Positions 1-64,000 of a stretch of 64,000 bases of DNA are shown one piece after another. Each line of letters opens with the position of its first letter. Position 1 is the first letter of the stretch. The position numbers and the translations under genes were made by a program. Source of the stretch: Kaistia algarum (lineage in GTDB: Bacteria > Pseudomonadota > Alphaproteobacteria > Rhizobiales > Kaistiaceae); the NCBI RefSeq assembly GCF_026343945.1, contig NZ_JAPKNJ010000002.1, forward strand, positions 930,001 through 994,000. The letters are read 5' to 3'. The notes below the pieces were generated by a model, which saw only the letters and a list, made by a program, of their open reading frames with translations, did not search any database and was not told the DNA's origin.

Positions 1-11
1 CTGTCTGCCGG

Positions 12-476
12 CTAGTTGTTCAGCCCCGGCATTTGATGGATTGGATCGAGCGTGAATCGTTCAGGCACTGAAGTCCAGCGCTTGCAGATGAACTCGTAGG
101 GAGCGAGGCCCCTCAGGGGCTTCTGTCTCCGGCCAAAGTTGTAAGCGCTGACGACGTCTTCGAAGTGGCATTTGAGCCCATCATGGCTGTCGTAGTGATA
201 GCGCTTGACGGCGGCATCCTTGATTGTCCGGTTCATCCGTTCGACCTGCCTGTTGGTCCATGGATGGTTGATCTTGGTAAAGCGGTGCTTGATGCCGTTC
301 TCGCGGCAGCACATCGCGAACATGTGGATGATGTAGCGAGCCGTCGGACCGCTGGCGTAGCGCGGCGGGAAGTGGAAATGGATGCCGATGCGGTTCACCG
401 GGGAGCGCCACGACGACGGCGACGGTCCGGCCCATAGCGGATCCTTCCAACCCTGCGAAAAGACTGCACCATCCAA
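12..476 (-). pseudogene. IS481-family transposase, C-terminal fragment
   Basis: The 154-residue frame carries the end of a DDE integrase-type transposase. The stretch from HFPPRYASGPTARYIIHMF through KINHPWTNRQVERMNRTIK to GLAPYEFICKRW is typical of IS481-family enzymes, where the region around NRQVERMNRTIKD holds the last catalytic acidic residue. Family members are roughly 300 residues or more, so the DNA-binding domain and the first catalytic acidic residues are gone. Similarity starts near RIGIHF (about position 395); residues upstream of that look unrelated, so the start codon is arbitrary. No terminal inverted repeat was seen. It lies just downstream of the D-lactate dehydrogenase gene and marks a decayed insertion at the operon end. 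Confidence 0.8.
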
Positions 477-492
477 AGCCGGGATCCAACAC

Positions 493-2178
493 TTAGGCCC
501 AGTCCTTGTGACGTGAGGTGAGTCCTATGCCCGGATTCATCGTATTCGTTGGGTCCAGCGACTGATAAAAGCCGGCCAGGTTCGGTCCCGCCTTGTAGAG
601 ATGACCGACATTGTGTTCCGAAGGGAACTCGATGTGGCGGCTGGCCGCGTGGGCGATGATCCGGTGCTCGATGTCCAGCCAGTCGACACCCTTCCTTACG
701 GCATAGTCGTAGTGGAAGACTTGGCAGAAGAAGTGCCCGCAGGGGATCTTCTGCACGATCGCCGATTTCACACCGTCCGGCAGATTCTCGCGCCAGTCGA
801 GCGTGTTGCGTGGCAGCGCCAGGTCCAGGGCGACGATATTCTCCACCGTGTCGCGATGCACCGCGCGATAGCGTACCGAGCCGCCGCCCACGGCGTAACG
901 GTGGCGGAAGGCATCGGCGGCCTCCCGCTCGTCGCACTCAAAGTAGTCGCCGGTCCCCGAAGGAAATACGCCCGCAAGATAGGCTTGCGTCTCTTCAATG
1001 CCCCCGCCATCGACCCGGAGCAGGAGATGGTGTTCGAACCGGCCGGCGAAATCGTTCATTCGCGCAGGAAGATGCTCGGGCAGCGATCGGGTCAGGACCT
1101 GCAACAAGCGATCGGAGAGATTATCGCCCAGGCCCAGCCGGCTGGTCAGGGTGTCGAAGCGGCTCTTGAGGGAGAAGGCGAGCGGAATCCGGCTGGTCCC
1201 GGCGTATTTGATAAGCAGGAAGAGGTCCTTGCCATATTCGGCAGCCAGCTCATAGGCATCACGGTGCAAGTACTCTCCAGCGACAGGAAGATGATCGAAT
1301 CCGCCGAGAATATCGCGTCGAATCTGGGTCAACTCGGCGTAGTCATTTGAGCCGATGTAGAACACTCTTGACGGACCGGAACTCGGAAAAGTGTCCAATC
1401 GGACCGCGAAGACGCAGAGCTTTCCGGCACAGCCGGATGCTTCGAACAATAGTCGTGGATCATTATTGTATCGCGCCGGAGATGGGGCATCGATATCGCG
1501 GATCAGGTGGCCATAGTCGGGGTCGGAAGCCAGAGCCGTGCCGTCCCGCAGGATATCGGCCTCCTCATAAGCGCCGCGATCCAGGCGCGTGAGGATCTCT
1601 TCCGCCCCGACGCCGAGCGCGATGCCGAGATGATTGACGAGGTGGGGCCGCCCGTCCTCGTCGACCCCTGCGAACAGGGCCAACTGCGTGAAGGCAGGAC
1701 CACGCCGGATGAGCGCGCCGCCTGAATTGTTGCAGACCCCGCCGACGACCGAGGCACCGATGGTCGTCGAGCCGATCACGGAATGCGGCTCTCGACCGAG
1801 CGGGCGAATCTTGCGCTCAAGCTGATGCAGCGTCGCGCCGGCAAGACAGAGAACCTGTTCCCCGCCGCCGAGGAGATCGATGCGGTCGATGCGCATCGTG
1901 TTGATGATGACCACCCTGCGATCATATTGGCCCGATGGTGTCGAGCCGCCATTGAGCCCAGTGTTGGCAGCCTGGACGATGACGATGCAGTCCGCTTCGA
2001 CGCAGGCGACGAAGACCCGCCATTGTTCGAGCAGGCTGCCCGGCCGAACGACGGCGAACGCCGGTCCCTCACCGTAGCGGTACCCTTTCCGGTAACGTCC
2101 GGTCCTTCGATCGCCGGTCAGAACGTTTGACTTGCCGACGATGGCACGCAGGCGGCCGACCAGAGGATCATCCATCAT
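493..2178 (-). CDS. dld: D-lactate dehydrogenase, quinone-dependent, FAD-binding
   Basis: Peripheral membrane flavoprotein that oxidises D-lactate to pyruvate and passes electrons to quinone. The 561 residues match E. coli Dld (571) nearly end to end. The FAD-binding half has RYRKGYRYGEGPAFAVV (29-45), QAANTGLNGGSTPSG (69-83) and EPHSVIGSTTIGASVVGG (130-147). The Dld membrane-binding half follows, and the C-terminus has HNVGHLYKAG and DPTNTMNPGIG. A longer frame extends upstream to 2283, but the ATG-ATG at 2173-2178 is preceded by GGGAG at a good distance and lies 11 bases past the previous stop, so I start there. It is the last gene of the operon, suggesting that the imported sugar is degraded to D-lactate or D-lactaldehyde. 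Confidence 0.95.
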   Translation of the reverse strand: MMDDPLVGRLRAIVGKSNVLTGDRRTGRYRKGYRYGEGPAFAVVRPGSLLEQWRVFVACVEADCIVIVQAANTGLNGGSTPSGQYDRRVVIINTMRIDRIDLLGGGEQVLCLAGATLHQLERKIRPLGREPHSVIGSTTIGASVVGGVCNNSGGALIRRGPAFTQLALFAGVDEDGRPHLVNHLGIALGVGAEEILTRLDRGAYEEADILRDGTALASDPDYGHLIRDIDAPSPARYNNDPRLLFEASGCAGKLCVFAVRLDTFPSSGPSRVFYIGSNDYAELTQIRRDILGGFDHLPVAGEYLHRDAYELAAEYGKDLFLLIKYAGTSRIPLAFSLKSRFDTLTSRLGLGDNLSDRLLQVLTRSLPEHLPARMNDFAGRFEHHLLLRVDGGGIEETQAYLAGVFPSGTGDYFECDEREAADAFRHRYAVGGGSVRYRAVHRDTVENIVALDLALPRNTLDWRENLPDGVKSAIVQKIPCGHFFCQVFHYDYAVRKGVDWLDIEHRIIAHAASRHIEFPSEHNVGHLYKAGPNLAGFYQSLDPTNTMNPGIGLTSRHKDWA

Positions 2179-2189
2179 GCAACTCCCGG

Positions 2190-3083
2190 TCAGATCCGAT
2201 AAAAGCGTTCTGCATTGCCAACGAACAGACGATTTCTCTCGTCTTCTGACAGATCCTCCGTCAATGCATCGAACGCATCCCAAATTAAATCATAGCTGGA
2301 AAACAACCGATCGACGGGGAAATTGCTTGCAAACATCGAACGATCGGATCCGAATATAGTTAGGGCATCCAGTACGAAAGGACGAATGCTCTCGATCGTC
2401 CAGCGATGGTCGAGCATGCCGAGCCCACTGATCTTGCAAACGACATTGTCGCAGGCGGCCAGCTGGCGCATCCCCTTACGCCAGGCCTCTATCCCCTCCA
2501 CGGTGCGGTCATGCGGCATTCCCGTGTGGTTCAGGATGATCTGCGTCGAGGGGTAGCGGTTCGCCAGCCTCGCCGCATCCGCCATCTGAGGTTCATAAAG
2601 CTGCAGGTCGAAGGAGAGGTCGAATCGCTGCAGCAGGGCGAAATTGTCCAGCCAGGCCGAATCCCTGAGGAAGTCGCGGTCGGTGAATGTCAGGACCGGA
2701 TCGGGATGGTGGTTGAGGATGTGCCGGATTCCTCGCAGATTGGGATATTGGGCATGGCCTTCGAGGATTGCCTGCGCGTCCGGATCTGCGAGGTTGCAAT
2801 AAGCGACGATACCGTTCGGCATCCCGCCGGATGCCGGGTCGTCGGCGACCGATTGCAGCCATGCCGTTTCCCCCACCGGGTTGCCAGGTTCGAAGTCGGT
2901 CTGGATATGCACCGACTTTATCAACTCGTACCGGCTGCTTTCCGCGCGCAAGTCGGCGATCCGGTAGTTCCGGCGGATCGCCTCATAGGGTCCGAACACC
3001 GCCTGAACCGGCTCGTCGACCAGCCACGGATAGTAGTGGAGCCCGAGGTCCCAAAGATGATGGTGCGGGTCGACGATGATCAA
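2190..3083 (-). CDS. Amidohydrolase-2 family (COG3618) hydrolase, probable sugar lactonase
   Basis: A 297-residue TIM-barrel metal-dependent hydrolase. The N-terminal metal motif is DPHHHLWD (5-12). The middle has LNHTGMP and the C-terminal end has FASNFPVDR, where this family keeps its catalytic aspartate. COG3618 enzymes include L-fucono- and L-rhamnono-lactonases. Beside an uronate-dehydrogenase-like enzyme and D-lactate dehydrogenase, hydrolysis of an aldonolactone in an oxidative sugar pathway is my inference. Translation seems to begin at TTG (3081-3083), overlapping the TGA of the LacI gene, with GGAGG five bases ahead; the coupling supports this rare start. The exact substrate cannot be read from sequence. 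Confidence 0.85.
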   Translation of the reverse strand: MIIVDPHHHLWDLGLHYYPWLVDEPVQAVFGPYEAIRRNYRIADLRAESSRYELIKSVHIQTDFEPGNPVGETAWLQSVADDPASGGMPNGIVAYCNLADPDAQAILEGHAQYPNLRGIRHILNHHPDPVLTFTDRDFLRDSAWLDNFALLQRFDLSFDLQLYEPQMADAARLANRYPSTQIILNHTGMPHDRTVEGIEAWRKGMRQLAACDNVVCKISGLGMLDHRWTIESIRPFVLDALTIFGSDRSMFASNFPVDRLFSSYDLIWDAFDALTEDLSEDERNRLFVGNAERFYRI

Positions 3084-4120
3084 TCAGTCCTCCGGATGTG
3101 TCGCAGCGGCGCGGTGCTGTTTCGCACTACGAGCCCGCACTCGAAAATCTCGGTCGCGGGCTCCGTGCCAGCCGGAAGCCGGCCCTCGATGCGCGCGATC
3201 AGCCGATCGACGGCCGCCGAGGCGAGGCCCTCGATGTCAAAGCGCACGGTCGTGAGGGAGATCGCGGCGAGCGAAGAAAAGGACGTGTCGTCGAAGCCGA
3301 CCACCGACAGATCCGCCGGCGCGCTCAATCCTCGACTGGAAAGCTCGTCCAGCGCGCCATAGGCCATAAGGTCCGAGGCGCAGAACAGTGCGGTCATATC
3401 GGGATGCCTGTCGAGCAAGACCGCACAGGCCTCGCCGCCGCCGGCACGGCTGAATTGCCCCGCCTCCACCAAGGTTGGATCAAAGGCAAGACCAGCGCCG
3501 GTCAGGGCGTCACGATAGCCCCGCAGCCGCTCCTCTCCGACGAAAGATGCGAGGCCTCGCAAATGGCCGATCTTGCGATGCCCATGCGCGATCAGCCAGG
3601 CGACCGCGTCACGCGCGCCGAGCACGTTGTTTGCCCCGAAATATTCTCCCGTCCATACGGGGTCGCGGTTCAGTATCTGGATGCAGGGCACACCGACGGC
3701 GAGGGCCCGCCGGCCGGAACCGCCGGTCGGATCGATCGACGAAAGCAGGATGCCCGCCACGCGATGATCGAGCGCCGTTTCGACTAGTTGCGCCTCGACG
3801 CGGGGATCGCGCCCCGAATTGGCCAGGACGATGGAATAGCCCTGACGCATCGCGGCCCGGCTGACGACATCCGCCACTTCGGCGTAGATCGGGTTCGTCA
3901 CCGACGGAAAGATCAGCGCAATCAGCGTGGATTGGCTGGTCTTGAGCGATCGGGCCAGCATGTTGACGCGGTAGTTCAGTGCGACCGCACCCTTCAGCAC
4001 GCGCTCCCGCATCTCGGGGCGCACATTCGGGCGGTCGTTTAGAACATTGGAAACGGTCTGCTCTGACACGCCGACGAGACGCGCGACATCGCGCAAGGTC
4101 GGCTTACGACTCTCCGTCAC
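3080..4120 (-). CDS. LacI-family transcriptional regulator
   Basis: A 346-residue repressor. The N-terminal helix-turn-helix is TLRDVARLVGVSEQTVSNVL (8-27), followed by the hinge helix region ending MLARSLKTSQS and a periplasmic-binding-protein-like effector domain. It sits inside the operon between permease and hydrolase, overlapping the permease stop by four bases (ATGA), so it is co-transcribed with the genes it probably controls. A TTTTAACGATAAAA palindrome upstream of the first gene of the operon has the central CG typical of LacI-family sites and is its likely operator. The ligand is probably the imported sugar or an early catabolite. Confidence 0.93.
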   Translation of the reverse strand: MTESRKPTLRDVARLVGVSEQTVSNVLNDRPNVRPEMRERVLKGAVALNYRVNMLARSLKTSQSTLIALIFPSVTNPIYAEVADVVSRAAMRQGYSIVLANSGRDPRVEAQLVETALDHRVAGILLSSIDPTGGSGRRALAVGVPCIQILNRDPVWTGEYFGANNVLGARDAVAWLIAHGHRKIGHLRGLASFVGEERLRGYRDALTGAGLAFDPTLVEAGQFSRAGGGEACAVLLDRHPDMTALFCASDLMAYGALDELSSRGLSAPADLSVVGFDDTSFSSLAAISLTTVRFDIEGLASAAVDRLIARIEGRLPAGTEPATEIFECGLVVRNSTAPLRHIRRTD

Positions 4121-5085
4121 GGACGCGACCTTCTGCTGGAATAGCGGTCAATGGCGACCGCGAGCAGGATAATCGCCCCGATCACGACTTGGTGCCAGAA
4201 GGTGTTGACCTGCAGCAGCGTGAGCCCATTGCGAACCACGCCCATGACCAGCGCACCGATGACCGTCCCGACAAGGATCGCCCTCCCCCCCGAAAGCCGT
4301 GTACCACCGATCACGACGGCCGCAATGACATCCAGCTCATTACCCATGGCGGCTTCGGGCATCGCGGCCTCGAGGCGCGAGGTGAGCAGGATACCCGCGA
4401 TCGCCGAGAACAGTCCGCAGAGCGCATAGACCGTAATGCGGGTACGGCCGAGCGGTACGCCGACCAGTGCCGCGGCGCGGGCATTTGAGCCAATCGCAAT
4501 GATTCGTCTGCCGAATTCGGTCCTGTAGAGCAGGATGGCGCAGACGCCGAATAGGGCGATACCGATCAACACCGGCACCGGCAACGGGCCTATATAGCCT
4601 TGCGCCAGATACTGGAAGGCAGGCACGCGCAGGCCGAAGATCGGCACACCCTGCGAATAGACCATAATGAGCCCGCGGAGCACGCTCATCGTACCGAGCG
4701 TCACGATGAAGTCCGCCATTCCGAGTCCGGCGATCAGCAGGCCGTTGGTCAGGCCGATCAGCAAGCCGAACCCGAGGGCGGCCGGCACGGCAATCCCGGT
4801 GGGGACCCCGCCATCCAGCAGCGCCGCCACCAGCATGCCGGCGGCCGCCATGGTGGAGCCGACGGAGAGGTCAATTCCCCCCATGGCGATCACGAAGGTC
4901 ATCGCCAGCGCGACGATCATGATGAAGACGGACTGGCGGGCGACGAGGACGAGGTTATCGAACGTCAGAAAATAGGGCGTCGCGAAAGAGAGGACCGCGC
5001 AGAGCAAGATGAAGGCAATGAAGATCCCGCCACCACGCGAGAAATCGAAACGGGCTTGCGGCTTGGCGGATTCAGAGAGCGACAT
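4117..5085 (-). CDS. Sugar ABC transporter permease (CUT2, RbsC/AraH type)
   Basis: About 322 residues with repeated hydrophobic segments and the CUT2 permease signatures AMGGIDLSVGSTMAAAGML and AAVVIGGTRLSGG. It forms the membrane channel of the importer with the ATPase and binding protein encoded just upstream. An open frame runs back to 5163, but the ATG at 5085 (MSLSESAKPQARF) has AAGGA nearby and overlaps the ATPase gene by only 14 bases, so I prefer it. The 3' end overlaps the LacI start by four bases. No features point to a particular sugar. Confidence 0.92.
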   Translation of the reverse strand: MSLSESAKPQARFDFSRGGGIFIAFILLCAVLSFATPYFLTFDNLVLVARQSVFIMIVALAMTFVIAMGGIDLSVGSTMAAAGMLVAALLDGGVPTGIAVPAALGFGLLIGLTNGLLIAGLGMADFIVTLGTMSVLRGLIMVYSQGVPIFGLRVPAFQYLAQGYIGPLPVPVLIGIALFGVCAILLYRTEFGRRIIAIGSNARAAALVGVPLGRTRITVYALCGLFSAIAGILLTSRLEAAMPEAAMGNELDVIAAVVIGGTRLSGGRAILVGTVIGALVMGVVRNGLTLLQVNTFWHQVVIGAIILLAVAIDRYSSRRSRP

Positions 5086-6613
5086 GGGCAAGTCCTTCGG
5101 AATAACTGTACCGCGCAATGGCGGCTTCGCTGATTTCAGTGCCATCCAGCTCGGCTGCGACACGGCCGCGATAAAGCACGAGGACGCGATCGGCGATCCC
5201 TACGAGCTCGGCATTGTCCGACGAGACCAAGATCGCCGCGCCGCCGCTGGAGACGAATTTCCCGATCAGGCGGTAGACTTCCGCTCGGGCTCGCACGTCG
5301 ATGCCTCGCGTCGGCTCCTCGAACAGGAGGATCTCCGGCGCGCGGCCAAACCAGCGCGCCAGCATGACCTTCTGCTGATTGCCGCCCGACAGTTCGCCGG
5401 CTTCCTGATCGGGACCGTTGTAGCGCAGGTCGAGACGCCCCAGTTCGGCGACCACGCTTCCGCGCTCCGCGCCTGGGCTTATGAGCCCTCCCCGCCGAAA
5501 GCGACCAAGCGCGGCGATCGAGGCGTTGAAGGCGATCGACTGATCGAGAAACAGCCCCTCGCTCTTGCGATCCGCCGGCAGGAATCCGAGTCCCGCCGTC
5601 ATCGCCTCCCGCGGCTGGCGGGGAAGATTGGCCCTGCGGCCCCCGATCTCGATACGATCCGCCACAGCCGGAACCAGGCCAAAGAGCGCCCGCGCCACCT
5701 CGGCACGACCGGACCCCTCGAGGCCGGCCAGACCGAGAATTTCGCCGCGCGCGAGTCGCAGATCGAATGGCGGCCGCTGACCGACGCGCAGTCCGTCGAT
5801 GACCAGGGCAGGATCCGTGCGCCGGGCCCCCGCGACCTTCGGATAATGTTCCTTGAGCTTGCCGCCAATCATAGCCTGGATGATGGCCTCCGGCCGCATG
5901 GCGTCCCGCGGCAGATCGTCGACGAGAACCCCGTCGCGCAGCACGATCGTGCGGTGCGCGACCGCGGCGATCTCGTCGAGATGATGCGAGCAGAAGATGA
6001 TGGTCACGCCGGAGGCCGCCAGCTCGCGCATGACCTGGAAAAGCGTCTCGCGCTCGCGCCGCTCGAGCGCTGCGGTAGGCTCGTCGAGGATGACAAGGCG
6101 GGCCTCGTCGACCAGCGAGCGCGCGATCTCGACGATCTGCGCGTCCGCCAGTGACAATTCGCCGACGGGCCGGCGCACATCTATTGTTACGCCGAGCCGA
6201 TCGATGACACGGCGCGCGGCCTGCGCCATCGCCTCGACATCGAGGAGGCCTGAAGGCCGCCGCAACGGCCGACCGAGGAAGAGGTTTTCCGCGACGCTCA
6301 TGTCATGCAGAAGCGCGTGCTCCTGATAGACGATCGAGATGCCCGCCCGGCGCGCCGCTTCAGGCGATCCGAAGTGCCGCTCGTCGCCCTCGAAAGCAAG
6401 CAGGCCCGCGGTCGGCATTTCCGCGCCCGCAATGATCTTCATCAGGGTGCTCTTGCCGGCACCGTTCTCACCGATAAGGGCTAGAATCTGGCCTTTCGGG
6501 ATGTCGAGGTCCACCGCATGGAGGACCTCGACCCGACCATAGCTCTTGGAAATGCCCCGGAGCGACAGGCACGGCCTCTCCGCTGCGGCGACGGTCCGGG
6601 ACATGACACTCAC
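5072..6613 (-). CDS. Sugar ABC transporter ATPase (CUT2, RbsA type, two NBDs)
   Basis: A 513-residue ATPase with two fused nucleotide-binding domains, the usual CUT2 layout. The first domain has Walker A GENGAGKST (48-56), signature LSLADAQIVEIA and Walker B VILDEPTAALE. The second has the degenerate P-loop GLEGSGRAE normal for this family, signature LSGGNQQKVMLARW and Walker B LLFEEPTRGIDV. There the usual aspartate before the catalytic glutamate is itself a glutamate, an unusual substitution. The start overlaps the end of the binding-protein gene by four bases and the end overlaps the permease start, so the three components are translationally coupled. Confidence 0.94.
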   Translation of the reverse strand: MSVMSRTVAAAERPCLSLRGISKSYGRVEVLHAVDLDIPKGQILALIGENGAGKSTLMKIIAGAEMPTAGLLAFEGDERHFGSPEAARRAGISIVYQEHALLHDMSVAENLFLGRPLRRPSGLLDVEAMAQAARRVIDRLGVTIDVRRPVGELSLADAQIVEIARSLVDEARLVILDEPTAALERRERETLFQVMRELAASGVTIIFCSHHLDEIAAVAHRTIVLRDGVLVDDLPRDAMRPEAIIQAMIGGKLKEHYPKVAGARRTDPALVIDGLRVGQRPPFDLRLARGEILGLAGLEGSGRAEVARALFGLVPAVADRIEIGGRRANLPRQPREAMTAGLGFLPADRKSEGLFLDQSIAFNASIAALGRFRRGGLISPGAERGSVVAELGRLDLRYNGPDQEAGELSGGNQQKVMLARWFGRAPEILLFEEPTRGIDVRARAEVYRLIGKFVSSGGAAILVSSDNAELVGIADRVLVLYRGRVAAELDGTEISEAAIARYSYSEGLAHVAL

Positions 6614-7674
6614 TTCTTCACGAAGGTGTAGTTGGACGTATTGAACTTGCCGATCGTCGACTGGTCCCAGATGACAATCTCGGAGTTGATCACCTTCGGG
6701 ACCATCTTGCCTTTGCCCAGATAGTCGTAGACGGCCATGACGAGGTTGTAGCCCATCTCCTTGGATGCCGTGTCGACGGTAGCCGCCATTTCGCCGCGCT
6801 TGATCGCTTCATAGGCATCGGGCGTGTTGTCGTAGCCGAGCACGGCGATCTTGTCCTGCAGCCCGCGTCCACGGATCGCAGCGAGCGCACCGAGCGCCAT
6901 CTCGTCATACATGCCCCAGACGACGTCGATGCCGCCTGGATGGGCGGTCAGGAGGTTTTCCATGACCGACTGCGCACGGTCGCGGACCCAATCGCCCGGC
7001 TGGCTGGCAACGATCTTGATGTTCTGGTTGCCGCCGAGCCCATCCATGAAGCCAGCGAGGCGCTGCTGATTGTGGACGCCCGGCAGCCCCTCGATGATAA
7101 CGAGATTGGTCGGCTTGCCGCCGAACTTCTCGGCAACATAGAGGCCCATGAGGCGGCCGGCCTCATACTGGTCATAGCCCACATTGGCGACATAGTACGG
7201 GTTCTCCGAGAGCGCGACCGGCATGTTGAACATGAAGATCGGGATGCCGGCCTGTGCGGCCTTCTCGTAGATGGGCACCATTGCCTTGTCGTTGGCCGTC
7301 GCGAGTGCGATCGCGTCGTAATGCTGGTTCACCCAGGTCTCGACGATGTTCATCTGCTCCGCGATGCCCGACTGGCCGGACGGGGCCTGGACGACGAGTT
7401 CGATCTTGTCCTCGCCGATGTCCTGGATGGCCTGCTTCGCCCCGGCAATCACGATATCGTATTGCGTGTTCATCGCCGTCGGGCTGAAGCCCAGCCGGAT
7501 CTTGTGATCGAGCGTCTTCGGCGGCGGCTCCTGGCCGGTGCGGGGGAGCTCGGCGGCCTTCCCTCTCGAAGCCAGCATGCCATTGTCCGTCCGGTATTCC
7601 TGCGCCGCGAGCGGTGCCGCGGCCATCGCCAGCGCCGTCGCAAGGACGACTAATTTGGAACGATAAAAATTCAC
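6610..7674 (-). CDS. Sugar ABC transporter substrate-binding protein (CUT2)
   Basis: Periplasmic binding protein of 354 residues in the ribose-binding-like fold. A signal peptide (NFYRSKLVVLATALAMAAA) ends in an Ala-rich cleavage region near residue 23. The body has IRLGFSPTAMNTQYDIVIAG and VLGYDNTPDAYEAIKRGEM, typical of these proteins. A much longer frame continues upstream into the epimerase gene, but the GTG at 7672-7674 follows GGAGGGAG at a proper distance and directly precedes the signal peptide, so this GTG is the start. It is the second gene of the operon and delivers the sugar to the permease and ATPase downstream. Confidence 0.92.
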   Translation of the reverse strand: MNFYRSKLVVLATALAMAAAPLAAQEYRTDNGMLASRGKAAELPRTGQEPPPKTLDHKIRLGFSPTAMNTQYDIVIAGAKQAIQDIGEDKIELVVQAPSGQSGIAEQMNIVETWVNQHYDAIALATANDKAMVPIYEKAAQAGIPIFMFNMPVALSENPYYVANVGYDQYEAGRLMGLYVAEKFGGKPTNLVIIEGLPGVHNQQRLAGFMDGLGGNQNIKIVASQPGDWVRDRAQSVMENLLTAHPGGIDVVWGMYDEMALGALAAIRGRGLQDKIAVLGYDNTPDAYEAIKRGEMAATVDTASKEMGYNLVMAVYDYLGKGKMVPKVINSEIVIWDQSTIGKFNTSNYTFVKK

Positions 7675-7721
7675 AGCGTTTCTCCCTCCATCCCGAACGC
7701 GGAGAACCCGCGCACGGCAAT

Positions 7722-8540
7722 TCACCAATTGTCGCTGAACAGACGGCGCAGGCGCGCCCCTCCCTGGTCCCGCAGGCGGGCCAGCCCCTGCGTGAGCGTC
7801 ACGCCGAGCGGCGAACGGATCCGATATTCGTCCTGCGGAACATAACCGAGCACGCGTTCCGTTTCGGAGATGTCCCAGCGCGAGCCGATCGTCCGGGACG
7901 TCACGTTCAGCGTCGCATAGCGCACGCCCGGAACCGTGATCGCCTTCTCCATGGCCTGACAGAAATCCCTGTCGCTTAGCCAGAGCATCTGGCCCCAGGT
8001 GCCGAGCTCCATTTCCGGGGACGGCCGGTTGCCACGCAGCCATTGATTATAGCCGATGCGCAGATTGATCACCGAAATCCCGGCGAGATCGGCCAGTTTC
8101 TTGCCATATCGCTCGCCGAACAGCTTGGCTGCGCCATAGGGATTGACCGGCAGCGGGGCAGTCTCGGACGTCAACCTGACGCCGTCGTCGAAGCGATATC
8201 CGCCGAGCACCCAATTCGAAGAGGCGAATACGATTCGCCCGACGCGATGATGGCGCGCGGCTTCATAGACGTTCAGCAGCAGGTCGACATTGAGGGGCAG
8301 GATCTTCGACCAGCCGGAATTCGGCAAGCGCTCCGCCGCGAGATGCACCACCACGTCGGCGCCCGCGAAGGTCTCGACCCATGCCTCGTCCCAGACACTC
8401 AGATCATAGGATCTTGCCGAATAGGGAGGCGCAGCCACCACATCCAGGCCCGTGACATCGAAGCGATCCACCTGCCGGGACAGATGGTCAAAGAGCTTGC
8501 GGCCGGTATTTCCGCCAGCGCCAGTGATTACGACACGCAT
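7722..8540 (-). CDS. NAD(P)-dependent epimerase/dehydratase family, uronate dehydrogenase-like
   Basis: A 272-residue extended SDR. The Rossmann motif is VVITGAGGNTGRKL at the N-terminus, the central region is HLAAERLPNSGW and ASSNWVLGGY, and the catalytic pair sits in NPYGAAK (YxxxK). The C-terminal MLWLSDRDF and ERVLGYVPQDEYR resemble bacterial uronate dehydrogenases, which oxidise aldoses or uronates at C1 to lactones. That would feed the lactonase-like amidohydrolase in the same operon (inference). It is the first gene, with GGAGGAACC just ahead of ATG and a LacI-type palindrome 14 bases further upstream. Confidence 0.88.
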   Translation of the reverse strand: MRVVITGAGGNTGRKLFDHLSRQVDRFDVTGLDVVAAPPYSARSYDLSVWDEAWVETFAGADVVVHLAAERLPNSGWSKILPLNVDLLLNVYEAARHHRVGRIVFASSNWVLGGYRFDDGVRLTSETAPLPVNPYGAAKLFGERYGKKLADLAGISVINLRIGYNQWLRGNRPSPEMELGTWGQMLWLSDRDFCQAMEKAITVPGVRYATLNVTSRTIGSRWDISETERVLGYVPQDEYRIRSPLGVTLTQGLARLRDQGGARLRRLFSDNW

Positions 8541-8553
8541 GGTTCCTCCACGT

Positions 8554-8567
8554 TTTTAACGATAAAA
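8554..8567. promoter_or_regulatory. LacI-type operator candidate for the 8540-493 operon
   Basis: TTTTAACGATAAAA is a 14-base palindrome with one mismatched pair and the central CG of LacI/GalR-family sites. It lies just upstream of the ribosome binding site of the first gene of an operon that encodes a LacI regulator. Binding there would block transcription by roadblock or promoter overlap. It is a prediction from symmetry and position only. Confidence 0.5.
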
Positions 8568-8760
8568 TGGCGAGCGCCCATCTGTCAATATCGATTGGGG
8601 TGGCCGCTATGTCGGATCTGCCGGGATGGCGCGGCCGATATCCATCTCGGCCATGGCCTGAGCCAACTATGCGGGCCACAATGCTTCATGCGGCCCGGCA
8701 AGGCGCCTTCCCGTTCGTGTCCCATAGCGTGGTGCAGCTTGGGGTGGCCATCGGCGATTG

Positions 8761-8798
8761 CCGGTCAGGGTTTGGGATGCGAACACAATCCTGACCGG
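8761..8798. repeat. Perfect 9-bp inverted repeat
   Basis: CCGGTCAGG (8761-8769) and CCTGACCGG (8790-8798) are exact inverted copies around a 20-base spacer. The repeat lies between the 3' end of the ROK gene and the start of the next minus-strand operon, just before the IS256 scrap. It could be a transcription-ending hairpin for the upstream operon, although no U-run follows, or a leftover mobile-element end. Confidence 0.5.
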
Positions 8799-8807
8799 AG
8801 ATTCCCG

Positions 8808-8966
8808 ATGCCCGACGAGGGCGACTGGCCCTGTCTCCGGATTGACCCGATCTATGCGAAGGTCCGCACGGCCGGACGGATCGTCTCCGTCGCGGTGATC
8901 GTCACAGCCCGCGGCAAGGGCGATGGCCGGAGCAATGTGGTGGGCATGGACATCCGCCGCTCGCAG
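8808..8966 (+). pseudogene. IS256-family transposase fragment
   Basis: About 53 codons on the plus strand read DEGDWPCLRIDPIYAKVR, then TAGRIVSVAVIV and GDGRSNVVGMDIRRS. This matches the segment of IS256-family (mutator-type) transposases around the first catalytic aspartate, normally GDWPYLWIDATYVKVR followed by GRIVSVAV and REVLGMDIGPSE. The full enzyme is about 400 residues, and nothing else of it is visible on either side. It abuts the 3' end of the ROK regulator gene. Confidence 0.8.
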
Positions 8967-8992
8967 CCACGCTCAATTCGCTGCGTTGCCGA

Positions 8993-10234
8993 TCAGCGTT
9001 CCATGACCTCGGCCGTTCGGGCGTGTCGCATAATCGTTGCCTCGATCCGATCCGGGTGGAGACATGCATCGGTCACGAGTTGTGCCGCACCGAGCAAGCC
9101 ACCGTCGTCGCCGGACCGGGCACGAACGATCGTGAGGGCCCGCGTCGCCAGCGGCAGGGAGCGCTCGAAGACCAGTTGCCTGACGCCGCCGAGCAGATGT
9201 TCATCGGCTCCGGACAGCGTGCCGCCGACCACGATGACGCTGGGATTGAGCACGCTGACCACATCCGCTGTCACTTCGCCGAGCACGCGGCCGGCGTCGC
9301 GGACGCGGCGTATCGCTTCGGGTTCGTTCTGATTGACGAGTCGGATGATATCGCGCGCATCTTCCGCCTCATATCCCAGCGCCCGGAGGTCTCGCGCCAA
9401 GGCCCAGCCGGCCGCGCGCGCCTCGACGCAGCCAAGCTTGCCGCATCGGCAAAGGGGCGGGTCGGCGGAATTGAGCTGGATATGGCCGATATCGCCGGCA
9501 GCGCCCTGGGCGCCGCGATAGATGTGGCCGTCGGTGATGATGCCGCTGCCGATGCCGGTACCCGCCTTGATGAAAAGCAGTTGCTGGACATCCGGCCAAT
9601 AGCGCCGTGACTCCGCCAGCGTCATGAGATTGACGTCGTTCTCGACAAAGACCGGGGCGCCGATCTCCGCACCGAGCCAGGAACGAATGTCGAAATCGTC
9701 CCAGCCTATGAGGATCGATGGACCGAAGACCCGGCCGGCATGAAAATCAACCGGTGCGGGCAAACAAAGCCCGGCGCCGAGAACATCTCGCTTCGCTCGT
9801 CCTATCTTTTGAAGCAGTTCGGTAAACTGCGCTGCGATGAGTCGCAAAGCCGGAAGAGGCCCTTGGCGAAGGTCGATCGGCGTTGTCGTCTCGGCCAGGA
9901 TGGTCGGATCCAGCGTCGTGACGGCGGTTCGAACCATTCTCTCGCCAACATCAGCGACGAGAACGAGAGCGAAGTCTGTCCTGAGCGTGAGCACGCGCGT
10001 CGGCCTGCCTCCACTCGGCATCGTATCTGACGTTTCATCGACGAATTGCGCCGCGATCAGCGATGCGAGACGTTGCGACACCGTCGTGCGCGACAGGCCG
10101 GACCGTTCGATGAGCGCCGTGCGCGACTGCGCCCGGCCGGCGGCGATCAGATGGAGCAGCGATCCGGCGCCGGCGGCGCCAACGCCATATTCCTTCCGAC
10201 CAGTCCCGACCGTGTCCACGCGTTCCATCGTCAC
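8993..10234 (-). CDS. ROK-family transcriptional regulator (NagC/XylR type)
   Basis: A 413-residue regulator: N-terminal winged helix (SRTALIERSGLSRTTVSQRL), then the ROK sugar-kinase-like domain with VFVENDVNLMTLAE and the zinc-binding motif CRCGKLGCVEA. It is the last gene of the kinase-importer-SDR operon, nine bases after the SDR gene, and probably senses the imported sugar. The start may be GTG at 10234 or ATG two codons later; both follow closely on the SDR stop. Its likely operator is the 20-base palindrome upstream of the kinase gene. Confidence 0.92.
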   Translation of the reverse strand: MTMERVDTVGTGRKEYGVGAAGAGSLLHLIAAGRAQSRTALIERSGLSRTTVSQRLASLIAAQFVDETSDTMPSGGRPTRVLTLRTDFALVLVADVGERMVRTAVTTLDPTILAETTTPIDLRQGPLPALRLIAAQFTELLQKIGRAKRDVLGAGLCLPAPVDFHAGRVFGPSILIGWDDFDIRSWLGAEIGAPVFVENDVNLMTLAESRRYWPDVQQLLFIKAGTGIGSGIITDGHIYRGAQGAAGDIGHIQLNSADPPLCRCGKLGCVEARAAGWALARDLRALGYEAEDARDIIRLVNQNEPEAIRRVRDAGRVLGEVTADVVSVLNPSVIVVGGTLSGADEHLLGGVRQLVFERSLPLATRALTIVRARSGDDGGLLGAAQLVTDACLHPDRIEATIMRHARTAEVMER

Positions 10235-10242
10235 AAATTAGC

Positions 10243-11010
10243 CTACCAGAGGGTGTAGCCTCCATCGACGACGAAGACTGATCCCGTGACAAAGGAAGAC
10301 GCGTCGCTCGCAAGAAGCAAGGCGATGGGCGCAATTTCTTCCGGCGTTGCATAGCGCTGCATCGGTACTTCGTCACGCCAATAATGACGATAGTCCTCGT
10401 ACTCCGAACTCGCGATCTCCGTCTTCACATAGCCTGGCGCGATGGCGTTGACCCGGACACCCGAAGTTGCCCATTCCGCGGCGAGGGACCGGGTCAGGTG
10501 ATGCACGGCCGCCTTGGAGATGCCGTAGGGCGAGTGCCATTGCGGGCGATTGATGATCAAGCCTGAGATCGACCCGATATTGATGATCGAGCCGATGCCT
10601 CGCTTCACCATCTGGTTGCCGACGACCTGACTGGCCTTCCAGACGCCGTCGAGATTGACGGCGAACAGGCGCTGCCAGTCTTCATCGCTCAGGGTCAGCG
10701 CGTCGGCGTGAAACCCAATGCCGGCATTGTTGACCAGAACATCGATCGGCCCAAGCTCGCGCGCCACCGTCTCGACCATGGCTTCGAGATCATCCCGGTT
10801 GGCGACATCGGCGTGAACTGCGATCGCCGGAACGCCGATGCGCTTCAACTCGGCGAGCGTCTCCTCGCTCTTAGCTTCGTCGCGCGCTGCAATCACCACC
10901 GACGACCCCGCCTCGGCAAGACCGATCGCGATGGCCCGGCCGATGCCGCGATTTCCGCCCGTCACGACCGAGATTTTGCCTCGCATCGAGAATCTGTCCA
11001 AGATCGTCAT
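10243..11010 (-). CDS. Short-chain dehydrogenase/reductase
   Basis: A classical SDR of 255 residues: cofactor motif TGGNRGIG near residue 17, NNAG after it, catalytic YGISK and the C-terminal VTGSVFVVDGGYTLW. It resembles gluconate/polyol dehydrogenases and probably interconverts a polyol and ketose, consistent with the ribulokinase-like enzyme and importer in the same operon (inference). I start at the ATG 11008-11010 (MTILDRFSMRGK), preceded by GGGAG and eleven bases after the ATPase stop, rather than at an upstream start inside the ATPase gene. Confidence 0.9.
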   Translation of the reverse strand: MTILDRFSMRGKISVVTGGNRGIGRAIAIGLAEAGSSVVIAARDEAKSEETLAELKRIGVPAIAVHADVANRDDLEAMVETVARELGPIDVLVNNAGIGFHADALTLSDEDWQRLFAVNLDGVWKASQVVGNQMVKRGIGSIINIGSISGLIINRPQWHSPYGISKAAVHHLTRSLAAEWATSGVRVNAIAPGYVKTEIASSEYEDYRHYWRDEVPMQRYATPEEIAPIALLLASDASSFVTGSVFVVDGGYTLW

Positions 11011-11020
11011 TGCTGTCTCC

Positions 11021-11857
11021 CTAGGCGTTCTGCTGCGGCGCCGCGTGGCGCCGTTCCGGCAAGATAAGTGCCGACTCGACGGCATCCGGTTCGAGGGCTC
11101 CGGTCATCACGGCCACCACATTGCTGCGCGATGTGGTTTTGGGACTGACGACGGCGGCGCGCCGGCCCAGCCGGTGAATGTGGATCCGATCGGCGATTTG
11201 GAACACGTCGGGCATGCTGTGGCTGATCAGGACGACGGACAGCCCCTGGTCGCGCACCCGCGTAATCAGATCCAGCACCTGGCCGGTCTCGCGCACGCCC
11301 AGCGCCGCCGTCGGCTCGTCGAGGATGACAACCTTCCGGCCCCAGGCGGCGGAGCGGGCGACGGCAACCGCCTGGCGCTGGCCGCCGGAAAGCGTCTCGA
11401 CCTTCTGGTTGATGGACTGGACGTGGATCCCAAGGCTCTTCATCTGGTCGGTCGCCTGCTGGCGCATGCGGGGCTTGTCCAACTGGCGAAATAGAAGACC
11501 GCGGATACCCGGTCGGCGAAGCTCGCGGCCGAGAAACAGGTTCTGCGCAATGTTGAGCTGGGTGGCGACCGCGAGTTCCTGATAGACGGTCTCGATGCCA
11601 GCCAGGCGCGCGCTGAGCGGGTTGGTGAAGTGGACCTGCTCCCCGTCGAGATAAACCGCGCCGCTATCGGGCACGATCGCGCCAGTAAGCGCCTTGATCA
11701 GGCTCGATTTACCGGCGCCATTGTCGCCGACGACGGCGAGGATTTCGCCTTGTGCGAGCTCGAAATCGGCGTCGTCCAGCGCGATGACATGGCCATAGTG
11801 CTTGGTCAGGCCCTCCGCCCGCATCACGAGGTTCGCGGCTGCCAGATCGGTCGTCAT
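11021..11857 (-). CDS. Sugar ABC transporter ATPase, single NBD, FrcA-like
   Basis: Only 278 residues and one nucleotide-binding domain, unlike the two-domain (about 500-residue) ATPases of the other CUT2 cassettes here. Walker A is GDNGAGKSS, signature LSGGQRQAVAVARSAAW, Walker B VVILDEPTAALGV. Together with IETVYQELAV, LISHSMPDVF and ADRIHIHRLGRRAAVV this closely follows FrcA, the single-domain ATPase of the rhizobial fructose importer. The start ATG at 11857 overlaps the permease stop by four bases; a longer frame upstream lies within the permease gene. Two copies would assemble with the permease dimer. Confidence 0.93.
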   Translation of the reverse strand: MTTDLAAANLVMRAEGLTKHYGHVIALDDADFELAQGEILAVVGDNGAGKSSLIKALTGAIVPDSGAVYLDGEQVHFTNPLSARLAGIETVYQELAVATQLNIAQNLFLGRELRRPGIRGLLFRQLDKPRMRQQATDQMKSLGIHVQSINQKVETLSGGQRQAVAVARSAAWGRKVVILDEPTAALGVRETGQVLDLITRVRDQGLSVVLISHSMPDVFQIADRIHIHRLGRRAAVVSPKTTSRSNVVAVMTGALEPDAVESALILPERRHAAPQQNA

Positions 11858-12909
11858 GTCCGCTGCCCCCGGCGCAGATATTGATCGGCGCCCACCGCGA
11901 GGATCACGAGAAAGCCGGTTGCGATCTGCTGGTAGAGAGAATCGATGCCCGCCTGTGTCAGGCCGTTCTTGAGCACCACGACGATCAGCGCGCCGATGAA
12001 GGTGCCGAACACGCCGCCCCGGCCGCCAAAGAGGCTGGTGCCGCCAATCACCACCGCCGTTATCGAATCGAGATTGGCGATCTGGTAGCCGCTGGGATCG
12101 GCGATCGGCGTGCGACCCAGCGCCTGCCAGGCAGCGAAGGCGTAGAACACGCCCGCAACTGCGTAGACGCTGAAGACGATGCCGTTGACATTCACGCCAT
12201 TGAGCCGCGCGGCCGATGGCGAATTGCCGATGGCGTAGAGACGCACGCCCCACGCCGTCTGATGCAGCGCATAGGCAAGAAGCAGCGTCAGCACCACCCA
12301 GAGAAGGCTGCCATAGGTGATGTCCAGATTGCCGATGGATGGACCCGAGCCGAGGATCGTCACCAGATCTGAATTGATCGGGAAGCTGCGCGACTGACTG
12401 TAGAGCCGCGCGCCAGCCGTGAGGATCGTGAACATGCCGAGCGTCGCGATGAAAGGCGGCAGGCGGAAGCGGGTGACGATCAGCCCGTTCACGGAGGCCG
12501 CGGCAACGCAGACAACCAAGCCCAGCAGCATCGCAACCAGGGGGTCGCCGCCGCCTGCCAGATAGCTGCCGGCGACGACGGTGCCGAGGACCATGATCGC
12601 CCCATTGGCGAGATCGATGCCCGACACGAGAATGATGAGGGTCTGGCCGAGCGCCAGCGTTCCCACGACGACGGATTGCTGAACGATCAGCGATAGATTG
12701 CCGGGGTTGAGAAAGGTCGAGGTGGTCACCGAGAAGACGATGAGGATCACGACCAGCGCCAGCAGCGGACCTGCGATCGGGAAGGCGGCAAGGGCGGCGA
12801 TCCAGCGTCCGGAACTCGGCTTTGGTTTGTCGGCGGGGGATATCCCCGCCGACGCGCCGGCCAAACCCGCCTGGCCGGGGTCGCTGCGCGTCCGGTCAGA
12901 CGTGGTCAT
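11854..12909 (-). CDS. Sugar ABC transporter permease (CUT2, FrcC-like)
   Basis: A 351-residue CUT2 permease. A soluble, proline-rich N-terminus of about 35 residues precedes the hydrophobic segments. Family motifs are ILVSGIDLANGAIMVLGT and AVVIGGTSLFGGRGGVFG. It lies between the binding protein (three-base gap) and the ATPase (four-base overlap), so the three subunits are made together. The longer N-terminus is shared with FrcC-type permeases and agrees with the FrcA-like partner. Substrate unknown; a ketose or polyol is likely from the adjoining kinase. Confidence 0.92.
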   Translation of the reverse strand: MTTSDRTRSDPGQAGLAGASAGISPADKPKPSSGRWIAALAAFPIAGPLLALVVILIVFSVTTSTFLNPGNLSLIVQQSVVVGTLALGQTLIILVSGIDLANGAIMVLGTVVAGSYLAGGGDPLVAMLLGLVVCVAAASVNGLIVTRFRLPPFIATLGMFTILTAGARLYSQSRSFPINSDLVTILGSGPSIGNLDITYGSLLWVVLTLLLAYALHQTAWGVRLYAIGNSPSAARLNGVNVNGIVFSVYAVAGVFYAFAAWQALGRTPIADPSGYQIANLDSITAVVIGGTSLFGGRGGVFGTFIGALIVVVLKNGLTQAGIDSLYQQIATGFLVILAVGADQYLRRGQRT

Positions 12910-12912
12910 GTC

Positions 12913-13896
12913 CTACTCTCCCCAGCAGTTGGCCAGGCCCCACTTCGAGTCCTTCGACTCGATCCCATCGACCGGCTTGTCGGTGATGAGCACGGTGCCC
13001 GAATTATTGACGCCGCTTGGCTTCGCCCCGCCATTGACGGCAGTGACGATCGCATCGACCGCCAGTTGGCCCATATTGGACGGGAATTGCATCACCGTCG
13101 CGCCGATCGTGCCGTCGGCGACGCTACGCACGCCCGAACAGCTGCCATCGATCGAAGTCAGAATGATGGGGGTCTTCGATTTTTTGGTAGCCAGGAAGGC
13201 GCCCTGGGCCGCCGGTTCGTTGATCGTGTAGACGGCATTGATATCCGGATGGGCGGAAAGCAGGTTCTCCATCGAGGACTGGCCCGTCTCGACATTGGCC
13301 TGAGTAAGCGCCGAGCCGGCGATCTCGGGCGAGCTTTCGGTCAGGCCGAAGCCTTTCAGGAAGCCGTCATGCCGGGCCTTGGCGGTCTTGTCTGAGAGGT
13401 CGTAGTCCAGCAGCGCGACACGCGCGGGCGTTGCACCGAGACTGGCCTTGGCCCATTTGCCGATCAATTCGCCGGCGGCGAGATTGTCGGTTTCGAACGA
13501 GGCGTCGGCGGCATCGGCCGGCTCGAGCGAGGTGTTCGTCGTGACGACGATGATGCCAGCATCCCGCGCCTTCTTCACGACCTTCAGCAGCGCCGACGCA
13601 TTGGCCGGGTCGAGCACGATGCCCTTGACGCCGCGGTTGATCATGTTCTCGATCGCGGCGACCTGGGTCGCCGAGTCGCCGGCAACGCTGGACTCAGCCG
13701 TCATCGTTTCGAGGCCGTGCTTCTTGGCCGCGTCGACGCCGGCTTGCTGCAGCTTGCCGAAGAATGGATTGGAGAGCTGCTGCTCCACAATGCCGATGAG
13801 GAATTTCGTGTCTTCGGCATGCACCATGGTGGCGGATGCCATCAGGACTGCGCCAATGGCGAGGGACCGTGCGGTCCCATTCTTGAATTTAGACAT
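12913..13896 (-). CDS. Sugar ABC transporter substrate-binding protein (CUT2, FrcB-like)
   Basis: A 327-residue periplasmic sugar-binding protein. The signal peptide (SLAIGAVLMASATMVHA) ends with a VHA cleavage site near residue 27. The mature part has IVEQQLSNPFFGKLQQAG, VLDPANAS and ILTSIDGSCSGVR, characteristic of the ribose/fructose-binding group. The next gene, the permease, begins three bases after its stop. Upstream are the kinase gene and a 95-base gap with a small GGTCGT/ACGACC inverted repeat. Confidence 0.92.
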   Translation of the reverse strand: MSKFKNGTARSLAIGAVLMASATMVHAEDTKFLIGIVEQQLSNPFFGKLQQAGVDAAKKHGLETMTAESSVAGDSATQVAAIENMINRGVKGIVLDPANASALLKVVKKARDAGIIVVTTNTSLEPADAADASFETDNLAAGELIGKWAKASLGATPARVALLDYDLSDKTAKARHDGFLKGFGLTESSPEIAGSALTQANVETGQSSMENLLSAHPDINAVYTINEPAAQGAFLATKKSKTPIILTSIDGSCSGVRSVADGTIGATVMQFPSNMGQLAVDAIVTAVNGGAKPSGVNNSGTVLITDKPVDGIESKDSKWGLANCWGE

Positions 13897-13990
13897 TCTG
13901 TCTCCTCCTGGACGGTCGTCCTTCGAACGACCTGCTGGTTGGCTTCACGGCACTCGGCACGCGCCTTGGCGTTGCCTGTTGCTCCCTTGC

Positions 13991-15628
13991 TCAGTTGCGA
14001 CCGATGGCGGTCCGTGCGGTCTCGGCCCTCCCGGCCGCCGCAGTTCCTGAAATGGTTGTGGGTTCGACGACCCCGGCGCCAAGCTGGCTCAGCGTCTGGC
14101 GAACGGTCCGGCTGGCAGCGAGATCACGATATTGCCGGTACAAGACCTCATAGATTGCCGCGCGCCGGGCATCGGGTTCGAAGCGGTCATAGGCTCGCGC
14201 GCCGAAGCGCGCCGATCCCTCTGGGAAATCGGCGACGACGCCGGCCGCAACTGCGCCATGGATGGCGGCACCGACTGCGGTCGGATTCAGAATATCGGGC
14301 ACGAGGATTTCAGTGGCCTGCACGTCGGCCATGATCTGCAGGAGCAGAGGGTTACGCCGTGTCAGTCCGCTCGTCAGCACGACCCGGTCCACGGCGAGGT
14401 TACCAGCTCGAAAATGATCGACGATCGAGCGGGCTCCAAAGCACAGTGCTTCCAGAAGCGCCCGGTAGATGTGTGTCGACGTCGTATGAAGACCGAAGCC
14501 CGCAATGAGTCCTGAAAGTGCCGAATCTGCGTAGGGAACGCGGTTTCCACTCCACCAGTCGAGAGCCAGCAGCCGGCTGTCGCCGGGTTGCAGCATGGCA
14601 GCGGCGGCGTCATAGAGGCGGAAACTTTCGCTGCGCTCCTCCGCGCGCGGAAAGGCACTGACGAACCAGGCCAGCACGTCGCCAAAGCCGGCCTGCCCCG
14701 CCTCATAGCACCACAGATCCGGCAGGGCCGCGCCATGGGCGACGCCCTCGATGCCAAATGGCAGCGGGCGATCCGTATCCGCGAGGAGCAGATAGGCCGC
14801 GGATGTGCCCAGAGCCCCGACCAGGGTTCCCGGGCTGACGCCGCCGACCGCCGGCAGCACGACGTGGGAATCAATCACCGCGACGGCGACGGCGGGTTCG
14901 CCCAGTATTCCTGTGCGGGCCTGCCAGGCTGCGTTCAGCCGGCCCGCAGAGGATCCCACCGGCAGCGGCGCCGACAGACGTTCCAAAAGGCCGGGGACGG
15001 TGTCGGACGGATACCCGCTACCTGCCGAGAACTGGGCCTTGTAGGCCGCGAAATCGAGGCTACGCGCCTCGACGCCCGTCAATTGCCAAACGAGCCAATC
15101 ACCCGCCTCGATGAATCGATCGGCTTCACGCCAGATAATCGGTGCCTCGGCCTGGATCTGCGCTGCCTTGGCGAGCAGCCACTCGCCGGACACCTTGCCG
15201 CCGAAATTGTCCAGGAACGCGCCACCGCCGCGATTGATGGATGCGGCATAAGGCTGGGCCGCCGCGTGCTTCCAGAGTTTGACATAGGAATGCGGATCGC
15301 TCGGATAGAGGGCCGAAAGCGCCGTCCCATCGGCACGTGCCGGCAACGGCGAACTGGCCGTAAAGCCAAGACCGATCCCGGCGATTCTCCGGCCGGAACC
15401 AAGGGCCGCAAGGATGACCTCCGCAGCCTCGACATAGTCAGCAGCGTCCTGGAGCGCGAACCCTCTGGGTAGGCCTGTGCCATCTGGAAGCGCGGCGGTC
15501 ATGACGCCGTGGCGATAGGGGAATGCGTGACTGGCGATCTGACTGCCATCGGCGACATCGAGCAGCACGCCGCGCGCTGACTCCGTGCCGAAATCCAGCC
15601 CTATCAGAAAGCTCTCCGCCCCAACCAT
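13991..15628 (-). CDS. FGGY-family carbohydrate kinase, ribulokinase-like
   Basis: A 545-residue kinase of the AraB branch: LIGLDFGTESARGVLLD at the N-terminus (the Asp binds phosphate/Mg), FLDNFGGKVSGEWLLAKAAQ, and the C-terminal domain with VGALGTSAAYLLL and CYEAGQAGFGDVLAWFV. Length and motif order match ribulokinases, which phosphorylate ribulose and related pentuloses at C5. With the SDR downstream the operon could import a pentitol, oxidise it to a pentulose and phosphorylate it (inference). It is the first gene of the operon; an AT-rich palindrome lies about 90 bases upstream of the ATG. Confidence 0.9.
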   Translation of the reverse strand: MVGAESFLIGLDFGTESARGVLLDVADGSQIASHAFPYRHGVMTAALPDGTGLPRGFALQDAADYVEAAEVILAALGSGRRIAGIGLGFTASSPLPARADGTALSALYPSDPHSYVKLWKHAAAQPYAASINRGGGAFLDNFGGKVSGEWLLAKAAQIQAEAPIIWREADRFIEAGDWLVWQLTGVEARSLDFAAYKAQFSAGSGYPSDTVPGLLERLSAPLPVGSSAGRLNAAWQARTGILGEPAVAVAVIDSHVVLPAVGGVSPGTLVGALGTSAAYLLLADTDRPLPFGIEGVAHGAALPDLWCYEAGQAGFGDVLAWFVSAFPRAEERSESFRLYDAAAAMLQPGDSRLLALDWWSGNRVPYADSALSGLIAGFGLHTTSTHIYRALLEALCFGARSIVDHFRAGNLAVDRVVLTSGLTRRNPLLLQIMADVQATEILVPDILNPTAVGAAIHGAVAAGVVADFPEGSARFGARAYDRFEPDARRAAIYEVLYRQYRDLAASRTVRQTLSQLGAGVVEPTTISGTAAAGRAETARTAIGRN

Positions 15629-16158
15629 GCCGCTTCCATGCCCTTCGGTGCGACGCCTTTAAGGCTCTTTGAGCCCGGCGCGCATTGTTGCTGGCATTAG
15701 TAACCTCACATATGAGCATAAGTAAACTTAGTTATGCGTGATTTCTGACTTAATTCGTCTTGCCGAGGAAACAGCGTCGCCAAGGCCCGTGACACCCTCG
15801 CTTTCACGCCAGATTGCCGGAGCGATTTCGAGCGAAGGGAACGACGGATCGCGCGAGGGAAGCGCTGCAGCGGGCATCGAGCGTCTTGTGCTCGACCGGC
15901 CGCTCCAGTTCCTGGCGTCGCCGTCCGAGGCTTGCGATCGGGAAGCCCGATGTCGCTTCCGCCACCGATCCGGACTGCTGCAGCCCCTGCGCGGTGGCGA
16001 TCCGCCCAGTCACGTCGCCTTCGACGCTGATCGCGCAGGACGCGGCAACGACGCTATCGGAACGAGCCGCTCAGACGAGCTCGCTTTCCGCCGTAGATCC
16101 TCCGCTCCTGCGGGACGGGACGCAGTGTCCGGAAGACGTTCGCTTTGCGGACGCCGGT
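15629..16158. other. Intergenic stretch without a recognisable gene
   Basis: The first 110 bases are the promoter region of the kinase operon, including the palindrome at 15717-15736. The remaining 420 bases are GC-rich and have open frames on both strands (for example about 87 codons on the minus strand ending near 15804), but none has a ribosome binding site, family motif or clean start that I recognise. It probably consists of decayed coding sequence like that next to it. Confidence 0.5.
15717..15736. promoter_or_regulatory. AT-rich 20-bp palindrome, candidate ROK operator
   Basis: CATAAGTAAACTTAGTTATG is symmetric at 16 of 20 positions and stands out in GC-rich surroundings. It lies about 90 bases upstream of the first gene of an operon whose last gene encodes a ROK regulator; NagC/XylR-type regulators bind AT-rich palindromes of this size. 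The pairing with the ROK protein is inferred from position. Confidence 0.5.
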
Positions 16159-16530
16159 TCAACGTGGCAGCAATTGGACCTTCTCGTTCGGCAACCCGTC
16201 GTCGTCGATGTCGAAATCTGGATCCAGGATGGTCCTGCCCTGTTCGCCGACGAAGGCCGGCTGCGCCTGATCGATTCGCTCGGCTTTTGCTGCTTGGCAT
16301 AGGCCAGCAGTGGGCGCTCGAGGTCGGCGAGAATGTCGGGATGCTCTGCCGCGCCGTTAGCCGTCTCTCCGGGATCCTTGGCGAGATCGTACAACTCGGT
16401 CTTGCCTGGCAGGAGCGCGACCTGGTCAGCTTCCAGTCGCCCTTTCGGATCGCCCCCCCGGAAAGGCCTCGACATTGAACGCGCCCCTGCCGAAAGCGTC
16501 CGCGCCGGCGAGCCCTCCGGGGTGATTCCA
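16159..16530 (-). pseudogene. Sulfatase C-terminal remnant with multiple frameshifts
   Basis: Reading the minus strand in three frames in turn reconstructs the end of a type I sulfatase: GADAFGRGAFNVEAF, then GAIRKGDWKL, then LPGKTELYDLAKDPGETANG with LLAYAKQQKPSE, then AFVGEQGRTILDPDFDIDD and NEKVQLLPR followed by TGA at 16159-16161. The motif KTELYDLAKDPGE is the hallmark of the arylsulfatase C-terminal subdomain. At least three frame changes are needed, one at a run of Gs near 16455. The catalytic N-terminal part with the formylglycine site is absent, so it is non-functional. Confidence 0.75.
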
Positions 16531-16858
16531 ACATCGGCCTGCCGCTCGGCCACGCGACTGACCGGGCGATGGCCGCTATGTCGGCGGCGGCCTACAGATG
16601 CAGACCGACATCGCCATCAGCCCGGCAAGCGATGTCTGAGCGATTGACAACTGGCGAGACATTCATGGCTGCTTCGGCGATCCCGATGTGGCTCTATCGA
16701 CGCGCTGCGGCGGCCAGGGGGGCGGTATTCTTCGGTATGGCCAAGTCGGTCCAAGCGCCGCAGATTGGTCCGGCGCAGTCCTACCAGTGATTCTGGTCTG
16801 TTTCTGCCGCGCCGCCTTGGGAGCTATGCTCCGAGGCCGGATTCCGGGAGGGAGTCAA
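16531..16858. other. Intergenic stretch upstream of the outer-membrane protein gene
   Basis: About 330 bases between the sulfatase remnant and the start of the next intact gene. Open frames cross it, but none has recognisable content. The last 20 bases hold a strong ribosome binding site (GGGAGGGAG) for the gene at 16859. I see no repeat or RNA element. Confidence 0.5.
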
Positions 16859-17695
16859 ATGATCGCACGGTCCTTTTACTTGCCGCGTCGCCTCGCAGGC
16901 GCTTGCATCGCTCTGGCAGTCCTGAGTTTCGCGAGCGCTCCGGTGCAGGCAGCCGATGATACGGAAGCGCTTGCCAAGGCGGCACAGAATCCTGTCGCCG
17001 ACATGATCAGCCTGCCGTTCCAGTTCAACACCAATTTCGGCACGGGGCCCTATGACGGCACGCAGGAGATCCTCAACGTCCAGCCCGTGATCCCGTTCAA
17101 CCTGTCGCCGGACTGGAACCTCATCACGCGCATTATCGCCCCGCTCGTCGAGCAACCAAAGCTCTATCCGGGTGACAACGTCACCTATGGCCTTGGCGAC
17201 ATTACGCCGACGCTCTTCCTTTCCCCGGCCACCAGCGGCAAATTCATCTGGGGCGCGGGGCCCGTCTTCATGTTGCCGACAGCGACGTCACCAGAACTCG
17301 GTTCCGGCAAATGGGGCATAGGACCGTCTGCGGTTGGCCTCGTCATGGACGGGCATTGGGTCTATGGCGCACTGGTCAACAATATCTGGTCCTTCGCCGG
17401 CGATTCGAGCCGGGAGAACGTGAACCAGATGACGTTGCAGCCCTTCGTGAACTACAATTTCAGCGAAGGCTGGTATCTGACCTCCTCCCCGCTCGTGACC
17501 GCGAACTGGGAGGCGGACAACGACAATCGCTGGACGCTACCGATCGGCGGCGGCTTCGGCAGGGTCTTCCAGATCGGCAAGCAGCCGATCAATGCCCAGC
17601 TCAGCGCCTACTACAACGCTATAGCACCCGATAGCTTCGGATCGGAATGGCAGCTCCGATTCAACGTCCAGTTCCTGTTTCCGGACAAGAAATAG
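16859..17695 (+). CDS. Probable outer-membrane transporter-like protein (Phenol_MetA_deg type)
   Basis: A 278-residue secreted protein. A signal peptide of about 31 residues ends in APVQA, and the mature protein alternates short aromatic beta-strands. Stretches such as ISLPFQFNTNFGTGPYDG, LNVQPVIPFNLSPDWNLI and the terminal WQLRFNVQFLFPDKK are typical of the MetA-pathway/transporter family of outer-membrane barrels often found near sugar or aromatic catabolic genes. The start is ATG 16859 after GGGAGGGAGTC; an in-frame extension upstream has no such site. It stands alone as the only intact gene in a decayed region, followed by a GC hairpin. The solute is unknown. Confidence 0.8.
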   Translation: MIARSFYLPRRLAGACIALAVLSFASAPVQAADDTEALAKAAQNPVADMISLPFQFNTNFGTGPYDGTQEILNVQPVIPFNLSPDWNLITRIIAPLVEQPKLYPGDNVTYGLGDITPTLFLSPATSGKFIWGAGPVFMLPTATSPELGSGKWGIGPSAVGLVMDGHWVYGALVNNIWSFAGDSSRENVNQMTLQPFVNYNFSEGWYLTSSPLVTANWEADNDNRWTLPIGGGFGRVFQIGKQPINAQLSAYYNAIAPDSFGSEWQLRFNVQFLFPDKK

Positions 17696-17702
17696 GTCCT
17701 TG

Positions 17703-17729
17703 GGCCAGGCGACGGCCGGGAGCCTGGCC
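17703..17729 (+). terminator. GC-rich hairpin after the outer-membrane protein gene
   Basis: GGCCAGGC (17703-17710) pairs exactly with GCCTGGCC (17722-17729) around an 11-base loop, starting eight bases after the stop codon. No U-run follows, so it may act as an mRNA-stabilising end or an atypical terminator. Confidence 0.5.
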
Positions 17730-17786
17730 GGAGCGCCTCGTGCTTGGCCGGCCGGATCGAGCCCAACGCCTTCCGCGCCGTTGCGA

Positions 17787-17950
17787 CCCGCGGGCCGACA
17801 TGTCGCCGCGCTCGGCCGAGCCATCATGCTCGAACATTGATGTCAACGCCTCGAACAGGAGGTCGAGATCGGCCTGCCCGAAGCTGTCGACTGGGCTGCG
17901 ATCGCCGACCCATCCGGTGACGACCATCTTCTGCATGGTCGGTCGGACGG
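17787..17950 (-). pseudogene. Remnant of cas7 (csd2) of a type I-C CRISPR system
   Basis: On the minus strand the frame contains FGQADLDLLFEALTS followed by MFEHDGSAERGDMSARG. This is the conserved C-terminal region of Csd2/Cas7c, usually GFSDxDLxLLWxALxxMFEHDRSAARGxM. Just upstream, RPTMQKMVVTGW recalls TMGRKHxVPYGLYxAHG with a deletion, and a shifted frame supplies SAIAAQST before F. A small deletion and two frame changes within about 55 codons show it is dead. No other cas gene, repeat array or spacer was found nearby, so the host apparently lost a type I-C system here or picked up a fragment. The match rests on my knowledge of the family. Confidence 0.6.
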
Positions 17951-17997
17951 CCTCAGAAATCATGGCGAAACCAATGGGTCTTGGCATCCCGACCGAA

Positions 17998-19082
17998 TTA
18001 CATGTGGCCGTCGCGGCGTCGATCGGCGGCCTGATCGAAGGTCAAAATGGCGCCGGACAGGATCGCCGCATCGCCGGCGAAGCGCTCCGCAGCCGTCATG
18101 AGCCCTCCGGCTGCGATCGTCCAGCCGAGCGCGGAGGTGCCGCCCAGCGTCAGATCGTCGGTGCCGCACTTGACCATCACGCCGTTCGTGCCGCCAAGGC
18201 CAGCGATATCGCCCGCGAAGCTCGCATCGGCCGCCTGGTCGAACTCGACCGTCCCCGGATTGGCGATGTTGCCAAGGACAAGATCGGTGTTTCCGATCAG
18301 CGTTCCGGTCTCGACCTGCGTGCCGCCGGATTAGCTGTCGGTACCCGTCAGGATCAGCGTGCCGAGGCCGTTCTTCACGAGGGTCGACGCCCCGGTGAGT
18401 TCAAACGCGATGGTCGCAGTCATGCTGGCGCCCGCCGCCGAGCCGGCACCGACGCGGATTATAGTCGTCCCGCCGGCATCCTGCAGCGCAACGGAATCGC
18501 CTTCGACACGGTAGCCGTCGGCGGCAAACTGCATCCCGGTCACGCCGATCGCGCCGGCGCCGTGCCGCCGATGTAGCCGTCGACCCCGGACAAGGTGAGC
18601 GTGCCGGCGCCCTGCTTCGCCAGCTCGCCGCCGCTGACGACGCCGGTCAGGCCGAGCGTGGTGCTGAAGGCGACATCGAAGACGCGCATGGCCGTCAAGG
18701 TGACGCCGCGCACCGAGGCGATGTCGCCGGTCGTGGACAGCGCTCCGCCATTGAAGATCAAGCCGCCCGCCACCGCGCCGAGATTGGCGTCGGACGACAC
18801 CTGAAGCGTGCCGCCGTCGATCCGCGCGCCGCCGGAATAGGTGTTGGTGCCGGACAGCACCAGAGGGCCGCTTCCGGTCTTGGCAAGCCGCGCCGACGCG
18901 CTACCGTCGGCGATCACCGAGCTGATGCTGGCGCTGACACCGCTGTCCGTCGAAACGACGGCCACAGTGCCCTCGCCGCTCCTCTTTGGAATCTCGGCCC
19001 GCCACCGAGTTATCTCCGTCGCCACGATATGGGATGGCGTGAGCGACGTTCTCCGAGAACTGCCTCGCCCCCATTCCTCCAA
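17998..19082 (-). pseudogene. Autotransporter passenger-domain fragment, broken
   Basis: The minus strand encodes several autotransporter-associated beta-strand repeats: LAKTGSGPLVLSGTNTYSGG, ARIDGGTLQVSSDANLG, LAKQGAGTLTLSGVDGYIGG, then ADGYRVEGDSVALQDAGGTT and LVKNGLGTLILTGTDS. Around 18540 the frame shifts. At about 18333 the repeat motif GTDS-Y-SGG has TAA in place of the tyrosine codon, and the frame then continues with SGGTQVETGTLIGN and KCGTDDLTLGGTSALGW until about 17998. No signal peptide and no C-terminal beta-barrel are present. It was once part of a large secreted adhesin-like protein. Confidence 0.75.
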
Positions 19083-19123
19083 GAAGCATCTTGACTCGGA
19101 CCGCGAACGGCTGTTTCTAGAAC

Positions 19124-19154
19124 GGAAGATATTTCATGTGTTGAAAGATCTTCC
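19124..19154. promoter_or_regulatory. 31-bp nested palindrome, candidate SorC-family operator
   Basis: GGAAGAT (19124-19130) mirrors ATCTTCC (19148-19154), and inside them TTTCA (19132-19136) mirrors TGAAA (19142-19146), all around one centre. It lies 53 bases upstream of the first gene of the operon that encodes a SorC-family regulator. A TTGACT at 19091-19096 could be the -35 element. SorC proteins are tetramers that bind long palindromes, so it fits as their operator; the assignment is by position. Confidence 0.55.
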
Positions 19155-19207
19155 ATAACGATTGCAGCTGGGAGGATCCACTGCGCAATCCAAGGGGAGG
19201 AAATCCA

Positions 19208-20245
19208 ATGACCAGAATAGCCGCAAAGCTTCTGGGCAGTGTCGCGGGCCTCGGTCTCGCGGTATTTGGCTCGGTAGTGCCCCATGCCCAGGCGGCGGAG
19301 CCGTTCCGCTGCGACCCTGGAGAGCTCTATGCAATGAACGTCATGGTGTCCGGGGTCGAATACTGGTTCCCGGTCTATGAGATGTTCAAACAGGCGGCCC
19401 ATCAGATGGGTTGCGACACGATCTATACCGGCACTCCCGACTATGACGTTACCAAGCAGATCGCGAGCTTCGAGCAGGTTCTAGCGCGCCAGCCGAAGGG
19501 GATCCTGGTTCATCCGATGAACGCCGATCCCTTCATCGAGCCGATCAACCGCGCGATCGAACAGGGTACGGCGATCGTCACCTTCGCGGCGGATTCGCCG
19601 AACTCGAACCGCACGGCGTTCATCACGTCGAACAACGATCTGGAGGGGACCGGCGCGGCTGATGCTGTGGCCAAGGCCATGGATGGCAAGGGCGAATATG
19701 CGGTCCTCGAGAATCCGGGCCAAGACAATCACGACCGCCGGATCGCAGCCTTCATCGCCCGGATGGAAGCGAAGTGGCCCAACATGAAGCTCGTGGCCCG
19801 CGCCGCATCGAACCAGGACGCCAACAAGGCCTATCAGGCGGTGCTGTCCATGGCGCAGGCCAATCCGAACCTCGGCGCGATCTTCATGCCCGAGGCGAAC
19901 TCGGCCCTTGGTGCGGCGCAGGCGAGCGTCGAGCTTGGTGGCAAGATCAAGATCATGACGGCTGACGTGAACGCCAAGATCCTCGACATGATCAAGGCCG
20001 GCGAGGTCTTCGGCTCGATCAATCCGAACCAGGGCATGCAGGGCTATCTCGGGTTTCTCACGCTCTACCTGGCGGCTCATCCAGACATGATCGACCCAAT
20101 GAACGATGCCAAGCGGAACGGCAAGAATGCCATGACGATCCCCTATATCGACAATGGCTACGCCGTCGTCACGGCCCAGAACGCCGACGACTTCTATTGG
20201 GACGCCTATCTGAAGCGTCGCGGCACGAAGGGCATCGAGGAATAA
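19208..20245 (+). CDS. Sugar ABC transporter substrate-binding protein (CUT2)
   Basis: A 345-residue periplasmic binding protein. The signal peptide ends at PHAQA, about residue 29. The mature part has MNVMVSGVEYWFPVYEMF, YTGTPDYDVTKQIASFEQVL and VHPMNADPFIEPINRAIEQG, typical of ribose/rhizopine-type binding proteins. The start ATG follows GGGGAGGAAATCC. It is first in a nine-gene plus-strand operon, and a very strong hairpin separates it from the ATPase gene, probably to stabilise its message. Substrate unknown; the downstream enzymes suggest a polyol or polyol derivative. Confidence 0.93.
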   Translation: MTRIAAKLLGSVAGLGLAVFGSVVPHAQAAEPFRCDPGELYAMNVMVSGVEYWFPVYEMFKQAAHQMGCDTIYTGTPDYDVTKQIASFEQVLARQPKGILVHPMNADPFIEPINRAIEQGTAIVTFAADSPNSNRTAFITSNNDLEGTGAADAVAKAMDGKGEYAVLENPGQDNHDRRIAAFIARMEAKWPNMKLVARAASNQDANKAYQAVLSMAQANPNLGAIFMPEANSALGAAQASVELGGKIKIMTADVNAKILDMIKAGEVFGSINPNQGMQGYLGFLTLYLAAHPDMIDPMNDAKRNGKNAMTIPYIDNGYAVVTAQNADDFYWDAYLKRRGTKGIEE

Positions 20246-20259
20246 GACCTCCCGCCATC

Positions 20260-20283
20260 GCCGGCCGGAACTCTCCGGCCGGC
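20260..20283 (+). terminator. Perfect 10-bp hairpin between binding-protein and ATPase genes
   Basis: GCCGGCCGGA (20260-20269) pairs perfectly with TCCGGCCGGC (20274-20283) across a four-base loop. No U-run follows, so it probably acts as a 3' stabiliser or partial attenuator that keeps binding-protein mRNA more abundant than that of the downstream genes. Confidence 0.75.
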
Positions 20284-20326
20284 CCCATCCCCGCTTGAAC
20301 GGCGCGCTCGCGCCGCAGGGTCGTCC

Positions 20327-21834
<1,508 letters not shown>

Positions 21835-21838
<4 letters not shown>

Positions 21839-22806
21839 GCACCAGCGAAACCTCCACCCTCGTTCGCATCGTGCGGGTGCGCGAATTCGGCCTCCTCGCC
21901 ATCATCGCCGTCCTTTTCGTCGTGATGAGCCTGGCATCGCCCTATTTCCTGACCTGGACGAACATGCGGGCGATCCTGCTGTCGTTCTCGATCGAGGGCA
22001 TCGTCGTCATCGGCATGACGATCCTGCTGATCGTCGGCGGCATTGACCTATCCGTGGGCTCCGTGGTGTGTCTGGCCATGGTAATCGGCGGGACGCTGTT
22101 CCTCGCCGGGCTCGACCCCTGGACGGCCAGCCTCATCGCCGTCGCTGTCTGCGGCTTCATCGGCTTTCTGATGGGGCTATGCGTCACCCGGATCGGGCTG
22201 CACTTCTTCATCGTCTCGCTGGCCTTCATGGTCATCACGCGCGGCCTCAGCCTGCTGTTGACCCAGGGGACGCCGCAGTCGCTCTTCTCCTTGCCGCCCG
22301 CCTTCAAGTTCGTGGGTCAGGGCAACCTCAGCGGCGTCCCGTTCGTGATCGTGATCTTCCTCGTCCTGATCGCGCTGTTCGACATATTGCTGCGCCGGTC
22401 GATCCTGTTCCGCCGGGTTTACTACACCGGCTCCAACGAGAAGGCCGCCCGCTTTTCCGGTATCGATACCAAGCGCGCCAAGGTCCTCTGCGCCACCATC
22501 TGCAGCCTCCTGGCTGGGGTTGCCGGCGTCGTCTATATGGCGCGCTTCGGCGCCGCGACGCCCCAGTTCGGCATTGGCATGGAACTGAGCGTGATCGCGG
22601 CCGCCGTGATCGGCGGGGCGAGCCTCAACGGCGGGTCCGGAACGATCGCCGGCGCCGTGCTGGGCGCCGCATTGCTCTCGCTGGTGACGTCGTCACTCAT
22701 CCTGCTGAACGTGCCGGTCTACTGGCAGGATATAATCCGGGGGACGATTCTCCTGGTGGCCGTGACGATCGACCACTTCCTCAATGCCAGCAAGACCCGA
22801 GGCTGA
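21835..22806 (+). CDS. Sugar ABC transporter permease (CUT2)
   Basis: A 323-residue hydrophobic protein with the CUT2 permease motifs LIVGGIDLSVGSVVCLAM and AAAVIGGASLNGGSG and about nine membrane segments. The start overlaps the ATPase stop, giving translational coupling, and the next gene (SorC regulator) begins six bases after its stop. It is the membrane part of the importer for this catabolic operon. Confidence 0.95.
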
Positions 22807-22812
22807 AGTACC

Positions 22813-23796
22813 ATGCCGGCTGCCCTGTTCAGCGAGACCGAAAGGCTGCGACGCATCCACCGGGTGCTCGTCATGCTCTACCAGGAGCACAAGTCCCAGG
22901 CCGAAATTGCGGCGGATATGGGCCTGTCGCCGGCGACGATCAACCGGATGATTCGCGAGGGGCATGAGCGCGGTCTGATCGAGATTCGCGTCCGCTCGCC
23001 CTTTGGCGGGACGGAGGGGCTGGCTTCGGCGCTGAAGCGGGTCGGGAAGCTGGATGGTGCCGTCACCGTGTCGTCGCCGTCGAGCGATCCGGCCATCGTG
23101 CTGAATGCCGTCGCCGATGCGGCCGCCGCCTCGCTGCTCGAGGGTCTCGCCGACGGCATGACCATCGCCGTCTCGGGCGGCGTGGCGCTGTGCGCGGTGA
23201 TCGAGGCGCTGTCGCCGGGCCGGAAATACGACGTTCGCGTGGTACCCGCCACGGGAGGGGTGCAGGGCAAGTTCCGCACCGACGTCAACCATGTCGCCGT
23301 GGCGCTGGCCGAGAAGCTCGGGGGAACGGCCTACCAGCTTCACGCCCCGGTCTTCGCGGCGAACGAGGCCGAGCGGGCGGCGCTGATGTCGGTCTCGACG
23401 ATCCACGGCGTTCTGGAGATGGCTCGGACCGCCGATGTGGCGCTATTCGGCATCGGCTCGGTGCGCGAAGCCGATAGCACCTACCTGACCTTCACCGCGA
23501 CCGTGGACCGCGCTGCGATCGAGCGAGCCGGCGCGGAGGGCGAACTGCTGGCCCATCTCGTCGACGCCGACGGCAGGCCCAGCGCCTACCCCTCCAACCA
23601 GCGCCTCGTCGCGCTGACGCTTGACGAGCTTGCGCGCATCCCGCGGCGCATCGCGGTCGCCTCGGGCGAGCGGAAGGTCGAGCCGATCGCGGCGGTGCTG
23701 CGCGGGGGAACGGTCGGTCATCTGATCACTGACGACGCGACGGCCCGGGACGTGATCCGGAAAATGGAGGGAGCGACAAATGCAGATCCAGCGTGA
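22813..23796 (+). CDS. SorC-family sugar-binding transcriptional regulator
   Basis: A 327-residue SorC/DeoR-like regulator. The N-terminal helix-turn-helix is in HKSQAEIAADMGLSPATINR, and the large C-terminal effector domain resembles a sugar-phosphate isomerase fold with TIAVSGGVALCAVIEAL, VVPATGGVQG and ALFGIGSVREADS. Such regulators usually respond to a phosphorylated intermediate. EryD, which controls erythritol catabolism in rhizobia and Brucella, belongs to the same family and also sits with a CUT2 importer and a GlpD-like enzyme. It overlaps the next gene by 17 bases, and the nested palindrome upstream of the operon is its likely site. Confidence 0.92.
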   Translation: MPAALFSETERLRRIHRVLVMLYQEHKSQAEIAADMGLSPATINRMIREGHERGLIEIRVRSPFGGTEGLASALKRVGKLDGAVTVSSPSSDPAIVLNAVADAAAASLLEGLADGMTIAVSGGVALCAVIEALSPGRKYDVRVVPATGGVQGKFRTDVNHVAVALAEKLGGTAYQLHAPVFAANEAERAALMSVSTIHGVLEMARTADVALFGIGSVREADSTYLTFTATVDRAAIERAGAEGELLAHLVDADGRPSAYPSNQRLVALTLDELARIPRRIAVASGERKVEPIAAVLRGGTVGHLITDDATARDVIRKMEGATNADPA

Positions 23797-24772
23797 GATC
23801 GGATCGAGCGGCGTCTCGGCCAGTGCCGTCGGGCTGGGCACATGGGCGATGGGCGGCTGGATGTGGGGCGGCGGCGACGACGCGGCATCCATCGCAGCGA
23901 TCCGGGCAGCGCTTGATTGCGGCATCACGCTGATCGATACGGCACCGGCCTATGGGCTCGGCCGCGCCGAGGAGATTGTCGGCCGGGCAATCGAAGGCCG
24001 GCGCGATGAGGTCGTGCTGATCACCAAATGCGGCCTCGTCTGGGACACGGACGAGGGTCGGCCCTTTGTCGGGCAGGACGGCAAGATGATCCATCGCTTC
24101 CTCGGTCCGGACTCCGTGCGCCTTGAGCTGGAGGCCAGCCTTCGCCGCCTTCGCACCGATCATGTCGACGTGCTGATCACGCACTGGCAGGACCCGACGA
24201 CCCCGATTGCCGAAACCATGGGCGCGCTGGAGGCGCTGAAGACCGAGGGCAAGATCCGCGCGATCGGCATCAGCAATGCGAGCGTCGAGGATCTGGAGGC
24301 CTATCGGCTTGCGGGCTCCGTCGATTGTGTGCAGGAGGCCTACAACATGCTCGATCGCGGGCTGGAGCAAACGCTTCTTCCGGTCTGCCGCGCTGCCGGC
24401 ATCTCGGTCATCGGCTATTCGAGCCTGGCGCTCGGCCTGCTGACCGGACGCATCGGTCCGGACCGGATTTTCGAGGGCGATGACCTCAGGCGGACTCATC
24501 CGCGCTTCTCGGTGCAGAACCGCGCGCGGGTTGCTGAATTCGCAACGGCGATCGCCGGCATAGCGAGACGCCATGGCGCGGAGATCGGTGACATCGTCAT
24601 CGCCTGGACGCTGGCGCAGCCCGGTATCACCTTCTCTCTCTGCGGGGCCAGGAATGCCGGTCAGTCGATCCAGAATGCCCGCGCCGGCGAACTGACCCTG
24701 ACGGCGGACGACCTCGCGACGATCGACGCCGCCATCGCCGCGCATCTGGGCCCGGTCGCCGCGGCAGCCTGA
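23780..24772 (+). CDS. Aldo/keto reductase
   Basis: A 330-residue NADP(H)-dependent oxidoreductase of the AKR fold. Catalytic residues are in LIDTAPAYGLGRAEEIVG (Asp and Tyr), VLITKCG (Lys) and LITHWQDP (His). The C-terminal cofactor part has SLCGARNAGQSIQNARAGEL. It would interconvert a sugar aldehyde or ketone and an alcohol within the pathway. It is co-transcribed, overlapping the regulator gene by 17 bases and ending three bases before the next start. The substrate cannot be told from sequence. Confidence 0.92.
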   Translation: MQIQREIGSSGVSASAVGLGTWAMGGWMWGGGDDAASIAAIRAALDCGITLIDTAPAYGLGRAEEIVGRAIEGRRDEVVLITKCGLVWDTDEGRPFVGQDGKMIHRFLGPDSVRLELEASLRRLRTDHVDVLITHWQDPTTPIAETMGALEALKTEGKIRAIGISNASVEDLEAYRLAGSVDCVQEAYNMLDRGLEQTLLPVCRAAGISVIGYSSLALGLLTGRIGPDRIFEGDDLRRTHPRFSVQNRARVAEFATAIAGIARRHGAEIGDIVIAWTLAQPGITFSLCGARNAGQSIQNARAGELTLTADDLATIDAAIAAHLGPVAAAA

Positions 24773-24775
24773 TCC

Positions 24776-26461
24776 ATGTCGCATCCCGCCCCGCCAGTTC
24801 CCGAATCCGTCGACGTGCTGGTCATTGGCGGCGGCATCAATGGCATCAGCACGTTTCGCGAACTCGCTCTCCAGGGCGTCGACGTAGCCCTGATGGAGCG
24901 CGACGATTTCTGCTCCGGCGCCAGCGCGGCGCTGTCGCGCATGGTGCATGGCGGCCTGCGCTATATGGAGAACGGCGAGTTCCGGCTGGTGCACCAGTCG
25001 CTGCTCGAACGTGACCGGCTGTTGCGCAATGCCCCGCATTGCGTCTCGCCTCTGCCGACGCTGATCCCGATCAATGTCTGGTTCAAGGGCATGTCGGCGA
25101 CCCTCGCCGCCTTTTTCGGCCGCGGCGGCGGACCGCGGCGGCGGCCTGGCGTCATGGTTCGCCTCGGACTGACGCTCTACGATCTGCTCTCCTGGCGCAG
25201 CCGGACCATGCCGCGCCATCGCGGTCTCGGCCGACGCGAAGCCCGGCGGATGGCTCCCGGACTTACCGGGGACGCGATCGGCGCCGTGCTCTACTACGAC
25301 GCCCGCGTCACCATGCCGGAACGGCTGGGTGTCGAAATGGTGCTCGACACGGAGGCGCAGACCGAGGCTCGCACCTTCTCCTATACCGAGATCGTCGGCG
25401 GGAACCGCGACGGCCTCGTGTGGCGCGACCGGCTGACCGGCGCCAGCGGGCGCATCGCGGCAAAGGTCGTCGTCAACGCGACGGGAGCGTGGGTCGACCA
25501 TGTCGACGGCGCGATCCGACAGGCTGAAAATCGCAGGCGCGTCCAGGGCACCAAGGGTTCGCATCTGATGATCCGCAACGAGGCGCTTCGGGCCGCGCTC
25601 GGCGATCACATGATCTACTACGAGAATTCCGACGGCCGCATCTGCATTGCGTTCAACCATGCCGGCGCGTCGATGGTCGGCTCCACCGACATTCGCGTCG
25701 ACGATCCGGACGATGCCGTCTGCCTGGCCGAGGAGCGCGACTATATGCTCGGCGCGCTCGCCGGCGTTTTTCCGAAACTCGAAATCGTCGATGACGAGAT
25801 CGTCCACGTCTTCACCGGCGTCCGGCCGCTGCCCGTCAGCGGCGACGGTCCGACAGGACGGATCAGCCGCGACCATTCGGTCGAGGTGGAACCCTCCGGC
25901 CCCCTGCCCTATGCGCTCTTGACGCTGATCGGCGGCAAGTGGACCACCTTTCGCGCTTTCGGCGAGGAAGTGGCGGATCTCGCGCTGAAGCAGCTTGGCC
26001 GGCACCGCACGCTGAGCACGCAGGATATGCCGATCGGTGGCGGTCGCGACCTGCCGCTAAAGCCACAGGCGCGGGATCGCTGGGTCCGCGAGCAGGCGGA
26101 GGTAGCGGGCCTCTCCGAAACGGAATTCGGCCGGCTCGCGCGGCGTTATGGCAGCCGGGCCACCCAGGTGGCGCGGTTCATCGGCGAGGGGCCGGACGCG
26201 CCGCTCCACCATGCCGGCGATCATTCGAGGCGAGAGCTGCTGTTCCTGATCTTGCACGAACGGGTGCGCGAGATCGGAGACCTGCTGCTCCGGCGCACCG
26301 CGCTCGGCATCGAGGGCCGGATCAGCCCGTCGCTGGTCGAGGAAGTCGCCGGCATCATGGCCGATCCGCTCGGCTGGTCGGAGGCCGAAAGAGCCGGTGC
26401 CGTCGGCCGCTTCGAGACCATCATGTCCCGCCGCCACCGCGTGCAGGGCGACGATCGCTGA
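24776..26461 (+). CDS. FAD-dependent glycerol-3-phosphate dehydrogenase-like enzyme (GlpD/EryB type)
   Basis: A 561-residue flavoprotein of the GlpD family, which oxidises polyol phosphates and passes electrons to quinone at the membrane. The FAD-binding motif is VLVIGGGINGISTFRELA near residue 14, then CSGASAALSRMVHGGLRYME, VVNATGAWVDHVDGA, and the substrate-side YENSDGRICIAF and VGSTDIRVDDPD. A C-terminal helical cap domain follows (KWTTFRAFGEEVADLAL). Erythritol-phosphate dehydrogenase EryB has the same architecture, and the operon content (CUT2, SorC, kinase) makes a polyol phosphate more likely than glycerol phosphate itself. Start ATG at 24776, three bases after the reductase stop. Confidence 0.9.
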   Translation: MSHPAPPVPESVDVLVIGGGINGISTFRELALQGVDVALMERDDFCSGASAALSRMVHGGLRYMENGEFRLVHQSLLERDRLLRNAPHCVSPLPTLIPINVWFKGMSATLAAFFGRGGGPRRRPGVMVRLGLTLYDLLSWRSRTMPRHRGLGRREARRMAPGLTGDAIGAVLYYDARVTMPERLGVEMVLDTEAQTEARTFSYTEIVGGNRDGLVWRDRLTGASGRIAAKVVVNATGAWVDHVDGAIRQAENRRRVQGTKGSHLMIRNEALRAALGDHMIYYENSDGRICIAFNHAGASMVGSTDIRVDDPDDAVCLAEERDYMLGALAGVFPKLEIVDDEIVHVFTGVRPLPVSGDGPTGRISRDHSVEVEPSGPLPYALLTLIGGKWTTFRAFGEEVADLALKQLGRHRTLSTQDMPIGGGRDLPLKPQARDRWVREQAEVAGLSETEFGRLARRYGSRATQVARFIGEGPDAPLHHAGDHSRRELLFLILHERVREIGDLLLRRTALGIEGRISPSLVEEVAGIMADPLGWSEAERAGAVGRFETIMSRRHRVQGDDR

Positions 26462-26473
26462 AGGGAGGAAATG

Positions 26474-27322
26474 ATGTACCTGACGAAGAAGGTTCGCCTG
26501 AACCGGCTGATGCGCGGCGGTCGCTGTCTCGATGTCGCGATCGATCATGGCGTCTGCAATGAGCCCTCATTCATGGCGGGCATCGAGGACATGGCCGGCG
26601 TCGTGAAGATGCTCGCCGCCGCCGCGCCTGACGCCATCCAGATGAATTACGGCCAGTCGGACCTGCTGCAATCGCTCCCCGGTCCGCATCGCCCCGCCCT
26701 CGTCATGCGGGTCGATATGGGCAATCCCTATAACCGGCAGCGCCACCGTGAGATGTGGGCGGTGCTGCAGAACGAGTCCGACCCCATCCTGCCGGCACTG
26801 CGCATGGATGCCGCCTGCGTTGTCGTGAACCTGTTCATGCTCCCGGATGAGCCCGGGCTGTTCCGGCAATGCGTCCAGAACATCAGCCGCCTCGGCAATG
26901 ATTGCGAGAAATACGGCATGCCGTTGATGATCGAGCCGCTGGTGATGCAACCGAACGAGAAGGGCGGCTATCTCGTTGATGGTGACACCGAGAAGATCGT
27001 GACGCTGGTTCGCCTTGCGCGCGAAATGGGGGCGGACATCGTCAAGGCGGATCCCACCGACGACCCGTCCGAATTCCATCACGTGGTCCAGGCGGCACGA
27101 TGCCCGGTGCTGGTGCGCGGCGGCGGCAAGGCGGATCTCCGCCGGGTGCTGGAGAATTCGGCCCTGCTGATGGGGCAAGGTGCACACGGCATGGTCTATG
27201 GCCGCAACATCTACCAGCACGACAATCCCCGCGCCGTGGTCGCCGCGCTGATGGCGATCATCCATGACGGCGCGGACGCCGACGCGGCTTGGTCGATCTA
27301 TGGCGGCAGTGCATCGCCATGA
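26474..27322 (+). CDS. Class I aldolase of the DeoC/FbaB (LsrF-like) family
   Basis: About 282 residues with a TIM-barrel aldolase pattern: CLDVAIDHGVCNEPSF near the N-terminus, MIEPLVMQ in the middle, the probable Schiff-base lysine in ADIVKADPTDDP near residue 191, and the phosphate-binding VLVRGGGKAD and GAHGMVYGRNIYQH at the end. Such enzymes split ketose phosphates into dihydroxyacetone phosphate or a related keto product and an aldehyde. Two adjacent ATGs exist; GGGAGG is only two bases from the first but five from the second (26474), so I choose the second. The kinase start overlaps its stop codon (ATGA). Confidence 0.88.
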   Translation: MYLTKKVRLNRLMRGGRCLDVAIDHGVCNEPSFMAGIEDMAGVVKMLAAAAPDAIQMNYGQSDLLQSLPGPHRPALVMRVDMGNPYNRQRHREMWAVLQNESDPILPALRMDAACVVVNLFMLPDEPGLFRQCVQNISRLGNDCEKYGMPLMIEPLVMQPNEKGGYLVDGDTEKIVTLVRLAREMGADIVKADPTDDPSEFHHVVQAARCPVLVRGGGKADLRRVLENSALLMGQGAHGMVYGRNIYQHDNPRAVVAALMAIIHDGADADAAWSIYGGSASP

Positions 27323-28821
27323 CCGCCTTCCTGGGCATCGACGCGGGCAATACGGGCGTCAAGGCTGTGCTGTTCGACGCCGACGGTACCGAGCTTGCCC
27401 GCGCGCATCGCGACACCGGCGGAACCAGCCCGGCGCCCGGCATGGTCGAGCGCGATATCGGCCGCTTCCGCACCGACCTCGACGAACTCATCCGCGAGGT
27501 CATCGCCAGGAGCGGGCGGAGCAGTTCGGATATCGCCGGAATCGGAACGTCGGGGCACGGCAACGGCCTCTATCTGCTGGGCGCCGGGGGCGAGCCGGTG
27601 ATCGCGATCCAGTCGCTCGATACCCGCGCCGCCGGGCTCGTGGATGAATGGAGCGCCAGCGGCGTCGCGGAGGCGGCGGCCGCGATCTGCCTGCAGCGGC
27701 CCTGGCCGTCGCAGACGCCGACGCTTCTCGCCTGGATGAAGCGCCACCGGCCGGAGGCGCTCGCCGGCGCTCGCCATCTCGTCTTCTGCAAGGACATCGT
27801 CACCCACGCGCTGACAGGAGAGTTCGCGAGCGACGTCTCCGACATGGGCGGCGCCGGCCTGCTGCGGCTGCCGGGCAACGGCTACGACGCCGAGTTGCTG
27901 GCACTGTACGGCATCGACGACCTTGAGCCGTTGCTGCCACCGCTTTTCTGGCCGACCGATGTCGTCGGCGTCGTCACGACGGCGGCGAGCGAGCGTACCG
28001 GCCTCGCGCCAGGCACGCCGGTGGTTGCCGGCTTCTTTGACGTGGTCGCGAGTGCCGTCGGGGCGGGTGTGACGCGGCCGGGCCAGGCCTCCGTCATCCT
28101 GGGGACATGGAGCATCAACCAGGCGATCGTCGGGACCCCGGTGCCCGGTGTATTCATGTCGGCTGCCATCGAGCCCGGCCGCTACATGTCGATGGACAAT
28201 TCCGCGACCTCGGCCGCCAATCTCGAATGGATCGCCCATCACCTGCTCTCCCATGACGAGCGGCGGACCCACGGGGCCTTCGCGCTCGCTGACGCCCTCG
28301 CGCTCGCCGCGCCTCCGCGCGCCGACGGTCCGCTGTATCACCCCTATATCTATGGCGCGGGCCATGATCCGAGCGCCCGCGCGGGCTTCTTCGGGCTGGC
28401 CGGCTGGCATGATGCCGGCGATCTGATGCGCTCATTGTTCGAGGGGGTGGCCTTTGCCCATCTCGCTCATATCGAACGCCTGCGCGCCTCAGGCGTCGAT
28501 CTCGGCTTGATCACGCTCTCAGGTGGCGGCTCCAAGAGTCCGGTCTGGCCGCAGATGATGTCTGACATGCTCGGAGCGCCGGTGCGCGTCGCGGTTCAGA
28601 CAGAGACGGGAGCGCTTGGCGCCGCCATGGCCGCCGCAGTCGGGACCGGCTGCTACGCCAGCCTGGATGCGGCTTCGATCGCCATGGTCGCGCCGGCACG
28701 CGATGTGTCGCCGGATCAACGACTCGGTTTGCACTATCGCCGCCGCTACGCGCTCTGGCAGGCCCTGGAGAAGAGCCTGAAGCCACACTGGGATGCGTTG
28801 AGGAAGCTTGGGGATGCGTGA
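27319..28821 (+). CDS. FGGY carbohydrate kinase, L-xylulokinase (LyxK)-like
   Basis: A 500-residue sugar kinase: [20 protein letters not shown] at the N-terminus, [55 protein letters not shown] and [20 protein letters not shown]. These follow E. coli LyxK more closely than XylB or glycerol kinase. It would phosphorylate a ketose, or a polyol as erythritol kinase does, before the GlpD-like or aldolase step. The start at 27319 overlaps the aldolase stop; an in-frame start 30 bases earlier is inside the aldolase. The 3' end overlaps the oxidoreductase gene by eight bases. Confidence 0.9.
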
Positions 28822-30418
28822 GGGGAGCGACAGCTACGACTACATCGTCGTGGGCGCCGGGTCGGCAGGATGCGTATTGGCCAATCGGCTGTCGGAGCCG
28901 TCCGGCACGCGCGTATTGCTGATCGAGGCCGGCGGCTCCGACCGCTATCCCTGGATCCATATCCCGGTCGGCTACCTCTACTGCATTGGCAATCCGCGCA
29001 CGGACTGGATGTATCGGACGGTACCGGAGCCGGGACTGGGCGGCCGCTCGATCGCCTATCCGCGCGGCAAGGTCATGGGTGGCAGTTCGTCGATCAATGG
29101 CATGATCTACATGCGCGGCCAGGCAGCCGACTATGACGGCTGGGCACAAATGGGGCTCAAGGGATGGAGTTGGGACGAAGTCCTGCCAATTTTCGTGAAA
29201 TCGGAGCGGTACCATCGGACTGCCCTTGGCCATGGCACGGAGGGTGAAATGCGCGTCGAGCGCCAGCGCTTGCGCTGGCCCGTGCTCGACGCGGTGCGGG
29301 AGGCCGCGGTGGAGATCGGCATTCGGCCGACGGATGATTTCAATCGCGGCGACAATGAGGGGTCAGGCTATTTCGAAGTCACGCAGCGCGGCGGCATCCG
29401 CTGGAGTTCGGCGCGGGCCTTTCTCGGCGCAGAAATCAAGCGCCGGCCGAACCTCACGATCCTGAGCCACGCTCAAGTCGTCGAACTGGCATTTGAAGGC
29501 ACACGCGTGGCCGGCGTGGTGTTCGAGCGCGACGGCGTCCGTCAGAAGGCAGCGGCCCGGCGGCAGGTAGTGCTCGCCGCCGGCGCCATCGGTACGCCGC
29601 AAATATTGATGCTCTCCGGCCTCGGTCCGGCGGAGCATCTGAAGGATCACGGCATCGAGGTCCGGCGCGATCTGAGAGGTGTTGGTGCGAACCTGCAGGA
29701 CCATCTGCAGATCCGTACGGCATTTCGGATCAGCGGTGCCCGAACGCTCAACGACATGCAGGCGACCTTCCTCGGCAAGGCGCGGATCGCGGCCGAATTC
29801 GCCCTTTCCCGCTCGGGTCCGATGGCCATGGCGCCGAGCCAGCTCGGCCTCTTCACCCGTTCGCACCCGCGCTACGCGACCCCGAACGTCGAGTTTCATG
29901 TCCAGCCCCTGTCTCTCGATGCGTTCGGCCAGCCGCTGCACACCTACCCGGCCATCACGGTTTCGGTCTGCAACCTCCGGCCCAACAGCGCCGGCTCGGT
30001 CCGCCTGGCTTCGGCCGACCACAAGGACGCGCCGACCATCGCGCCGAACTATCTTTCCGACGCCGAGGACCGGGAAGTCGCGATCGAGTCGATCCGCCTT
30101 GCGAGACGCCTCATGGCGACGCGGCGGATGGCGGACTTGAAGCCGCAGGAGACGGCGCCTGGCGCACAGATCGATACGGATGCCGATCTGCTCGTTGCCG
30201 CGAGCCGGATTGCGACGACGATATTTCACCCCGTGGGAACCGCTCGCATGGGGATGGCCGACGACCCGATGGCGGTCCTCGACGCCAGCCTCCAGGTCCG
30301 CGGCGTCGAGGGCCTGACGGTTGCCGACGCTTCGGCCATGCCGCGGATCGTTTCGGGCAACACCCACGCGCCAGTGGTGATGATCGCCGAGCGCGCAGCG
30401 ACGTTTCTAAAGGCCTGA
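28814..30418 (+). CDS. GMC-family FAD oxidoreductase (choline dehydrogenase-like)
   Basis: A 534-residue alcohol-oxidising flavoprotein. The ADP-binding motif is [22 protein letters not shown] signature 1 is [14 protein letters not shown] and signature 2 [15 protein letters not shown]; the active-site His is in [10 protein letters not shown] and the C-terminal [15 protein letters not shown] closes the FAD site. It probably oxidises a primary or secondary alcohol of the imported compound. ATG 28814 is preceded by AGGAAG and overlaps the kinase stop; a TTG two codons earlier is less likely. It is the last gene of the operon, with no clear terminator behind it. Confidence 0.92.
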
Positions 30419-30896
30419 CGATCAACGACCACTGGACGGGTAGTATCCGCAACGGTCTGGTGAACAATGGGCATCAGGCTCCGTCACGTGGCCGACCATC
30501 CGCCGTCAGACAGCTGGATCCGGATTGGAGCGTGATCGCTGCCACGCTCCCATGCCCGAACACGACGATCGACACAGTCCGGGATCAGGCTCTTCGCGAC
30601 ACTTGGGTTGAGGAACGGTGGATCGATCTGGAGATCAGCACCGGGGCATAGGCGTTGGGCCAATATCGCCGGAATGTGCCGATGGAGCCGTTGGGGTGTA
30701 GACGGCATGGCGTCATCCAGAGAGCGCCTGCCGCGTCGGCAGAGTTAGCCGAGGGTCACCTCGGGAAAATAGATAGTTAGGCGATCCAAGCCGAGGCCTG
30801 CATTGCGCGCCTGTTCACAGCTCGGCCGCACGTAGGCGAACGCCGCCCCACATCGAACACTGCTCTTCAGGGTGAGACGGGTGCCGCGAACGAGGC
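30419..30896. other. Intergenic stretch without a recognisable gene
   Basis: About 480 bases separate the convergent GMC oxidoreductase and carboxypeptidase genes. Frames of 60-75 codons exist on both strands, but none has a ribosome binding site or a family motif I can name. No strong terminator hairpin with a U-run was found, which is notable between two convergent transcription units. Confidence 0.5.
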
Positions 30897-32489
30897 CTAA
30901 TAACCCTGTTGAATGGCGACAGCGACCGCGGCGACATCCGCCCGGGCGGCGCTGTAGTCTTCCAGCGACGGGAACGGGACGTTGTTGACCATCACGCTGT
31001 AGGCGAGCCGGCGCCCGCTCCTGGCGTCGATATAGCCGGTCTGGGTGGTGGCCAGCGCGACGAGTTTCCCCGCGGGGCTCCCCGCCACGATGTCGCCGTC
31101 CTTGATCCGGACATGGCCCGCCGCCGGCGTTCCGACGCCGTTTGGCGCCTGCGAGCCGTCAACGCCGAGCACGGCCATGCCGTCATGAATGGCGGCACCC
31201 CAGCGGGTCGGTGCTATCTCGCGAAGGAATGTAGCAAGGTCCGACGGCGTCGTCCTGTTGTTGTTGCTGGTCCCCGCACCGTCAAAGATATAGGTGCTGG
31301 TCGGCGAGATGCCGTGCTCGGCGAGGAGCTTCGAGACTTCATCCAGCCCCTTGCCGCAATCGCGGCTTCCGGCCCTAACCGCGGCGAGACAGACCATGAG
31401 GTCGGCGCCGCGGTTGTAGCTTACCTTCAGGATAACCTTGACGAATTCCGACAGCGGCGGCGAGACATATTCCGCCACCCGATTGGCATCGCCATAGTCG
31501 GCTGCGTTTGGAAGTGCGCCGGGCACCCCGAGCGGCGCTGCCGCGACCTTGATGCCGGCCCGGACCAGCGCCTCGATGAAGGCGGTACGTGCGAAGGCAG
31601 TGGGATCGGCGATTTGGGAAATCGTCAGAATCGGCGGGCTGCCCAAAGCGATCTTGCCGTTGACTTGGATCACGCCTGGCCGGGGCGTTGTGACTTCGAG
31701 CGGCCCGGCCGGGCTGGCGACCGTGGTGACATCGTTCTCCACGCTTATCGCCGCGCTCTTCGGACGCCAGTCGATCTCGGCTTTCTCACCGGCCTTGGTC
31801 GGCGTCACCAGGATATCGATGTTGTTCTCATTGACCCAGATGGGCGCAATGGCTCCTGCGGAAAACCCTCGGTAAGTCTCGAAGAGCCGGTCGTCGATGG
31901 CGACGTCGCCGGCGACTTCATCGATGCCCGCCGCCTTCACCTGGGCCGCCAATGCATCGAGCGCCGCGAGCGGATCGCTGTTCTTGACATAGGCCCCGCC
32001 GGGGAACCCGGTATAGGTAGTGTTGTGATCGACCTCCGGCAGGCTGTTGAAGCCAAGGGTGCCGTCTGGCTGGGTTCGGAGCCCGAAGTTGAAATCGCCC
32101 GAAGCGAGGAGCACGAGGTCTCCGGCAAGAACGTGATCCTTGACCTCTCCAAGCCTGTACACCGGCGTGCGGAAGCGATAGTCCGCGCCATAGTCGTGAA
32201 GAGCGGTCGCGATGCTGTAGATCTTCATGACGGAAGCCGGCAACAGAGACTTATCTCCCGCCTCGTCGATCAGCACGTCTCCCGTGGCGAGATCCACCAG
32301 GTGAATGCCCCAACTGCTATGGGCGAACGCCGGCTTGGCCTGAATATTCCGTATGGCGTCGGCAACGGAGACGGGAATCGCCGCGGGCCCCGCCGCCCCG
32401 CCGGCCGCGGTCGCTGCACCTCCAAACCCCAGCAGGAGGGTGAGTACCAGCCCGGCGCTTCCGATCTTTGTCGATGCAGGGATGTTCAC
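30897..32489 (-). CDS. dacB: D-alanyl-D-alanine carboxypeptidase/endopeptidase (PBP4, peptidase S13)
   Basis: A 530-residue periplasmic penicillin-binding protein that trims or cuts peptidoglycan peptides. A signal peptide ending in ATAAGG precedes the catalytic domain. The active-site serine is in SVMK (86-89) within LLPASVMKIYS, and the second motif is SYN in KVSYNRGADLMV. The third motif, normally KTG, reads KDG in VRIKDGDIVAG, an unusual change. A long S13-type insert lies between motifs one and two. I start at GTG 32487-32489, behind AAGGAAGGG and before the signal peptide; the open frame to 32858 overlaps the divergent gene. Its place between sugar cassettes looks incidental. Confidence 0.9.
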   Translation of the reverse strand: MNIPASTKIGSAGLVLTLLLGFGGAATAAGGAAGPAAIPVSVADAIRNIQAKPAFAHSSWGIHLVDLATGDVLIDEAGDKSLLPASVMKIYSIATALHDYGADYRFRTPVYRLGEVKDHVLAGDLVLLASGDFNFGLRTQPDGTLGFNSLPEVDHNTTYTGFPGGAYVKNSDPLAALDALAAQVKAAGIDEVAGDVAIDDRLFETYRGFSAGAIAPIWVNENNIDILVTPTKAGEKAEIDWRPKSAAISVENDVTTVASPAGPLEVTTPRPGVIQVNGKIALGSPPILTISQIADPTAFARTAFIEALVRAGIKVAAAPLGVPGALPNAADYGDANRVAEYVSPPLSEFVKVILKVSYNRGADLMVCLAAVRAGSRDCGKGLDEVSKLLAEHGISPTSTYIFDGAGTSNNNRTTPSDLATFLREIAPTRWGAAIHDGMAVLGVDGSQAPNGVGTPAAGHVRIKDGDIVAGSPAGKLVALATTQTGYIDARSGRRLAYSVMVNNVPFPSLEDYSAARADVAAVAVAIQQGY

Positions 32490-32607
32490 GCGATGCCCTT
32501 CCTTGCGGTATAGGCGTAATCTTCGCATGCTTATTGCTGCAAGTCGAAGGCGTCCGACGTTCCTTCCGAACACCGGATCTTGCTGTTGCACCGGGGAGGT
32601 ACGGCCT

Positions 32608-33552
32608 ATGTTGCGTCGCCATTCTCTGTTTGTCGCAATTGTTCTCGCCGCGTGCTCCGCAATGTTCCCGGCTCGGGCAAAGAGCAGCGATACTGCCGGC
32701 CGCTTCGATATTGGCGGCGGGCGCCAAATGTATCTCGAATGCCGGGGCGCGGGGGCGCCGGTTGTCGTCATCGTGGCGGGCATGCGGGCTTCCGCCGAGG
32801 ACTGGACCCATGCCGAGCCCGGCAAGTTGGATGTCTTCTCGGAGCTAGCCCGATTCACGCGGGTCTGCGCCTATGACCGGCCGGGAACGCCGGCGGGCGA
32901 CGCGCCCAGCCGCAGCGACCCGGTTCCGCAGCCGGTCACCGCGGGCGACGCGGTGGCAGACCTCCATGCGCTGCTGGCCGCTGGCGGCATCACGGCGCCC
33001 TTCGTTATGGTCGCGCACTCCTATGGCGGACTGATCGCCCGACTATACGCGATGACCTATCCGGATCAGGTGAAAGGGATGGTTCTTGTCGATACTCTAT
33101 CCGAGGGTCTTCAGGATGCGGAGACGCCTGAGGAGTGGGCGATCCAGCGCGTCCTGCTAAATGGTGATCTGACGGAGGCGTTGAGGCTCTATCCGCCGAT
33201 CGAGCGGGCGGATGCGGAGCGAAGTTTCGATCAAATACGCGCCGCTGCGCCGCTCAAGCAGATGCCGCTGATCGTCCTTAGCGCCGACCGGCCCTGGGGA
33301 CCGCTGATCCCCAAGCTCATCGCCGACGGCGTACTGCCGGCGAATACGCCTTCCGACTTTGGCTACGTGACCGACAGGGCACAAAAGGAAGCCCAGGCAC
33401 AGCTCGCCGCACTGGTTGCCGGAGCGCGGCATGTGACGAACACCGATAGCGGTCATGAGATTCATAAGGACCAGCCGCAACTGGTTGTGGATTCGATCCG
33501 TGAGGTCGTCGTGGCAGTTCGAAATGGCAAGGCGAGCCTGGATAGCCAATAG
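32608..33552 (+). CDS. Secreted alpha/beta hydrolase, possible lipoprotein
   Basis: A 314-residue alpha/beta hydrolase. The nucleophile elbow is VAHSYGG with Ser138, the oxyanion region PVVVIVAGMRAS, and the catalytic histidine is in DSGHEIHKDQP near the end. The N-terminus is a signal sequence with the lipobox-like IVLAACSAMF (Cys16), so the protein may be lipid-anchored or simply exported. ATG 32608 follows GGGGAGG; upstream in-frame starts lie within the divergent carboxypeptidase gene. The 118-base gap between the two starts must hold both promoters. Substrate unknown; esterase or lipase-like activity is possible. Confidence 0.88.
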   Translation: MLRRHSLFVAIVLAACSAMFPARAKSSDTAGRFDIGGGRQMYLECRGAGAPVVVIVAGMRASAEDWTHAEPGKLDVFSELARFTRVCAYDRPGTPAGDAPSRSDPVPQPVTAGDAVADLHALLAAGGITAPFVMVAHSYGGLIARLYAMTYPDQVKGMVLVDTLSEGLQDAETPEEWAIQRVLLNGDLTEALRLYPPIERADAERSFDQIRAAAPLKQMPLIVLSADRPWGPLIPKLIADGVLPANTPSDFGYVTDRAQKEAQAQLAALVAGARHVTNTDSGHEIHKDQPQLVVDSIREVVVAVRNGKASLDSQ

Positions 33553-33947
33553 GATGAATCCAGGATTTTACGTCGGCTAAGTGGTCCGGTGGGGACAGGA
33601 TCTGTCGCACCATTGCCGGCATGGGGCCAAATTCGGCCTAGATCTGACTTCGGCTCGCACCTCGAAAGAATGCCTCTGCAGGCAATTCCCGGACCAGGAT
33701 AACAACGCTGAGCGCGTCCAGGTCATTCGGTTGTCTCGTTCGATCGGCGCAGGGCGTTGATACTCGCCGCAATTGATCTCGGCCAAATTACCGGCGGGGC
33801 TGTGACAAGCCCCGAGCACAATCAAATTGATTCAACCCAACGCCTCATAGATCCACCGATGAGCCCCTCGGATCGTTCCCGTCGCCCGCTAGATTGAAGG
33901 AGGCCCGTAGCGCCTCCTGCTACGAGCCGTTGCCGGGCAATCTCCCG
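33553..33947. other. Intergenic stretch without a recognisable gene
   Basis: Roughly 395 bases between the hydrolase gene and the Rhs island. It holds one GC-rich hairpin (CGGGGCT 33795-33801 with AGCCCCG 33808-33814) and short frames without recognisable motifs. Base composition becomes more AT-rich toward its right end, where the island begins. Confidence 0.5.
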
Positions 33948-34280
33948 CTATTTATACCATCCACGCGACACACCGATTGCTGAAACGACAAATACAAAAA
34001 GCGTCAGTGCCGCAGCTGTTCCAAATTGGTGCGCACCTGCCGCCACCTGGAACGCACCGATCAACGCGGCACCGGCAATGAAATTTATCGCAAACATCGG
34101 CCAAGGACGCTCTGCGAATGGGACTTTCCACAATCCTTTTTCTCGAGAAAAGCTCATGCCAAATGAAATCAGGAAACCCAACAGCGCCGCAACAATCAAC
34201 CTCCAGAATTCTTCGTTAGTAGAAAAACACAAAGCAAGAACTATTAAAATGCATCCAATTGAGACAACCTTACCCGTCAC
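33948..34280 (-). CDS. Small membrane protein, possible immunity protein of the orphan Rhs tip
   Basis: About 110 residues with four hydrophobic segments: VVSIGCILIVLALCF, LIVAALLGFLISFGMSF, MFAINFIAGAALIGAF and ALTLFVFVVSAIGV. No named family recognised. GTG at 34278-34280 has GGAG nine bases ahead, so I prefer it to the TTG at 34295. It lies directly downstream of the orphan Rhs tip and is distinctly AT-rich compared with the neighbouring sugar genes. In Rhs loci the gene after a toxin tip is normally its immunity gene, and small membrane proteins protect against pore-forming or lipid-targeting toxins, so immunity is my inference. Confidence 0.6.
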   Translation of the reverse strand: MTGKVVSIGCILIVLALCFSTNEEFWRLIVAALLGFLISFGMSFSREKGLWKVPFAERPWPMFAINFIAGAALIGAFQVAAGAHQFGTAAALTLFVFVVSAIGVSRGWYK

Positions 34281-34417
34281 GATATCGCTCTCCAATTACA
34301 CTATTTATTCTATATCTCCTGTCATATCCCAGCGCCTTTCCGCTTTCGGCGTCGGGCTGGAGAATGCATGACGGAGATCCAAACTGTATAATCGAGACGG
34401 ATGCAATGTATCTAACG

Positions 34418-35034
34418 TAACCGGTGCCCAACAGCATAGCCGACCGACGCTCCAGCCGAAAATTCAAGTGTGATGTTGAACGGCGTCGGATCTTCTACCG
34501 TTCCGAAGTCAACATGAACATTCAAACCTCCCTGACCACCTGCGCCGCGGACATAGGTCGGAACAAAACCAAAAGACACCCTCTCATGCCCATTGGAACT
34601 GCCTTATTCACCGGATCATTCCCGGCATAGGCATAGCGGTTCGTGCCGACGGCATTGGCGAGCCAGCCGATGGCGCCGCCGCCGACGGCGGTTTTCGCAT
34701 CGATCGGGTCGAAATCGTCCGGGTTGACGAAGAGGCCAATGGCCGGGTCGTACCAGCGGGCGTTCAGATCCAGCAGGCCGGTGTCGGCGTCGTGGCGCTG
34801 GCCGACGAAGCCGCGGGTCTCACCGCCGCAGGAGAGGGTTGAGACCGGGATCTTCGAACCGAACGCGGTGAAGCGCTGGCGCATGGCGATGTTGCCGGAA
34901 GAGTCTGTCTCCAACTTGACCGAGGCGAGGTGGTCGCGGTGGACGAAGCACGTCGTCGTGCCGACCTTGCGGATGTCAGGATTGGGGATCTTGGTCAGGA
35001 CGCCGGCATCGTCGATGTTTGCCGGGTCCACCAC
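34418..35034 (-). pseudogene. Orphan Rhs core plus toxin tip, frameshifted at the junction
   Basis: The frame from 35034 encodes the Rhs-associated core: [59 protein letters not shown] and [14 protein letters not shown]. At 34591-34597 one base is missing compared with the intact copy (where NKADPNGH follows), so the written frame runs into a short wrong tail ending near 34522. In the corrected frame the tip reads NGHERVSFGFVPTYVRGAG, QGGLNVHVDFGTVEDP and FNITLEFSAGASVGYAVG before a stop near 34418. There is no start of its own; it is a displaced cassette used for tip swapping, now inactive. Confidence 0.75.
34611..35015 (-). repeat. 405-bp direct repeat, copy A (orphan Rhs core)
   Basis: Aligns without gaps to 36196-36600. 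From about 34805 onward the two copies are almost identical; toward the toxin-side end there are scattered substitutions, many silent. Both are in the same orientation, about 1.6 kb apart, so recombination between them would swap the downstream toxin and immunity genes. Confidence 0.9.
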
Positions 35035-35066
35035 TGCACCGTCTCTAGTTCGGCAATAACAGAAGA

Positions 35067-35561
35067 TTATACCACCTCGATCTGCGTCAGGAGCCGGGCC
35101 GATCTAGAAGTCCGCGAATAGAATATCGCACTGCAATTTGGCGACAACCGATAAGAATATACGTTAGACGCAACCGTGTAGGCCCCACGCAGGCCCATAT
35201 TCATTCCAGAAAAGACTCGCTTTGCTTCATTGAGTTTCATGTCACGGTAGACGCCGACAGACGAGAAGTTGAAGACACCTCGGCCAGCGAATGCTTGTCC
35301 TGGTTTTCCAGGCCGGACAACAATGAGAAATATCTGTAACACGTTCAGTCCATTGGCCTGGAAATGGAATTCTACGTCGTCAAACTCAAAATAGCCGCGC
35401 GCAGGTTCATCATTACCCAGACGCACTGGGTTCCATCGCTTTTTGAGCGATGTATATCTGTTCACTAGAGCGGTGAACTCCTGACTGGACATTCCGACGC
35501 CAATCGGGCCAAATCTCCGCTCCTCAGCGAGCTCTTCAATACTTCCGTCAATGGTTATCAT
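35067..35561 (-). CDS. Putative immunity protein for the Rhs toxin
   Basis: A 164-residue soluble protein without a recognised family: [18 protein letters not shown] at the start, [20 protein letters not shown] and [20 protein letters not shown] in the first half, and a basic C-terminus. Its ATG overlaps the Rhs toxin stop codon (ATGA), the tight coupling expected of a toxin and its immunity gene. The gene is AT-richer than the core of the Rhs gene, as is typical for exchanged tip and immunity pairs. The role is inferred from position only. Confidence 0.65.
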
Positions 35562-36847
35562 TTTGGCTGTCGTTTATTATTATCATCTTTTCCATTGCCT
35601 GAGTTTCCAGGACGTCCTTTTTCTTTGCTCTCATCATTTATATTGGAGGACACGGAGGGCTTAACACCCTTCTCAAGCCGTTTCGCAATTTCTTCCATTT
35701 CATCAGCGCGGCTCTTGCTCTTGGTCTTCATCTTTTCGATGCGTCCTCTGATTTGATCGATCGCCTTCTGCAGTCCCTTAGGAGTGTCCAGTGATCCTGC
35801 GAATTCCTTGACTTTAGCTTTCCAACCACTTTTCTTTCGATCGCCATCGTCGACTGGACCGATTTCGACACCGCCATCCGGCCCCAATCTTATTCCGACG
35901 TGAACGCCGCCGTGGTTGACATGAGGTCCCTTGTTCAACCAGTCTCCGTCGCCGCCCCAAACCCAAGGTCCATTCCACGAGGCCCTCGACTCTGCGGGTT
36001 GTTCAAATGTCCCAATCGCCGGCGGCGCAGTCAGTGCGTTCAGCATAGACTGCTGGGCAGCTTTGCCGCTGTCAGTATTGTTCCAAAGATAGGTGGCAAC
36101 TGCGCCAACCACGATCACCCCAGCCGTCCACGCTAGATAGCCCTCGCCAATACACCCGTCCCATAAGCAGTGCCCGTTCGGATCGGCCTTGTTGACCGGA
36201 TCATTCCCGGAATAGGCATAGCGGTTCGTCCCGACGGCATTGGCCAACCATCCGGTGGCGCCGCCCTTGACGGCTGTTCCCGCATCGATCGGATCGAAAT
36301 CGTCCGGGTTGACGAACAACCCAATGGCCGGGTCGTACCAGCGGGCGTTCAGATCCAGCAGGCCGGTGTCGACGTCGTGACGCTGGCCGACGAAGCCGCG
36401 GGTCTCACCGCCGCAGGAGAGGGTTGAGACCGGGATCTTCGAACCGAACGCGGTGAAGCGCTGGCGCATGGCGATGTTGCCGGAAGAGTCTGTCTCCAAC
36501 TTGACCGAGGCGAGGTGGTCGCGGTGGACGAAGCACGTCGTCGTGCCGACCTTGCGGATGTCAGGATTGGGGATCTTGGTCAGGACACCGGCATCGTCGA
36601 GTTCGCTCGTGCCGAGGAGATAGCTGGTCTTGGCCGGGTTGGTGCCGACAGTCGCGACGGTCTTGATGCGACTGCCGTCGGGGCCATAGGCGTAAGCCGT
36701 CGTGGCAGCCACCTGTACAACGGAGACCAGACGATTGTCGCCATCATAGGCGAGCGTCTTCGGTGCCAGATTGCCGTCATAGCCGTTGGTCAGATTGCCA
36801 TTGGCGTCGCAGGTCCGCGTCAGCGCATCTTGCGGGCAAGTCTGCAA
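35558..36847 (-). CDS. Rhs-family polymorphic toxin, N-terminally truncated, with C-terminal toxin tip
   Basis: 429 residues. Residues 1-90 are the end of YD-repeat sequence ([43 protein letters not shown]). About 95-225 form the conserved core ([58 protein letters not shown]). Then a hydrophobic stretch, [19 protein letters not shown], and a variable tip with [18 protein letters not shown] and a charged, low-complexity end. Full Rhs proteins exceed 1,000 residues; here the apparent TTG start lies just after an in-frame stop 18 bases upstream, so the shell-forming N-terminus is missing and the gene may be silent. Tip activity not recognised. Confidence 0.8.
36196..36600 (-). repeat. 405-bp direct repeat, copy B (Rhs core)
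   Basis: Partner of 34611-35015, same strand and same length with no gaps needed. It encodes the Rhs core from HRDHLASVK to GNDPV. Identity is highest at the core's upstream end and drops toward the tip junction, as expected if the copies recombine there. Confidence 0.9.
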
Positions 36848-37370
36848 CTGAAAATGTTGATCTTAGATTGCAAATCTGGTCGAGCAGGCTAAAATTGACC
36901 CAACTCTTCAGTCTTGATCAAGATAGTCATTGTTGAAATAACAATCCAACTATCTACGACCCAGTGCGCGCGGTCGTTCCGCTGTTTACCGGTGCGTCTC
37001 TCGTCGTGGCGCCTCCACAATCGCCAGCGCCAGCACTGGACACTAGGCTGTCTCAGTCCCATCGGGTTGGACGACGAGGTAAACCAGCTTATCCTAGCAT
37101 CCAAAAGAACCGGCAGCAGGCCAGAGTGCCATTTCATTCATCGCCTTTCCGGCCATCGTCGCCGCAAAGCTATGGCTTCCGTCCTATGTCAACAGGGTCT
37201 GGATCACGATCCAATTGGCGGCTCTGCCGAGGTGGCGGCATCGCCCCCTGCCGACCCAATCTCGTCGACGACCTCATGCACGACTCGAGGTACAATTTGC
37301 GTTAGAAAATACTGATCATTGATGACTCCTGTTCGAGACAAGCTTACTTCCTTTCGTTTGAGAGATACGC
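36848..37370. other. Intergenic stretch at the truncated edge of the Rhs gene
   Basis: About 520 bases between the truncated Rhs 5' end and the next gene. Frames of 80-130 codons cross it on both strands, but none has a ribosome binding site or recognisable motif. An ancestral Rhs N-terminus is not present here in any frame that I can see, so a deletion joined unrelated sequence near 36848. Confidence 0.5.
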
Positions 37371-38528
37371 ATGGCGCACACGAGCGGTGGAAACGTAAAC
37401 TTACGCAGCGGCGTAAAAATCTATGACAATGACTGGTATATTCGGTACCGGATGGAGCCGGATGAACTCGCCGATATGCTGGCGAGCTGGAACATCAGCT
37501 ATGTCATCGCCCAGAGCCGATACCTGCCTATGCAGGATTCGGCGGTGCCGAGTCGGGTGACGCCCGCTGATCTTGAGCGATATGCCACTCTCGACGACGT
37601 GGCCGTGCGCAAGGCATTGGCCGAACGTGGCATCGGCTACTTTTCCTGCCTCAATATCTGCTTCGATCCGGACTATATCGCCAGTCATCCCGAACAATTG
37701 CCGATCGACCAGTTCGGCAAGATCGAGGAAAAGCAGGACTGGTATATCGGCGTGCCGCCAGATCGGCAGGCGAACCTCGCCCATAAGATCGACCTGCTCG
37801 AAAAGGGCGTCGCCGCCCTGATGCCGGATGTCGTGCATCTCGGTTTCATCCGTTGGCCCGGGTTCTGGGAGACGTGGCTGCCTGGGGACAGGCGTTCCGA
37901 CAAGCCGGAATATTGCTACGCGCCGCAGACCCTCGATCGCTTCGCGGAGGCCTGCGGGCTGACGCTGGATACGTCGGATCCGGTCGCGGCGGCGGCGACG
38001 ATCGCGCGTAAGCATCGGGCCGAGTGGACCGCGTATAAGAGCGCGACGACAGTCGGCGCGATCCGGCGGATCCGGAACGCGGTGCGGGCCGTGAAGGGCG
38101 ATGTCGAGATCTCGATCAACACGCTGCCGTTCTTCGCTGACGACTTCGACCATTGCGTCACGGAGGTGTTCGGCCAGGATGTGCGCGCCCTTGCCGAGGT
38201 TGTCGACGTGTTCGAGGTGATGGCCTATCACCAGATCATGGCCCGTGAGGCGGAATGGCCCGCCAATGTCGCAACCGATATCCGCGAGCGCAGTGGGGCG
38301 AAGGCGATCTGTACCGTGCAAGCCAAGGCGATCTATCTCGAAGGCATGCATGCGGGCCGCGGGCGGAGTCCACTGATCGACGGGCCGGAATTCAGCCGCA
38401 TGCTCGATGCCGTCGAGACGAGCCCGGTGGAAGGGCTGTGCGTCTTCACGCTCAACGATCTGATGTCGATCCGCGGCTCGCCGGATGGTCAAGCGATCGT
38501 CGATCGCCTGACCCGCTTCCGCCGCTGA
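37371..38528 (+). CDS. Uncharacterised 385-residue protein, possibly a TIM-barrel glycoside hydrolase-like fold
   Basis: I do not recognise the family. The protein is soluble, has no signal peptide, and begins GVKIYDNDWYIRYRMEPDEL after about 12 residues. It alternates helices and short strands: SYVIAQSRYLPM, GIGYFSCLNICFDPDYI, VVHLGFIRWPGFWETW, VEISINTLPFFADDFD, VDVFEVMAYHQIM and VEGLCVFTLNDLMSI. Strands ending in acidic, His or aromatic residues are what a (beta/alpha)8 hydrolase would show. It lies convergent with a CUT2 importer operon, from which a strong terminator separates it. ATG 37371 has GAGAGA ahead. A role in processing an imported glycoside is only a guess. Confidence 0.65.
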   Translation: MAHTSGGNVNLRSGVKIYDNDWYIRYRMEPDELADMLASWNISYVIAQSRYLPMQDSAVPSRVTPADLERYATLDDVAVRKALAERGIGYFSCLNICFDPDYIASHPEQLPIDQFGKIEEKQDWYIGVPPDRQANLAHKIDLLEKGVAALMPDVVHLGFIRWPGFWETWLPGDRRSDKPEYCYAPQTLDRFAEACGLTLDTSDPVAAAATIARKHRAEWTAYKSATTVGAIRRIRNAVRAVKGDVEISINTLPFFADDFDHCVTEVFGQDVRALAEVVDVFEVMAYHQIMAREAEWPANVATDIRERSGAKAICTVQAKAIYLEGMHAGRGRSPLIDGPEFSRMLDAVETSPVEGLCVFTLNDLMSIRGSPDGQAIVDRLTRFRR

Positions 38529-38532
38529 CAGG

Positions 38533-38565
38533 AAAAAGCCTCGAGAGCGGAACTCCCGGGGCTTT
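38533..38565 (+). terminator. Intrinsic terminator between convergent units
   Basis: AAAAGCC (38533-38539) pairs with GGCTTTT (38559-38565), with further CG and GAG/CTC pairs inside and a CGGAA loop. The flanking A-run and T-run make it usable on both strands, and it lies four bases after the stop of the 37371 gene and before the convergent ATPase gene. Confidence 0.85.
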
Positions 38566-38613
38566 TCGACCAGACGCCCGGAACGATCTTCGATCCGACG
38601 ATCTGAGTGAGTC

Positions 38614-40122
38614 TTAGGCTGTGGCAGGGGCGCCTTGGCTGATGGCGGCGAGCAGGCTCGCCCGGTCTAGGCGCTCGCGCGGCAGGATCTCGCGCACGCT
38701 GCCACCAACCATGATGGCGACGCGGTCGCTGAGACCCAGGATTTCGTCTAGGTCATCCGAGATCAGCAGGATCGCGGCGCCTTCCGCGGCGCTCAGCTCG
38801 ACGATCTTGTGTAATTCGGCCTTGGCGCCGACATCGACGCCGGCCGTCGGCTGGTCGAGGATCATCGCTTTCGGGCGCGCCCCGACGGCGCGGGCGACCA
38901 GAACTTTCTGAGCGTTGCCGCCGGAAAGCGTTCCGACGATGCGCTTGCGATCAGGCGGTTGGATGCCGAACTTCGCGATCAGGCTCTCAACCAATGAGCG
39001 CTTCTGGCCGGCGCGGATGATGCCGAAGCGGGAGAGACGGGGCGACAAAGCGGTCGCTGCCGCGTTTTCCTCGATGTTGGAAGCGAGCGCGAGTCCGCTG
39101 ACCTTGCGATCCTCGGGCACCATGACAAGGCCGGCAGTCGCTGAGCGCTGCGGTGAACGACGCGTCAACTCGCGTCCGGCGAGGCGGACCTCTCCCTTGG
39201 AAGCGACGTCCCCGATGATCGCCCTCGCCAGCCGGGTCCGACCGGCACCGATCAGACCGGCAATGCCGACGATTTCGCCGGCGGCAACCGTGAGGTCGAC
39301 TGGCGGACGGCCGGCGACCGAGAGCCCTTCGAGCGTCAGAACCGGCCTGCTTTCCTGGGCGTGGCGCACGGCGGTGCGCGGCGGCGCCGCGGCGATATCG
39401 CCATGGCCGACGAGCAGGCGCGCCAACTGGGACACGGTGTAGGACGCGCCGGTGCCTGTCTCGACGACCTTGCCGTCGCGCATCACCGTGACGACATCGG
39501 CGACCTGGCGGATCTCCTCGAGGAAGTGGCTGATATAGATGATGCCGACGCCGCGCGTCTCCGCCATGCGACGCATGACACTGAACAATTGTTCGCGTTC
39601 GGCCGGCGCCAAGCGGGCGGTGGGTTCGTCCATGACGAGAATGCGGGCGTTGCGCGAGCAGGCGCGGACGATCTCCGTCATCTGCTGTTCGGCGACGCCA
39701 AGCTGGCGCACCGGAGTGTCCATCGGCAGCTTGATGCCGAGTGCCGCCGCTTCTTCGGCCGAGCGCTTGCGCAGGGCCGAATGCGAAATCAGGCCGGGCA
39801 GTCTACCGCGCGGATCACGGCCGAGGCCGATATTATCGGCGACCGAAAGGTCCGGGATCAGCGAGAAATCCTGATAGATCATGGCGACGCCCTTCTCGAG
39901 CGCCTGCTTCGGCGCATGAAGAGTGACTTCCTCGCCTTCGATCAGGATGCGGCCGTCATAATCAGCGAAGTTGCCGCCGAGCGTCTTCATCAGGGTACTC
40001 TTGCCGGCCCCGTTGTGGCCGACAAGAGCATGGATCTGGCCCCGTACGAGCTGGAAGTCGACGCCGTGCAATACCGGTCCGGCGCCGAAGCTTTTCCGGA
40101 TCTGCTGCATCTCCAGTAACAT
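38614..40122 (-). CDS. Sugar ABC transporter ATPase (CUT2, two NBDs)
   Basis: A 502-residue double ATPase. The first domain has Walker A GHNGAGKST (His instead of the usual Glu at the second position), the signature region LGVAEQQMTEIVRA and Walker B ILVMDEPTARLAP. The second has GLIGAGRTR, signature LSGGNAQKVLVARA and Walker B AMILDQPTAGVDVG, with Gln in place of the catalytic-side Glu. ATG 40120-40122 (MLLEMQQIRKSFG) follows GGAGGGAT; the open frame to 40278 would overlap the binding-protein gene. It is last in a minus-strand operon of ROK, permease, binding protein and ATPase. Confidence 0.93.
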   Translation of the reverse strand: MLLEMQQIRKSFGAGPVLHGVDFQLVRGQIHALVGHNGAGKSTLMKTLGGNFADYDGRILIEGEEVTLHAPKQALEKGVAMIYQDFSLIPDLSVADNIGLGRDPRGRLPGLISHSALRKRSAEEAAALGIKLPMDTPVRQLGVAEQQMTEIVRACSRNARILVMDEPTARLAPAEREQLFSVMRRMAETRGVGIIYISHFLEEIRQVADVVTVMRDGKVVETGTGASYTVSQLARLLVGHGDIAAAPPRTAVRHAQESRPVLTLEGLSVAGRPPVDLTVAAGEIVGIAGLIGAGRTRLARAIIGDVASKGEVRLAGRELTRRSPQRSATAGLVMVPEDRKVSGLALASNIEENAAATALSPRLSRFGIIRAGQKRSLVESLIAKFGIQPPDRKRIVGTLSGGNAQKVLVARAVGARPKAMILDQPTAGVDVGAKAELHKIVELSAAEGAAILLISDDLDEILGLSDRVAIMVGGSVREILPRERLDRASLLAAISQGAPATA

Positions 40123-40147
40123 CGCGCGGATCCCTCCTACAGCGTGA

Positions 40148-41110
40148 TCAGCCGCCCCAGGCAGCCGGATGCTGCTCGACATTGTCCTTCGTGATGATGG
40201 GGAGGTCGAGGTAGTGGTTCGGCGAGGGAACTTCGGATGTCTTGCCGGCGAGATATTTGACGGAGTCCTCGATGGCAAACTTGCCCTGGGGCGCCGGGTC
40301 CTGGTTCACGGTGCCGAGCACGATGCCCTTGATGATCGCGTTGCGGACATCGGCCGGGTAGTCGCCAAGGATGAACTTGACGTCGGTTCGGCCGTTCTCA
40401 GCGGCGAACTGGGCGCCGTTCACGCCTTCCGGACCCTGGTCCACGATCGCATCCAGCTCGCCCTTGGGATATTTGCTCAGATAGTCCTGGGTGATTGCGA
40501 GTGCCTTGGAATTGTCCCAGTCGGCAGCCTGCTTCTCGATGATCTGGATGCCGGGGTGCTTCTTCAGCGTGTCCATCAGGCCGGCTTCACGGGCGAGCTG
40601 TGCCGAGGTGCCCAGCTTGCCGAGAATGTAGGCGACCTTGGCGTTCTCGCCGACCGACTGGACCAGGAGATCGCCCTGGCGCTGGCCGAAAACGAAGTCG
40701 TCGACGCCGACATAGGTGACGAGCTTTGCGCCGGTGCTGGTGTCGGCCGTCGTATTGACGGCCATGACCGGTATCCCGGCGGCGGTCGCCTGGCGGATCA
40801 CCGGTACGATCCCTTGCGGATCGCTCGGCGCAATCAGGATCATGTCGACACCTTGGGTGATGAACTGCTGCACGACCGAAATCTGGGTCGCGAGGTCGCC
40901 GTTGCCGCTCTGGATGTTCAGTTCGACGCCAAGGTCCTTGGCCGTATCCTCGGCGGTCTTGATCAGGTTGGAATAGAACGGAACCGAGGTGTTCCAGATC
41001 ATGAACCCGATCCGAGGTGCGTCCGCGGCCTGGGCGGCGGAGCCGCCCAGGGCGATCAGGGTTGCTCCGGCCAAGCCGAGCATGAGGCGTCTTGTCATCG
41101 AGGTCGTCAT
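40148..41110 (-). CDS. Sugar ABC transporter substrate-binding protein (CUT2)
   Basis: A 320-residue periplasmic binding protein. The signal peptide (RRLMLGLAGATLIALGG) ends at AAQAAD. The mature part has IGFMIWNTSVPFYSNLIKTA, ILIAPSDPQGIVPVIRQA, VDQGPEGVNGAQFAAENG and the end PNHYLDLPIITKDNV, all typical of ribose-binding-like proteins. It lies between the permease and ATPase genes; this operon lacks the intergenic hairpin seen after four other binding-protein genes. Ligand unknown. Confidence 0.92.
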   Translation of the reverse strand: MTTSMTRRLMLGLAGATLIALGGSAAQAADAPRIGFMIWNTSVPFYSNLIKTAEDTAKDLGVELNIQSGNGDLATQISVVQQFITQGVDMILIAPSDPQGIVPVIRQATAAGIPVMAVNTTADTSTGAKLVTYVGVDDFVFGQRQGDLLVQSVGENAKVAYILGKLGTSAQLAREAGLMDTLKKHPGIQIIEKQAADWDNSKALAITQDYLSKYPKGELDAIVDQGPEGVNGAQFAAENGRTDVKFILGDYPADVRNAIIKGIVLGTVNQDPAPQGKFAIEDSVKYLAGKTSEVPSPNHYLDLPIITKDNVEQHPAAWGG

Positions 41111-41136
41111 GTTAGTCTCCTCCTTTGAGATATTGA

Positions 41137-42117
41137 TCAGCGCCGTTCGAGACGGCGGCGCTGATAGCTATCGATGCCGACCGCGACCAGGATGACCGCG
41201 CCAGTAACGGCGGGCTGCCAGAAGGGGGATACACCGAGCAGGTTGAGGGCATTTGCAATGACCCCCAGAAGCAGCGTGCCGAGAACGGCGCCGCCGACTT
41301 TGCCGACGCCGCCGCTGAGCGGGACTCCACCGACCACCACCGCGGCGATCGCGGTCAGTGGCCAGTCCGCCGCACTGGCTGGCTGGCCGATATTGGTCTG
41401 GCCAAGAAGGACGACGCCGGCGATGCCGGCGAACAAGCCGCCAAGGCCGTAGGTCGCAATCACCACGCGGTCGACATTGATCCCGGCGAGCCGGGCTGCG
41501 AGCCGGTTGCCGCCAACGATGTAGACGTGATGGCCAAAGGCAGTGAAACGCAGGATGGCCCAGGTGAGTATGGCCACCGCCGCGAAGATGATGGTCGGCA
41601 CCGGGATGGGACCGATCCGACCTAGGCCAAGCCAAGTGAAGGATTCAGGCACGCCATAAACCGGTTGCGCCGCGGTGCCGACGAACATGATGCCGGTGAC
41701 CAGCACCTGCGTCGCCAGTGTGGTAACGAAAGGGTTGATGCCGATCTTGGCGATGAAGAAGCCGTTGACGATGCCGACGCCAAGGCCGAGGACCAGCGCG
41801 GCGACGATGCCGAACGGCAACGATACATGGACGATGAGCGCCGCCGCAACGACGGACGAAGCGGCGCCGACGGCGCCGACCGAGAGATCGAAGCCGCCGA
41901 GGATGATCATCAGCAGCATGCCGCAGGCAACGATGCCGATGATCGAATTGCGCTGAAGCACATTGGCGAAATTGCCCCAGGTGGCGAAGTGCGGCACCGT
42001 CAGGCAGAACACGACCACCAGTCCGACGAAGATCGCCAGCAGCGCATAGTTCGACCAGACAGCCCCAGCCGACAGGGCAAGTCGTCGACGGCCTGCGCCG
42101 GTCGGCAGGGAGGTCAT
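41137..42117 (-). CDS. Sugar ABC transporter permease (CUT2)
   Basis: A 326-residue membrane protein with the CUT2 permease motifs IILGGFDLSVGAVGAAS and AAVVVGGVPLSGGVGKVGG. It starts at an ATG that overlaps the ROK gene's stop by four bases and is followed 26 bases later by the binding-protein gene. It provides the transmembrane path for this importer. Confidence 0.93.
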   Translation of the reverse strand: MTSLPTGAGRRRLALSAGAVWSNYALLAIFVGLVVVFCLTVPHFATWGNFANVLQRNSIIGIVACGMLLMIILGGFDLSVGAVGAASSVVAAALIVHVSLPFGIVAALVLGLGVGIVNGFFIAKIGINPFVTTLATQVLVTGIMFVGTAAQPVYGVPESFTWLGLGRIGPIPVPTIIFAAVAILTWAILRFTAFGHHVYIVGGNRLAARLAGINVDRVVIATYGLGGLFAGIAGVVLLGQTNIGQPASAADWPLTAIAAVVVGGVPLSGGVGKVGGAVLGTLLLGVIANALNLLGVSPFWQPAVTGAVILVAVGIDSYQRRRLERR

Positions 42118-43328
42118 GAGGCAACTCCTTCGATCTGGACGCCGGATGTCGCGGAGAACCCGCTACGGGCGTGAAAAGCAGCTCGTGCCCGCTCGTGAGC
42201 CAGCAGTAAGGTGCCGAACAGCTCGGCCCGATCACCGAGGGCGCCGGGGCGAATGTCCACGTGCTCGACAGCGCGCGAGATCGCCGTGCGGCGCATGGCC
42301 TCCTTCATCGCATTGAGCAGAACGGGGCCGGCCCGCGTCAGCTCGCCGCCAACAAGGATGAGGTCGGGATTGAAATAATTGCAGAGGGCGCCGAGGGCAC
42401 GGCCGACCATCGAGCCGGCGTCGGCGACGACGCGGGCGGGACCTGGGTTGCCTTCGGCGGCGAGGCGCAGCATCTCGGCTGGAGCGATGTCGCGATGCGT
42501 CGCTTCCAGCGAGCGGCTCAGCGCATTGACGGATATCTGTGCCTCGAGGCAGCCACGACTGCCGCAATGGCAGAGCGAGCCGTTCTCGTCGGTGACGACA
42601 TGCGCGAGCTGCCCGGCCATGCCGTAGGCGCCGCGGAAGATCTGGCCCTCGATCGAGATGCCGAGCCCGACGCCCACCGACAGCAGGACATAAAGCATAA
42701 CCTTGGAGCCGACGGCGCCACCGAGGCGGCCTTCGGCCAAGGCACCGAGATTGGCGTCATTGTCCATATAGACGGGGAGGCCGATAAGCCTCGAAAGGCG
42801 GGCCGGCACGTCGGCGCCGACCCAGCTTGCCAGGATCGAGCCCGGGTGCAGCATGCCGGTCGCCGCCTCGACCGGGCCCGGAACGCCAATGCCGACCGCC
42901 TCGATCAGGTGGCGATGGATGCCGTTGCGCGCGATCAGCGTTTCGACATGCTCGGCGGCCAGCGCCAGAGCGTCTTCGGCGGAAAGGCCGACGTCGAACG
43001 CGCATTCAAGTTCGTCGATCAGGCGGTAGTTAAGGTCGGAAATCGCGGTCTTGAAGCTCAGCCGGCCGAAGTCGATGCCGATCAGGTAGGCGCGCCGCTC
43101 CTTGAGTGCCACCAGTTCGCCGGGACGACCCGCCTGCTTTCGCGACGCAGGGGCAGGATCATCGATCGTCTCGATGACACCTTCTTCGATCAGTTCGGCA
43201 ATCGCGCTGGAGGCGGTCGAGCGTGAGACGGACAGCAGGCGCGCAATTTCGGCGCGCGACCGCGGAGCGTCTTCCAGCGCATCCAGAATCGGGGCGCGAA
43301 GCCGATGGTGTGAGCGAGCCTTGGTCAT
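42114..43328 (-). CDS. ROK-family transcriptional regulator
   Basis: A 404-residue regulator with an N-terminal winged helix (RAEIARLLSVSRSTASSAIA) and a ROK domain: VYMDNDANLGALAEGRLGG and the zinc motif CHCGSRGCLEAQ. It is the first gene of the importer operon and probably represses it and perhaps the divergent amidohydrolase, acting at the AT-rich palindrome in the 100-base gap. ATG 43328 is preceded by GAGGAAG. The regulator being promoter-proximal suggests autoregulation. Confidence 0.92.
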   Translation of the reverse strand: MTKARSHHRLRAPILDALEDAPRSRAEIARLLSVSRSTASSAIAELIEEGVIETIDDPAPASRKQAGRPGELVALKERRAYLIGIDFGRLSFKTAISDLNYRLIDELECAFDVGLSAEDALALAAEHVETLIARNGIHRHLIEAVGIGVPGPVEAATGMLHPGSILASWVGADVPARLSRLIGLPVYMDNDANLGALAEGRLGGAVGSKVMLYVLLSVGVGLGISIEGQIFRGAYGMAGQLAHVVTDENGSLCHCGSRGCLEAQISVNALSRSLEATHRDIAPAEMLRLAAEGNPGPARVVADAGSMVGRALGALCNYFNPDLILVGGELTRAGPVLLNAMKEAMRRTAISRAVEHVDIRPGALGDRAELFGTLLLAHERARAAFHARSGFSATSGVQIEGVAS

Positions 43329-43388
43329 CCGTCTTCCTCAAAATGGGAGTGGCATAGCCGTTCTAGTTTTGTCAATATCACTCAAATC

Positions 43389-43400
43389 AATCAATTGATT
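43389..43400. promoter_or_regulatory. Perfect 12-bp palindrome in the divergent ROK/amidohydrolase promoter region
   Basis: AATCAATTGATT is perfectly symmetric and lies in the AT-rich 100-base gap between the divergently transcribed ROK regulator and amidohydrolase genes, 29 bases from the latter's start. ROK regulators bind AT-rich palindromes, so it may control both directions. Confidence 0.5.
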
Positions 43401-43428
43401 AGTCCAATTTCGAACAAATTAGGATCCG

Positions 43429-44694
43429 ATGCCCTGCTATCGAATTTCCGCGAAGTCAGTCCTGCTCGGTGATGATCTCCTGTCTTGCACCGATGGGGCG
43501 GTTCTCGTCGACGACGGGCAGATCGTCGCCGCCGGCCCGGACGCGACGGTGTCTCGGCCCGACCACGCGGCCGCCATCGACCTCGGTGACGCCACGCTTC
43601 TTCCGGGCTTAGTCGACGCGCATATGCACACCTTCGGCATGTCGAGCAGGGGGCTGGCCGCTCTCAATACGGAGCGGGAGCCGTACCGTGCCCTGCGGGC
43701 CGCTGGCGAATTGCGCGAATTGCTACATGCTGGCTTCACTTCGGCACGCTGCCTCGGCTCCTCTATCGGGCCGGACCTGCGCCGGGCGATCGACGAGGGC
43801 CATATCGAGGGACCGAGACTGGTCGTTGCCGGGCAGTTCATCTCGTCGACCGGCGGCACCTGGGATGCGCCGCCTCTGCCGTCTTCCTGGGGCCGTGCTA
43901 CCACCGCAGTGGCGGATGGCGCCGAGCAGATAGTGCAGGCAGTGCGCGAGCGGGCACGCTCCGGTGCCGATTTCATCAAACTCGGCCTGTCCAAGGGCGG
44001 CGTCCAGGATCGCTACCACGCCTGGGGCGACGATCCGCACGCGCAAGCCACGACCTACAGCGTCGAGGAAGTTCGTGCTGCCGTCGACGAGGCGCATCGC
44101 AACGGCATGAAGGTGAGCGCGCATGCGATCGGTCTGGCGGCGGTCAATCTGGCGCTTGATGGCGGCGTCGACATCATCGAGCACGGCTACGCGATCGATG
44201 ATCAGACCCGCCAACGGCTGGTCTGGGAAGGGAAGATCGTCGTTACGACGATCTCGCAGCTCTACTTCCACCGTGCCGCTTATGACGAATTCCATTATCC
44301 GGACTGGGAACGCGACGTCTATGAGCGCCATTGGCTGGCGATGCGGCGCGATTTCGAACTCGGGCTGAAGGTCGGCATCCGCTACGCACTCGGCACCGAC
44401 CTCGTCGGCAAGCCAACCCACCCTCTCTCCCGTGCGGCCAAGGAGTTCGAACTGGCGGTGGAGTGGGGCATGGCGAGGGAGACTGCGCTTCGCGCCGGTA
44501 CGGTCCTTGGTGCCGAGGCGCTCGGAATTGCCGGGGTAACCGGTAGCGTGACAAACGGAAAGTCTGCCGACCTGATCGCGGTCGCAGGCAGTCTATCCAA
44601 TCTGGCCGATCTGGCTTCTCCGATCCTCGTAATGAAGCAGGGTGAGCTAGTGCCGGGATTCATGAAAGCGGTTGGCATTCCGTCTCGTTGGTGA
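43429..44694 (+). CDS. Amidohydrolase (imidazolonepropionase/prolidase-like)
   Basis: A 421-residue metal-dependent amidohydrolase of the large TIM-barrel superfamily. The entry motif is GLVDAHMHTFG (HxH), the bridging lysine sits in ADFIKLGLSKGG, further metal ligands are in VSAHAIGLAA and DIIEHGYAI, and the catalytic Asp is in RYALGTDLVG. The flanking beta-sandwich is formed by the N-terminus (DGAVLVDDGQIVAAG) and C-terminus (GSVTNGKSADLIAV). The closest groups act on imidazolonepropionate-like rings or Xaa-Pro/Arg peptides; the true substrate is unknown. It is divergent from the ROK-importer operon and may use the imported compound. Confidence 0.88.
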   Translation: MPCYRISAKSVLLGDDLLSCTDGAVLVDDGQIVAAGPDATVSRPDHAAAIDLGDATLLPGLVDAHMHTFGMSSRGLAALNTEREPYRALRAAGELRELLHAGFTSARCLGSSIGPDLRRAIDEGHIEGPRLVVAGQFISSTGGTWDAPPLPSSWGRATTAVADGAEQIVQAVRERARSGADFIKLGLSKGGVQDRYHAWGDDPHAQATTYSVEEVRAAVDEAHRNGMKVSAHAIGLAAVNLALDGGVDIIEHGYAIDDQTRQRLVWEGKIVVTTISQLYFHRAAYDEFHYPDWERDVYERHWLAMRRDFELGLKVGIRYALGTDLVGKPTHPLSRAAKEFELAVEWGMARETALRAGTVLGAEALGIAGVTGSVTNGKSADLIAVAGSLSNLADLASPILVMKQGELVPGFMKAVGIPSRW

Positions 44695-44768
44695 TTTGGC
44701 CTGCTGCCCATTCGGTAGATGCCCGATCACGCCAATCCGCCCTTTTTGGAGAAACGACCTGGCTGACG

Positions 44769-45130
44769 CTGGTTTGGATGCGCACGCAACGACACATCGC
44801 CCGGATCGAGAACATCAAACGATGCTCGGCGACGAACGAGTATCTCGCTTTGCATCCCTGGCGAAATAATCGGTGGCGCTTTTGGGGATGTCGCGTTCCT
44901 CCGTGACGCGAGCAGTTCCATCTTCAGCCGCGGGATCTCCCCGGCCTGATCCGCTTTGCTCGGGCCCGACGGCTCCCCAAAACACTTCTTCCGTGCGCAA
45001 AGCGAATGCGGGCTCACCCCCCAAGGCGCTGCGAAACCTCGACGATCGGGTTGTCCCGCTTGGTGATCTGCGCCACCGCATCGCGCTTGAAATCCTTATT
45101 GAAGCTGCCGGTCCCCCTCGTCGCCTCCTT
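44769..45130 (-). pseudogene. IS3-family insertion sequence remnant (orfA and start of orfB)
   Basis: Minus-strand frames in succession give FNKDFKRDAVAQITKRD and IVEVSQRLGG, then SPHSLCARKKCFGEPSG and IPRLKMEL, then ARVTEERDIPKSATDYFARD (end of OrfA), then RYSFVAEHRLMFSIRAMCRC (start of OrfB). At least two frame changes are needed within OrfA, one in a GGGGGG run near 45020. The rest of OrfB with the DDE core is missing. It lies immediately upstream of the LacI operators, so the cassette's upstream boundary was probably set by this insertion. Confidence 0.85.
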
Positions 45131-45202
45131 GCCTCCAAATTGGCGAAGGCGCCCTCAAATCGAGGGGTTGTTCCTCGAAGACAAACTTTACCTTGACCGT
45201 CG

Positions 45203-45239
45203 ATGAAACCGGTTTCATATTTCATGAAACCGGTTTCAT
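45203..45239. promoter_or_regulatory. Tandem LacI-family operators
   Basis: ATGAAACCGGTTTCAT, a perfect 16-base palindrome with central CG, occurs twice, at 45203-45218 and 45224-45239, exactly 21 bases apart, i.e. two helical turns. They lie directly before the ribosome binding site of the LacI gene that follows. This is a strong candidate for autoregulation of the whole LacI-NagB-importer operon with cooperative binding. Confidence 0.85.
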
Positions 45240-45250
45240 GAGGAGGGAGC

Positions 45251-46342
45251 GTGGCCAAACTGAGGGGGACTGGTACGCTCAATATTCGCATTGTCGCGAA
45301 GGAAGCCGGCGTTTCGCAGGCGACGGTATCGCGCGCGTTCTCGCAGCCGGACATGTTGGCGCCCGCGACGGTCGAAAAGGTATTGGAGACCGCCAGGCTC
45401 CTTGGCTACGTCCCCAATCAGGTCGCGCGCGCGCTCAGCACGGGACGTTCCGGCAACGTCGCGCTGATTCTTCCCGACGTCACCAATCCGTTCTTTTCCG
45501 CCTTGATGCGCGGGGCGCAGGCAGCCGCCCACAAGCGGGGCTATGCCACCTTTCTGGGCGATACGGACGAGACGGCCGCGCTGGAAAACCTTCTGCTTAC
45601 CAAGCTGGCGGTCCAGGTTGATGGCTTTGTGCTCGCATCTCCCCGCCAGAACGAAGAAAGCATCCGCAAGCACGCCGCGCGGCGTCCGCTGGTTGTCATC
45701 AATCGGGATCTTGAAGGTATTGCTCGTGTGCTTGTCGATACCGCAGGCGGATTTTCAGATGCTGTCAAGCTACTCGCCGATTTAGGACATAAGACCTTGG
45801 CCTATGTCGGAGCGCCACGCGGTTCTTGGTCCAACCAGCAGCGCGCCGCGGCCGTCGAAAGTGCGGGCGCAGCCCTTGGGCTCCAGGTTTTCCAGGTCGA
45901 TGCGGTTCGTCCCAGCCATCAGGCCGGCCAGGACTGCGTTGATCAGGTGCTTGCTGCCGGGGCGACCGCTGCACTGGCCGTCGACGATGCCGTCGCCCAA
46001 GGCATGATCGCCGGCCTTGCCAATCGCGGCCTGTCCGTGCCCGAGGACTTCAGTGTCGTCGGCTGTGACGATGTCATTGCGACCACGACCTATCCGCAAC
46101 TTACGACCGTCAACGCCCATTGCGCGCTCGCTGGCCGCCAGGCGGTGGACCTTTTGCTCGATAGCCTGCTCGCGACAGGACAGCCCGGCGGCAGCCTGGT
46201 CCTTGTCGGCGAACTCATCGTTCGCGGCACTACCGGCGCGGCTCCCTCCCATCGCAAAGCCGACCGAATTGGACGACGGAAGACGGCAGAAGTCGGCTTG
46301 ACCGCGCCACCTTTGGTATCTCCCACCAGGAAGTCAAAATGA
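45251..46342 (+). CDS. LacI-family transcriptional regulator
   Basis: A 363-residue repressor: helix-turn-helix [20 protein letters not shown] (11-30), hinge [16 protein letters not shown], then the effector domain with [13 protein letters not shown] and [20 protein letters not shown]. Translation starts at GTG 45251, preceded by AGGAGGGAG. It is the first gene of the operon and overlaps nagB by four bases. Two perfect palindromes directly upstream are its expected operators. The inducer is probably an amino sugar or its 6-phosphate. Confidence 0.94.
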
Positions 46343-47091
46343 TCGAAATCAAGCAGTTTCCGACCAAGGATGAGAACGCGATCGCTGCCGCGGCCTTGGG
46401 CGCTCAAGTCATCGCCAAGGCCATCGCCGAACGAGGCTCTGCCAACATTGTTGTCGCGACCGGCGCCAGTCAGTTCGAAATGCTTGAGGCGTTGATCGGA
46501 CGCGACGAGATCGATTGGTCGCGCGTTACCGCGTTCCATCTCGACGAATATATCGGCATGCCCGATACCCATCCGGCCAGCTTCCGTCGCTATCTCCAGG
46601 AGCGTTTCGTCAGCAGACTGCCGACGCTGGGCGCCTTTCATTTTGTGCAGGGCGACGCTGAGGATCTCGACGCTGAACTCGCGCGCATTTGCGCCGTGCT
46701 GGATGAGCATCCGATCGATCTGACATTTGCGGGTATTGGTGAAAACGGCCACCTCGCTTTCAACGACCCGCCAGCCGATTTCGAGTCCACCGACGCTTAC
46801 AAGGTCGTGGATCTGGAGGCGCGTTGCCGGATGCAGCAGTTTGGCGAGGGATGGTTCGCCACCCTGGAAGATGTCCCCCATCGCGCGATTTCGATGACCG
46901 TGCAGAGAATTATGAGCAGCTCCGTCATCATTCTGACGGTACCGGACGAACGCAAATCGGAGGCTGTGAGGGAGGTTATTGAAGGTCCCGTCACCAATAT
47001 GTGGCCCGCCTCAATCCTCCAGACGCACCCGGCGTGCCACCTTTTTCTCGATATTCCTGCCTCGAGCAAGCTCACCAAGAAGCTGATCTAG
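46339..47091 (+). CDS. nagB: Glucosamine-6-phosphate deaminase/isomerase
   Basis: A 250-residue NagB-type enzyme converting glucosamine 6-phosphate to fructose 6-phosphate and ammonia. Signature regions are [12 protein letters not shown] near residue 42, [12 protein letters not shown] (63-74) with the catalytic Asp, and [18 protein letters not shown] with the Asn/His pair. The length fits NagB or GlcN6P-deaminase-like sugar isomerases, so a related substrate is possible. It overlaps the LacI gene and precedes an importer. No NagA deacetylase or kinase lies in the operon, so phosphorylation must happen elsewhere. Confidence 0.92.
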
Positions 47092-47101
47092 GTTCGAACC
47101 C

Positions 47102-47126
47102 GGCCGACGCCGCGAGGGTGTCGGCC
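47102..47126 (+). terminator. Hairpin between nagB and the binding-protein gene
   Basis: GGCCGAC (47102-47108) pairs with GTCGGCC (47120-47126) around an 11-base loop, ten bases after the nagB stop. A short pyrimidine run follows. It may attenuate transcription or set an RNA processing point between nagB and the transporter genes. Confidence 0.55.
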
Positions 47127-47158
47127 TTCTGGTCACCCAACAGAGAGTGGAACACGTC

Positions 47159-48328
47159 ATGACCTTCAAACGCTGGAAATCCAGTCTTTTAGTCGCAAGT
47201 GCAATCGTCGCGTCGACCATGCTCAGCGCCGCGGCCTTGGCCGAGCCGGTTACCATCAACGTCATTGACGTCGCTGGCGACCTTCAACTCAGCCAGCCGG
47301 CAATCGAGAAGTTCCAGGCGGAAAATCCGGATCTGGTTTCCAAATTCGTCTTCACCCAGGCAACCGCTCCAGAATTAGCCGGCAAGTTGAAGGCACAGCA
47401 GGATGCCGGGCGCGTCGACATCGATTTTGTCCTGACCGGCAATGACGCTCTGGCCGCCGGCATGGAACAGGGGCTCTGGCAGAACATCTTGCCCGCCCAT
47501 GCCGACATGTTCGGCGATCTGAAGGAACTCTATATTCCCGGCGCCTATCTGATGCAGGAAATGGCCAAGGGCCAGGCGTTCGTGCTGGATTGGTATCCGT
47601 CGGGCCCGCTGCTCGAATATGCTCCCGATCGCGTCAAGGAAGTGCCCAATACCCCTGAATCGCTTTTGGCATGGTGCAAGGCCAATCCCAATCGCTTCAT
47701 GTATGCCCGTCCAGCCAATTCGGGGCCGGGGCGTACTTTCGTGATGGGCCTTCCCTACATGCTCGGCGACAAGGATCCGCAGGATCCGATCCACGGCTGG
47801 GACAAGACCTGGGCCTATCTCAAGGAACTCGATACCTGCATCGAGTACTATACCGCCGGCACAACAGCCTCGATGAAGGAATTGGCGGAAGGATCGCGCG
47901 ATATCATCGCAACGACCACCGGCTGGGATATCAACCCGCGCTACCTCGGCATCGTCCCGGAAGACTACAAGATCGCTGCGTTCAAGAACTTCCATTGGGT
48001 GGGTGATGCCAACTACATGACCGTGCCGAAGGGTATCCCGCAGGAGAAACTGGACGTCGTTCTCAAGCTGATGGCGTTCCTGATGAAGCCGGAGCAGCAG
48101 GCGATGCTCTATGGTACGGCCTACATGTATCCCGGCCCGTCGATCAAGGGCGTGACGCTCGACATGGCTCCGGCCGAGAGCCAGGCGCTGATCAAGCAAT
48201 TCGGCCGTGCCGAATATGCCGACTTGATCGCGAATAATCCCACCGAGCCGCCGCTCGATGCCAAGCCGCTGGTCGCCATGTTCGACAAGTGGGACCGGGA
48301 AATCGGCGCTGCCAAGATGAAGAAATAG
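47159..48328 (+). CDS. ABC transporter substrate-binding protein (family 1, spermidine/iron/sugar type)
   Basis: A 389-residue periplasmic protein. The signal peptide (LLVASAIVASTMLSAAA) ends at AALAEP. The mature part has FQAENPDLVSKFVF, LTGNDALAAGMEQGLWQNI, GWDINPRYLGIVPEDY and MAFLMKPEQQAMLYG, a layout of cluster D / family 1 binding proteins rather than the ribose type of the other cassettes. ATG 47159 precedes the signal peptide; a GTG four codons earlier is possible. Its neighbours are NagB and a PotABC-like ATPase and permease pair, so an amino sugar or amino-containing glycoside is the likely ligand (inference). Confidence 0.9.
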   Translation: MTFKRWKSSLLVASAIVASTMLSAAALAEPVTINVIDVAGDLQLSQPAIEKFQAENPDLVSKFVFTQATAPELAGKLKAQQDAGRVDIDFVLTGNDALAAGMEQGLWQNILPAHADMFGDLKELYIPGAYLMQEMAKGQAFVLDWYPSGPLLEYAPDRVKEVPNTPESLLAWCKANPNRFMYARPANSGPGRTFVMGLPYMLGDKDPQDPIHGWDKTWAYLKELDTCIEYYTAGTTASMKELAEGSRDIIATTTGWDINPRYLGIVPEDYKIAAFKNFHWVGDANYMTVPKGIPQEKLDVVLKLMAFLMKPEQQAMLYGTAYMYPGPSIKGVTLDMAPAESQALIKQFGRAEYADLIANNPTEPPLDAKPLVAMFDKWDREIGAAKMKK

Positions 48329-48338
48329 CCTGGACTTC

Positions 48339-48365
48339 GCGGGTCGCCGTGATGCGGCGACCCGC
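48339..48365 (+). terminator. 10-bp hairpin between binding-protein and ATPase genes
   Basis: GCGGGTCGCC (48339-48348) pairs perfectly with GGCGACCCGC (48356-48365) around a seven-base loop, ten bases after the binding-protein stop. No U-run follows. It occupies the same place as the hairpin at 20260-20283 and probably stabilises the upstream message. Confidence 0.75.
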
Positions 48366-48404
48366 AATCAGGTGTTCTCTCAGTGACGAACGGGATTGAA
48401 GAGC

Positions 48405-49481
48405 ATGGCGACGGCGTCCGCCGACTTTCGCGAGCTGCGGCTCGATCGCATCAGCAGGACCTTCGGAGCCCAAAACGCTCTGAAGGAGATCAGCCTGACG
48501 GTGCAACGAGGCGAGTTTGTTGCACTCCTGGGCCCGTCGGGCTGCGGCAAGTCGACCGCACTCAATTGTCTGGCCGGGTTGTTGCCGCTCACTGGCGGTT
48601 CGATATGGCTGGATGACCGACGCATTGACACGCTGAAGCCCGAAGAGCGTGGCTTTGGCATGGTGTTCCAGAACTACGCCCTCTTCCCCCACATGAGCGT
48701 GCGGCGCAATGTCGGCTTCGGCCTGCAGATGCAAAGTGTCGCAAAGTCCGAGATCCAGCGGCGGGTTGATGAGGCGCTCGGCGTTGTTCGCCTGGAATCG
48801 CAAGCATCCAAACTGCCGGCGCAACTGTCCGGTGGACAGCAGCAACGTGTAGCGATTGCTCGAGCCATCGCTGTCGAGCCGCCGTTAGTTCTCATGGACG
48901 AGCCGCTCTCCAATCTCGATGCCAAGCTCCGGCTGGAAATGCGCGCTGAGATCCGCCGAATCCACCGGATGCTCGGCTCCGCGACGATCTATGTCACACA
49001 CGACCAGGACGAAGCCCTGTCTCTGGCAGACCGCATCGTCGTCCTGCGAGATGGATCGGTACGGCAGATCGGCACGCCGCAGGAGCTCTACAGGCGCCCT
49101 CTGCATGCCGACGTCGCCGAGTTCATGGGCTTCCGCAATAGCCTCCCCGGCAAGATCATTCGCCGCTCCGGCGAGGAGGTAGAAGTGGATTGCGGCCTTG
49201 GTGCAAGCTTGGTCGGGATAGCGTGCGATGCGAGGGACGGCGAGGACGTGGTCGTCGCGTTTCGGCCATCTGACTTGTTGGCGATGGCAGACGGGCCCAT
49301 CCAGGCCAATGTCGCCAGTATGGAATATCGCGGCGAGGCCTATTACGGCGCGGCGACGGGGGCGGCTGGCCAGGAACTGTTCTTTCGTTCCGATTCTCCG
49401 CTCGGCATCGGTGACGCCGTATCGCTCGGCGCATCGAAGGATGCCGTTCTTGTGTATGCTGCGAGGCAAGACCATGGCTGA
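48405..49481 (+). CDS. ABC transporter ATPase (PotA/UgpC-like)
   Basis: A 358-residue single ATPase with C-terminal TOBE-type domain. Walker A is LLGPSGCGKSTALN, Q-loop VFQNYALFPHMSVRRNV, signature LSGGQQQRVAIARAIA, Walker B VLMDEPLSNLDAKLR and switch VTHDQDEALSLADR. These are the standard motifs of the CUT1/spermidine/iron ATPases. ATG 48405 (MATASADFREL) is preferred to a TTG three codons earlier. The stop overlaps the first permease gene by eight bases. Confidence 0.94.
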   Translation: MATASADFRELRLDRISRTFGAQNALKEISLTVQRGEFVALLGPSGCGKSTALNCLAGLLPLTGGSIWLDDRRIDTLKPEERGFGMVFQNYALFPHMSVRRNVGFGLQMQSVAKSEIQRRVDEALGVVRLESQASKLPAQLSGGQQQRVAIARAIAVEPPLVLMDEPLSNLDAKLRLEMRAEIRRIHRMLGSATIYVTHDQDEALSLADRIVVLRDGSVRQIGTPQELYRRPLHADVAEFMGFRNSLPGKIIRRSGEEVEVDCGLGASLVGIACDARDGEDVVVAFRPSDLLAMADGPIQANVASMEYRGEAYYGAATGAAGQELFFRSDSPLGIGDAVSLGASKDAVLVYAARQDHG

Positions 49482-50367
49482 CACGTCGCAGAGCACCCTG
49501 TCTCTCCGGCACAGACTGGCCGAACGGGGCATCGATGGTGTCACGCTACTGGTTCTGCCGGCCTCGCTCTTCATCGTTCTGCTCTTCGTCTATCCCTTCG
49601 CCTATGGCTTCCTGCTCTCCTTCACCCCTGCCTCCGGCGACTGGCTGGAGAACTATCGACGTTTTTTCGACGATCCGTACATGTACCGGACGATCTGGCT
49701 CACGTTGCGCCTGGCCATTCCGGTAACCCTGCTCAATATCGCGATCTCCGTTCCGGTCGCCATGCAGGTGCGGCATCTGCGACGGCAGAGGCTGCTGACA
49801 ACGATCCTGGTGCTACCGATCACGCTCGGCACCGTGCTGGTCGCCGAAGGCCTGCTCAACTACCTCGGCCCACAAGGATGGTTGAATCGGGCGATGATCC
49901 TGTTTGGCTTCATCGATAAACCGATCCGCCTCGTCCACAATTACTGGGGCGTGTTCATCTCGCTGGTGATCACCGGGTTTCCGTTCACCTTCCTGCTGAC
50001 GCTTTCGATGATCTCGGGCATTGATCCGGTCCTGGAGCAGGCTGCGGCAACCTTGGGAGCGAGGGCACGGCATCGTTTCCAGAAGATCGTCCTGCCGCTG
50101 ATCTTGCCTGGCCTCGCCGTGACGTTTTGCCTGGCCTTCGTCGACGCCTTCTCCGTTTTTCCTTCGGCCGTCATGCTCGGCGCTCCCGCCGGCGAGACCC
50201 GAGTCATCTCGCTCGCCGCGTCCCAGGCCGCCTTCGAGCAGTATGACTATTCCTACGCATCCGCCATCGCGATGATCATGGCAGCGGTACAACTTTGCTT
50301 CGTCGGCGTGGTGCTGGCGCTGCGTGGTCTTTTCTACAAGGGACCGCTTGGCGGCGGGAAGGGCTGA
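49474..50367 (+). CDS. ABC transporter permease 1 (PotB-like)
   Basis: About 297 residues with six hydrophobic segments: VTLLVLPASLFIVLLFVYPF at the front and the EAA loop region EQAAATLGARARHRFQKIVLP, which contacts the ATPase. It pairs with the second permease directly downstream. ATG 49474 overlaps the end of the ATPase gene; a longer frame upstream is entirely inside that gene and lacks permease character. Spacing to permease 2 is two bases. Confidence 0.92.
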   Translation: MADTSQSTLSLRHRLAERGIDGVTLLVLPASLFIVLLFVYPFAYGFLLSFTPASGDWLENYRRFFDDPYMYRTIWLTLRLAIPVTLLNIAISVPVAMQVRHLRRQRLLTTILVLPITLGTVLVAEGLLNYLGPQGWLNRAMILFGFIDKPIRLVHNYWGVFISLVITGFPFTFLLTLSMISGIDPVLEQAAATLGARARHRFQKIVLPLILPGLAVTFCLAFVDAFSVFPSAVMLGAPAGETRVISLAASQAAFEQYDYSYASAIAMIMAAVQLCFVGVVLALRGLFYKGPLGGGKG

Positions 50368-50369
50368 CT

Positions 50370-51209
50370 ATGACCTTGGACAGCATCCTGGAAAAGCTCT
50401 GGAAGACCCTGATCTGGGCTTTCATGACTTTCTTCGTCATCAACGTCATCGCGATGATTGCGGTGGTGGTAGTCAATTCTTTCGGCACGCGCTGGCTCGG
50501 CACATGGCTGCCGGCAGCTTTCACATTGCGTTGGTATCTTTCTGCCTGGCGTGAATTTCAGCTGAGCGATGTGCTGCTGGTCACCTTCCAGATCGCAGGC
50601 GCCGTCGTGGTGCTTTCGGCTCTGATTGGCGTGCCCGCCGCCTATGCCTTGGCGAGGCGCAACTTTCCCGGCAAGTCGCTTGTGATGTTGCTCTTCCTGC
50701 TTCCGCTTCTGGTGCCGCCGATCACTTTCGGTGTTCCCTTGGCAACGGTGCTGTACCGATACGGCCTGGCGGGGACCATGAACGGTGTGATCCTGGCCAA
50801 CCTTGTACCGACGATCCCCTTCACGATCATTCTCATGATGCCCTTCGTGGAGCAGATCGATTCCCGCGTCGAAGCGGCTGCCCGGGTGTTCGGTGCCAGC
50901 ACCTGGCGGTTGTTCGTGCATGTTCTCGTGCCGCTGCTGGCACCGGGGATATTGGCAGCGTCACTGCTAGCGATGGTACGGACAGTCTCTATGTTCGAGC
51001 TCACATTCCTGACCGCCGGACCATCCAGCCAGACGCTCGTCGTCGCGCTGTACTATTCAGTCTTTGCAGCGGGCGTGCGCGCAGGACAGTCGATCGACGC
51101 CATGGCCGTGATCTACATGATGAGCACGCTAATCTGGCTGGTCGTCGCGCTCCGTTTTGTGAACCCGACGCAGATCGTAGGCCGTGCGAAGAAGGCTCGG
51201 ACGACCTGA
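50370..51209 (+). CDS. ABC transporter permease 2 (PotC-like)
   Basis: About 279 residues, six membrane segments, with ALIGVPAAYALARRNFPGKS, LLFLLPLLVPPITFGVPLAT and the EAA loop EAAARVFGASTWRLFVHVLVP. It forms the heterodimeric channel with permease 1. It is the last gene of the LacI-NagB-importer operon, with GGGAAGG before the ATG at 50370. No obvious intrinsic terminator follows in the 100 bases after the stop. Confidence 0.92.
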   Translation: MTLDSILEKLWKTLIWAFMTFFVINVIAMIAVVVVNSFGTRWLGTWLPAAFTLRWYLSAWREFQLSDVLLVTFQIAGAVVVLSALIGVPAAYALARRNFPGKSLVMLLFLLPLLVPPITFGVPLATVLYRYGLAGTMNGVILANLVPTIPFTIILMMPFVEQIDSRVEAAARVFGASTWRLFVHVLVPLLAPGILAASLLAMVRTVSMFELTFLTAGPSSQTLVVALYYSVFAAGVRAGQSIDAMAVIYMMSTLIWLVVALRFVNPTQIVGRAKKARTT

Positions 51210-51932
51210 CGTTGGCGATTGTGAACAAGCGCCCAAGTGGGACCTCGCACCAGTTGGCTTCAACTTATTGAGAGCACTTCAGGAATTCCCTATTTGCCGG
51301 GGTGTCGATCGGCGCTGATGGGGACCCCGGTTGTCTTCAAGATTTATGATGAAAATTAGATAGTTGGGTCGATTTAGACAGTGGCCGCCCGTCCGCGCCT
51401 GTTCACAAGTTGATGGCCGATACCCGGCTTCCCATCGACTGGGCGGGACAGCGTCAGACGCTTGGGTTTGAATAGCGATCTCACGGGACGCTTGGCGACA
51501 AGATCGTCGAGCCCGACTGCGTCGGCGCCGGCTCGGGAATACGGCCAGCCGGCTCGGCCATCGCTCGACGCAGAAACGACCTCCCACAATCACCACAGTC
51601 ATGCCTATTACTCAGGCGGCAGCGATGCCGTTGGTAGCGAACCGCCGCCAACAATCGTCGTAGGCGTCGGGCTGTCACGCTGTTGTCTCCTCCTGCCGCG
51701 ATCAGACGGACCGGCAAGCGCGCAGTCTGCGAACGCCCAGTCCCGACCGACATTGACTTCGGTACTGCCGAAAGTCGGCAGAGAGACGGGGCCGAGAAAA
51801 CGGCGCGGAATCGACGTGGAAAACGTCTCCTGAAACCACGACAGCGATGAGGCAGCCGCAAGCCGCGGAAATGGTCGGCGAATTCGAGGCGTCAAAAGAC
51901 AAAAATAGTAACAATATCAATGGTTTAGTAAG
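51210..51932. other. Intergenic stretch without a recognisable gene
   Basis: About 720 bases between the permease gene and tRNA-Ser. Frames of 70-125 codons occur on both strands, but none has a ribosome binding site or a family motif I know. Such decayed sequence beside the 3' end of a tRNA is common where elements have integrated and decayed, but I found no integrase or attachment repeat. Confidence 0.5.
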
Positions 51933-52025
51933 TGGCGGAGAGGAAGGGATTCGAACCCTCGAGACGGTTTTAAGCCGTCTACTCCCTTAGCAGGGGAGCG
52001 CCTTCGGCCACTCGGCCACCTCTCC
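51933..52025 (-). tRNA. tRNA-Ser(GCU): tRNA-Ser(GCU)
   Basis: Read on the minus strand, the acceptor stem GGAGAGG pairs with CCTCTCC, followed by discriminator G and an encoded CCA. The D region is TGGCCGAGTGGCCGAAGG. The anticodon loop CTGCTAA gives anticodon GCU within the stem CTCCC/GGGAG. A long variable arm (AGACGGCTTAAAACCGTCT) is typical of serine tRNAs, and the T arm has GGGTTCGAATCCC. It decodes AGC and AGU. Confidence 0.97.
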
Positions 52026-52324
52026 GTCGCCGGGAATATCCGACCGAACCACGGCAAACAAGCGGTTTCTCGGCTGCGGGGCCGTTTTGGGCCAAGACTG
52101 TGGGCAAAGCCGGCCCAAGACAGCGCGCCCTCGCCTGCCATCGTCTCGCCTTGAGAGTTGCTCTAGGCGGAAAACTCGAACGGGCACTCGGGAGATCGAT
52201 ATCTCGGGCCAATTCCGACAGGCGTCCGCCTGCCTGCCATGGTGGGGGCTCCTGGGCATCGATTCGGGCGGCCTGCTTCGGCCATAATGGCACAATGGAT
52301 TCGGGAGCCGCGCCGGGGGCTGCG

Positions 52325-53236
52325 ATGCATGAGATCGTCCTGATCGTCCTTTGCCTTGCGATCGGCGCCCTGCTGCGCTGGAGCGGGCGGCTGCCGGAGG
52401 GGGCCAACAAGGTTCTCGGCGCCTGGGTGATTAACGTCGCCCTCCCCGCCGCTGCGATCGGCAGCCTGCGCGGCATCGCGATCGACAGTGCCTGGTGGCT
52501 GGCCGCGGCAACGCCCTGGATCGGCGTGGGGCTGGCCATCGTCGTGCTGGTGCCGGTTTGCCGCGCCTTGGGCTGGTCGCGGCAACGCACCGGCGCGCTG
52601 CTGCTGGGCGCAGGCTGGGGCAACACTTCCTTTGTCGGCCTGCCGATGATCGCTGCCTTCGCCGGTCGCCAATGGCTTGGCCTCGGCATCGTCATCGATC
52701 TCTTCGGTTCCTATCTCGCCCTGTCAACGCTGGGCCTTGCAATCGCCGCCGTGGCGAGTTCGGGAAAGCTCGATGGGCGCGCCGTGGCGAAGCGGATCGC
52801 AACCTTCCCGCCCTTCATTGCCCTTATCGTCGCCATCGCCACCAAGGACCTGGCGCGACCCGACTGGGTGACGTCGATCGTCGAATCCCTCTCGGCCACG
52901 CTGACCCCGATCGCGCTGGCCGCGGTCGGCTCGGCGCTACGCTTCGACCGGCTTGCCGGCCATCTGCCCGCGCTCGGCGTCGGGCTCGCGTTCCGCCTTT
53001 TGCTGGCGCCGCTGGCGTTCGTCGGCCTCTATCTGGCGTTGGGCACGGCTGGTGATCCTGTCGCCAAGGTCGCCATGCTGGAAATGGCGATGCCGCCCAT
53101 GCTGGGCGCCAGCATCATCGCGCTCGACCATGATCTGGAGCCCGATCTCGGCGCCCTGCTGATCGGTATCGGAGTGCCCCTCTCCATGGCAACGGTCTGG
53201 GCATGGTGGACGATCATCGCCACGCTGCGGCCGTAG
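52325..53236 (+). CDS. AEC-family transporter (auxin efflux carrier-like permease)
   Basis: A 303-residue membrane protein with about ten hydrophobic segments in two halves, beginning MHEIVLIVLCLAIGALLRW. Family traits are NVALPAAAIGSLRG and GWGNTSFVGLPMIAAFAG in the first half and MLEMAMPPMLGASIIA in the second, where the bile-acid/auxin carrier fold has its crossing helices. AEC proteins export or import small organic anions; the substrate is unknown. ATG 52325 has GGGGGC ahead; an in-frame ATG ten codons earlier lacks one. It stands alone between the tRNA and the iron importer. Confidence 0.85.
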   Translation: MHEIVLIVLCLAIGALLRWSGRLPEGANKVLGAWVINVALPAAAIGSLRGIAIDSAWWLAAATPWIGVGLAIVVLVPVCRALGWSRQRTGALLLGAGWGNTSFVGLPMIAAFAGRQWLGLGIVIDLFGSYLALSTLGLAIAAVASSGKLDGRAVAKRIATFPPFIALIVAIATKDLARPDWVTSIVESLSATLTPIALAAVGSALRFDRLAGHLPALGVGLAFRLLLAPLAFVGLYLALGTAGDPVAKVAMLEMAMPPMLGASIIALDHDLEPDLGALLIGIGVPLSMATVWAWWTIIATLRP

Positions 53237-53267
53237 AAAGCATCACGCAGATACTCGGCACAGAAAA

Positions 53268-53280
53268 TAGAATAATTCTA
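53268..53280. promoter_or_regulatory. Irr-type iron control element (ICE) candidate
   Basis: TAGAATAATTCTA is a perfect inverted repeat TAGAA-TAA-TTCTA, matching the core of the ICE motif (TTTAGAA-N3-TTCTAAA) bound by Irr in rhizobia and relatives. It lies about 125 bases upstream of the start of an iron(III)-binding protein gene, in AT-rich DNA. It would tie this importer to cellular iron and heme status. Confidence 0.65.
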
Positions 53281-53405
53281 ATGTACAACTATCCAATAAT
53301 GTGAAACTATCTCAAAAAATAGCCGCGGACAATTCAACGATGTAAAGTTGACTTCATAATTCATCTATGGTCTTGCTCGCCCATCCTGAAACGGAGAGCA
53401 TCAGC

Positions 53406-54422
53406 ATGATCCGGAATACCCTGTTTGGCCTCTCGGCGCTTGTGACTGCCTTGTCGGCGAGCGCGGCGAGCGCGGCCGAGGTCAACCTGTATACGACGCG
53501 GGAGCCCGGTCTCATCCAGCCGCTGATCGATTCTTTCACGGCGAAGACCGGAACCAAGGTCAACACCGTGTTCCTCAAGGATGGGCTCGCCGAACGGGTC
53601 GCCAGCGAGGGCGCCAGTTCGCCGGCCGACATATTGATGACTGTCGACGCCGGCAATCTGGTCGATCTCGTCGACAAGGGCGTGACGCAGGCGATCGATT
53701 CCAAGGTGCTGACGGAGGCGGTTCCCGCGACTTTGCGCGACCCGAACAGCCATTGGTACGGCCTCTCCTATCGCGCCCGCGTTCTCTATGCGGCCAAGGA
53801 TCTCGACCTCTCGTCCTTCACCTATGAGCAGCTCGCCGATCCGAAATGGAAGGGCAAGGTCTGCATCCGCTCAGGCCAGCATCCCTACAACACGGCCCTC
53901 TTCGCCGACTACATCGCCCATCACGGCGCCGAGGCGACGGAAACCTGGCTTGCCGGCGTCAAGGCCAACCTCGCTCGCAAGGCCGGCGGCGGCGATCGCG
54001 ACGGCGCGCGCGACATTCTCGGCGGCATCTGCGACATCGCCATCGCCAATTCCTACTATGTCGGGCTGATGCGCTCCGGCAAGGGCGGCGAGGATCAGGT
54101 GAAGTGGGGCGAGGCGATCAAGGTCGTGCTGCCGACCTTCGAGAATGGCGGCACGCAAGTGAACATCTCCGGCGCCGCGCTCGCCAAGAACGCGCCGAAC
54201 AAGGCCGAGGCGATCCAGTTCCTCGAATATCTCGTCTCTGACGAGGCACAAAAGATCTATGCCGAGGCCAACTACGAATATCCGGTCAAGGCCGGCGTCC
54301 CCGCCGATCCGCTCATCGCCGCGCTCGGCACGCTGACGGTCGACGACAAGCCGCTCACCGAAATCGTCTCGTATCGCAAGCAGGCGAGCGAACTGGCCGA
54401 GAAGGTCGGCTTCGACAACTGA
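53406..54422 (+). CDS. Iron(III) ABC transporter substrate-binding protein (FutA/FbpA type)
   Basis: A 338-residue periplasmic ferric-iron-binding protein. The signal peptide ends at SAASAAEV. The mature protein has VNLYTTREPGLIQPLIDSFT, ADILMTVDAGNLVDLVDKG, WYGLSYRARVLYAAKDL, GKVCIRSGQHPYNTAL and ANSYYVGLM, where tandem tyrosines bind iron as in FutA/FbpA. ATG 53406 follows GGAGAG at a good distance. A strong hairpin separates it from the permease gene. An ICE-like site upstream suggests Irr control. Confidence 0.93.
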   Translation: MIRNTLFGLSALVTALSASAASAAEVNLYTTREPGLIQPLIDSFTAKTGTKVNTVFLKDGLAERVASEGASSPADILMTVDAGNLVDLVDKGVTQAIDSKVLTEAVPATLRDPNSHWYGLSYRARVLYAAKDLDLSSFTYEQLADPKWKGKVCIRSGQHPYNTALFADYIAHHGAEATETWLAGVKANLARKAGGGDRDGARDILGGICDIAIANSYYVGLMRSGKGGEDQVKWGEAIKVVLPTFENGGTQVNISGAALAKNAPNKAEAIQFLEYLVSDEAQKIYAEANYEYPVKAGVPADPLIAALGTLTVDDKPLTEIVSYRKQASELAEKVGFDN

Positions 54423-54431
54423 CAAAGGTTG

Positions 54432-54460
54432 GGCGGGAAGCCACGCCGGCTTCCCACCCT
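54432..54460 (+). terminator. Hairpin between iron-binding protein and permease genes
   Basis: GGGCGGGAAGCC (54432-54443) pairs with GGCTTCCCACCC (54449-54460) with one mismatch and a five-base loop, nine bases after the stop. A C-rich rather than T-rich run follows, so stabilisation of the binding-protein message is more likely than termination. Confidence 0.75.
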
Positions 54461-54477
54461 CCCCCAAGCCGACGCTG

Positions 54478-56148
54478 ATGTCGCTCACCACCGCCAGACA
54501 GTTCATCGCAAGGCCATCGCTCCGCCGTTTTCGCGGCGGCTGGAGCGTTGCCGCCGGCCTTGTCGCGGCGATGGTGCTGCTGCCCGTGCTCGGTCTCGCC
54601 TCGCAGGCGGCGCTGGGCTCCGCCGGGCTCTGGACGCATCTTCTCGCCAATGTCCTGCCGGTGGCGCTGCTCGATACCCTGATCCTGCTCGGCGGTGTGG
54701 CGCTGGTGGCGGGATTGTTTGGCGTGGCGCTCGCCGTCCTCGTCACGGCCTTCGATTTTCCCGGCCGCGGCGCGCTCGAATGGGCGCTCCTGCTGCCGCT
54801 CGCCGTGCCGACCTATATCATCGCCTATGCCTATCTGGACCTGCTGCACCCGGTCGGCGCGTTCCAAGGGGCCATCCGCGCGCTGCTCGGCTATGCGAGC
54901 CCGCGCCAGTTCCGCCTGCCCGATATCCGCTCCATGCCGGGCTGCATCGCGCTGCTCGGGCTGGTGCTCTACCCTTATGTCTATCTGACGACGCGGATCC
55001 TGTTTCTAGGCCAGTCGGCCAATCTGGTCGATGCCGCGCGCACGCTCGGAACCTCGCGCTGGACCGTGTTCTGGCGTGTGAGCCTGCCCATGGCGCGGCC
55101 GGCGATCGCGGTCGGCGTCAGCCTGGCGCTGATGGAGGCACTGAACGATATCGGCGCCTCCGAATTCCTCGGCGTCCGGACGCTGACCGTCTCGATCTAC
55201 ACCACCTGGGTCACGCGGAGCGATCTTCCCGGCGCGACGCAGATCGCGCTGCTGCTGCTGTTCCTGGTAATCGCTCTGGTGTCGCTGGAGCGATGGGCGC
55301 GCCGCCGCCAGCGCTTTGCGGCAGGACGCAGCAACCGTCCGGCCAGCGCGCGGCGCGTCGGCGGCGCGGCCGGTATCGGGCTCCTCCTCCTCGGATCGGT
55401 TCCGGTGCTGTTCGGCTTCGTCGTGCCAGCGCTGCATCTGGCGAGCGAAGCCTGGAAGCGCTTCCAGTTCGCCGGGATCTCGCCACGCCTTGCCGGGGAG
55501 GCCGTGACCACCCTGGCGCTGGCAGCCAGCGCGACGGCTCTGACGCTGCTGCTGGGGCTCGTGGTCGCCTATGCCGGGCGGCTCGCGCCCGGACGCATCT
55601 CGGCGTGGAGCTATCGCCTCGCCACCATGGGCTATGCGGCGCCGGGAACGGTCGTCGCGATCGGCGTACTGATCGTGCTCGCCCCGCTCGACAGCTGGGT
55701 CGACCAGACCGCGCGGCAAGGGTTCGGGGTCGCCACGGGCCTGCTCTTCATGGGATCGGGCGCGGCGCTCGTCTATGCCTATGTCGTGCGCTTCCTGGCG
55801 ATCGCCGCCGGCAGCATCGAGGCGGGACTGGCGCGGATCCCGCTTTCGCTGGACGGCGCCGCGCGCACGCTCGGTCGCACGGCGGGCCAGACGCTGTTCG
55901 GCATCCACCTGCCGCTGTCCAAGGCGGCGCTGGCGGCCGGCGCGTTGCTGGTATTCGTCGATTGCGTCAAGGAACTTCCGGCGAGCCTCTTGCTGCGGCC
56001 GCTCAATGTCGAGACCTTCGCAACGCATCTCTATGGCGAGGCCGCGCGCGGCACCTATGAGGAAGCGTCGATGGCAGCGCTCGCCATCGTCGCCTTCGGC
56101 ATGCTGCCGGTCATCGTACTGGCCCGCGTCGGACGCGGGCGGAGATAG
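54478..56148 (+). CDS. Iron(III) ABC transporter permease, fused double permease (FbpB/FutB type)
   Basis: A 556-residue protein with about twelve membrane segments in two halves, the usual fused layout of ferric permeases. The first EAA loop is DAARTLGTSRWTVFWRVSLP; the second is DGAARTLGRTAGQTLFGIHLP. Further traits are PLAVPTYIIAYAYLDLLHP and EALNDIGASEFLGVRTL, typical of FbpB. It should work with the binding protein upstream. No ATPase gene follows: the next gene is a convergent sugar ATPase of another class, so the energising subunit must be encoded elsewhere. Confidence 0.92.
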   Translation: MSLTTARQFIARPSLRRFRGGWSVAAGLVAAMVLLPVLGLASQAALGSAGLWTHLLANVLPVALLDTLILLGGVALVAGLFGVALAVLVTAFDFPGRGALEWALLLPLAVPTYIIAYAYLDLLHPVGAFQGAIRALLGYASPRQFRLPDIRSMPGCIALLGLVLYPYVYLTTRILFLGQSANLVDAARTLGTSRWTVFWRVSLPMARPAIAVGVSLALMEALNDIGASEFLGVRTLTVSIYTTWVTRSDLPGATQIALLLLFLVIALVSLERWARRRQRFAAGRSNRPASARRVGGAAGIGLLLLGSVPVLFGFVVPALHLASEAWKRFQFAGISPRLAGEAVTTLALAASATALTLLLGLVVAYAGRLAPGRISAWSYRLATMGYAAPGTVVAIGVLIVLAPLDSWVDQTARQGFGVATGLLFMGSGAALVYAYVVRFLAIAAGSIEAGLARIPLSLDGAARTLGRTAGQTLFGIHLPLSKAALAAGALLVFVDCVKELPASLLLRPLNVETFATHLYGEAARGTYEEASMAALAIVAFGMLPVIVLARVGRGRR

Positions 56149-56176
56149 CGGAAAAGCGCCCTGCCCGGTTGGCCGC

Positions 56177-57694
56177 CTAAGCCGCCTTGTCCGCGTGGAT
56201 CAGCTGCATGATGCCTTCGCTGATCCGCTCATAGTCGCGCGTGTTCTTCAGTTCGCCGGTGATGCGGTAATCGTTCATGACGACGATGCGGTCGGCGAGC
56301 GTGATCATTTCCGGCATGTCGGAGGTGATCAGCAGGATCGGCGTCCCGGCGTCGGACAGGTCGCGCAGCAGCTGGTGCAGATAGGCCTTGCTCTTGATGT
56401 CGATGCCGACCGTCGGCTCGTCGACGATCAGGAGCTGCGTGCCGGCCGCCAGCCATTTGGCGACGCTGATCTTCTGCTGGTTGCCGCCGGAGAGATTGCC
56501 GACGATCTGTTCCAGCGACGGCGTCTTGACCTCGAGCCGGGTGATGAAGGGTTCCACCTTGGCCCGCACGGTTCGATCGGTGAGCAGGCCGAGCTTGCCG
56601 GCAAGCTTGCGCCAGACCGCGATGCCGGCATTCTCCAGCACCGAATGCATGAGGATCAGGCCCTCCTGCTTGCGGTCCTCGCTGACATAGCCGAGCCGGT
56701 ACTGATGGATCGCCTCCGATACCGAGCCGATCTTCACCGGCTTGCCGGCCAGCAGGACCTCGCCGGCCGTGACCGCGAAGGCGCCCATGATCGACTTGGC
56801 GAGTTCAGTCCGTCCGGCGCCGACCAGACCATAGAGGCCGACGATCTCGCCCTGCCGCACCGTCAGATTGATGCCGCTGTGACCGATGGCGGTCGAGACG
56901 CCGCGAAGCTCCAGAACCGGCGGACGGGCGGCGCTGTCGCGCTCCGGCCATTCCGGGATCTGCTCGCTGCGGCCGATCATCAGCCGCACCAGATCCTGCC
57001 GGCCGAGCCCGGCCATCGAACGGCTGTCGCAGGCGTTGCGGCCGTCGCGCAGCACGGTGACGCGATCGCAGATAGCCGCGACCTCCTCGAGCTTGTGGCT
57101 GACGAAGAGGATCGAGACGCCGTCATCGCGCAGCTTGCGCAACAGCCCGAACAGCACGTCCGCCTCATGCGGCGACAGCGAGGCGGTCGGCTCGTCGAGC
57201 AGCAGCACCTTGGAGCGCTGCGACAGCGCCTTGGCGATCTCGACGAGCTGCATCTTGGCGACGGAGAGGCGCGAAACCGGCATGCGCGAATCGACGTCGA
57301 GGTCGAGCAGGTCGAGCCAGCGCCGCGCCTCGGCATGGATGGCCTTGGAGTCGATCGGCCGCCACGCATGGGCAGAGGTGGATTCGAGGCAGATGTTCTC
57401 GCCGATGGAGAAGCGCGGGATCAGGTTGCGCTCCTGCGGCACAAAGCCGATGCCGGCGGTCATCGCATCGCGGGCCTTGGCGAAGCGGACGGGCTGGCCA
57501 CCCAGCAGCAACTCGCCGCCATCGGGCCGGTAGACGCCGGTGATGATCTTGATCAGCGTCGACTTGCCGGCGCCGTTTTCGCCGAGCAAAGCGTGGATCG
57601 AGCCTTTCTCCAGCGTGATCGACACGTCGTCCAGCGCCTTGACGCCTGGGAAGACCTTGCCGACGCCGCGTGCCTCGAAGACGATCTCGCCCAT
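56177..57694 (-). CDS. Sugar ABC transporter ATPase (CUT2, two NBDs)
   Basis: A 505-residue double ATPase. The first domain has Walker A GENGAGKST, the signature region LSVAKMQLVEIAKAL and Walker B VLLLDEPTASLSP. The second has GLVGAGRTE, signature LSGGNQQKISVAKW and Walker B LLIVDEPTVGIDIK. All motifs are normal for RbsA-type ATPases. ATG 57694 follows GGGGAAG; a GTG two codons earlier overlaps the permease stop. It is the last gene of an operon of binding protein, two permeases and ATPase. Confidence 0.94.
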   Translation of the reverse strand: MGEIVFEARGVGKVFPGVKALDDVSITLEKGSIHALLGENGAGKSTLIKIITGVYRPDGGELLLGGQPVRFAKARDAMTAGIGFVPQERNLIPRFSIGENICLESTSAHAWRPIDSKAIHAEARRWLDLLDLDVDSRMPVSRLSVAKMQLVEIAKALSQRSKVLLLDEPTASLSPHEADVLFGLLRKLRDDGVSILFVSHKLEEVAAICDRVTVLRDGRNACDSRSMAGLGRQDLVRLMIGRSEQIPEWPERDSAARPPVLELRGVSTAIGHSGINLTVRQGEIVGLYGLVGAGRTELAKSIMGAFAVTAGEVLLAGKPVKIGSVSEAIHQYRLGYVSEDRKQEGLILMHSVLENAGIAVWRKLAGKLGLLTDRTVRAKVEPFITRLEVKTPSLEQIVGNLSGGNQQKISVAKWLAAGTQLLIVDEPTVGIDIKSKAYLHQLLRDLSDAGTPILLITSDMPEMITLADRIVVMNDYRITGELKNTRDYERISEGIMQLIHADKAA

Positions 57695-57696
57695 GG

Positions 57697-58656
57697 TCAC
57701 TTCCCCTTCACGGCGCCGGCGAGGCGCACTTCGCGCCAGCGATTGACGCCGACCGCCCAGAGGATCAATCCGCCGAGCACCACCTGGACCAGGAACGGGT
57801 CAATGTGGAACAGGACCAGCGCCTGCGTGATGATCGCGACGATGATGACGCCGAGCAAGGTCGCGGGCACGCTGACATGACCGCCCGAGAGCACCGCGCC
57901 ACCGATGACGGGCGCCGCGAAGGAGAGGATCAGCCAGTCATCACCGATCGTGGGCTGACCGATCTGCAGGCGGGCGACCAGCGCGATGCCGGCGAGGGCC
58001 GCGAGCAGGCCGGAGATCGCATGGGCGGCGATGATGGTGCGCGGCACCGAGATGCCGGAGAGCGCCGCCGCATGCTCATTGCCGCCGACGGCGAGGATCT
58101 GCCGGCCGAGCGACAGGCGGTTCAGCAGGTACCAGGTCGCGAGGAAGACCAGCGCAGCCGGCAGGATCAGCCAGGGCAGCGGACCGATGATCGTCGTCGT
58201 GCCGAACGTCTTGACGCTCTCGGCCACGCCATAGAAGGGCTGGGCCCGCGTGATGGCGAGATTGAGCCCCTTGAAGATCGAGAGGCTGGCCAGCGTGATG
58301 ACGAAGGCGGAGATGCCCGTCCACGAGATGAAGACGCCGTTCAGGACGCCGCCGGCCAGGCCGATCGCCATGGCGAGAACGGCGGCAATCGGCGCAGGGA
58401 TGCCCCAGACCTGCATCATGCCGGCGAAGGAAATCGCCGCGAGGCCGCCGATCGCGCCGACGGAGAGGTTCATCTGGCCGATAGCGATGATGATCATCTG
58501 CGAAAAGGCGATGAGGCCGTTCACGGCCAGTGCCAGCAGCAGCACCTGGATATTCAGCGGCGACAGGAAGGACGGGTTGAACATCGCGATGCCGACCACC
58601 GCCACGACGGTGACGACGAGCGGGCCGAACCAGTCGGCGCGGAGATAACTTGCCAT
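57697..58656 (-). CDS. Sugar ABC transporter permease 2 (CUT2)
   Basis: A 319-residue CUT2 permease with about nine membrane segments and the motifs IIAIGQMNLSVGAIGGLAAIS and APVIGGAVLSGGHVSVPAT. It begins with the ATG of MASYLRADWFG exactly after the first permease gene. Two permease genes in tandem imply a heteromeric channel, in contrast to the single permease of the other CUT2 cassettes in this window. Confidence 0.93.
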   Translation of the reverse strand: MASYLRADWFGPLVVTVVAVVGIAMFNPSFLSPLNIQVLLLALAVNGLIAFSQMIIIAIGQMNLSVGAIGGLAAISFAGMMQVWGIPAPIAAVLAMAIGLAGGVLNGVFISWTGISAFVITLASLSIFKGLNLAITRAQPFYGVAESVKTFGTTTIIGPLPWLILPAALVFLATWYLLNRLSLGRQILAVGGNEHAAALSGISVPRTIIAAHAISGLLAALAGIALVARLQIGQPTIGDDWLILSFAAPVIGGAVLSGGHVSVPATLLGVIIVAIITQALVLFHIDPFLVQVVLGGLILWAVGVNRWREVRLAGAVKGK

Positions 58657-59691
58657 TCAGGCCACCCTCAGATGCGCGAGGTAGGAGCGGCGCGCCTTGT
58701 CGATCAGCACGGCGAGCAGCAGCAGCAGCCCCAGGCAGGCCTGGACCCAGAACTCGCCGACCCGCAGCAACAGCAGGCCGTTGGTGAGCATGGTGACGAG
58801 GATCGCGCCCAAGAAGGTGCCGAGCGGCGAGGCCCGGCCGCCGGCAAGCAGCGTGCCGCCGAGCACGGGGCCGAGAAAGGCGGGCAGCAGCCAGTCCTGG
58901 CCGAGCTGGCCGGCCATGGACGGGATGGCGGCGCCGTTGCGCGCCATGACGAGCATGGCGGTCAGCGCCGCGAGCGAGCCCGACAGCATGTGGCAATAGA
59001 TGAAGACGCGGCCGACCGGCACACCGGAGAAGGCGGCGGCTTCCGGCTTGGCGCCGGCGGCGAGCATCTCACGGCCGACGACCGTGTAGCGATACATGAT
59101 GGAGAGCAGCAAGCCGACCACGGCAGCCACGATCAGAAGCGGCGACAGCATGCCGAAGAAGCGCGCCGTGCCGAAGGCCGAAAACACCGGCGGCAGGCCG
59201 CGGAACGATTCGGCCCGGGTCAGGAACACCATGGCGCCGAAGAAGATGCTCATGGTGGCGAGCGTGATGATGAAGGAGTGCAGGCCCGACTTGACGACCG
59301 CGAAGCCGTTGATCCAGCCGAGCGCGGCACCGAATGCGAGCGCCAGCACAATCGCGATCGGCCATGGCACGCCGACCTGCTCCAGCAGCCAGCCGCAGAA
59401 CATGGCACCGCAGACGCCGATGGCGCCGACCGCGAGGTTGAGCCCGCCGGTGACAATCACCACCATCATCGCGAAGCCTACCATCGCATTGACGGCGGCC
59501 ACGCGGCCCAGCGCGAACATGTTGAACGGCGAGAGGAAATTCTTCGAGAACAGGCTGAACAGGAGCGCGAAGCCGATGATGAGGACCAGCAGCCCGAATT
59601 CATTGGTCAGATAGAATTTCGGGCGTCCGCTCGGGCTCGGCCGGGCCGCGCTGGCGGCCGAAGGCGTCGCGGGAGGGTTGTCGACGGGCAT
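58657..59691 (-). CDS. Sugar ABC transporter permease 1 (CUT2)
   Basis: A 344-residue CUT2 permease with a soluble, proline- and alanine-rich N-terminus of about 28 residues before the first hydrophobic segment (FGLLVLIIGFALLFSLF). Motifs are VIVTGGLNLAVGAIGVCGAM and LGPVLGGTLLAGGRASPLG. The gene follows the binding-protein gene after a 108-base gap with a hairpin and ends directly against permease 2. Confidence 0.93.
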   Translation of the reverse strand: MPVDNPPATPSAASAARPSPSGRPKFYLTNEFGLLVLIIGFALLFSLFSKNFLSPFNMFALGRVAAVNAMVGFAMMVVIVTGGLNLAVGAIGVCGAMFCGWLLEQVGVPWPIAIVLALAFGAALGWINGFAVVKSGLHSFIITLATMSIFFGAMVFLTRAESFRGLPPVFSAFGTARFFGMLSPLLIVAAVVGLLLSIMYRYTVVGREMLAAGAKPEAAAFSGVPVGRVFIYCHMLSGSLAALTAMLVMARNGAAIPSMAGQLGQDWLLPAFLGPVLGGTLLAGGRASPLGTFLGAILVTMLTNGLLLLRVGEFWVQACLGLLLLLAVLIDKARRSYLAHLRVA

Positions 59692-59721
59692 GTTCCGGGC
59701 TCCACCGCCACCTGAAGAAAT

Positions 59722-59746
59722 CGCCCCGGAGCATGGCGCCGGGGCG
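59722..59746 (-). terminator. Hairpin between binding-protein and permease genes
   Basis: CGCCCCGG (59722-59729) and CCGGGGCG (59739-59746) form a perfect eight-base stem around a nine-base loop in the gap downstream of the binding-protein stop. It matches the position of the hairpins after three other binding-protein genes in the window. Confidence 0.7.
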
Positions 59747-59799
59747 GGTATTGTCGCCGCGAAACCGTGAGCGGCTTCGCGGCGCTATATCAGCAACGA

Positions 59800-60819
59800 C
59801 TACGGGCAGTCGAGATAGGTTGCCTGGAACGTGGCGAAGAGATCCTTGGTGATCCCCTGCATCGCCGTCACATAGGTGTCGACCTCGGCCGCATCGACGA
59901 ACACGGTGCCCGAATCGATGAACTTGGTCGTCAGCGCGTTGCTCTTGAACGGCGCGTCGGCCTTGACCTTGCAGCCGGTGCGCAGCTTGTCGGCGGCGAA
60001 CGAGCCGATATAGCCCTGGCCGTAGGGGTTCTGCAGCATGGTGCCGTCGACGTAGCCGTCCTTGATCGCCTTCAGCACGACCTCGTCATGGTCGATGCCG
60101 ACCATCTTGATGCGCTTGTCGCCGATCTTGCGCAGCGCGTTCGAGGCGACCACCGCCGGCACCCAGGCCGTGGTGATGATGCCGTCGACTTCGCCGGCAT
60201 GGGCGGCGAGATAGGCGTTGATCTTCTCTTCCGCCGGCTCGGGCGCGTCGATGTCGGCGATCACCTGCACGACCTCCGCGCCACCTTCCTTCGCGGCCTT
60301 CTCGACGGCGTCGATGCGAAGCTGCGTGTTCGGGTCGACCAGGAAGCCGGTGAAGTGGGCGATGCGCTTCTTGCCGTCGCCCATCGCCTTGATGAGGTGC
60401 TGCGTGCCGATATAGGCCGAGTTACCGGTGTCCGTGCCGAGGCAGAAGGCGGCCGGCGACGGGTCCTTGAGGCAGCCTGCGAGCGCGATGACCGGCGCGC
60501 CGGCCGAGGTCAGCTCCGTGGCGGTCGAGACCGATCCGACAGGATCGCCCGGGAAGATCAGGAAGGCGTTGTAGCCCTGCGTCAGCAGGCTCTCGAGCAG
60601 TTCGTTCTGCTGGCTGAGCTCCCACTTCTGGGGAACCTTGTAATCAGCAGCGGCCAGGCCGAAATCCTTGGCCGCATCCTTGCCGGCCTGTTCCCAGGCG
60701 GCGAAATAGGGGTGCGGACCGCCCGGAACCAGTGCGACCTGCGTATCCGACGCATAGGCGGTGCCCAGCGTCAGCATCGCGGCCGCGGCGGCCAGCGTGA
60801 GCTTCCTGGAAAACGACAT
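59800..60819 (-). CDS. Sugar ABC transporter substrate-binding protein (CUT2-like)
   Basis: A 339-residue periplasmic binding protein. The signal peptide (KLTLAAAAAMLTLGTAYA) is followed by SDTQVALVPGGPHPYFAAW. The body has AFLIFPGDPVGSVSTATEL, ALAGCLKDPSPAAFCLGTD, IDHDEVVLKAIKDGYVDG and a C-terminal YLDCP; two internal cysteines and one at the end may form disulfides. ATG 60819 (MSFSRKL) follows GGGAGGAAG; an in-frame start eleven codons upstream is weaker. First gene of its operon, divergent from a GntR regulator. Confidence 0.9.
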   Translation of the reverse strand: MSFSRKLTLAAAAAMLTLGTAYASDTQVALVPGGPHPYFAAWEQAGKDAAKDFGLAAADYKVPQKWELSQQNELLESLLTQGYNAFLIFPGDPVGSVSTATELTSAGAPVIALAGCLKDPSPAAFCLGTDTGNSAYIGTQHLIKAMGDGKKRIAHFTGFLVDPNTQLRIDAVEKAAKEGGAEVVQVIADIDAPEPAEEKINAYLAAHAGEVDGIITTAWVPAVVASNALRKIGDKRIKMVGIDHDEVVLKAIKDGYVDGTMLQNPYGQGYIGSFAADKLRTGCKVKADAPFKSNALTTKFIDSGTVFVDAAEVDTYVTAMQGITKDLFATFQATYLDCP

Positions 60820-60900
60820 GAATTGCTTCCTCCCATAAGAGTTTGAGGTCACGCCAAGCCCTCCGCATCCCGGCTTGCGTTCCAGGGACGGACCCTAGTA

Positions 60901-60914
60901 TACAAGAATATGTA
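60901..60914. promoter_or_regulatory. Candidate GntR (FCD) operator in a divergent promoter region
   Basis: TACAAGAATATGTA carries TACA/TGTA half-sites in an AT-rich patch of the 138-base gap between the binding-protein gene and the divergent GntR gene. FCD-type GntR regulators often bind TGTATACA-like sites; a GTATAC overlaps it at 60898. Symmetry of the middle is poor, so this is tentative. Confidence 0.35.
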
Positions 60915-60957
60915 ACGCAACAGGCTTCCCACCACGGAGCGTTCGGCGAGAAGGACG

Positions 60958-61686
60958 ATGCACTCAGCAATCGCGATAGCGCCTGTCAAACCGGAAGCCG
61001 ATGCCTTCGATTTCGATTTCGTCCTCGATCGCCGCCGACCCGTGGCGGATCAGATCTACGAATCGTTGAAGGCTGCCATCGTCTCCGTGAAGCTGCTGCC
61101 GGGCACGTCCATCAGCGAGAGCCGCATGTGCCGCCATTTCGGCGTATCACGCACGCCGGTCCGCGCGGCGATCCTGCGCCTTTCCGAGGAGGGCCTGATC
61201 AACGTCTATCCACAGCAGGGCAGCTACGTCTCCGCGATCGGCCTCTCCGACATCCGCGACGGCCATTTCATCCGCAAATCGCTCGAGCTTTCGATCCTGT
61301 CGGAAGCGGCGGCGCAGTGGACGACGCAGAAGAGCCTCGAGGCACGCGCGATCGTCGCGCGCGGCGCGGACGCTGTCGCGGCGGGTGACATCGAGGCATT
61401 CCACGAGGCTGACGAACTCTTCCATCAAGCGTTCACCGTCTTCGCCAATCACCCCGGCGTCTGGCCGGCGATCCTGCATGCGAAAACCCGGCTGAGCCGG
61501 TTTATCCATCTCTTCGGCAATTCGGAACGTCTGCCCATCGTCATCGAGGAGCACCTGGCCATTCTCGACGCGCTCGACGCGGGCGATGCCGACGAGGCGC
61601 GGGCGCGGCTCGACTATCACCTCGACAAGATCTTTCGCCTCTTCGACCAGGTTCCGGACCCCTACCGGCCTTACCTGACCGACTGA
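60958..61686 (+). CDS. GntR-family transcriptional regulator, FCD subfamily
   Basis: A 242-residue regulator with an N-terminal winged helix (QIYESLKAAIVSVKLLPGTS, then SESRMCRHFGVSRTPVRAAI) and a helical FCD effector domain whose metal-binding pattern includes EADELFHQAF, EEHLAILDALDAGD and LDYHLDKIFRLFD. FCD regulators commonly control sugar-acid (uronate, gluconate) catabolism, matching the SDR and mannitol/uronate dehydrogenase genes downstream. It is divergent from the CUT2 importer operon and probably controls both sides. Confidence 0.92.
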   Translation: MHSAIAIAPVKPEADAFDFDFVLDRRRPVADQIYESLKAAIVSVKLLPGTSISESRMCRHFGVSRTPVRAAILRLSEEGLINVYPQQGSYVSAIGLSDIRDGHFIRKSLELSILSEAAAQWTTQKSLEARAIVARGADAVAAGDIEAFHEADELFHQAFTVFANHPGVWPAILHAKTRLSRFIHLFGNSERLPIVIEEHLAILDALDAGDADEARARLDYHLDKIFRLFDQVPDPYRPYLTD

Positions 61687-61789
61687 GGCCCACCACCACC
61701 CATCGCGCGCCGCATCGGCGCGAGCGACGCCCCACGATGCCCGCTCAAGGGCGCCCGACACAGCGGCAGCGTTGCCGAGGAGGAATTTC

Positions 61790-62527
61790 ATGAGTTCGCA
61801 TTCCAAGACCGCCCTGGTAACGGGTGCCGCCGGCGCGATCGGCGCCTCGATCGCGCGGGCGCTCGCCGGTCTCGGGGCGCGGGTCCTCCTGGTCGACATC
61901 GCCGCCGCGCCGATCGAGGCGCTGGCGGACGAGATTCCCGGCTCCGTGCCGGTCGTGCTCGACCTATCGGACACGGACGCCGTCGCGGCGCGGATCGATG
62001 CGCTCAGCGCCGAGTTCGGCGGCATCGACATCCTCGTCAACAACGCCGGCATCTTATCCAACAACAAGGCGGCGACGACGACGATCGAGGAATGGCGGCG
62101 CGTCACCGCCGTCAATGTCGACGCCGCCTTCGTTCTCAGCCGCGGCGTGCTGCCTTCGATGCGCGCCAAGCGCTGGGGCCGCATCGTCAACATCTCGTCC
62201 TATGCGGCGAAATCGGGTGGGCTCACCGCCGGCACGGCCTATTCGGTGTCGAAAGCGTCGCTCATCGGCCTCACCTTCTCGATCGCCCGCGAGACGGCAT
62301 CCGAGGGGATCACGGTCAACGCGATCGCGCCGGCCTATGTCATGTCGCGCATGATCTCGGAACAGCTCACCGAGGCGCAGCGCCAGCAGCAATTGGCGCA
62401 GATTCCCGTCGGCCGCTTCTGCGAGCCCGAGGAAGTCGCCCACGCCGTAACGTTCCTCGTCTCGCCGCTCGCCGGCTTCATCACCGGCGAGGTCGTCGAT
62501 ATGAATGGCGGCCTGCATTTCGACTAA
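61790..62527 (+). CDS. Short-chain dehydrogenase/reductase
   Basis: A classical SDR of 245 residues: cofactor motif ALVTGAAGAIGASIARALA, VLVDIAAAP (Asp selecting NAD), ILVNNAGILSNN, catalytic Ser in IVNISSYAAKSG and YSVSK, C-terminal FITGEVVDMNGGLHFD. ATG 61790 follows GAGGAGG; an upstream in-frame ATG lacks a good site. It probably oxidises or reduces a sugar or sugar acid next to the mannitol-dehydrogenase-type enzyme encoded 48 bases downstream. Confidence 0.92.
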   Translation: MSSHSKTALVTGAAGAIGASIARALAGLGARVLLVDIAAAPIEALADEIPGSVPVVLDLSDTDAVAARIDALSAEFGGIDILVNNAGILSNNKAATTTIEEWRRVTAVNVDAAFVLSRGVLPSMRAKRWGRIVNISSYAAKSGGLTAGTAYSVSKASLIGLTFSIARETASEGITVNAIAPAYVMSRMISEQLTEAQRQQQLAQIPVGRFCEPEEVAHAVTFLVSPLAGFITGEVVDMNGGLHFD

Positions 62528-62575
62528 AGCGCTCCACGCAGACGCCCTTCCCCTCCTGAACGGCCGCGATCCATC

Positions 62576-64000
62576 ATGACCGAACGCCTCGACACGCAAC
62601 GCCTCGCCGCCCTGCCAGCCGCGATCCTCCGTCCGGCCTATGACCGCGCCGCTGTGCGGCCCGGTATCGTGCATCTGGGCGTCGGCGCCTTCCACCGAGC
62701 CCATGAAGCAGTGGCGATCGACGATTGCCTGGCCGCCGGCGATAGCGGCTGGGGCATCGTCGCGGCATCGCTGCGCAGCCCCGATACGCGCGATGCGCTG
62801 AACCCGCAGGACGGGCTCTACACGGTGGTCGATCGCGATTCGGAGGGCGACCGGTTCCGCGTCATCGGGGCGATCCTGCGCGTGCTGGTGGCGCCGGAAG
62901 ACCCGGCGGCGCTGGTCGCGGCGATGGCCGATCCGAATGTGCGCATCGTCTCGCTGACCGTCACTGAGAAGGGCTATACGCGCCGCTCGGACGGGACGCT
63001 GGACGAAGACCATCCGGATATCCGCCACGACCTCGCCGAATGGGGCCGGCCGCGCTCGGCGCTCGGCTTCCTCGCCGCGGCGCTGGAGGCGCGCAAGGCG
63101 GCAGGCGTCCCGCCCTTCACGGCTCTCTCCTGCGACAATCTCCCGTCCAATGGCGCGACGCTGAAGGCGCTGCTGACGCGCTTTGCCGAACTGCGCTCGC
63201 CCGAACTCGGCACCTATGTCCGCGACAAGGTTGCCTGCTCGTCCACAATGGTCGACCGCATCGTTCCCGCGACGACCGATTCGGATCGCGCTTTGGTCGA
63301 CGATGCGCTTGGCGTCACGGATGCTTGGCCCGTCGTGACTGAACCCTATTATTCCTGGGTGATCGAGGATGATTTTCCGGCCGGACGGCCGGATATCCGC
63401 ACGCCCGGCGTCCTCTTCGTGGAGGATGTCGCGCCCTATGAACTGATGAAGCTGCGCCTCCTGAACGGCGCCCACTCCACCCTCGCCTATGCAGGCCTGC
63501 TGCTCGGCCACGACAATGTCGCCGCCGCCTTCACCGACCCAGATGCGCGCGCGCTCGTCGATGCGCTGTGGCGGGAGAGCGCGGCGACGTTGCCGGATGC
63601 CGGGCTCGACAGCGACGACTATTGCGCGCGGCTGGCGATCCGCTTCGGCAACCGCGCGCTCCGGCACAAGCTTGACCAGATCGGCACCGACGGCTCGGAG
63701 AAGCTGCCGCAGCGTATCGCCATGCCGCTCCGCGAAAACCTCGCCGCCGGCCGCAAGGCGAGCGCGCAGGCCTCGGCCATCGCGTTCTGGATCGCAGCGC
63801 TCGAGCGACGCGGCAAGGGCGAGTTTGCTTTCACCGACCCCCGCCTCGATCGCTTGACGACCCTCGCTGCGCAGGCAGACGCGAACGCCGCGGCCGGCGA
63901 TATCCTCGCGCTTCTGGGGCTCGGCGATCAGTTGGAAGCAGCGCGCGCGCTTGTATCCCCAGTCCTCGAACTCATCCGCCGCGAAGGAGCAAGGGCCGCA
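62576..64000 (+). CDS. Mannitol dehydrogenase family protein (fructuronate reductase/polyol dehydrogenase), 3' end beyond the window
   Basis: The frame starts at ATG 62576 and is open for 475 codons to the window edge. Family members run to about 480-500 residues, so only the last few may be missing. The Rossmann motif is IVHLGVGAFHRAHEAVAIDD, then VRIVSLTVTEKGYTR, FTALSCDNLPSNGATLKALL, VACSSTMVDRIVPATTD and the catalytic MKLRLLNGAHSTLAYAGLL with the Lys-Asn-His set of long-chain polyol dehydrogenases. Enzymes of this family reduce fructuronate or tagaturonate, or oxidise mannitol or arabitol. With a GntR-FCD regulator upstream, a hexuronate route is plausible. Confidence 0.9.
   Translation, partial: MTERLDTQRLAALPAAILRPAYDRAAVRPGIVHLGVGAFHRAHEAVAIDDCLAAGDSGWGIVAASLRSPDTRDALNPQDGLYTVVDRDSEGDRFRVIGAILRVLVAPEDPAALVAAMADPNVRIVSLTVTEKGYTRRSDGTLDEDHPDIRHDLAEWGRPRSALGFLAAALEARKAAGVPPFTALSCDNLPSNGATLKALLTRFAELRSPELGTYVRDKVACSSTMVDRIVPATTDSDRALVDDALGVTDAWPVVTEPYYSWVIEDDFPAGRPDIRTPGVLFVEDVAPYELMKLRLLNGAHSTLAYAGLLLGHDNVAAAFTDPDARALVDALWRESAATLPDAGLDSDDYCARLAIRFGNRALRHKLDQIGTDGSEKLPQRIAMPLRENLAAGRKASAQASAIAFWIAALERRGKGEFAFTDPRLDRLTTLAAQADANAAAGDILALLGLGDQLEAARALVSPVLELIRREGARAA

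Follow-up and report, generated by a model that had tools for sequence, protein, structure and literature searches.

A nine-gene operon of Kaistia algarum with a LyxK-like kinase, a GlpD-type dehydrogenase and a Schiff-base aldolase, predicted to degrade a small polyol

Nine genes of Kaistia algarum, located in the 64,000-nucleotide stretch of DNA analysed here (the window), are best explained as an operon dedicated to the catabolism of a small polyol, or of a sugar reduced to one, by successive action of a kinase, an FAD dehydrogenase and an aldolase (estimated probability, about 0.55). The genes encode a CUT2-type importer, a SorC-family regulator and five enzymes, and many bacteria of soils, root nodules and the sea carry the same arrangement.

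Organization of the Operon

The features of the region are as follows.

19124–19154, no strand: palindrome GGAAGATATTTCA-N5-TGAAAGATCTTCC, probable SorC operator
19208–20245, plus strand: periplasmic sugar-binding protein of a CUT2-type importer (Peripla_BP_4)
20327–21838, plus strand: sugar ABC transporter ATPase (RbsA-type model, 493 bits, under its cut-off of 745)
21835–22806, plus strand: ABC transporter permease (PF02653, 134.8 bits)
22813–23796, plus strand: SorC-family regulator (PF04198 sugar-binding domain, 187.6 bits)
23780–24772, plus strand: aldo/keto reductase (AKR; PF00248, 224 bits)
24776–26461, plus strand: GlpD-type FAD dehydrogenase (GlpD2), predicted polyol-phosphate dehydrogenase (PF01266, PF16901)
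26471–27322, plus strand: DhnA/DeoC-type Schiff-base aldolase (PF01791, 182.8 bits)
27319–28821, plus strand: FGGY kinase, LyxK-like (FGGY_N, FGGY_C; alternative start TTG at 27289)
28814–30418, plus strand: GMC-family FAD oxidoreductase (PF00732, PF05199; alternative start TTG at 28808)

All nine open reading frames are present at these coordinates, and each matches its named family in profile searches (Pfam only for the GMC protein). The initial annotation had described nine tightly packed genes forming one catabolic unit, and both statements hold: all genes lie on the plus strand, and the widest internal gap is 81 bp, between the binding-protein and ATPase genes. The ATPase and permease genes share an ATGA overlap (21835–21838), and the SorC and AKR genes overlap by 17 bp. 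The most likely start codon of the kinase gene is ATG 27319, which overlaps the aldolase stop codon (27320–27322) in an ATGA, and not TTG 27289; the GMC gene offers two starts in the same frame, ATG 28814 and TTG 28808. A scan of 18950–30960 found no sigma-70 promoter, and its six terminator-like sites are close to the mean of 4.2 in shuffled sequence.

The palindrome, separated from the first gene by 53 bp, is unique in the 5.26-Mb genome at up to three mismatches and is expected 0.00 times in shuffles of the window. Its half-site pair is found upstream of 71 of 81 operons, compared with a mean of 0.13 in resampled sequences, the motif having been picked from the same sequences. The SorC protein probably binds this candidate operator.

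Conservation of Gene Order

The initial annotation had proposed a search for the same gene order in other genomes. Loci were chosen by aldolase similarity, and of the best 80 of 361, 75 extend sufficiently in both directions to be evaluated; the order is kept in all 75, rhizobial loci among them, which indicates that the grouping is more than chance. In this set (75 evaluable loci from the best 80 of 361), genes for SorC, AKR, dehydrogenase, aldolase and kinase are present throughout, the importer in 74 and the GMC protein in 59. In three more distant genomes (family f36), no AKR gene was found between the SorC and dehydrogenase genes, which suggests a core made up of the importer, SorC, kinase, dehydrogenase and aldolase. 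The two additional oxidoreductases pointed out in the initial annotation are indeed present, and they look like accessory parts, given the absence of AKR from the three f36 genomes and of GMC from 16 of the 75 loci (best 80 of 361).

Catabolic Enzymes

The kinase was described in the initial annotation as LyxK-like, which is borne out by 32% identity and 260 bits to Escherichia coli LyxK; scores with LsrK (156 bits), EryA (136), XylB (117) and GlpK (68) are lower. LyxK, a pentulose kinase that phosphorylates L-xylulose, ranks top of the five named reference kinases and is the sole one in the 27-row clade of the operon's kinase (98/92). EryA falls outside this clade, on a long branch (3.76) with a weak join (88/65), as does LsrK, also on a long branch. 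The FGGY domains and catalytic Asp are present, and the catalytic motif G(L/F)FDVV is common to the operon's kinase and LyxK. In its E. coli setting, by contrast, LyxK sits in the 2,3-diketo-L-gulonate operon, which has neither GlpD2 nor a DhnA aldolase.

For GlpD2, nine glycerophosphate-site positions of GlpD were compared, and most are kept, in agreement with the GlpD-like assignment made earlier. Seven of the nine are identical (GlpD H50, R54, Y55, H233, R317, R332 and K354, corresponding to H58, R62, Y63, H263, R350, R365 and K388), whereas R200 is replaced by K and C320 by P. EryB groups with the GlpD proteins of E. coli and of the host itself in a three-row clade (100/100), with GlpD2 among the other 28 rows, a split that carries a long-branch warning. 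Six of the seven kept residues are invariant in those 28 rows, and R54 is K in four. GlpD2 is a predicted polyol-phosphate dehydrogenase. Relatives of the kinase and GlpD2 adjoin each other in several other clusters (in one, a single gene intervenes), and relatives of the pair also adjoin other kinds of aldolase.

Assignment of the aldolase gene is likewise upheld, and its product belongs to a DHAP-binding fold class: the best solved folds are ADH synthase with DHAP, LsrF and an archaeal FBP aldolase. K192 aligns with K203, the catalytic lysine of LsrF; the phosphate-binding GG and GRN loops are kept in nine aligned aldolase sequences, and K192 and GRN are invariant in 12. A database search gave 7983 matches, and the 120 listed carry generic aldolase names only.

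For the AKR, the top NCBIfam model is YdjG methylglyoxal reductase (256 bits, under its cut-off of 550) and the nearest solved structure is GSP69 (1pz1). The nearest structure for the GMC protein is 8b7s (386.5 bits).

Importer

All hallmarks of a CUT2 importer are present, namely a Peripla_BP_4 binding protein, a double ATPase and a BPD_transp_2 permease. The components share 25–37% identity with their ery counterparts, and score against ery and Lsr proteins, respectively, 324 and 320 bits (ATPase, LsrA), 160 and 106 bits (permease, LsrC) and 58 and 48 bits (binding protein, LsrB). Reading the substrate from the importer was attempted and rejected: the closest solved binding protein, AraP, has 32% identity, too low to fix the ligand. 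The replacement importers of two other loci (L083 and L135) were tried similarly and gave weak matches, the best being to a Thermotoga ribose-binding protein.

Proposed Pathway and Alternatives

We infer the following order of steps. The importer would take up the compound, the LyxK-like kinase would place a phosphate on a terminal hydroxyl, and GlpD2 would oxidize the neighboring hydroxyl to give a ketose 1-phosphate, with electrons passing to quinone. The Schiff-base aldolase would then cleave this product into DHAP, bound for glycolysis, and an aldehyde with three carbons fewer than the substrate. The released aldehyde might be reduced by AKR, which might alternatively produce the polyol from a sugar; in the loci that have it, GMC might deal with an alcohol or aldehyde side product, and SorC would control the operon via the palindrome. 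As a first guess, the substrate is a pentitol, yielding DHAP and glycolaldehyde. The same chemistry at another chain length would apply if the substrate were a hexitol, a deoxyhexitol or a longer sugar, with glyceraldehyde, lactaldehyde or a longer aldehyde released beside DHAP; we consider this possible but doubtful, its share lying inside the odds given above for the main reading, and two weak hints speak against it, in that the protein closest to the binding protein binds pentoses and LyxK is a pentulose kinase. Tentatively, the operon may further exemplify an undescribed, widespread alphaproteobacterial route for a pentitol (or similar polyol) that needs neither isomerases nor the pentose phosphate pathway, proceeding by kinase, quinone-linked dehydrogenase and cleavage to DHAP and glycolaldehyde, as one member of a broader group of modules in which a LyxK-like kinase and GlpD2 are combined with varying aldolases.

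It is also conceivable, at rather long odds, that AKR, GMC or both first make a ketose or aldose, which the kinase would phosphorylate and the aldolase would then cleave as the phosphate, leaving GlpD2 to recycle either glycerol 3-phosphate or some phosphorylated side product. The action of the nearest named kinase, LyxK, on L-xylulose fits this order, as do more distant aldolases (loci L091 and L137), which have kinases and a sugar isomerase nearby but no GlpD2 match in the stretches scanned around them. GlpD2, however, is present in all 75 evaluable loci and in the three f36 genomes, including those that lack AKR or GMC, and such invariance would be unexpected of a bystander; recurrence of the kinase and GlpD2 as neighbors in other clusters also argues against this order.

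The initial annotation had likened the importer, regulator and GlpD-like enzyme to the ery operon. The erythritol (ery) locus of R. johnstonii (leguminosarum) 3841 contains, like the operon, a CUT2 importer, an FGGY kinase, a GlpD-type dehydrogenase and SorC; unlike the operon, it has genes for a TIM-barrel protein, triose-phosphate isomerase and RpiB, with no aldolase between them. The two importers belong to one general type, and the ery permease is a somewhat better match for the operon's permease than LsrC or LsrD is. The enzymes are not close: EryB of strain 3841 (30% identical to GlpD2 of the operon) groups with E. coli GlpD, and the position of EryA was given above; trees and pairwise scores led us to reject orthology, and, as far as sequence comparison goes, the resemblance of the enzymes is superficial. 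SorC matches EryD at 29% over 206 residues (74 bits), compared with 110 bits for LsrR. As the initial annotation had stated, the isomerases EryC, TpiB and RpiB are not among the nine genes. The shared kinds of part and the permease score favor a divergent erythritol pathway acting on a tetritol or other ery-type polyol, but this is improbable in view of the clades of EryA and EryB and the missing isomerases; moreover, the ery locus and an orthologue of the operon occur side by side in the genome of strain 3841, and cleavage of a tetrulose 1-phosphate would, on chemical grounds, release formaldehyde.

Slightly less probable still is a relative of the E. coli lsr system that would import and degrade a diketone or furanone resembling a signal. 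The two share four kinds of part (CUT2 importer; SorC, 28% identical to LsrR; FGGY kinase, LsrK in lsr; and a DhnA-fold Schiff-base-lysine enzyme, LsrF in lsr), yet the operon has one permease rather than two and adds GlpD2, AKR and GMC. Its aldolase is 28% identical to LsrF and its binding protein 21% to LsrB, no LsrG-like isomerase is found among the nine genes, and we know of no place for GlpD2 in AI-2 breakdown. Tree and pairwise scores led us to reject membership in lsr: the kinase scores 260 bits with LyxK against 156 with LsrK, and its clade excludes LsrK.

Two other clusters resemble the main reading, kinase to dehydrogenase to aldolase, in part. In the E. coli ydj cluster, a dehydrogenase, a kinase, an aldolase and an AKR jointly convert a ketose or polyol to DHAP plus a reduced aldehyde. 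This logic is like that proposed here, and YdjG provides the best AKR model, but the ydj families differ (PfkB kinase, zinc dehydrogenases and class II aldolase). A plasmid cluster of Sagittula sp. P11, packed with overlaps, has the order SorC–GlpD2–FGGY–lsrF–class II aldolase, with identities to the operon of 43% (GlpD2), 43% (kinase) and 40% (SorC); an lsrF gene (27%) and a class II aldolase gene replace the DhnA aldolase gene, and CUT2 importer, AKR and GMC genes are not annotated in the stretch read.

Occurrence in Symbionts and Significance

The operon is also carried on pSymB of Sinorhizobium meliloti 1021 (515.4–526.7 kb, NC_003078.1), and its orthologue in R. johnstonii 3841 on pRL12 (822.4–833.8 kb, NC_008378.1). 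Both symbionts are genetically tractable, so knocking out genes and testing growth would be a simple way to look for the substrate. This could then be assigned to the binding protein and to the kinase, dehydrogenase and aldolase clades, which are at present annotated in general terms as sugar genes or, in a possibly misleading way, as glycerol-3-phosphate dehydrogenase and fructose-bisphosphate aldolase, and the operon could add a missing carbon source to models of rhizosphere nutrition.

The S. meliloti orthologue of the binding protein is probably SMb20504, by our estimate of the tag. One study places SMb20504 in module 6 and reports that proteins whose levels fall on phaR deletion are overrepresented in modules 4–6 (PMC12542648). 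SupABCD (SMb20484–87), predicted for psicose, is taken as a separate locus close by, since the gene that follows it is described as an isomerase (PMC4961836). The claim that no described pathway has this gene set agrees with our searches: no published account of the operon was found in the searchable literature, which mostly excludes subscription papers, or in the accessible parts of the sources it includes (among them PMC11302038 and PMC4581636).

The copy in the window looks horizontally acquired. On reading through the flanks, no recurrent extra gene was noticed beside the operon, and the flanks vary between the genomes read, with SMP-30 lactonase and PntAB genes at locus L083 and class II aldolase/SDR genes at another (L109).

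Operon organization

The initial annotation described the window stretch 19208–30418 as a tightly packed nine-gene catabolic operon, and the ORFs, strand, gene order and (by Pfam and NCBIfam) protein families all agree with that description. The operon is real, conserved and catabolic, and is made of known families.

Features of the operon and its surroundings
11857–15628 (−): second CUT2 permease and binding protein beside an FGGY kinase, a separate sugar operon
18543–19082 (−): short ORF immediately upstream of the operon; it encodes a PATR autotransporter-passenger repeat (PF12951) and appears to be the remnant of a gene
19208–30418 (+): nine ORFs, in order Peripla_BP_4 binding protein, double ABC ATPase, BPD_transp_2 permease, SorC regulator, aldo/keto reductase (AKR), GlpD-type FAD protein, DeoC/DhnA aldolase, FGGY kinase and GMC oxidoreductase
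35558–36847 (−): ORF in a stretch of lower G+C; protein start resembles RHS/YD repeats when read by eye, with no Pfam match

The ATPase/permease and aldolase/kinase genes meet at ATGA junctions, the SorC and AKR genes overlap by 17 bp, and the largest intergenic gap is 81 bp. Among the matches listed for the eight proteins scanned (binding protein to kinase), none reached a curated NCBIfam cut-off (for the ATPase, 25 of 188 matches), and therefore no curated function can be transferred to them. Names in public records are either generic or those of glycerol-3-phosphate dehydrogenase/oxidase and class I fructose-bisphosphate aldolase. No description of the operon was found in the open-licence literature searched, in line with the earlier statement that no described pathway with exactly this set of genes was known to its author.

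Conservation and Distribution

The window aldolase gave 361 relatives when run against the genome collection; the best 80 were retained as loci, and 75 of these reach far enough to be judged. Gene order is the same in all 75, and the SorC, AKR, GlpD-type, aldolase and kinase genes are each present in every one, the importer genes in 74 and GMC in 59; these counts describe close relatives, as the loci were picked by aldolase similarity (72.6–92% identity). Among 385 genomes sampled evenly across the class, the aldolase was detected (E ≤ 1e-40) in 9, the host's own included, and the system is therefore patchy. The dehydrogenase (E ≤ 1e-70) was found in 9 of 337 genomes searched, eight of them among the nine with the aldolase; the ninth dehydrogenase-bearing genome, G116, is not one of these.

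Three of the nine genomes belong to one family (f36), and in all three of its loci (L105, L106, L143) the dehydrogenase gene directly follows SorC with no AKR match between them; L105 and L106, which were read over their whole length, also have no GMC match in the stretch. Two further loci (L083, L135) have an importer of another kind with two permeases, and at L109 the AKR, dehydrogenase, aldolase and kinase genes are present, with no importer or SorC match within the stretch scanned. In the loci read, the dehydrogenase, aldolase and kinase are therefore the constant parts; AKR is nearly constant and GMC is the most dispensable. At L083 (12984–17020), from an Oceanospirillaceae MAG, genes for an SMP-30 lactonase and the PntAB transhydrogenase come after the operon.

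Relation to the Erythritol Locus

The importer, regulator and GlpD-like enzyme had been likened to the erythritol operon of rhizobia, a resemblance that does not hold for the enzymes. Among the 31 dehydrogenases of one tree, a single clade (100/100) unites EryB with Escherichia coli GlpD and the GlpD of the host itself; the window protein (24776–26461) is one of the other 28 (the group is termed GlpD2 here). A second tree, of 38 kinases, puts the window kinase and E. coli LyxK in a 27-row clade (98/92) that leaves EryA, LsrK, XylB and GlpK outside, several reference branches being long and flagged by the program; pairwise scores agree with this tree (LyxK 260 bits, LsrK 156, EryA 136, XylB 117, GlpK 68). 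Moreover, plasmid pRL12 of Rhizobium johnstonii 3841 carries both an orthologue of the window operon and an erythritol-type locus, which we take to be ery; the latter encodes a kinase, a dehydrogenase, SorC and DeoR proteins, a TIM-barrel protein, triose-phosphate isomerase and RpiB. On the evidence of both trees, the kinase scores and this coexistence, identity with the ery operon was rejected. Judged from pairwise scores, the importer is a poor discriminator between ery and lsr relatives (ery versus lsr: ATPase, 324 and 320 bits, the latter to LsrA; permease, 160 and 106, the latter to LsrC; binding protein, 58 and 48, the latter to LsrB).

In Sinorhizobium meliloti RCAM1115, a single gene separates the operon from upstream genes annotated araG/araH. 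The operon lends itself to easy testing in model rhizobia.

Proposed Route and Related Gene Contexts

A route in which the kinase, dehydrogenase and aldolase would convert a polyol via its phosphate and a ketose 1-phosphate to dihydroxyacetone phosphate and a short aldehyde is well motivated. Other contexts of kinase/GlpD2 pairs and distant aldolases lend support to a sugar-phosphate substrate. In Sagittula sp. P11, SorC, GlpD2 (43%) and kinase (43%) genes precede an lsrF-annotated gene and a class II aldolase gene, and on pRL12 a GlpD2 (42%) and kinase (38%) adjoin a convergent class II fba gene. Kinase and GlpD2 genes are adjacent in Agrobacterium, separated by one gene in R. tumorigenes, and divergent with one gene between in Vibrio nigripulchritudo, with no annotated aldolase in the stretches read at these three neighborhoods. 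A dihydroxyacetone kinase gene lies near GlpD2 in Marivivens, and distant aldolases (44–52% identity) occur with a PfkB kinase and a Gfo/Idh oxidoreductase at L091 and L137. The D-lyxose-isomerase-family gene at L091 and L138 weakly hints at a pentulose.

An extra kinase/GlpD2 pair, accompanied by a DeoR regulator of its own, adjoins the R. johnstonii ery locus (L121, 8837–13034). The host genome encodes a second GlpD2-type protein (L149, 8464–12111; C2:467000–486000) that is 42% identical to that of the window; its neighbors have N-termini resembling, by eye, methylthioribose kinase and enolase-phosphatase, possibly a salvage pathway with the same dehydrogenase type.

Origin of the Window Copy

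The host is probably a Kaistia, since a genome of its genus contains the Kaistia defluvii stretch that underlies L054. The aldolase occurs in 5/14 genomes of the host genus, own included, the other four at 75% identity, and Inquilinus aldolases are 91–92% identical to the window's. Operon DNA is 78% identical to L011, L014 and L018, and only 69% identical to the pair of Kaistia loci included; beyond the operon, the same comparison gave only short matches (35–131 bp), from 38.8–42.0 kb of the window. These identities are most simply explained by horizontal acquisition of the operon in the window. L011 is titled Mycobacterium sp. KBS0706, and its aldolase is 90% identical to the window's, similar to the Inquilinus values; the organism name is probably wrong.

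Upstream Palindrome

A 31-bp palindrome at 19124–19154 occurs once in the 5.26-Mb genome at up to three mismatches. Upstream regions were compared for the window, the usable loci of L011–L088, and L105, L107, L110, L133 and L136 (n = 81). The half-site pair TGAAATAT/ATATTTCA is present with at most two mismatches in 71/81 regions (one lower on both sides for distinct sequences, as L133 duplicates L054), and is absent upstream of L105 and L053. Resampled sequences gave a mean of 0.13 and a maximum of 1 versus 71 observed, a contrast that provides no clean p-value because the motif was derived from the same sequences and the loci are related. The SorC protein of the operon presumably controls the operon via this palindrome. 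The half-sites overlap in 65 regions and are spaced by 5 bp in six.
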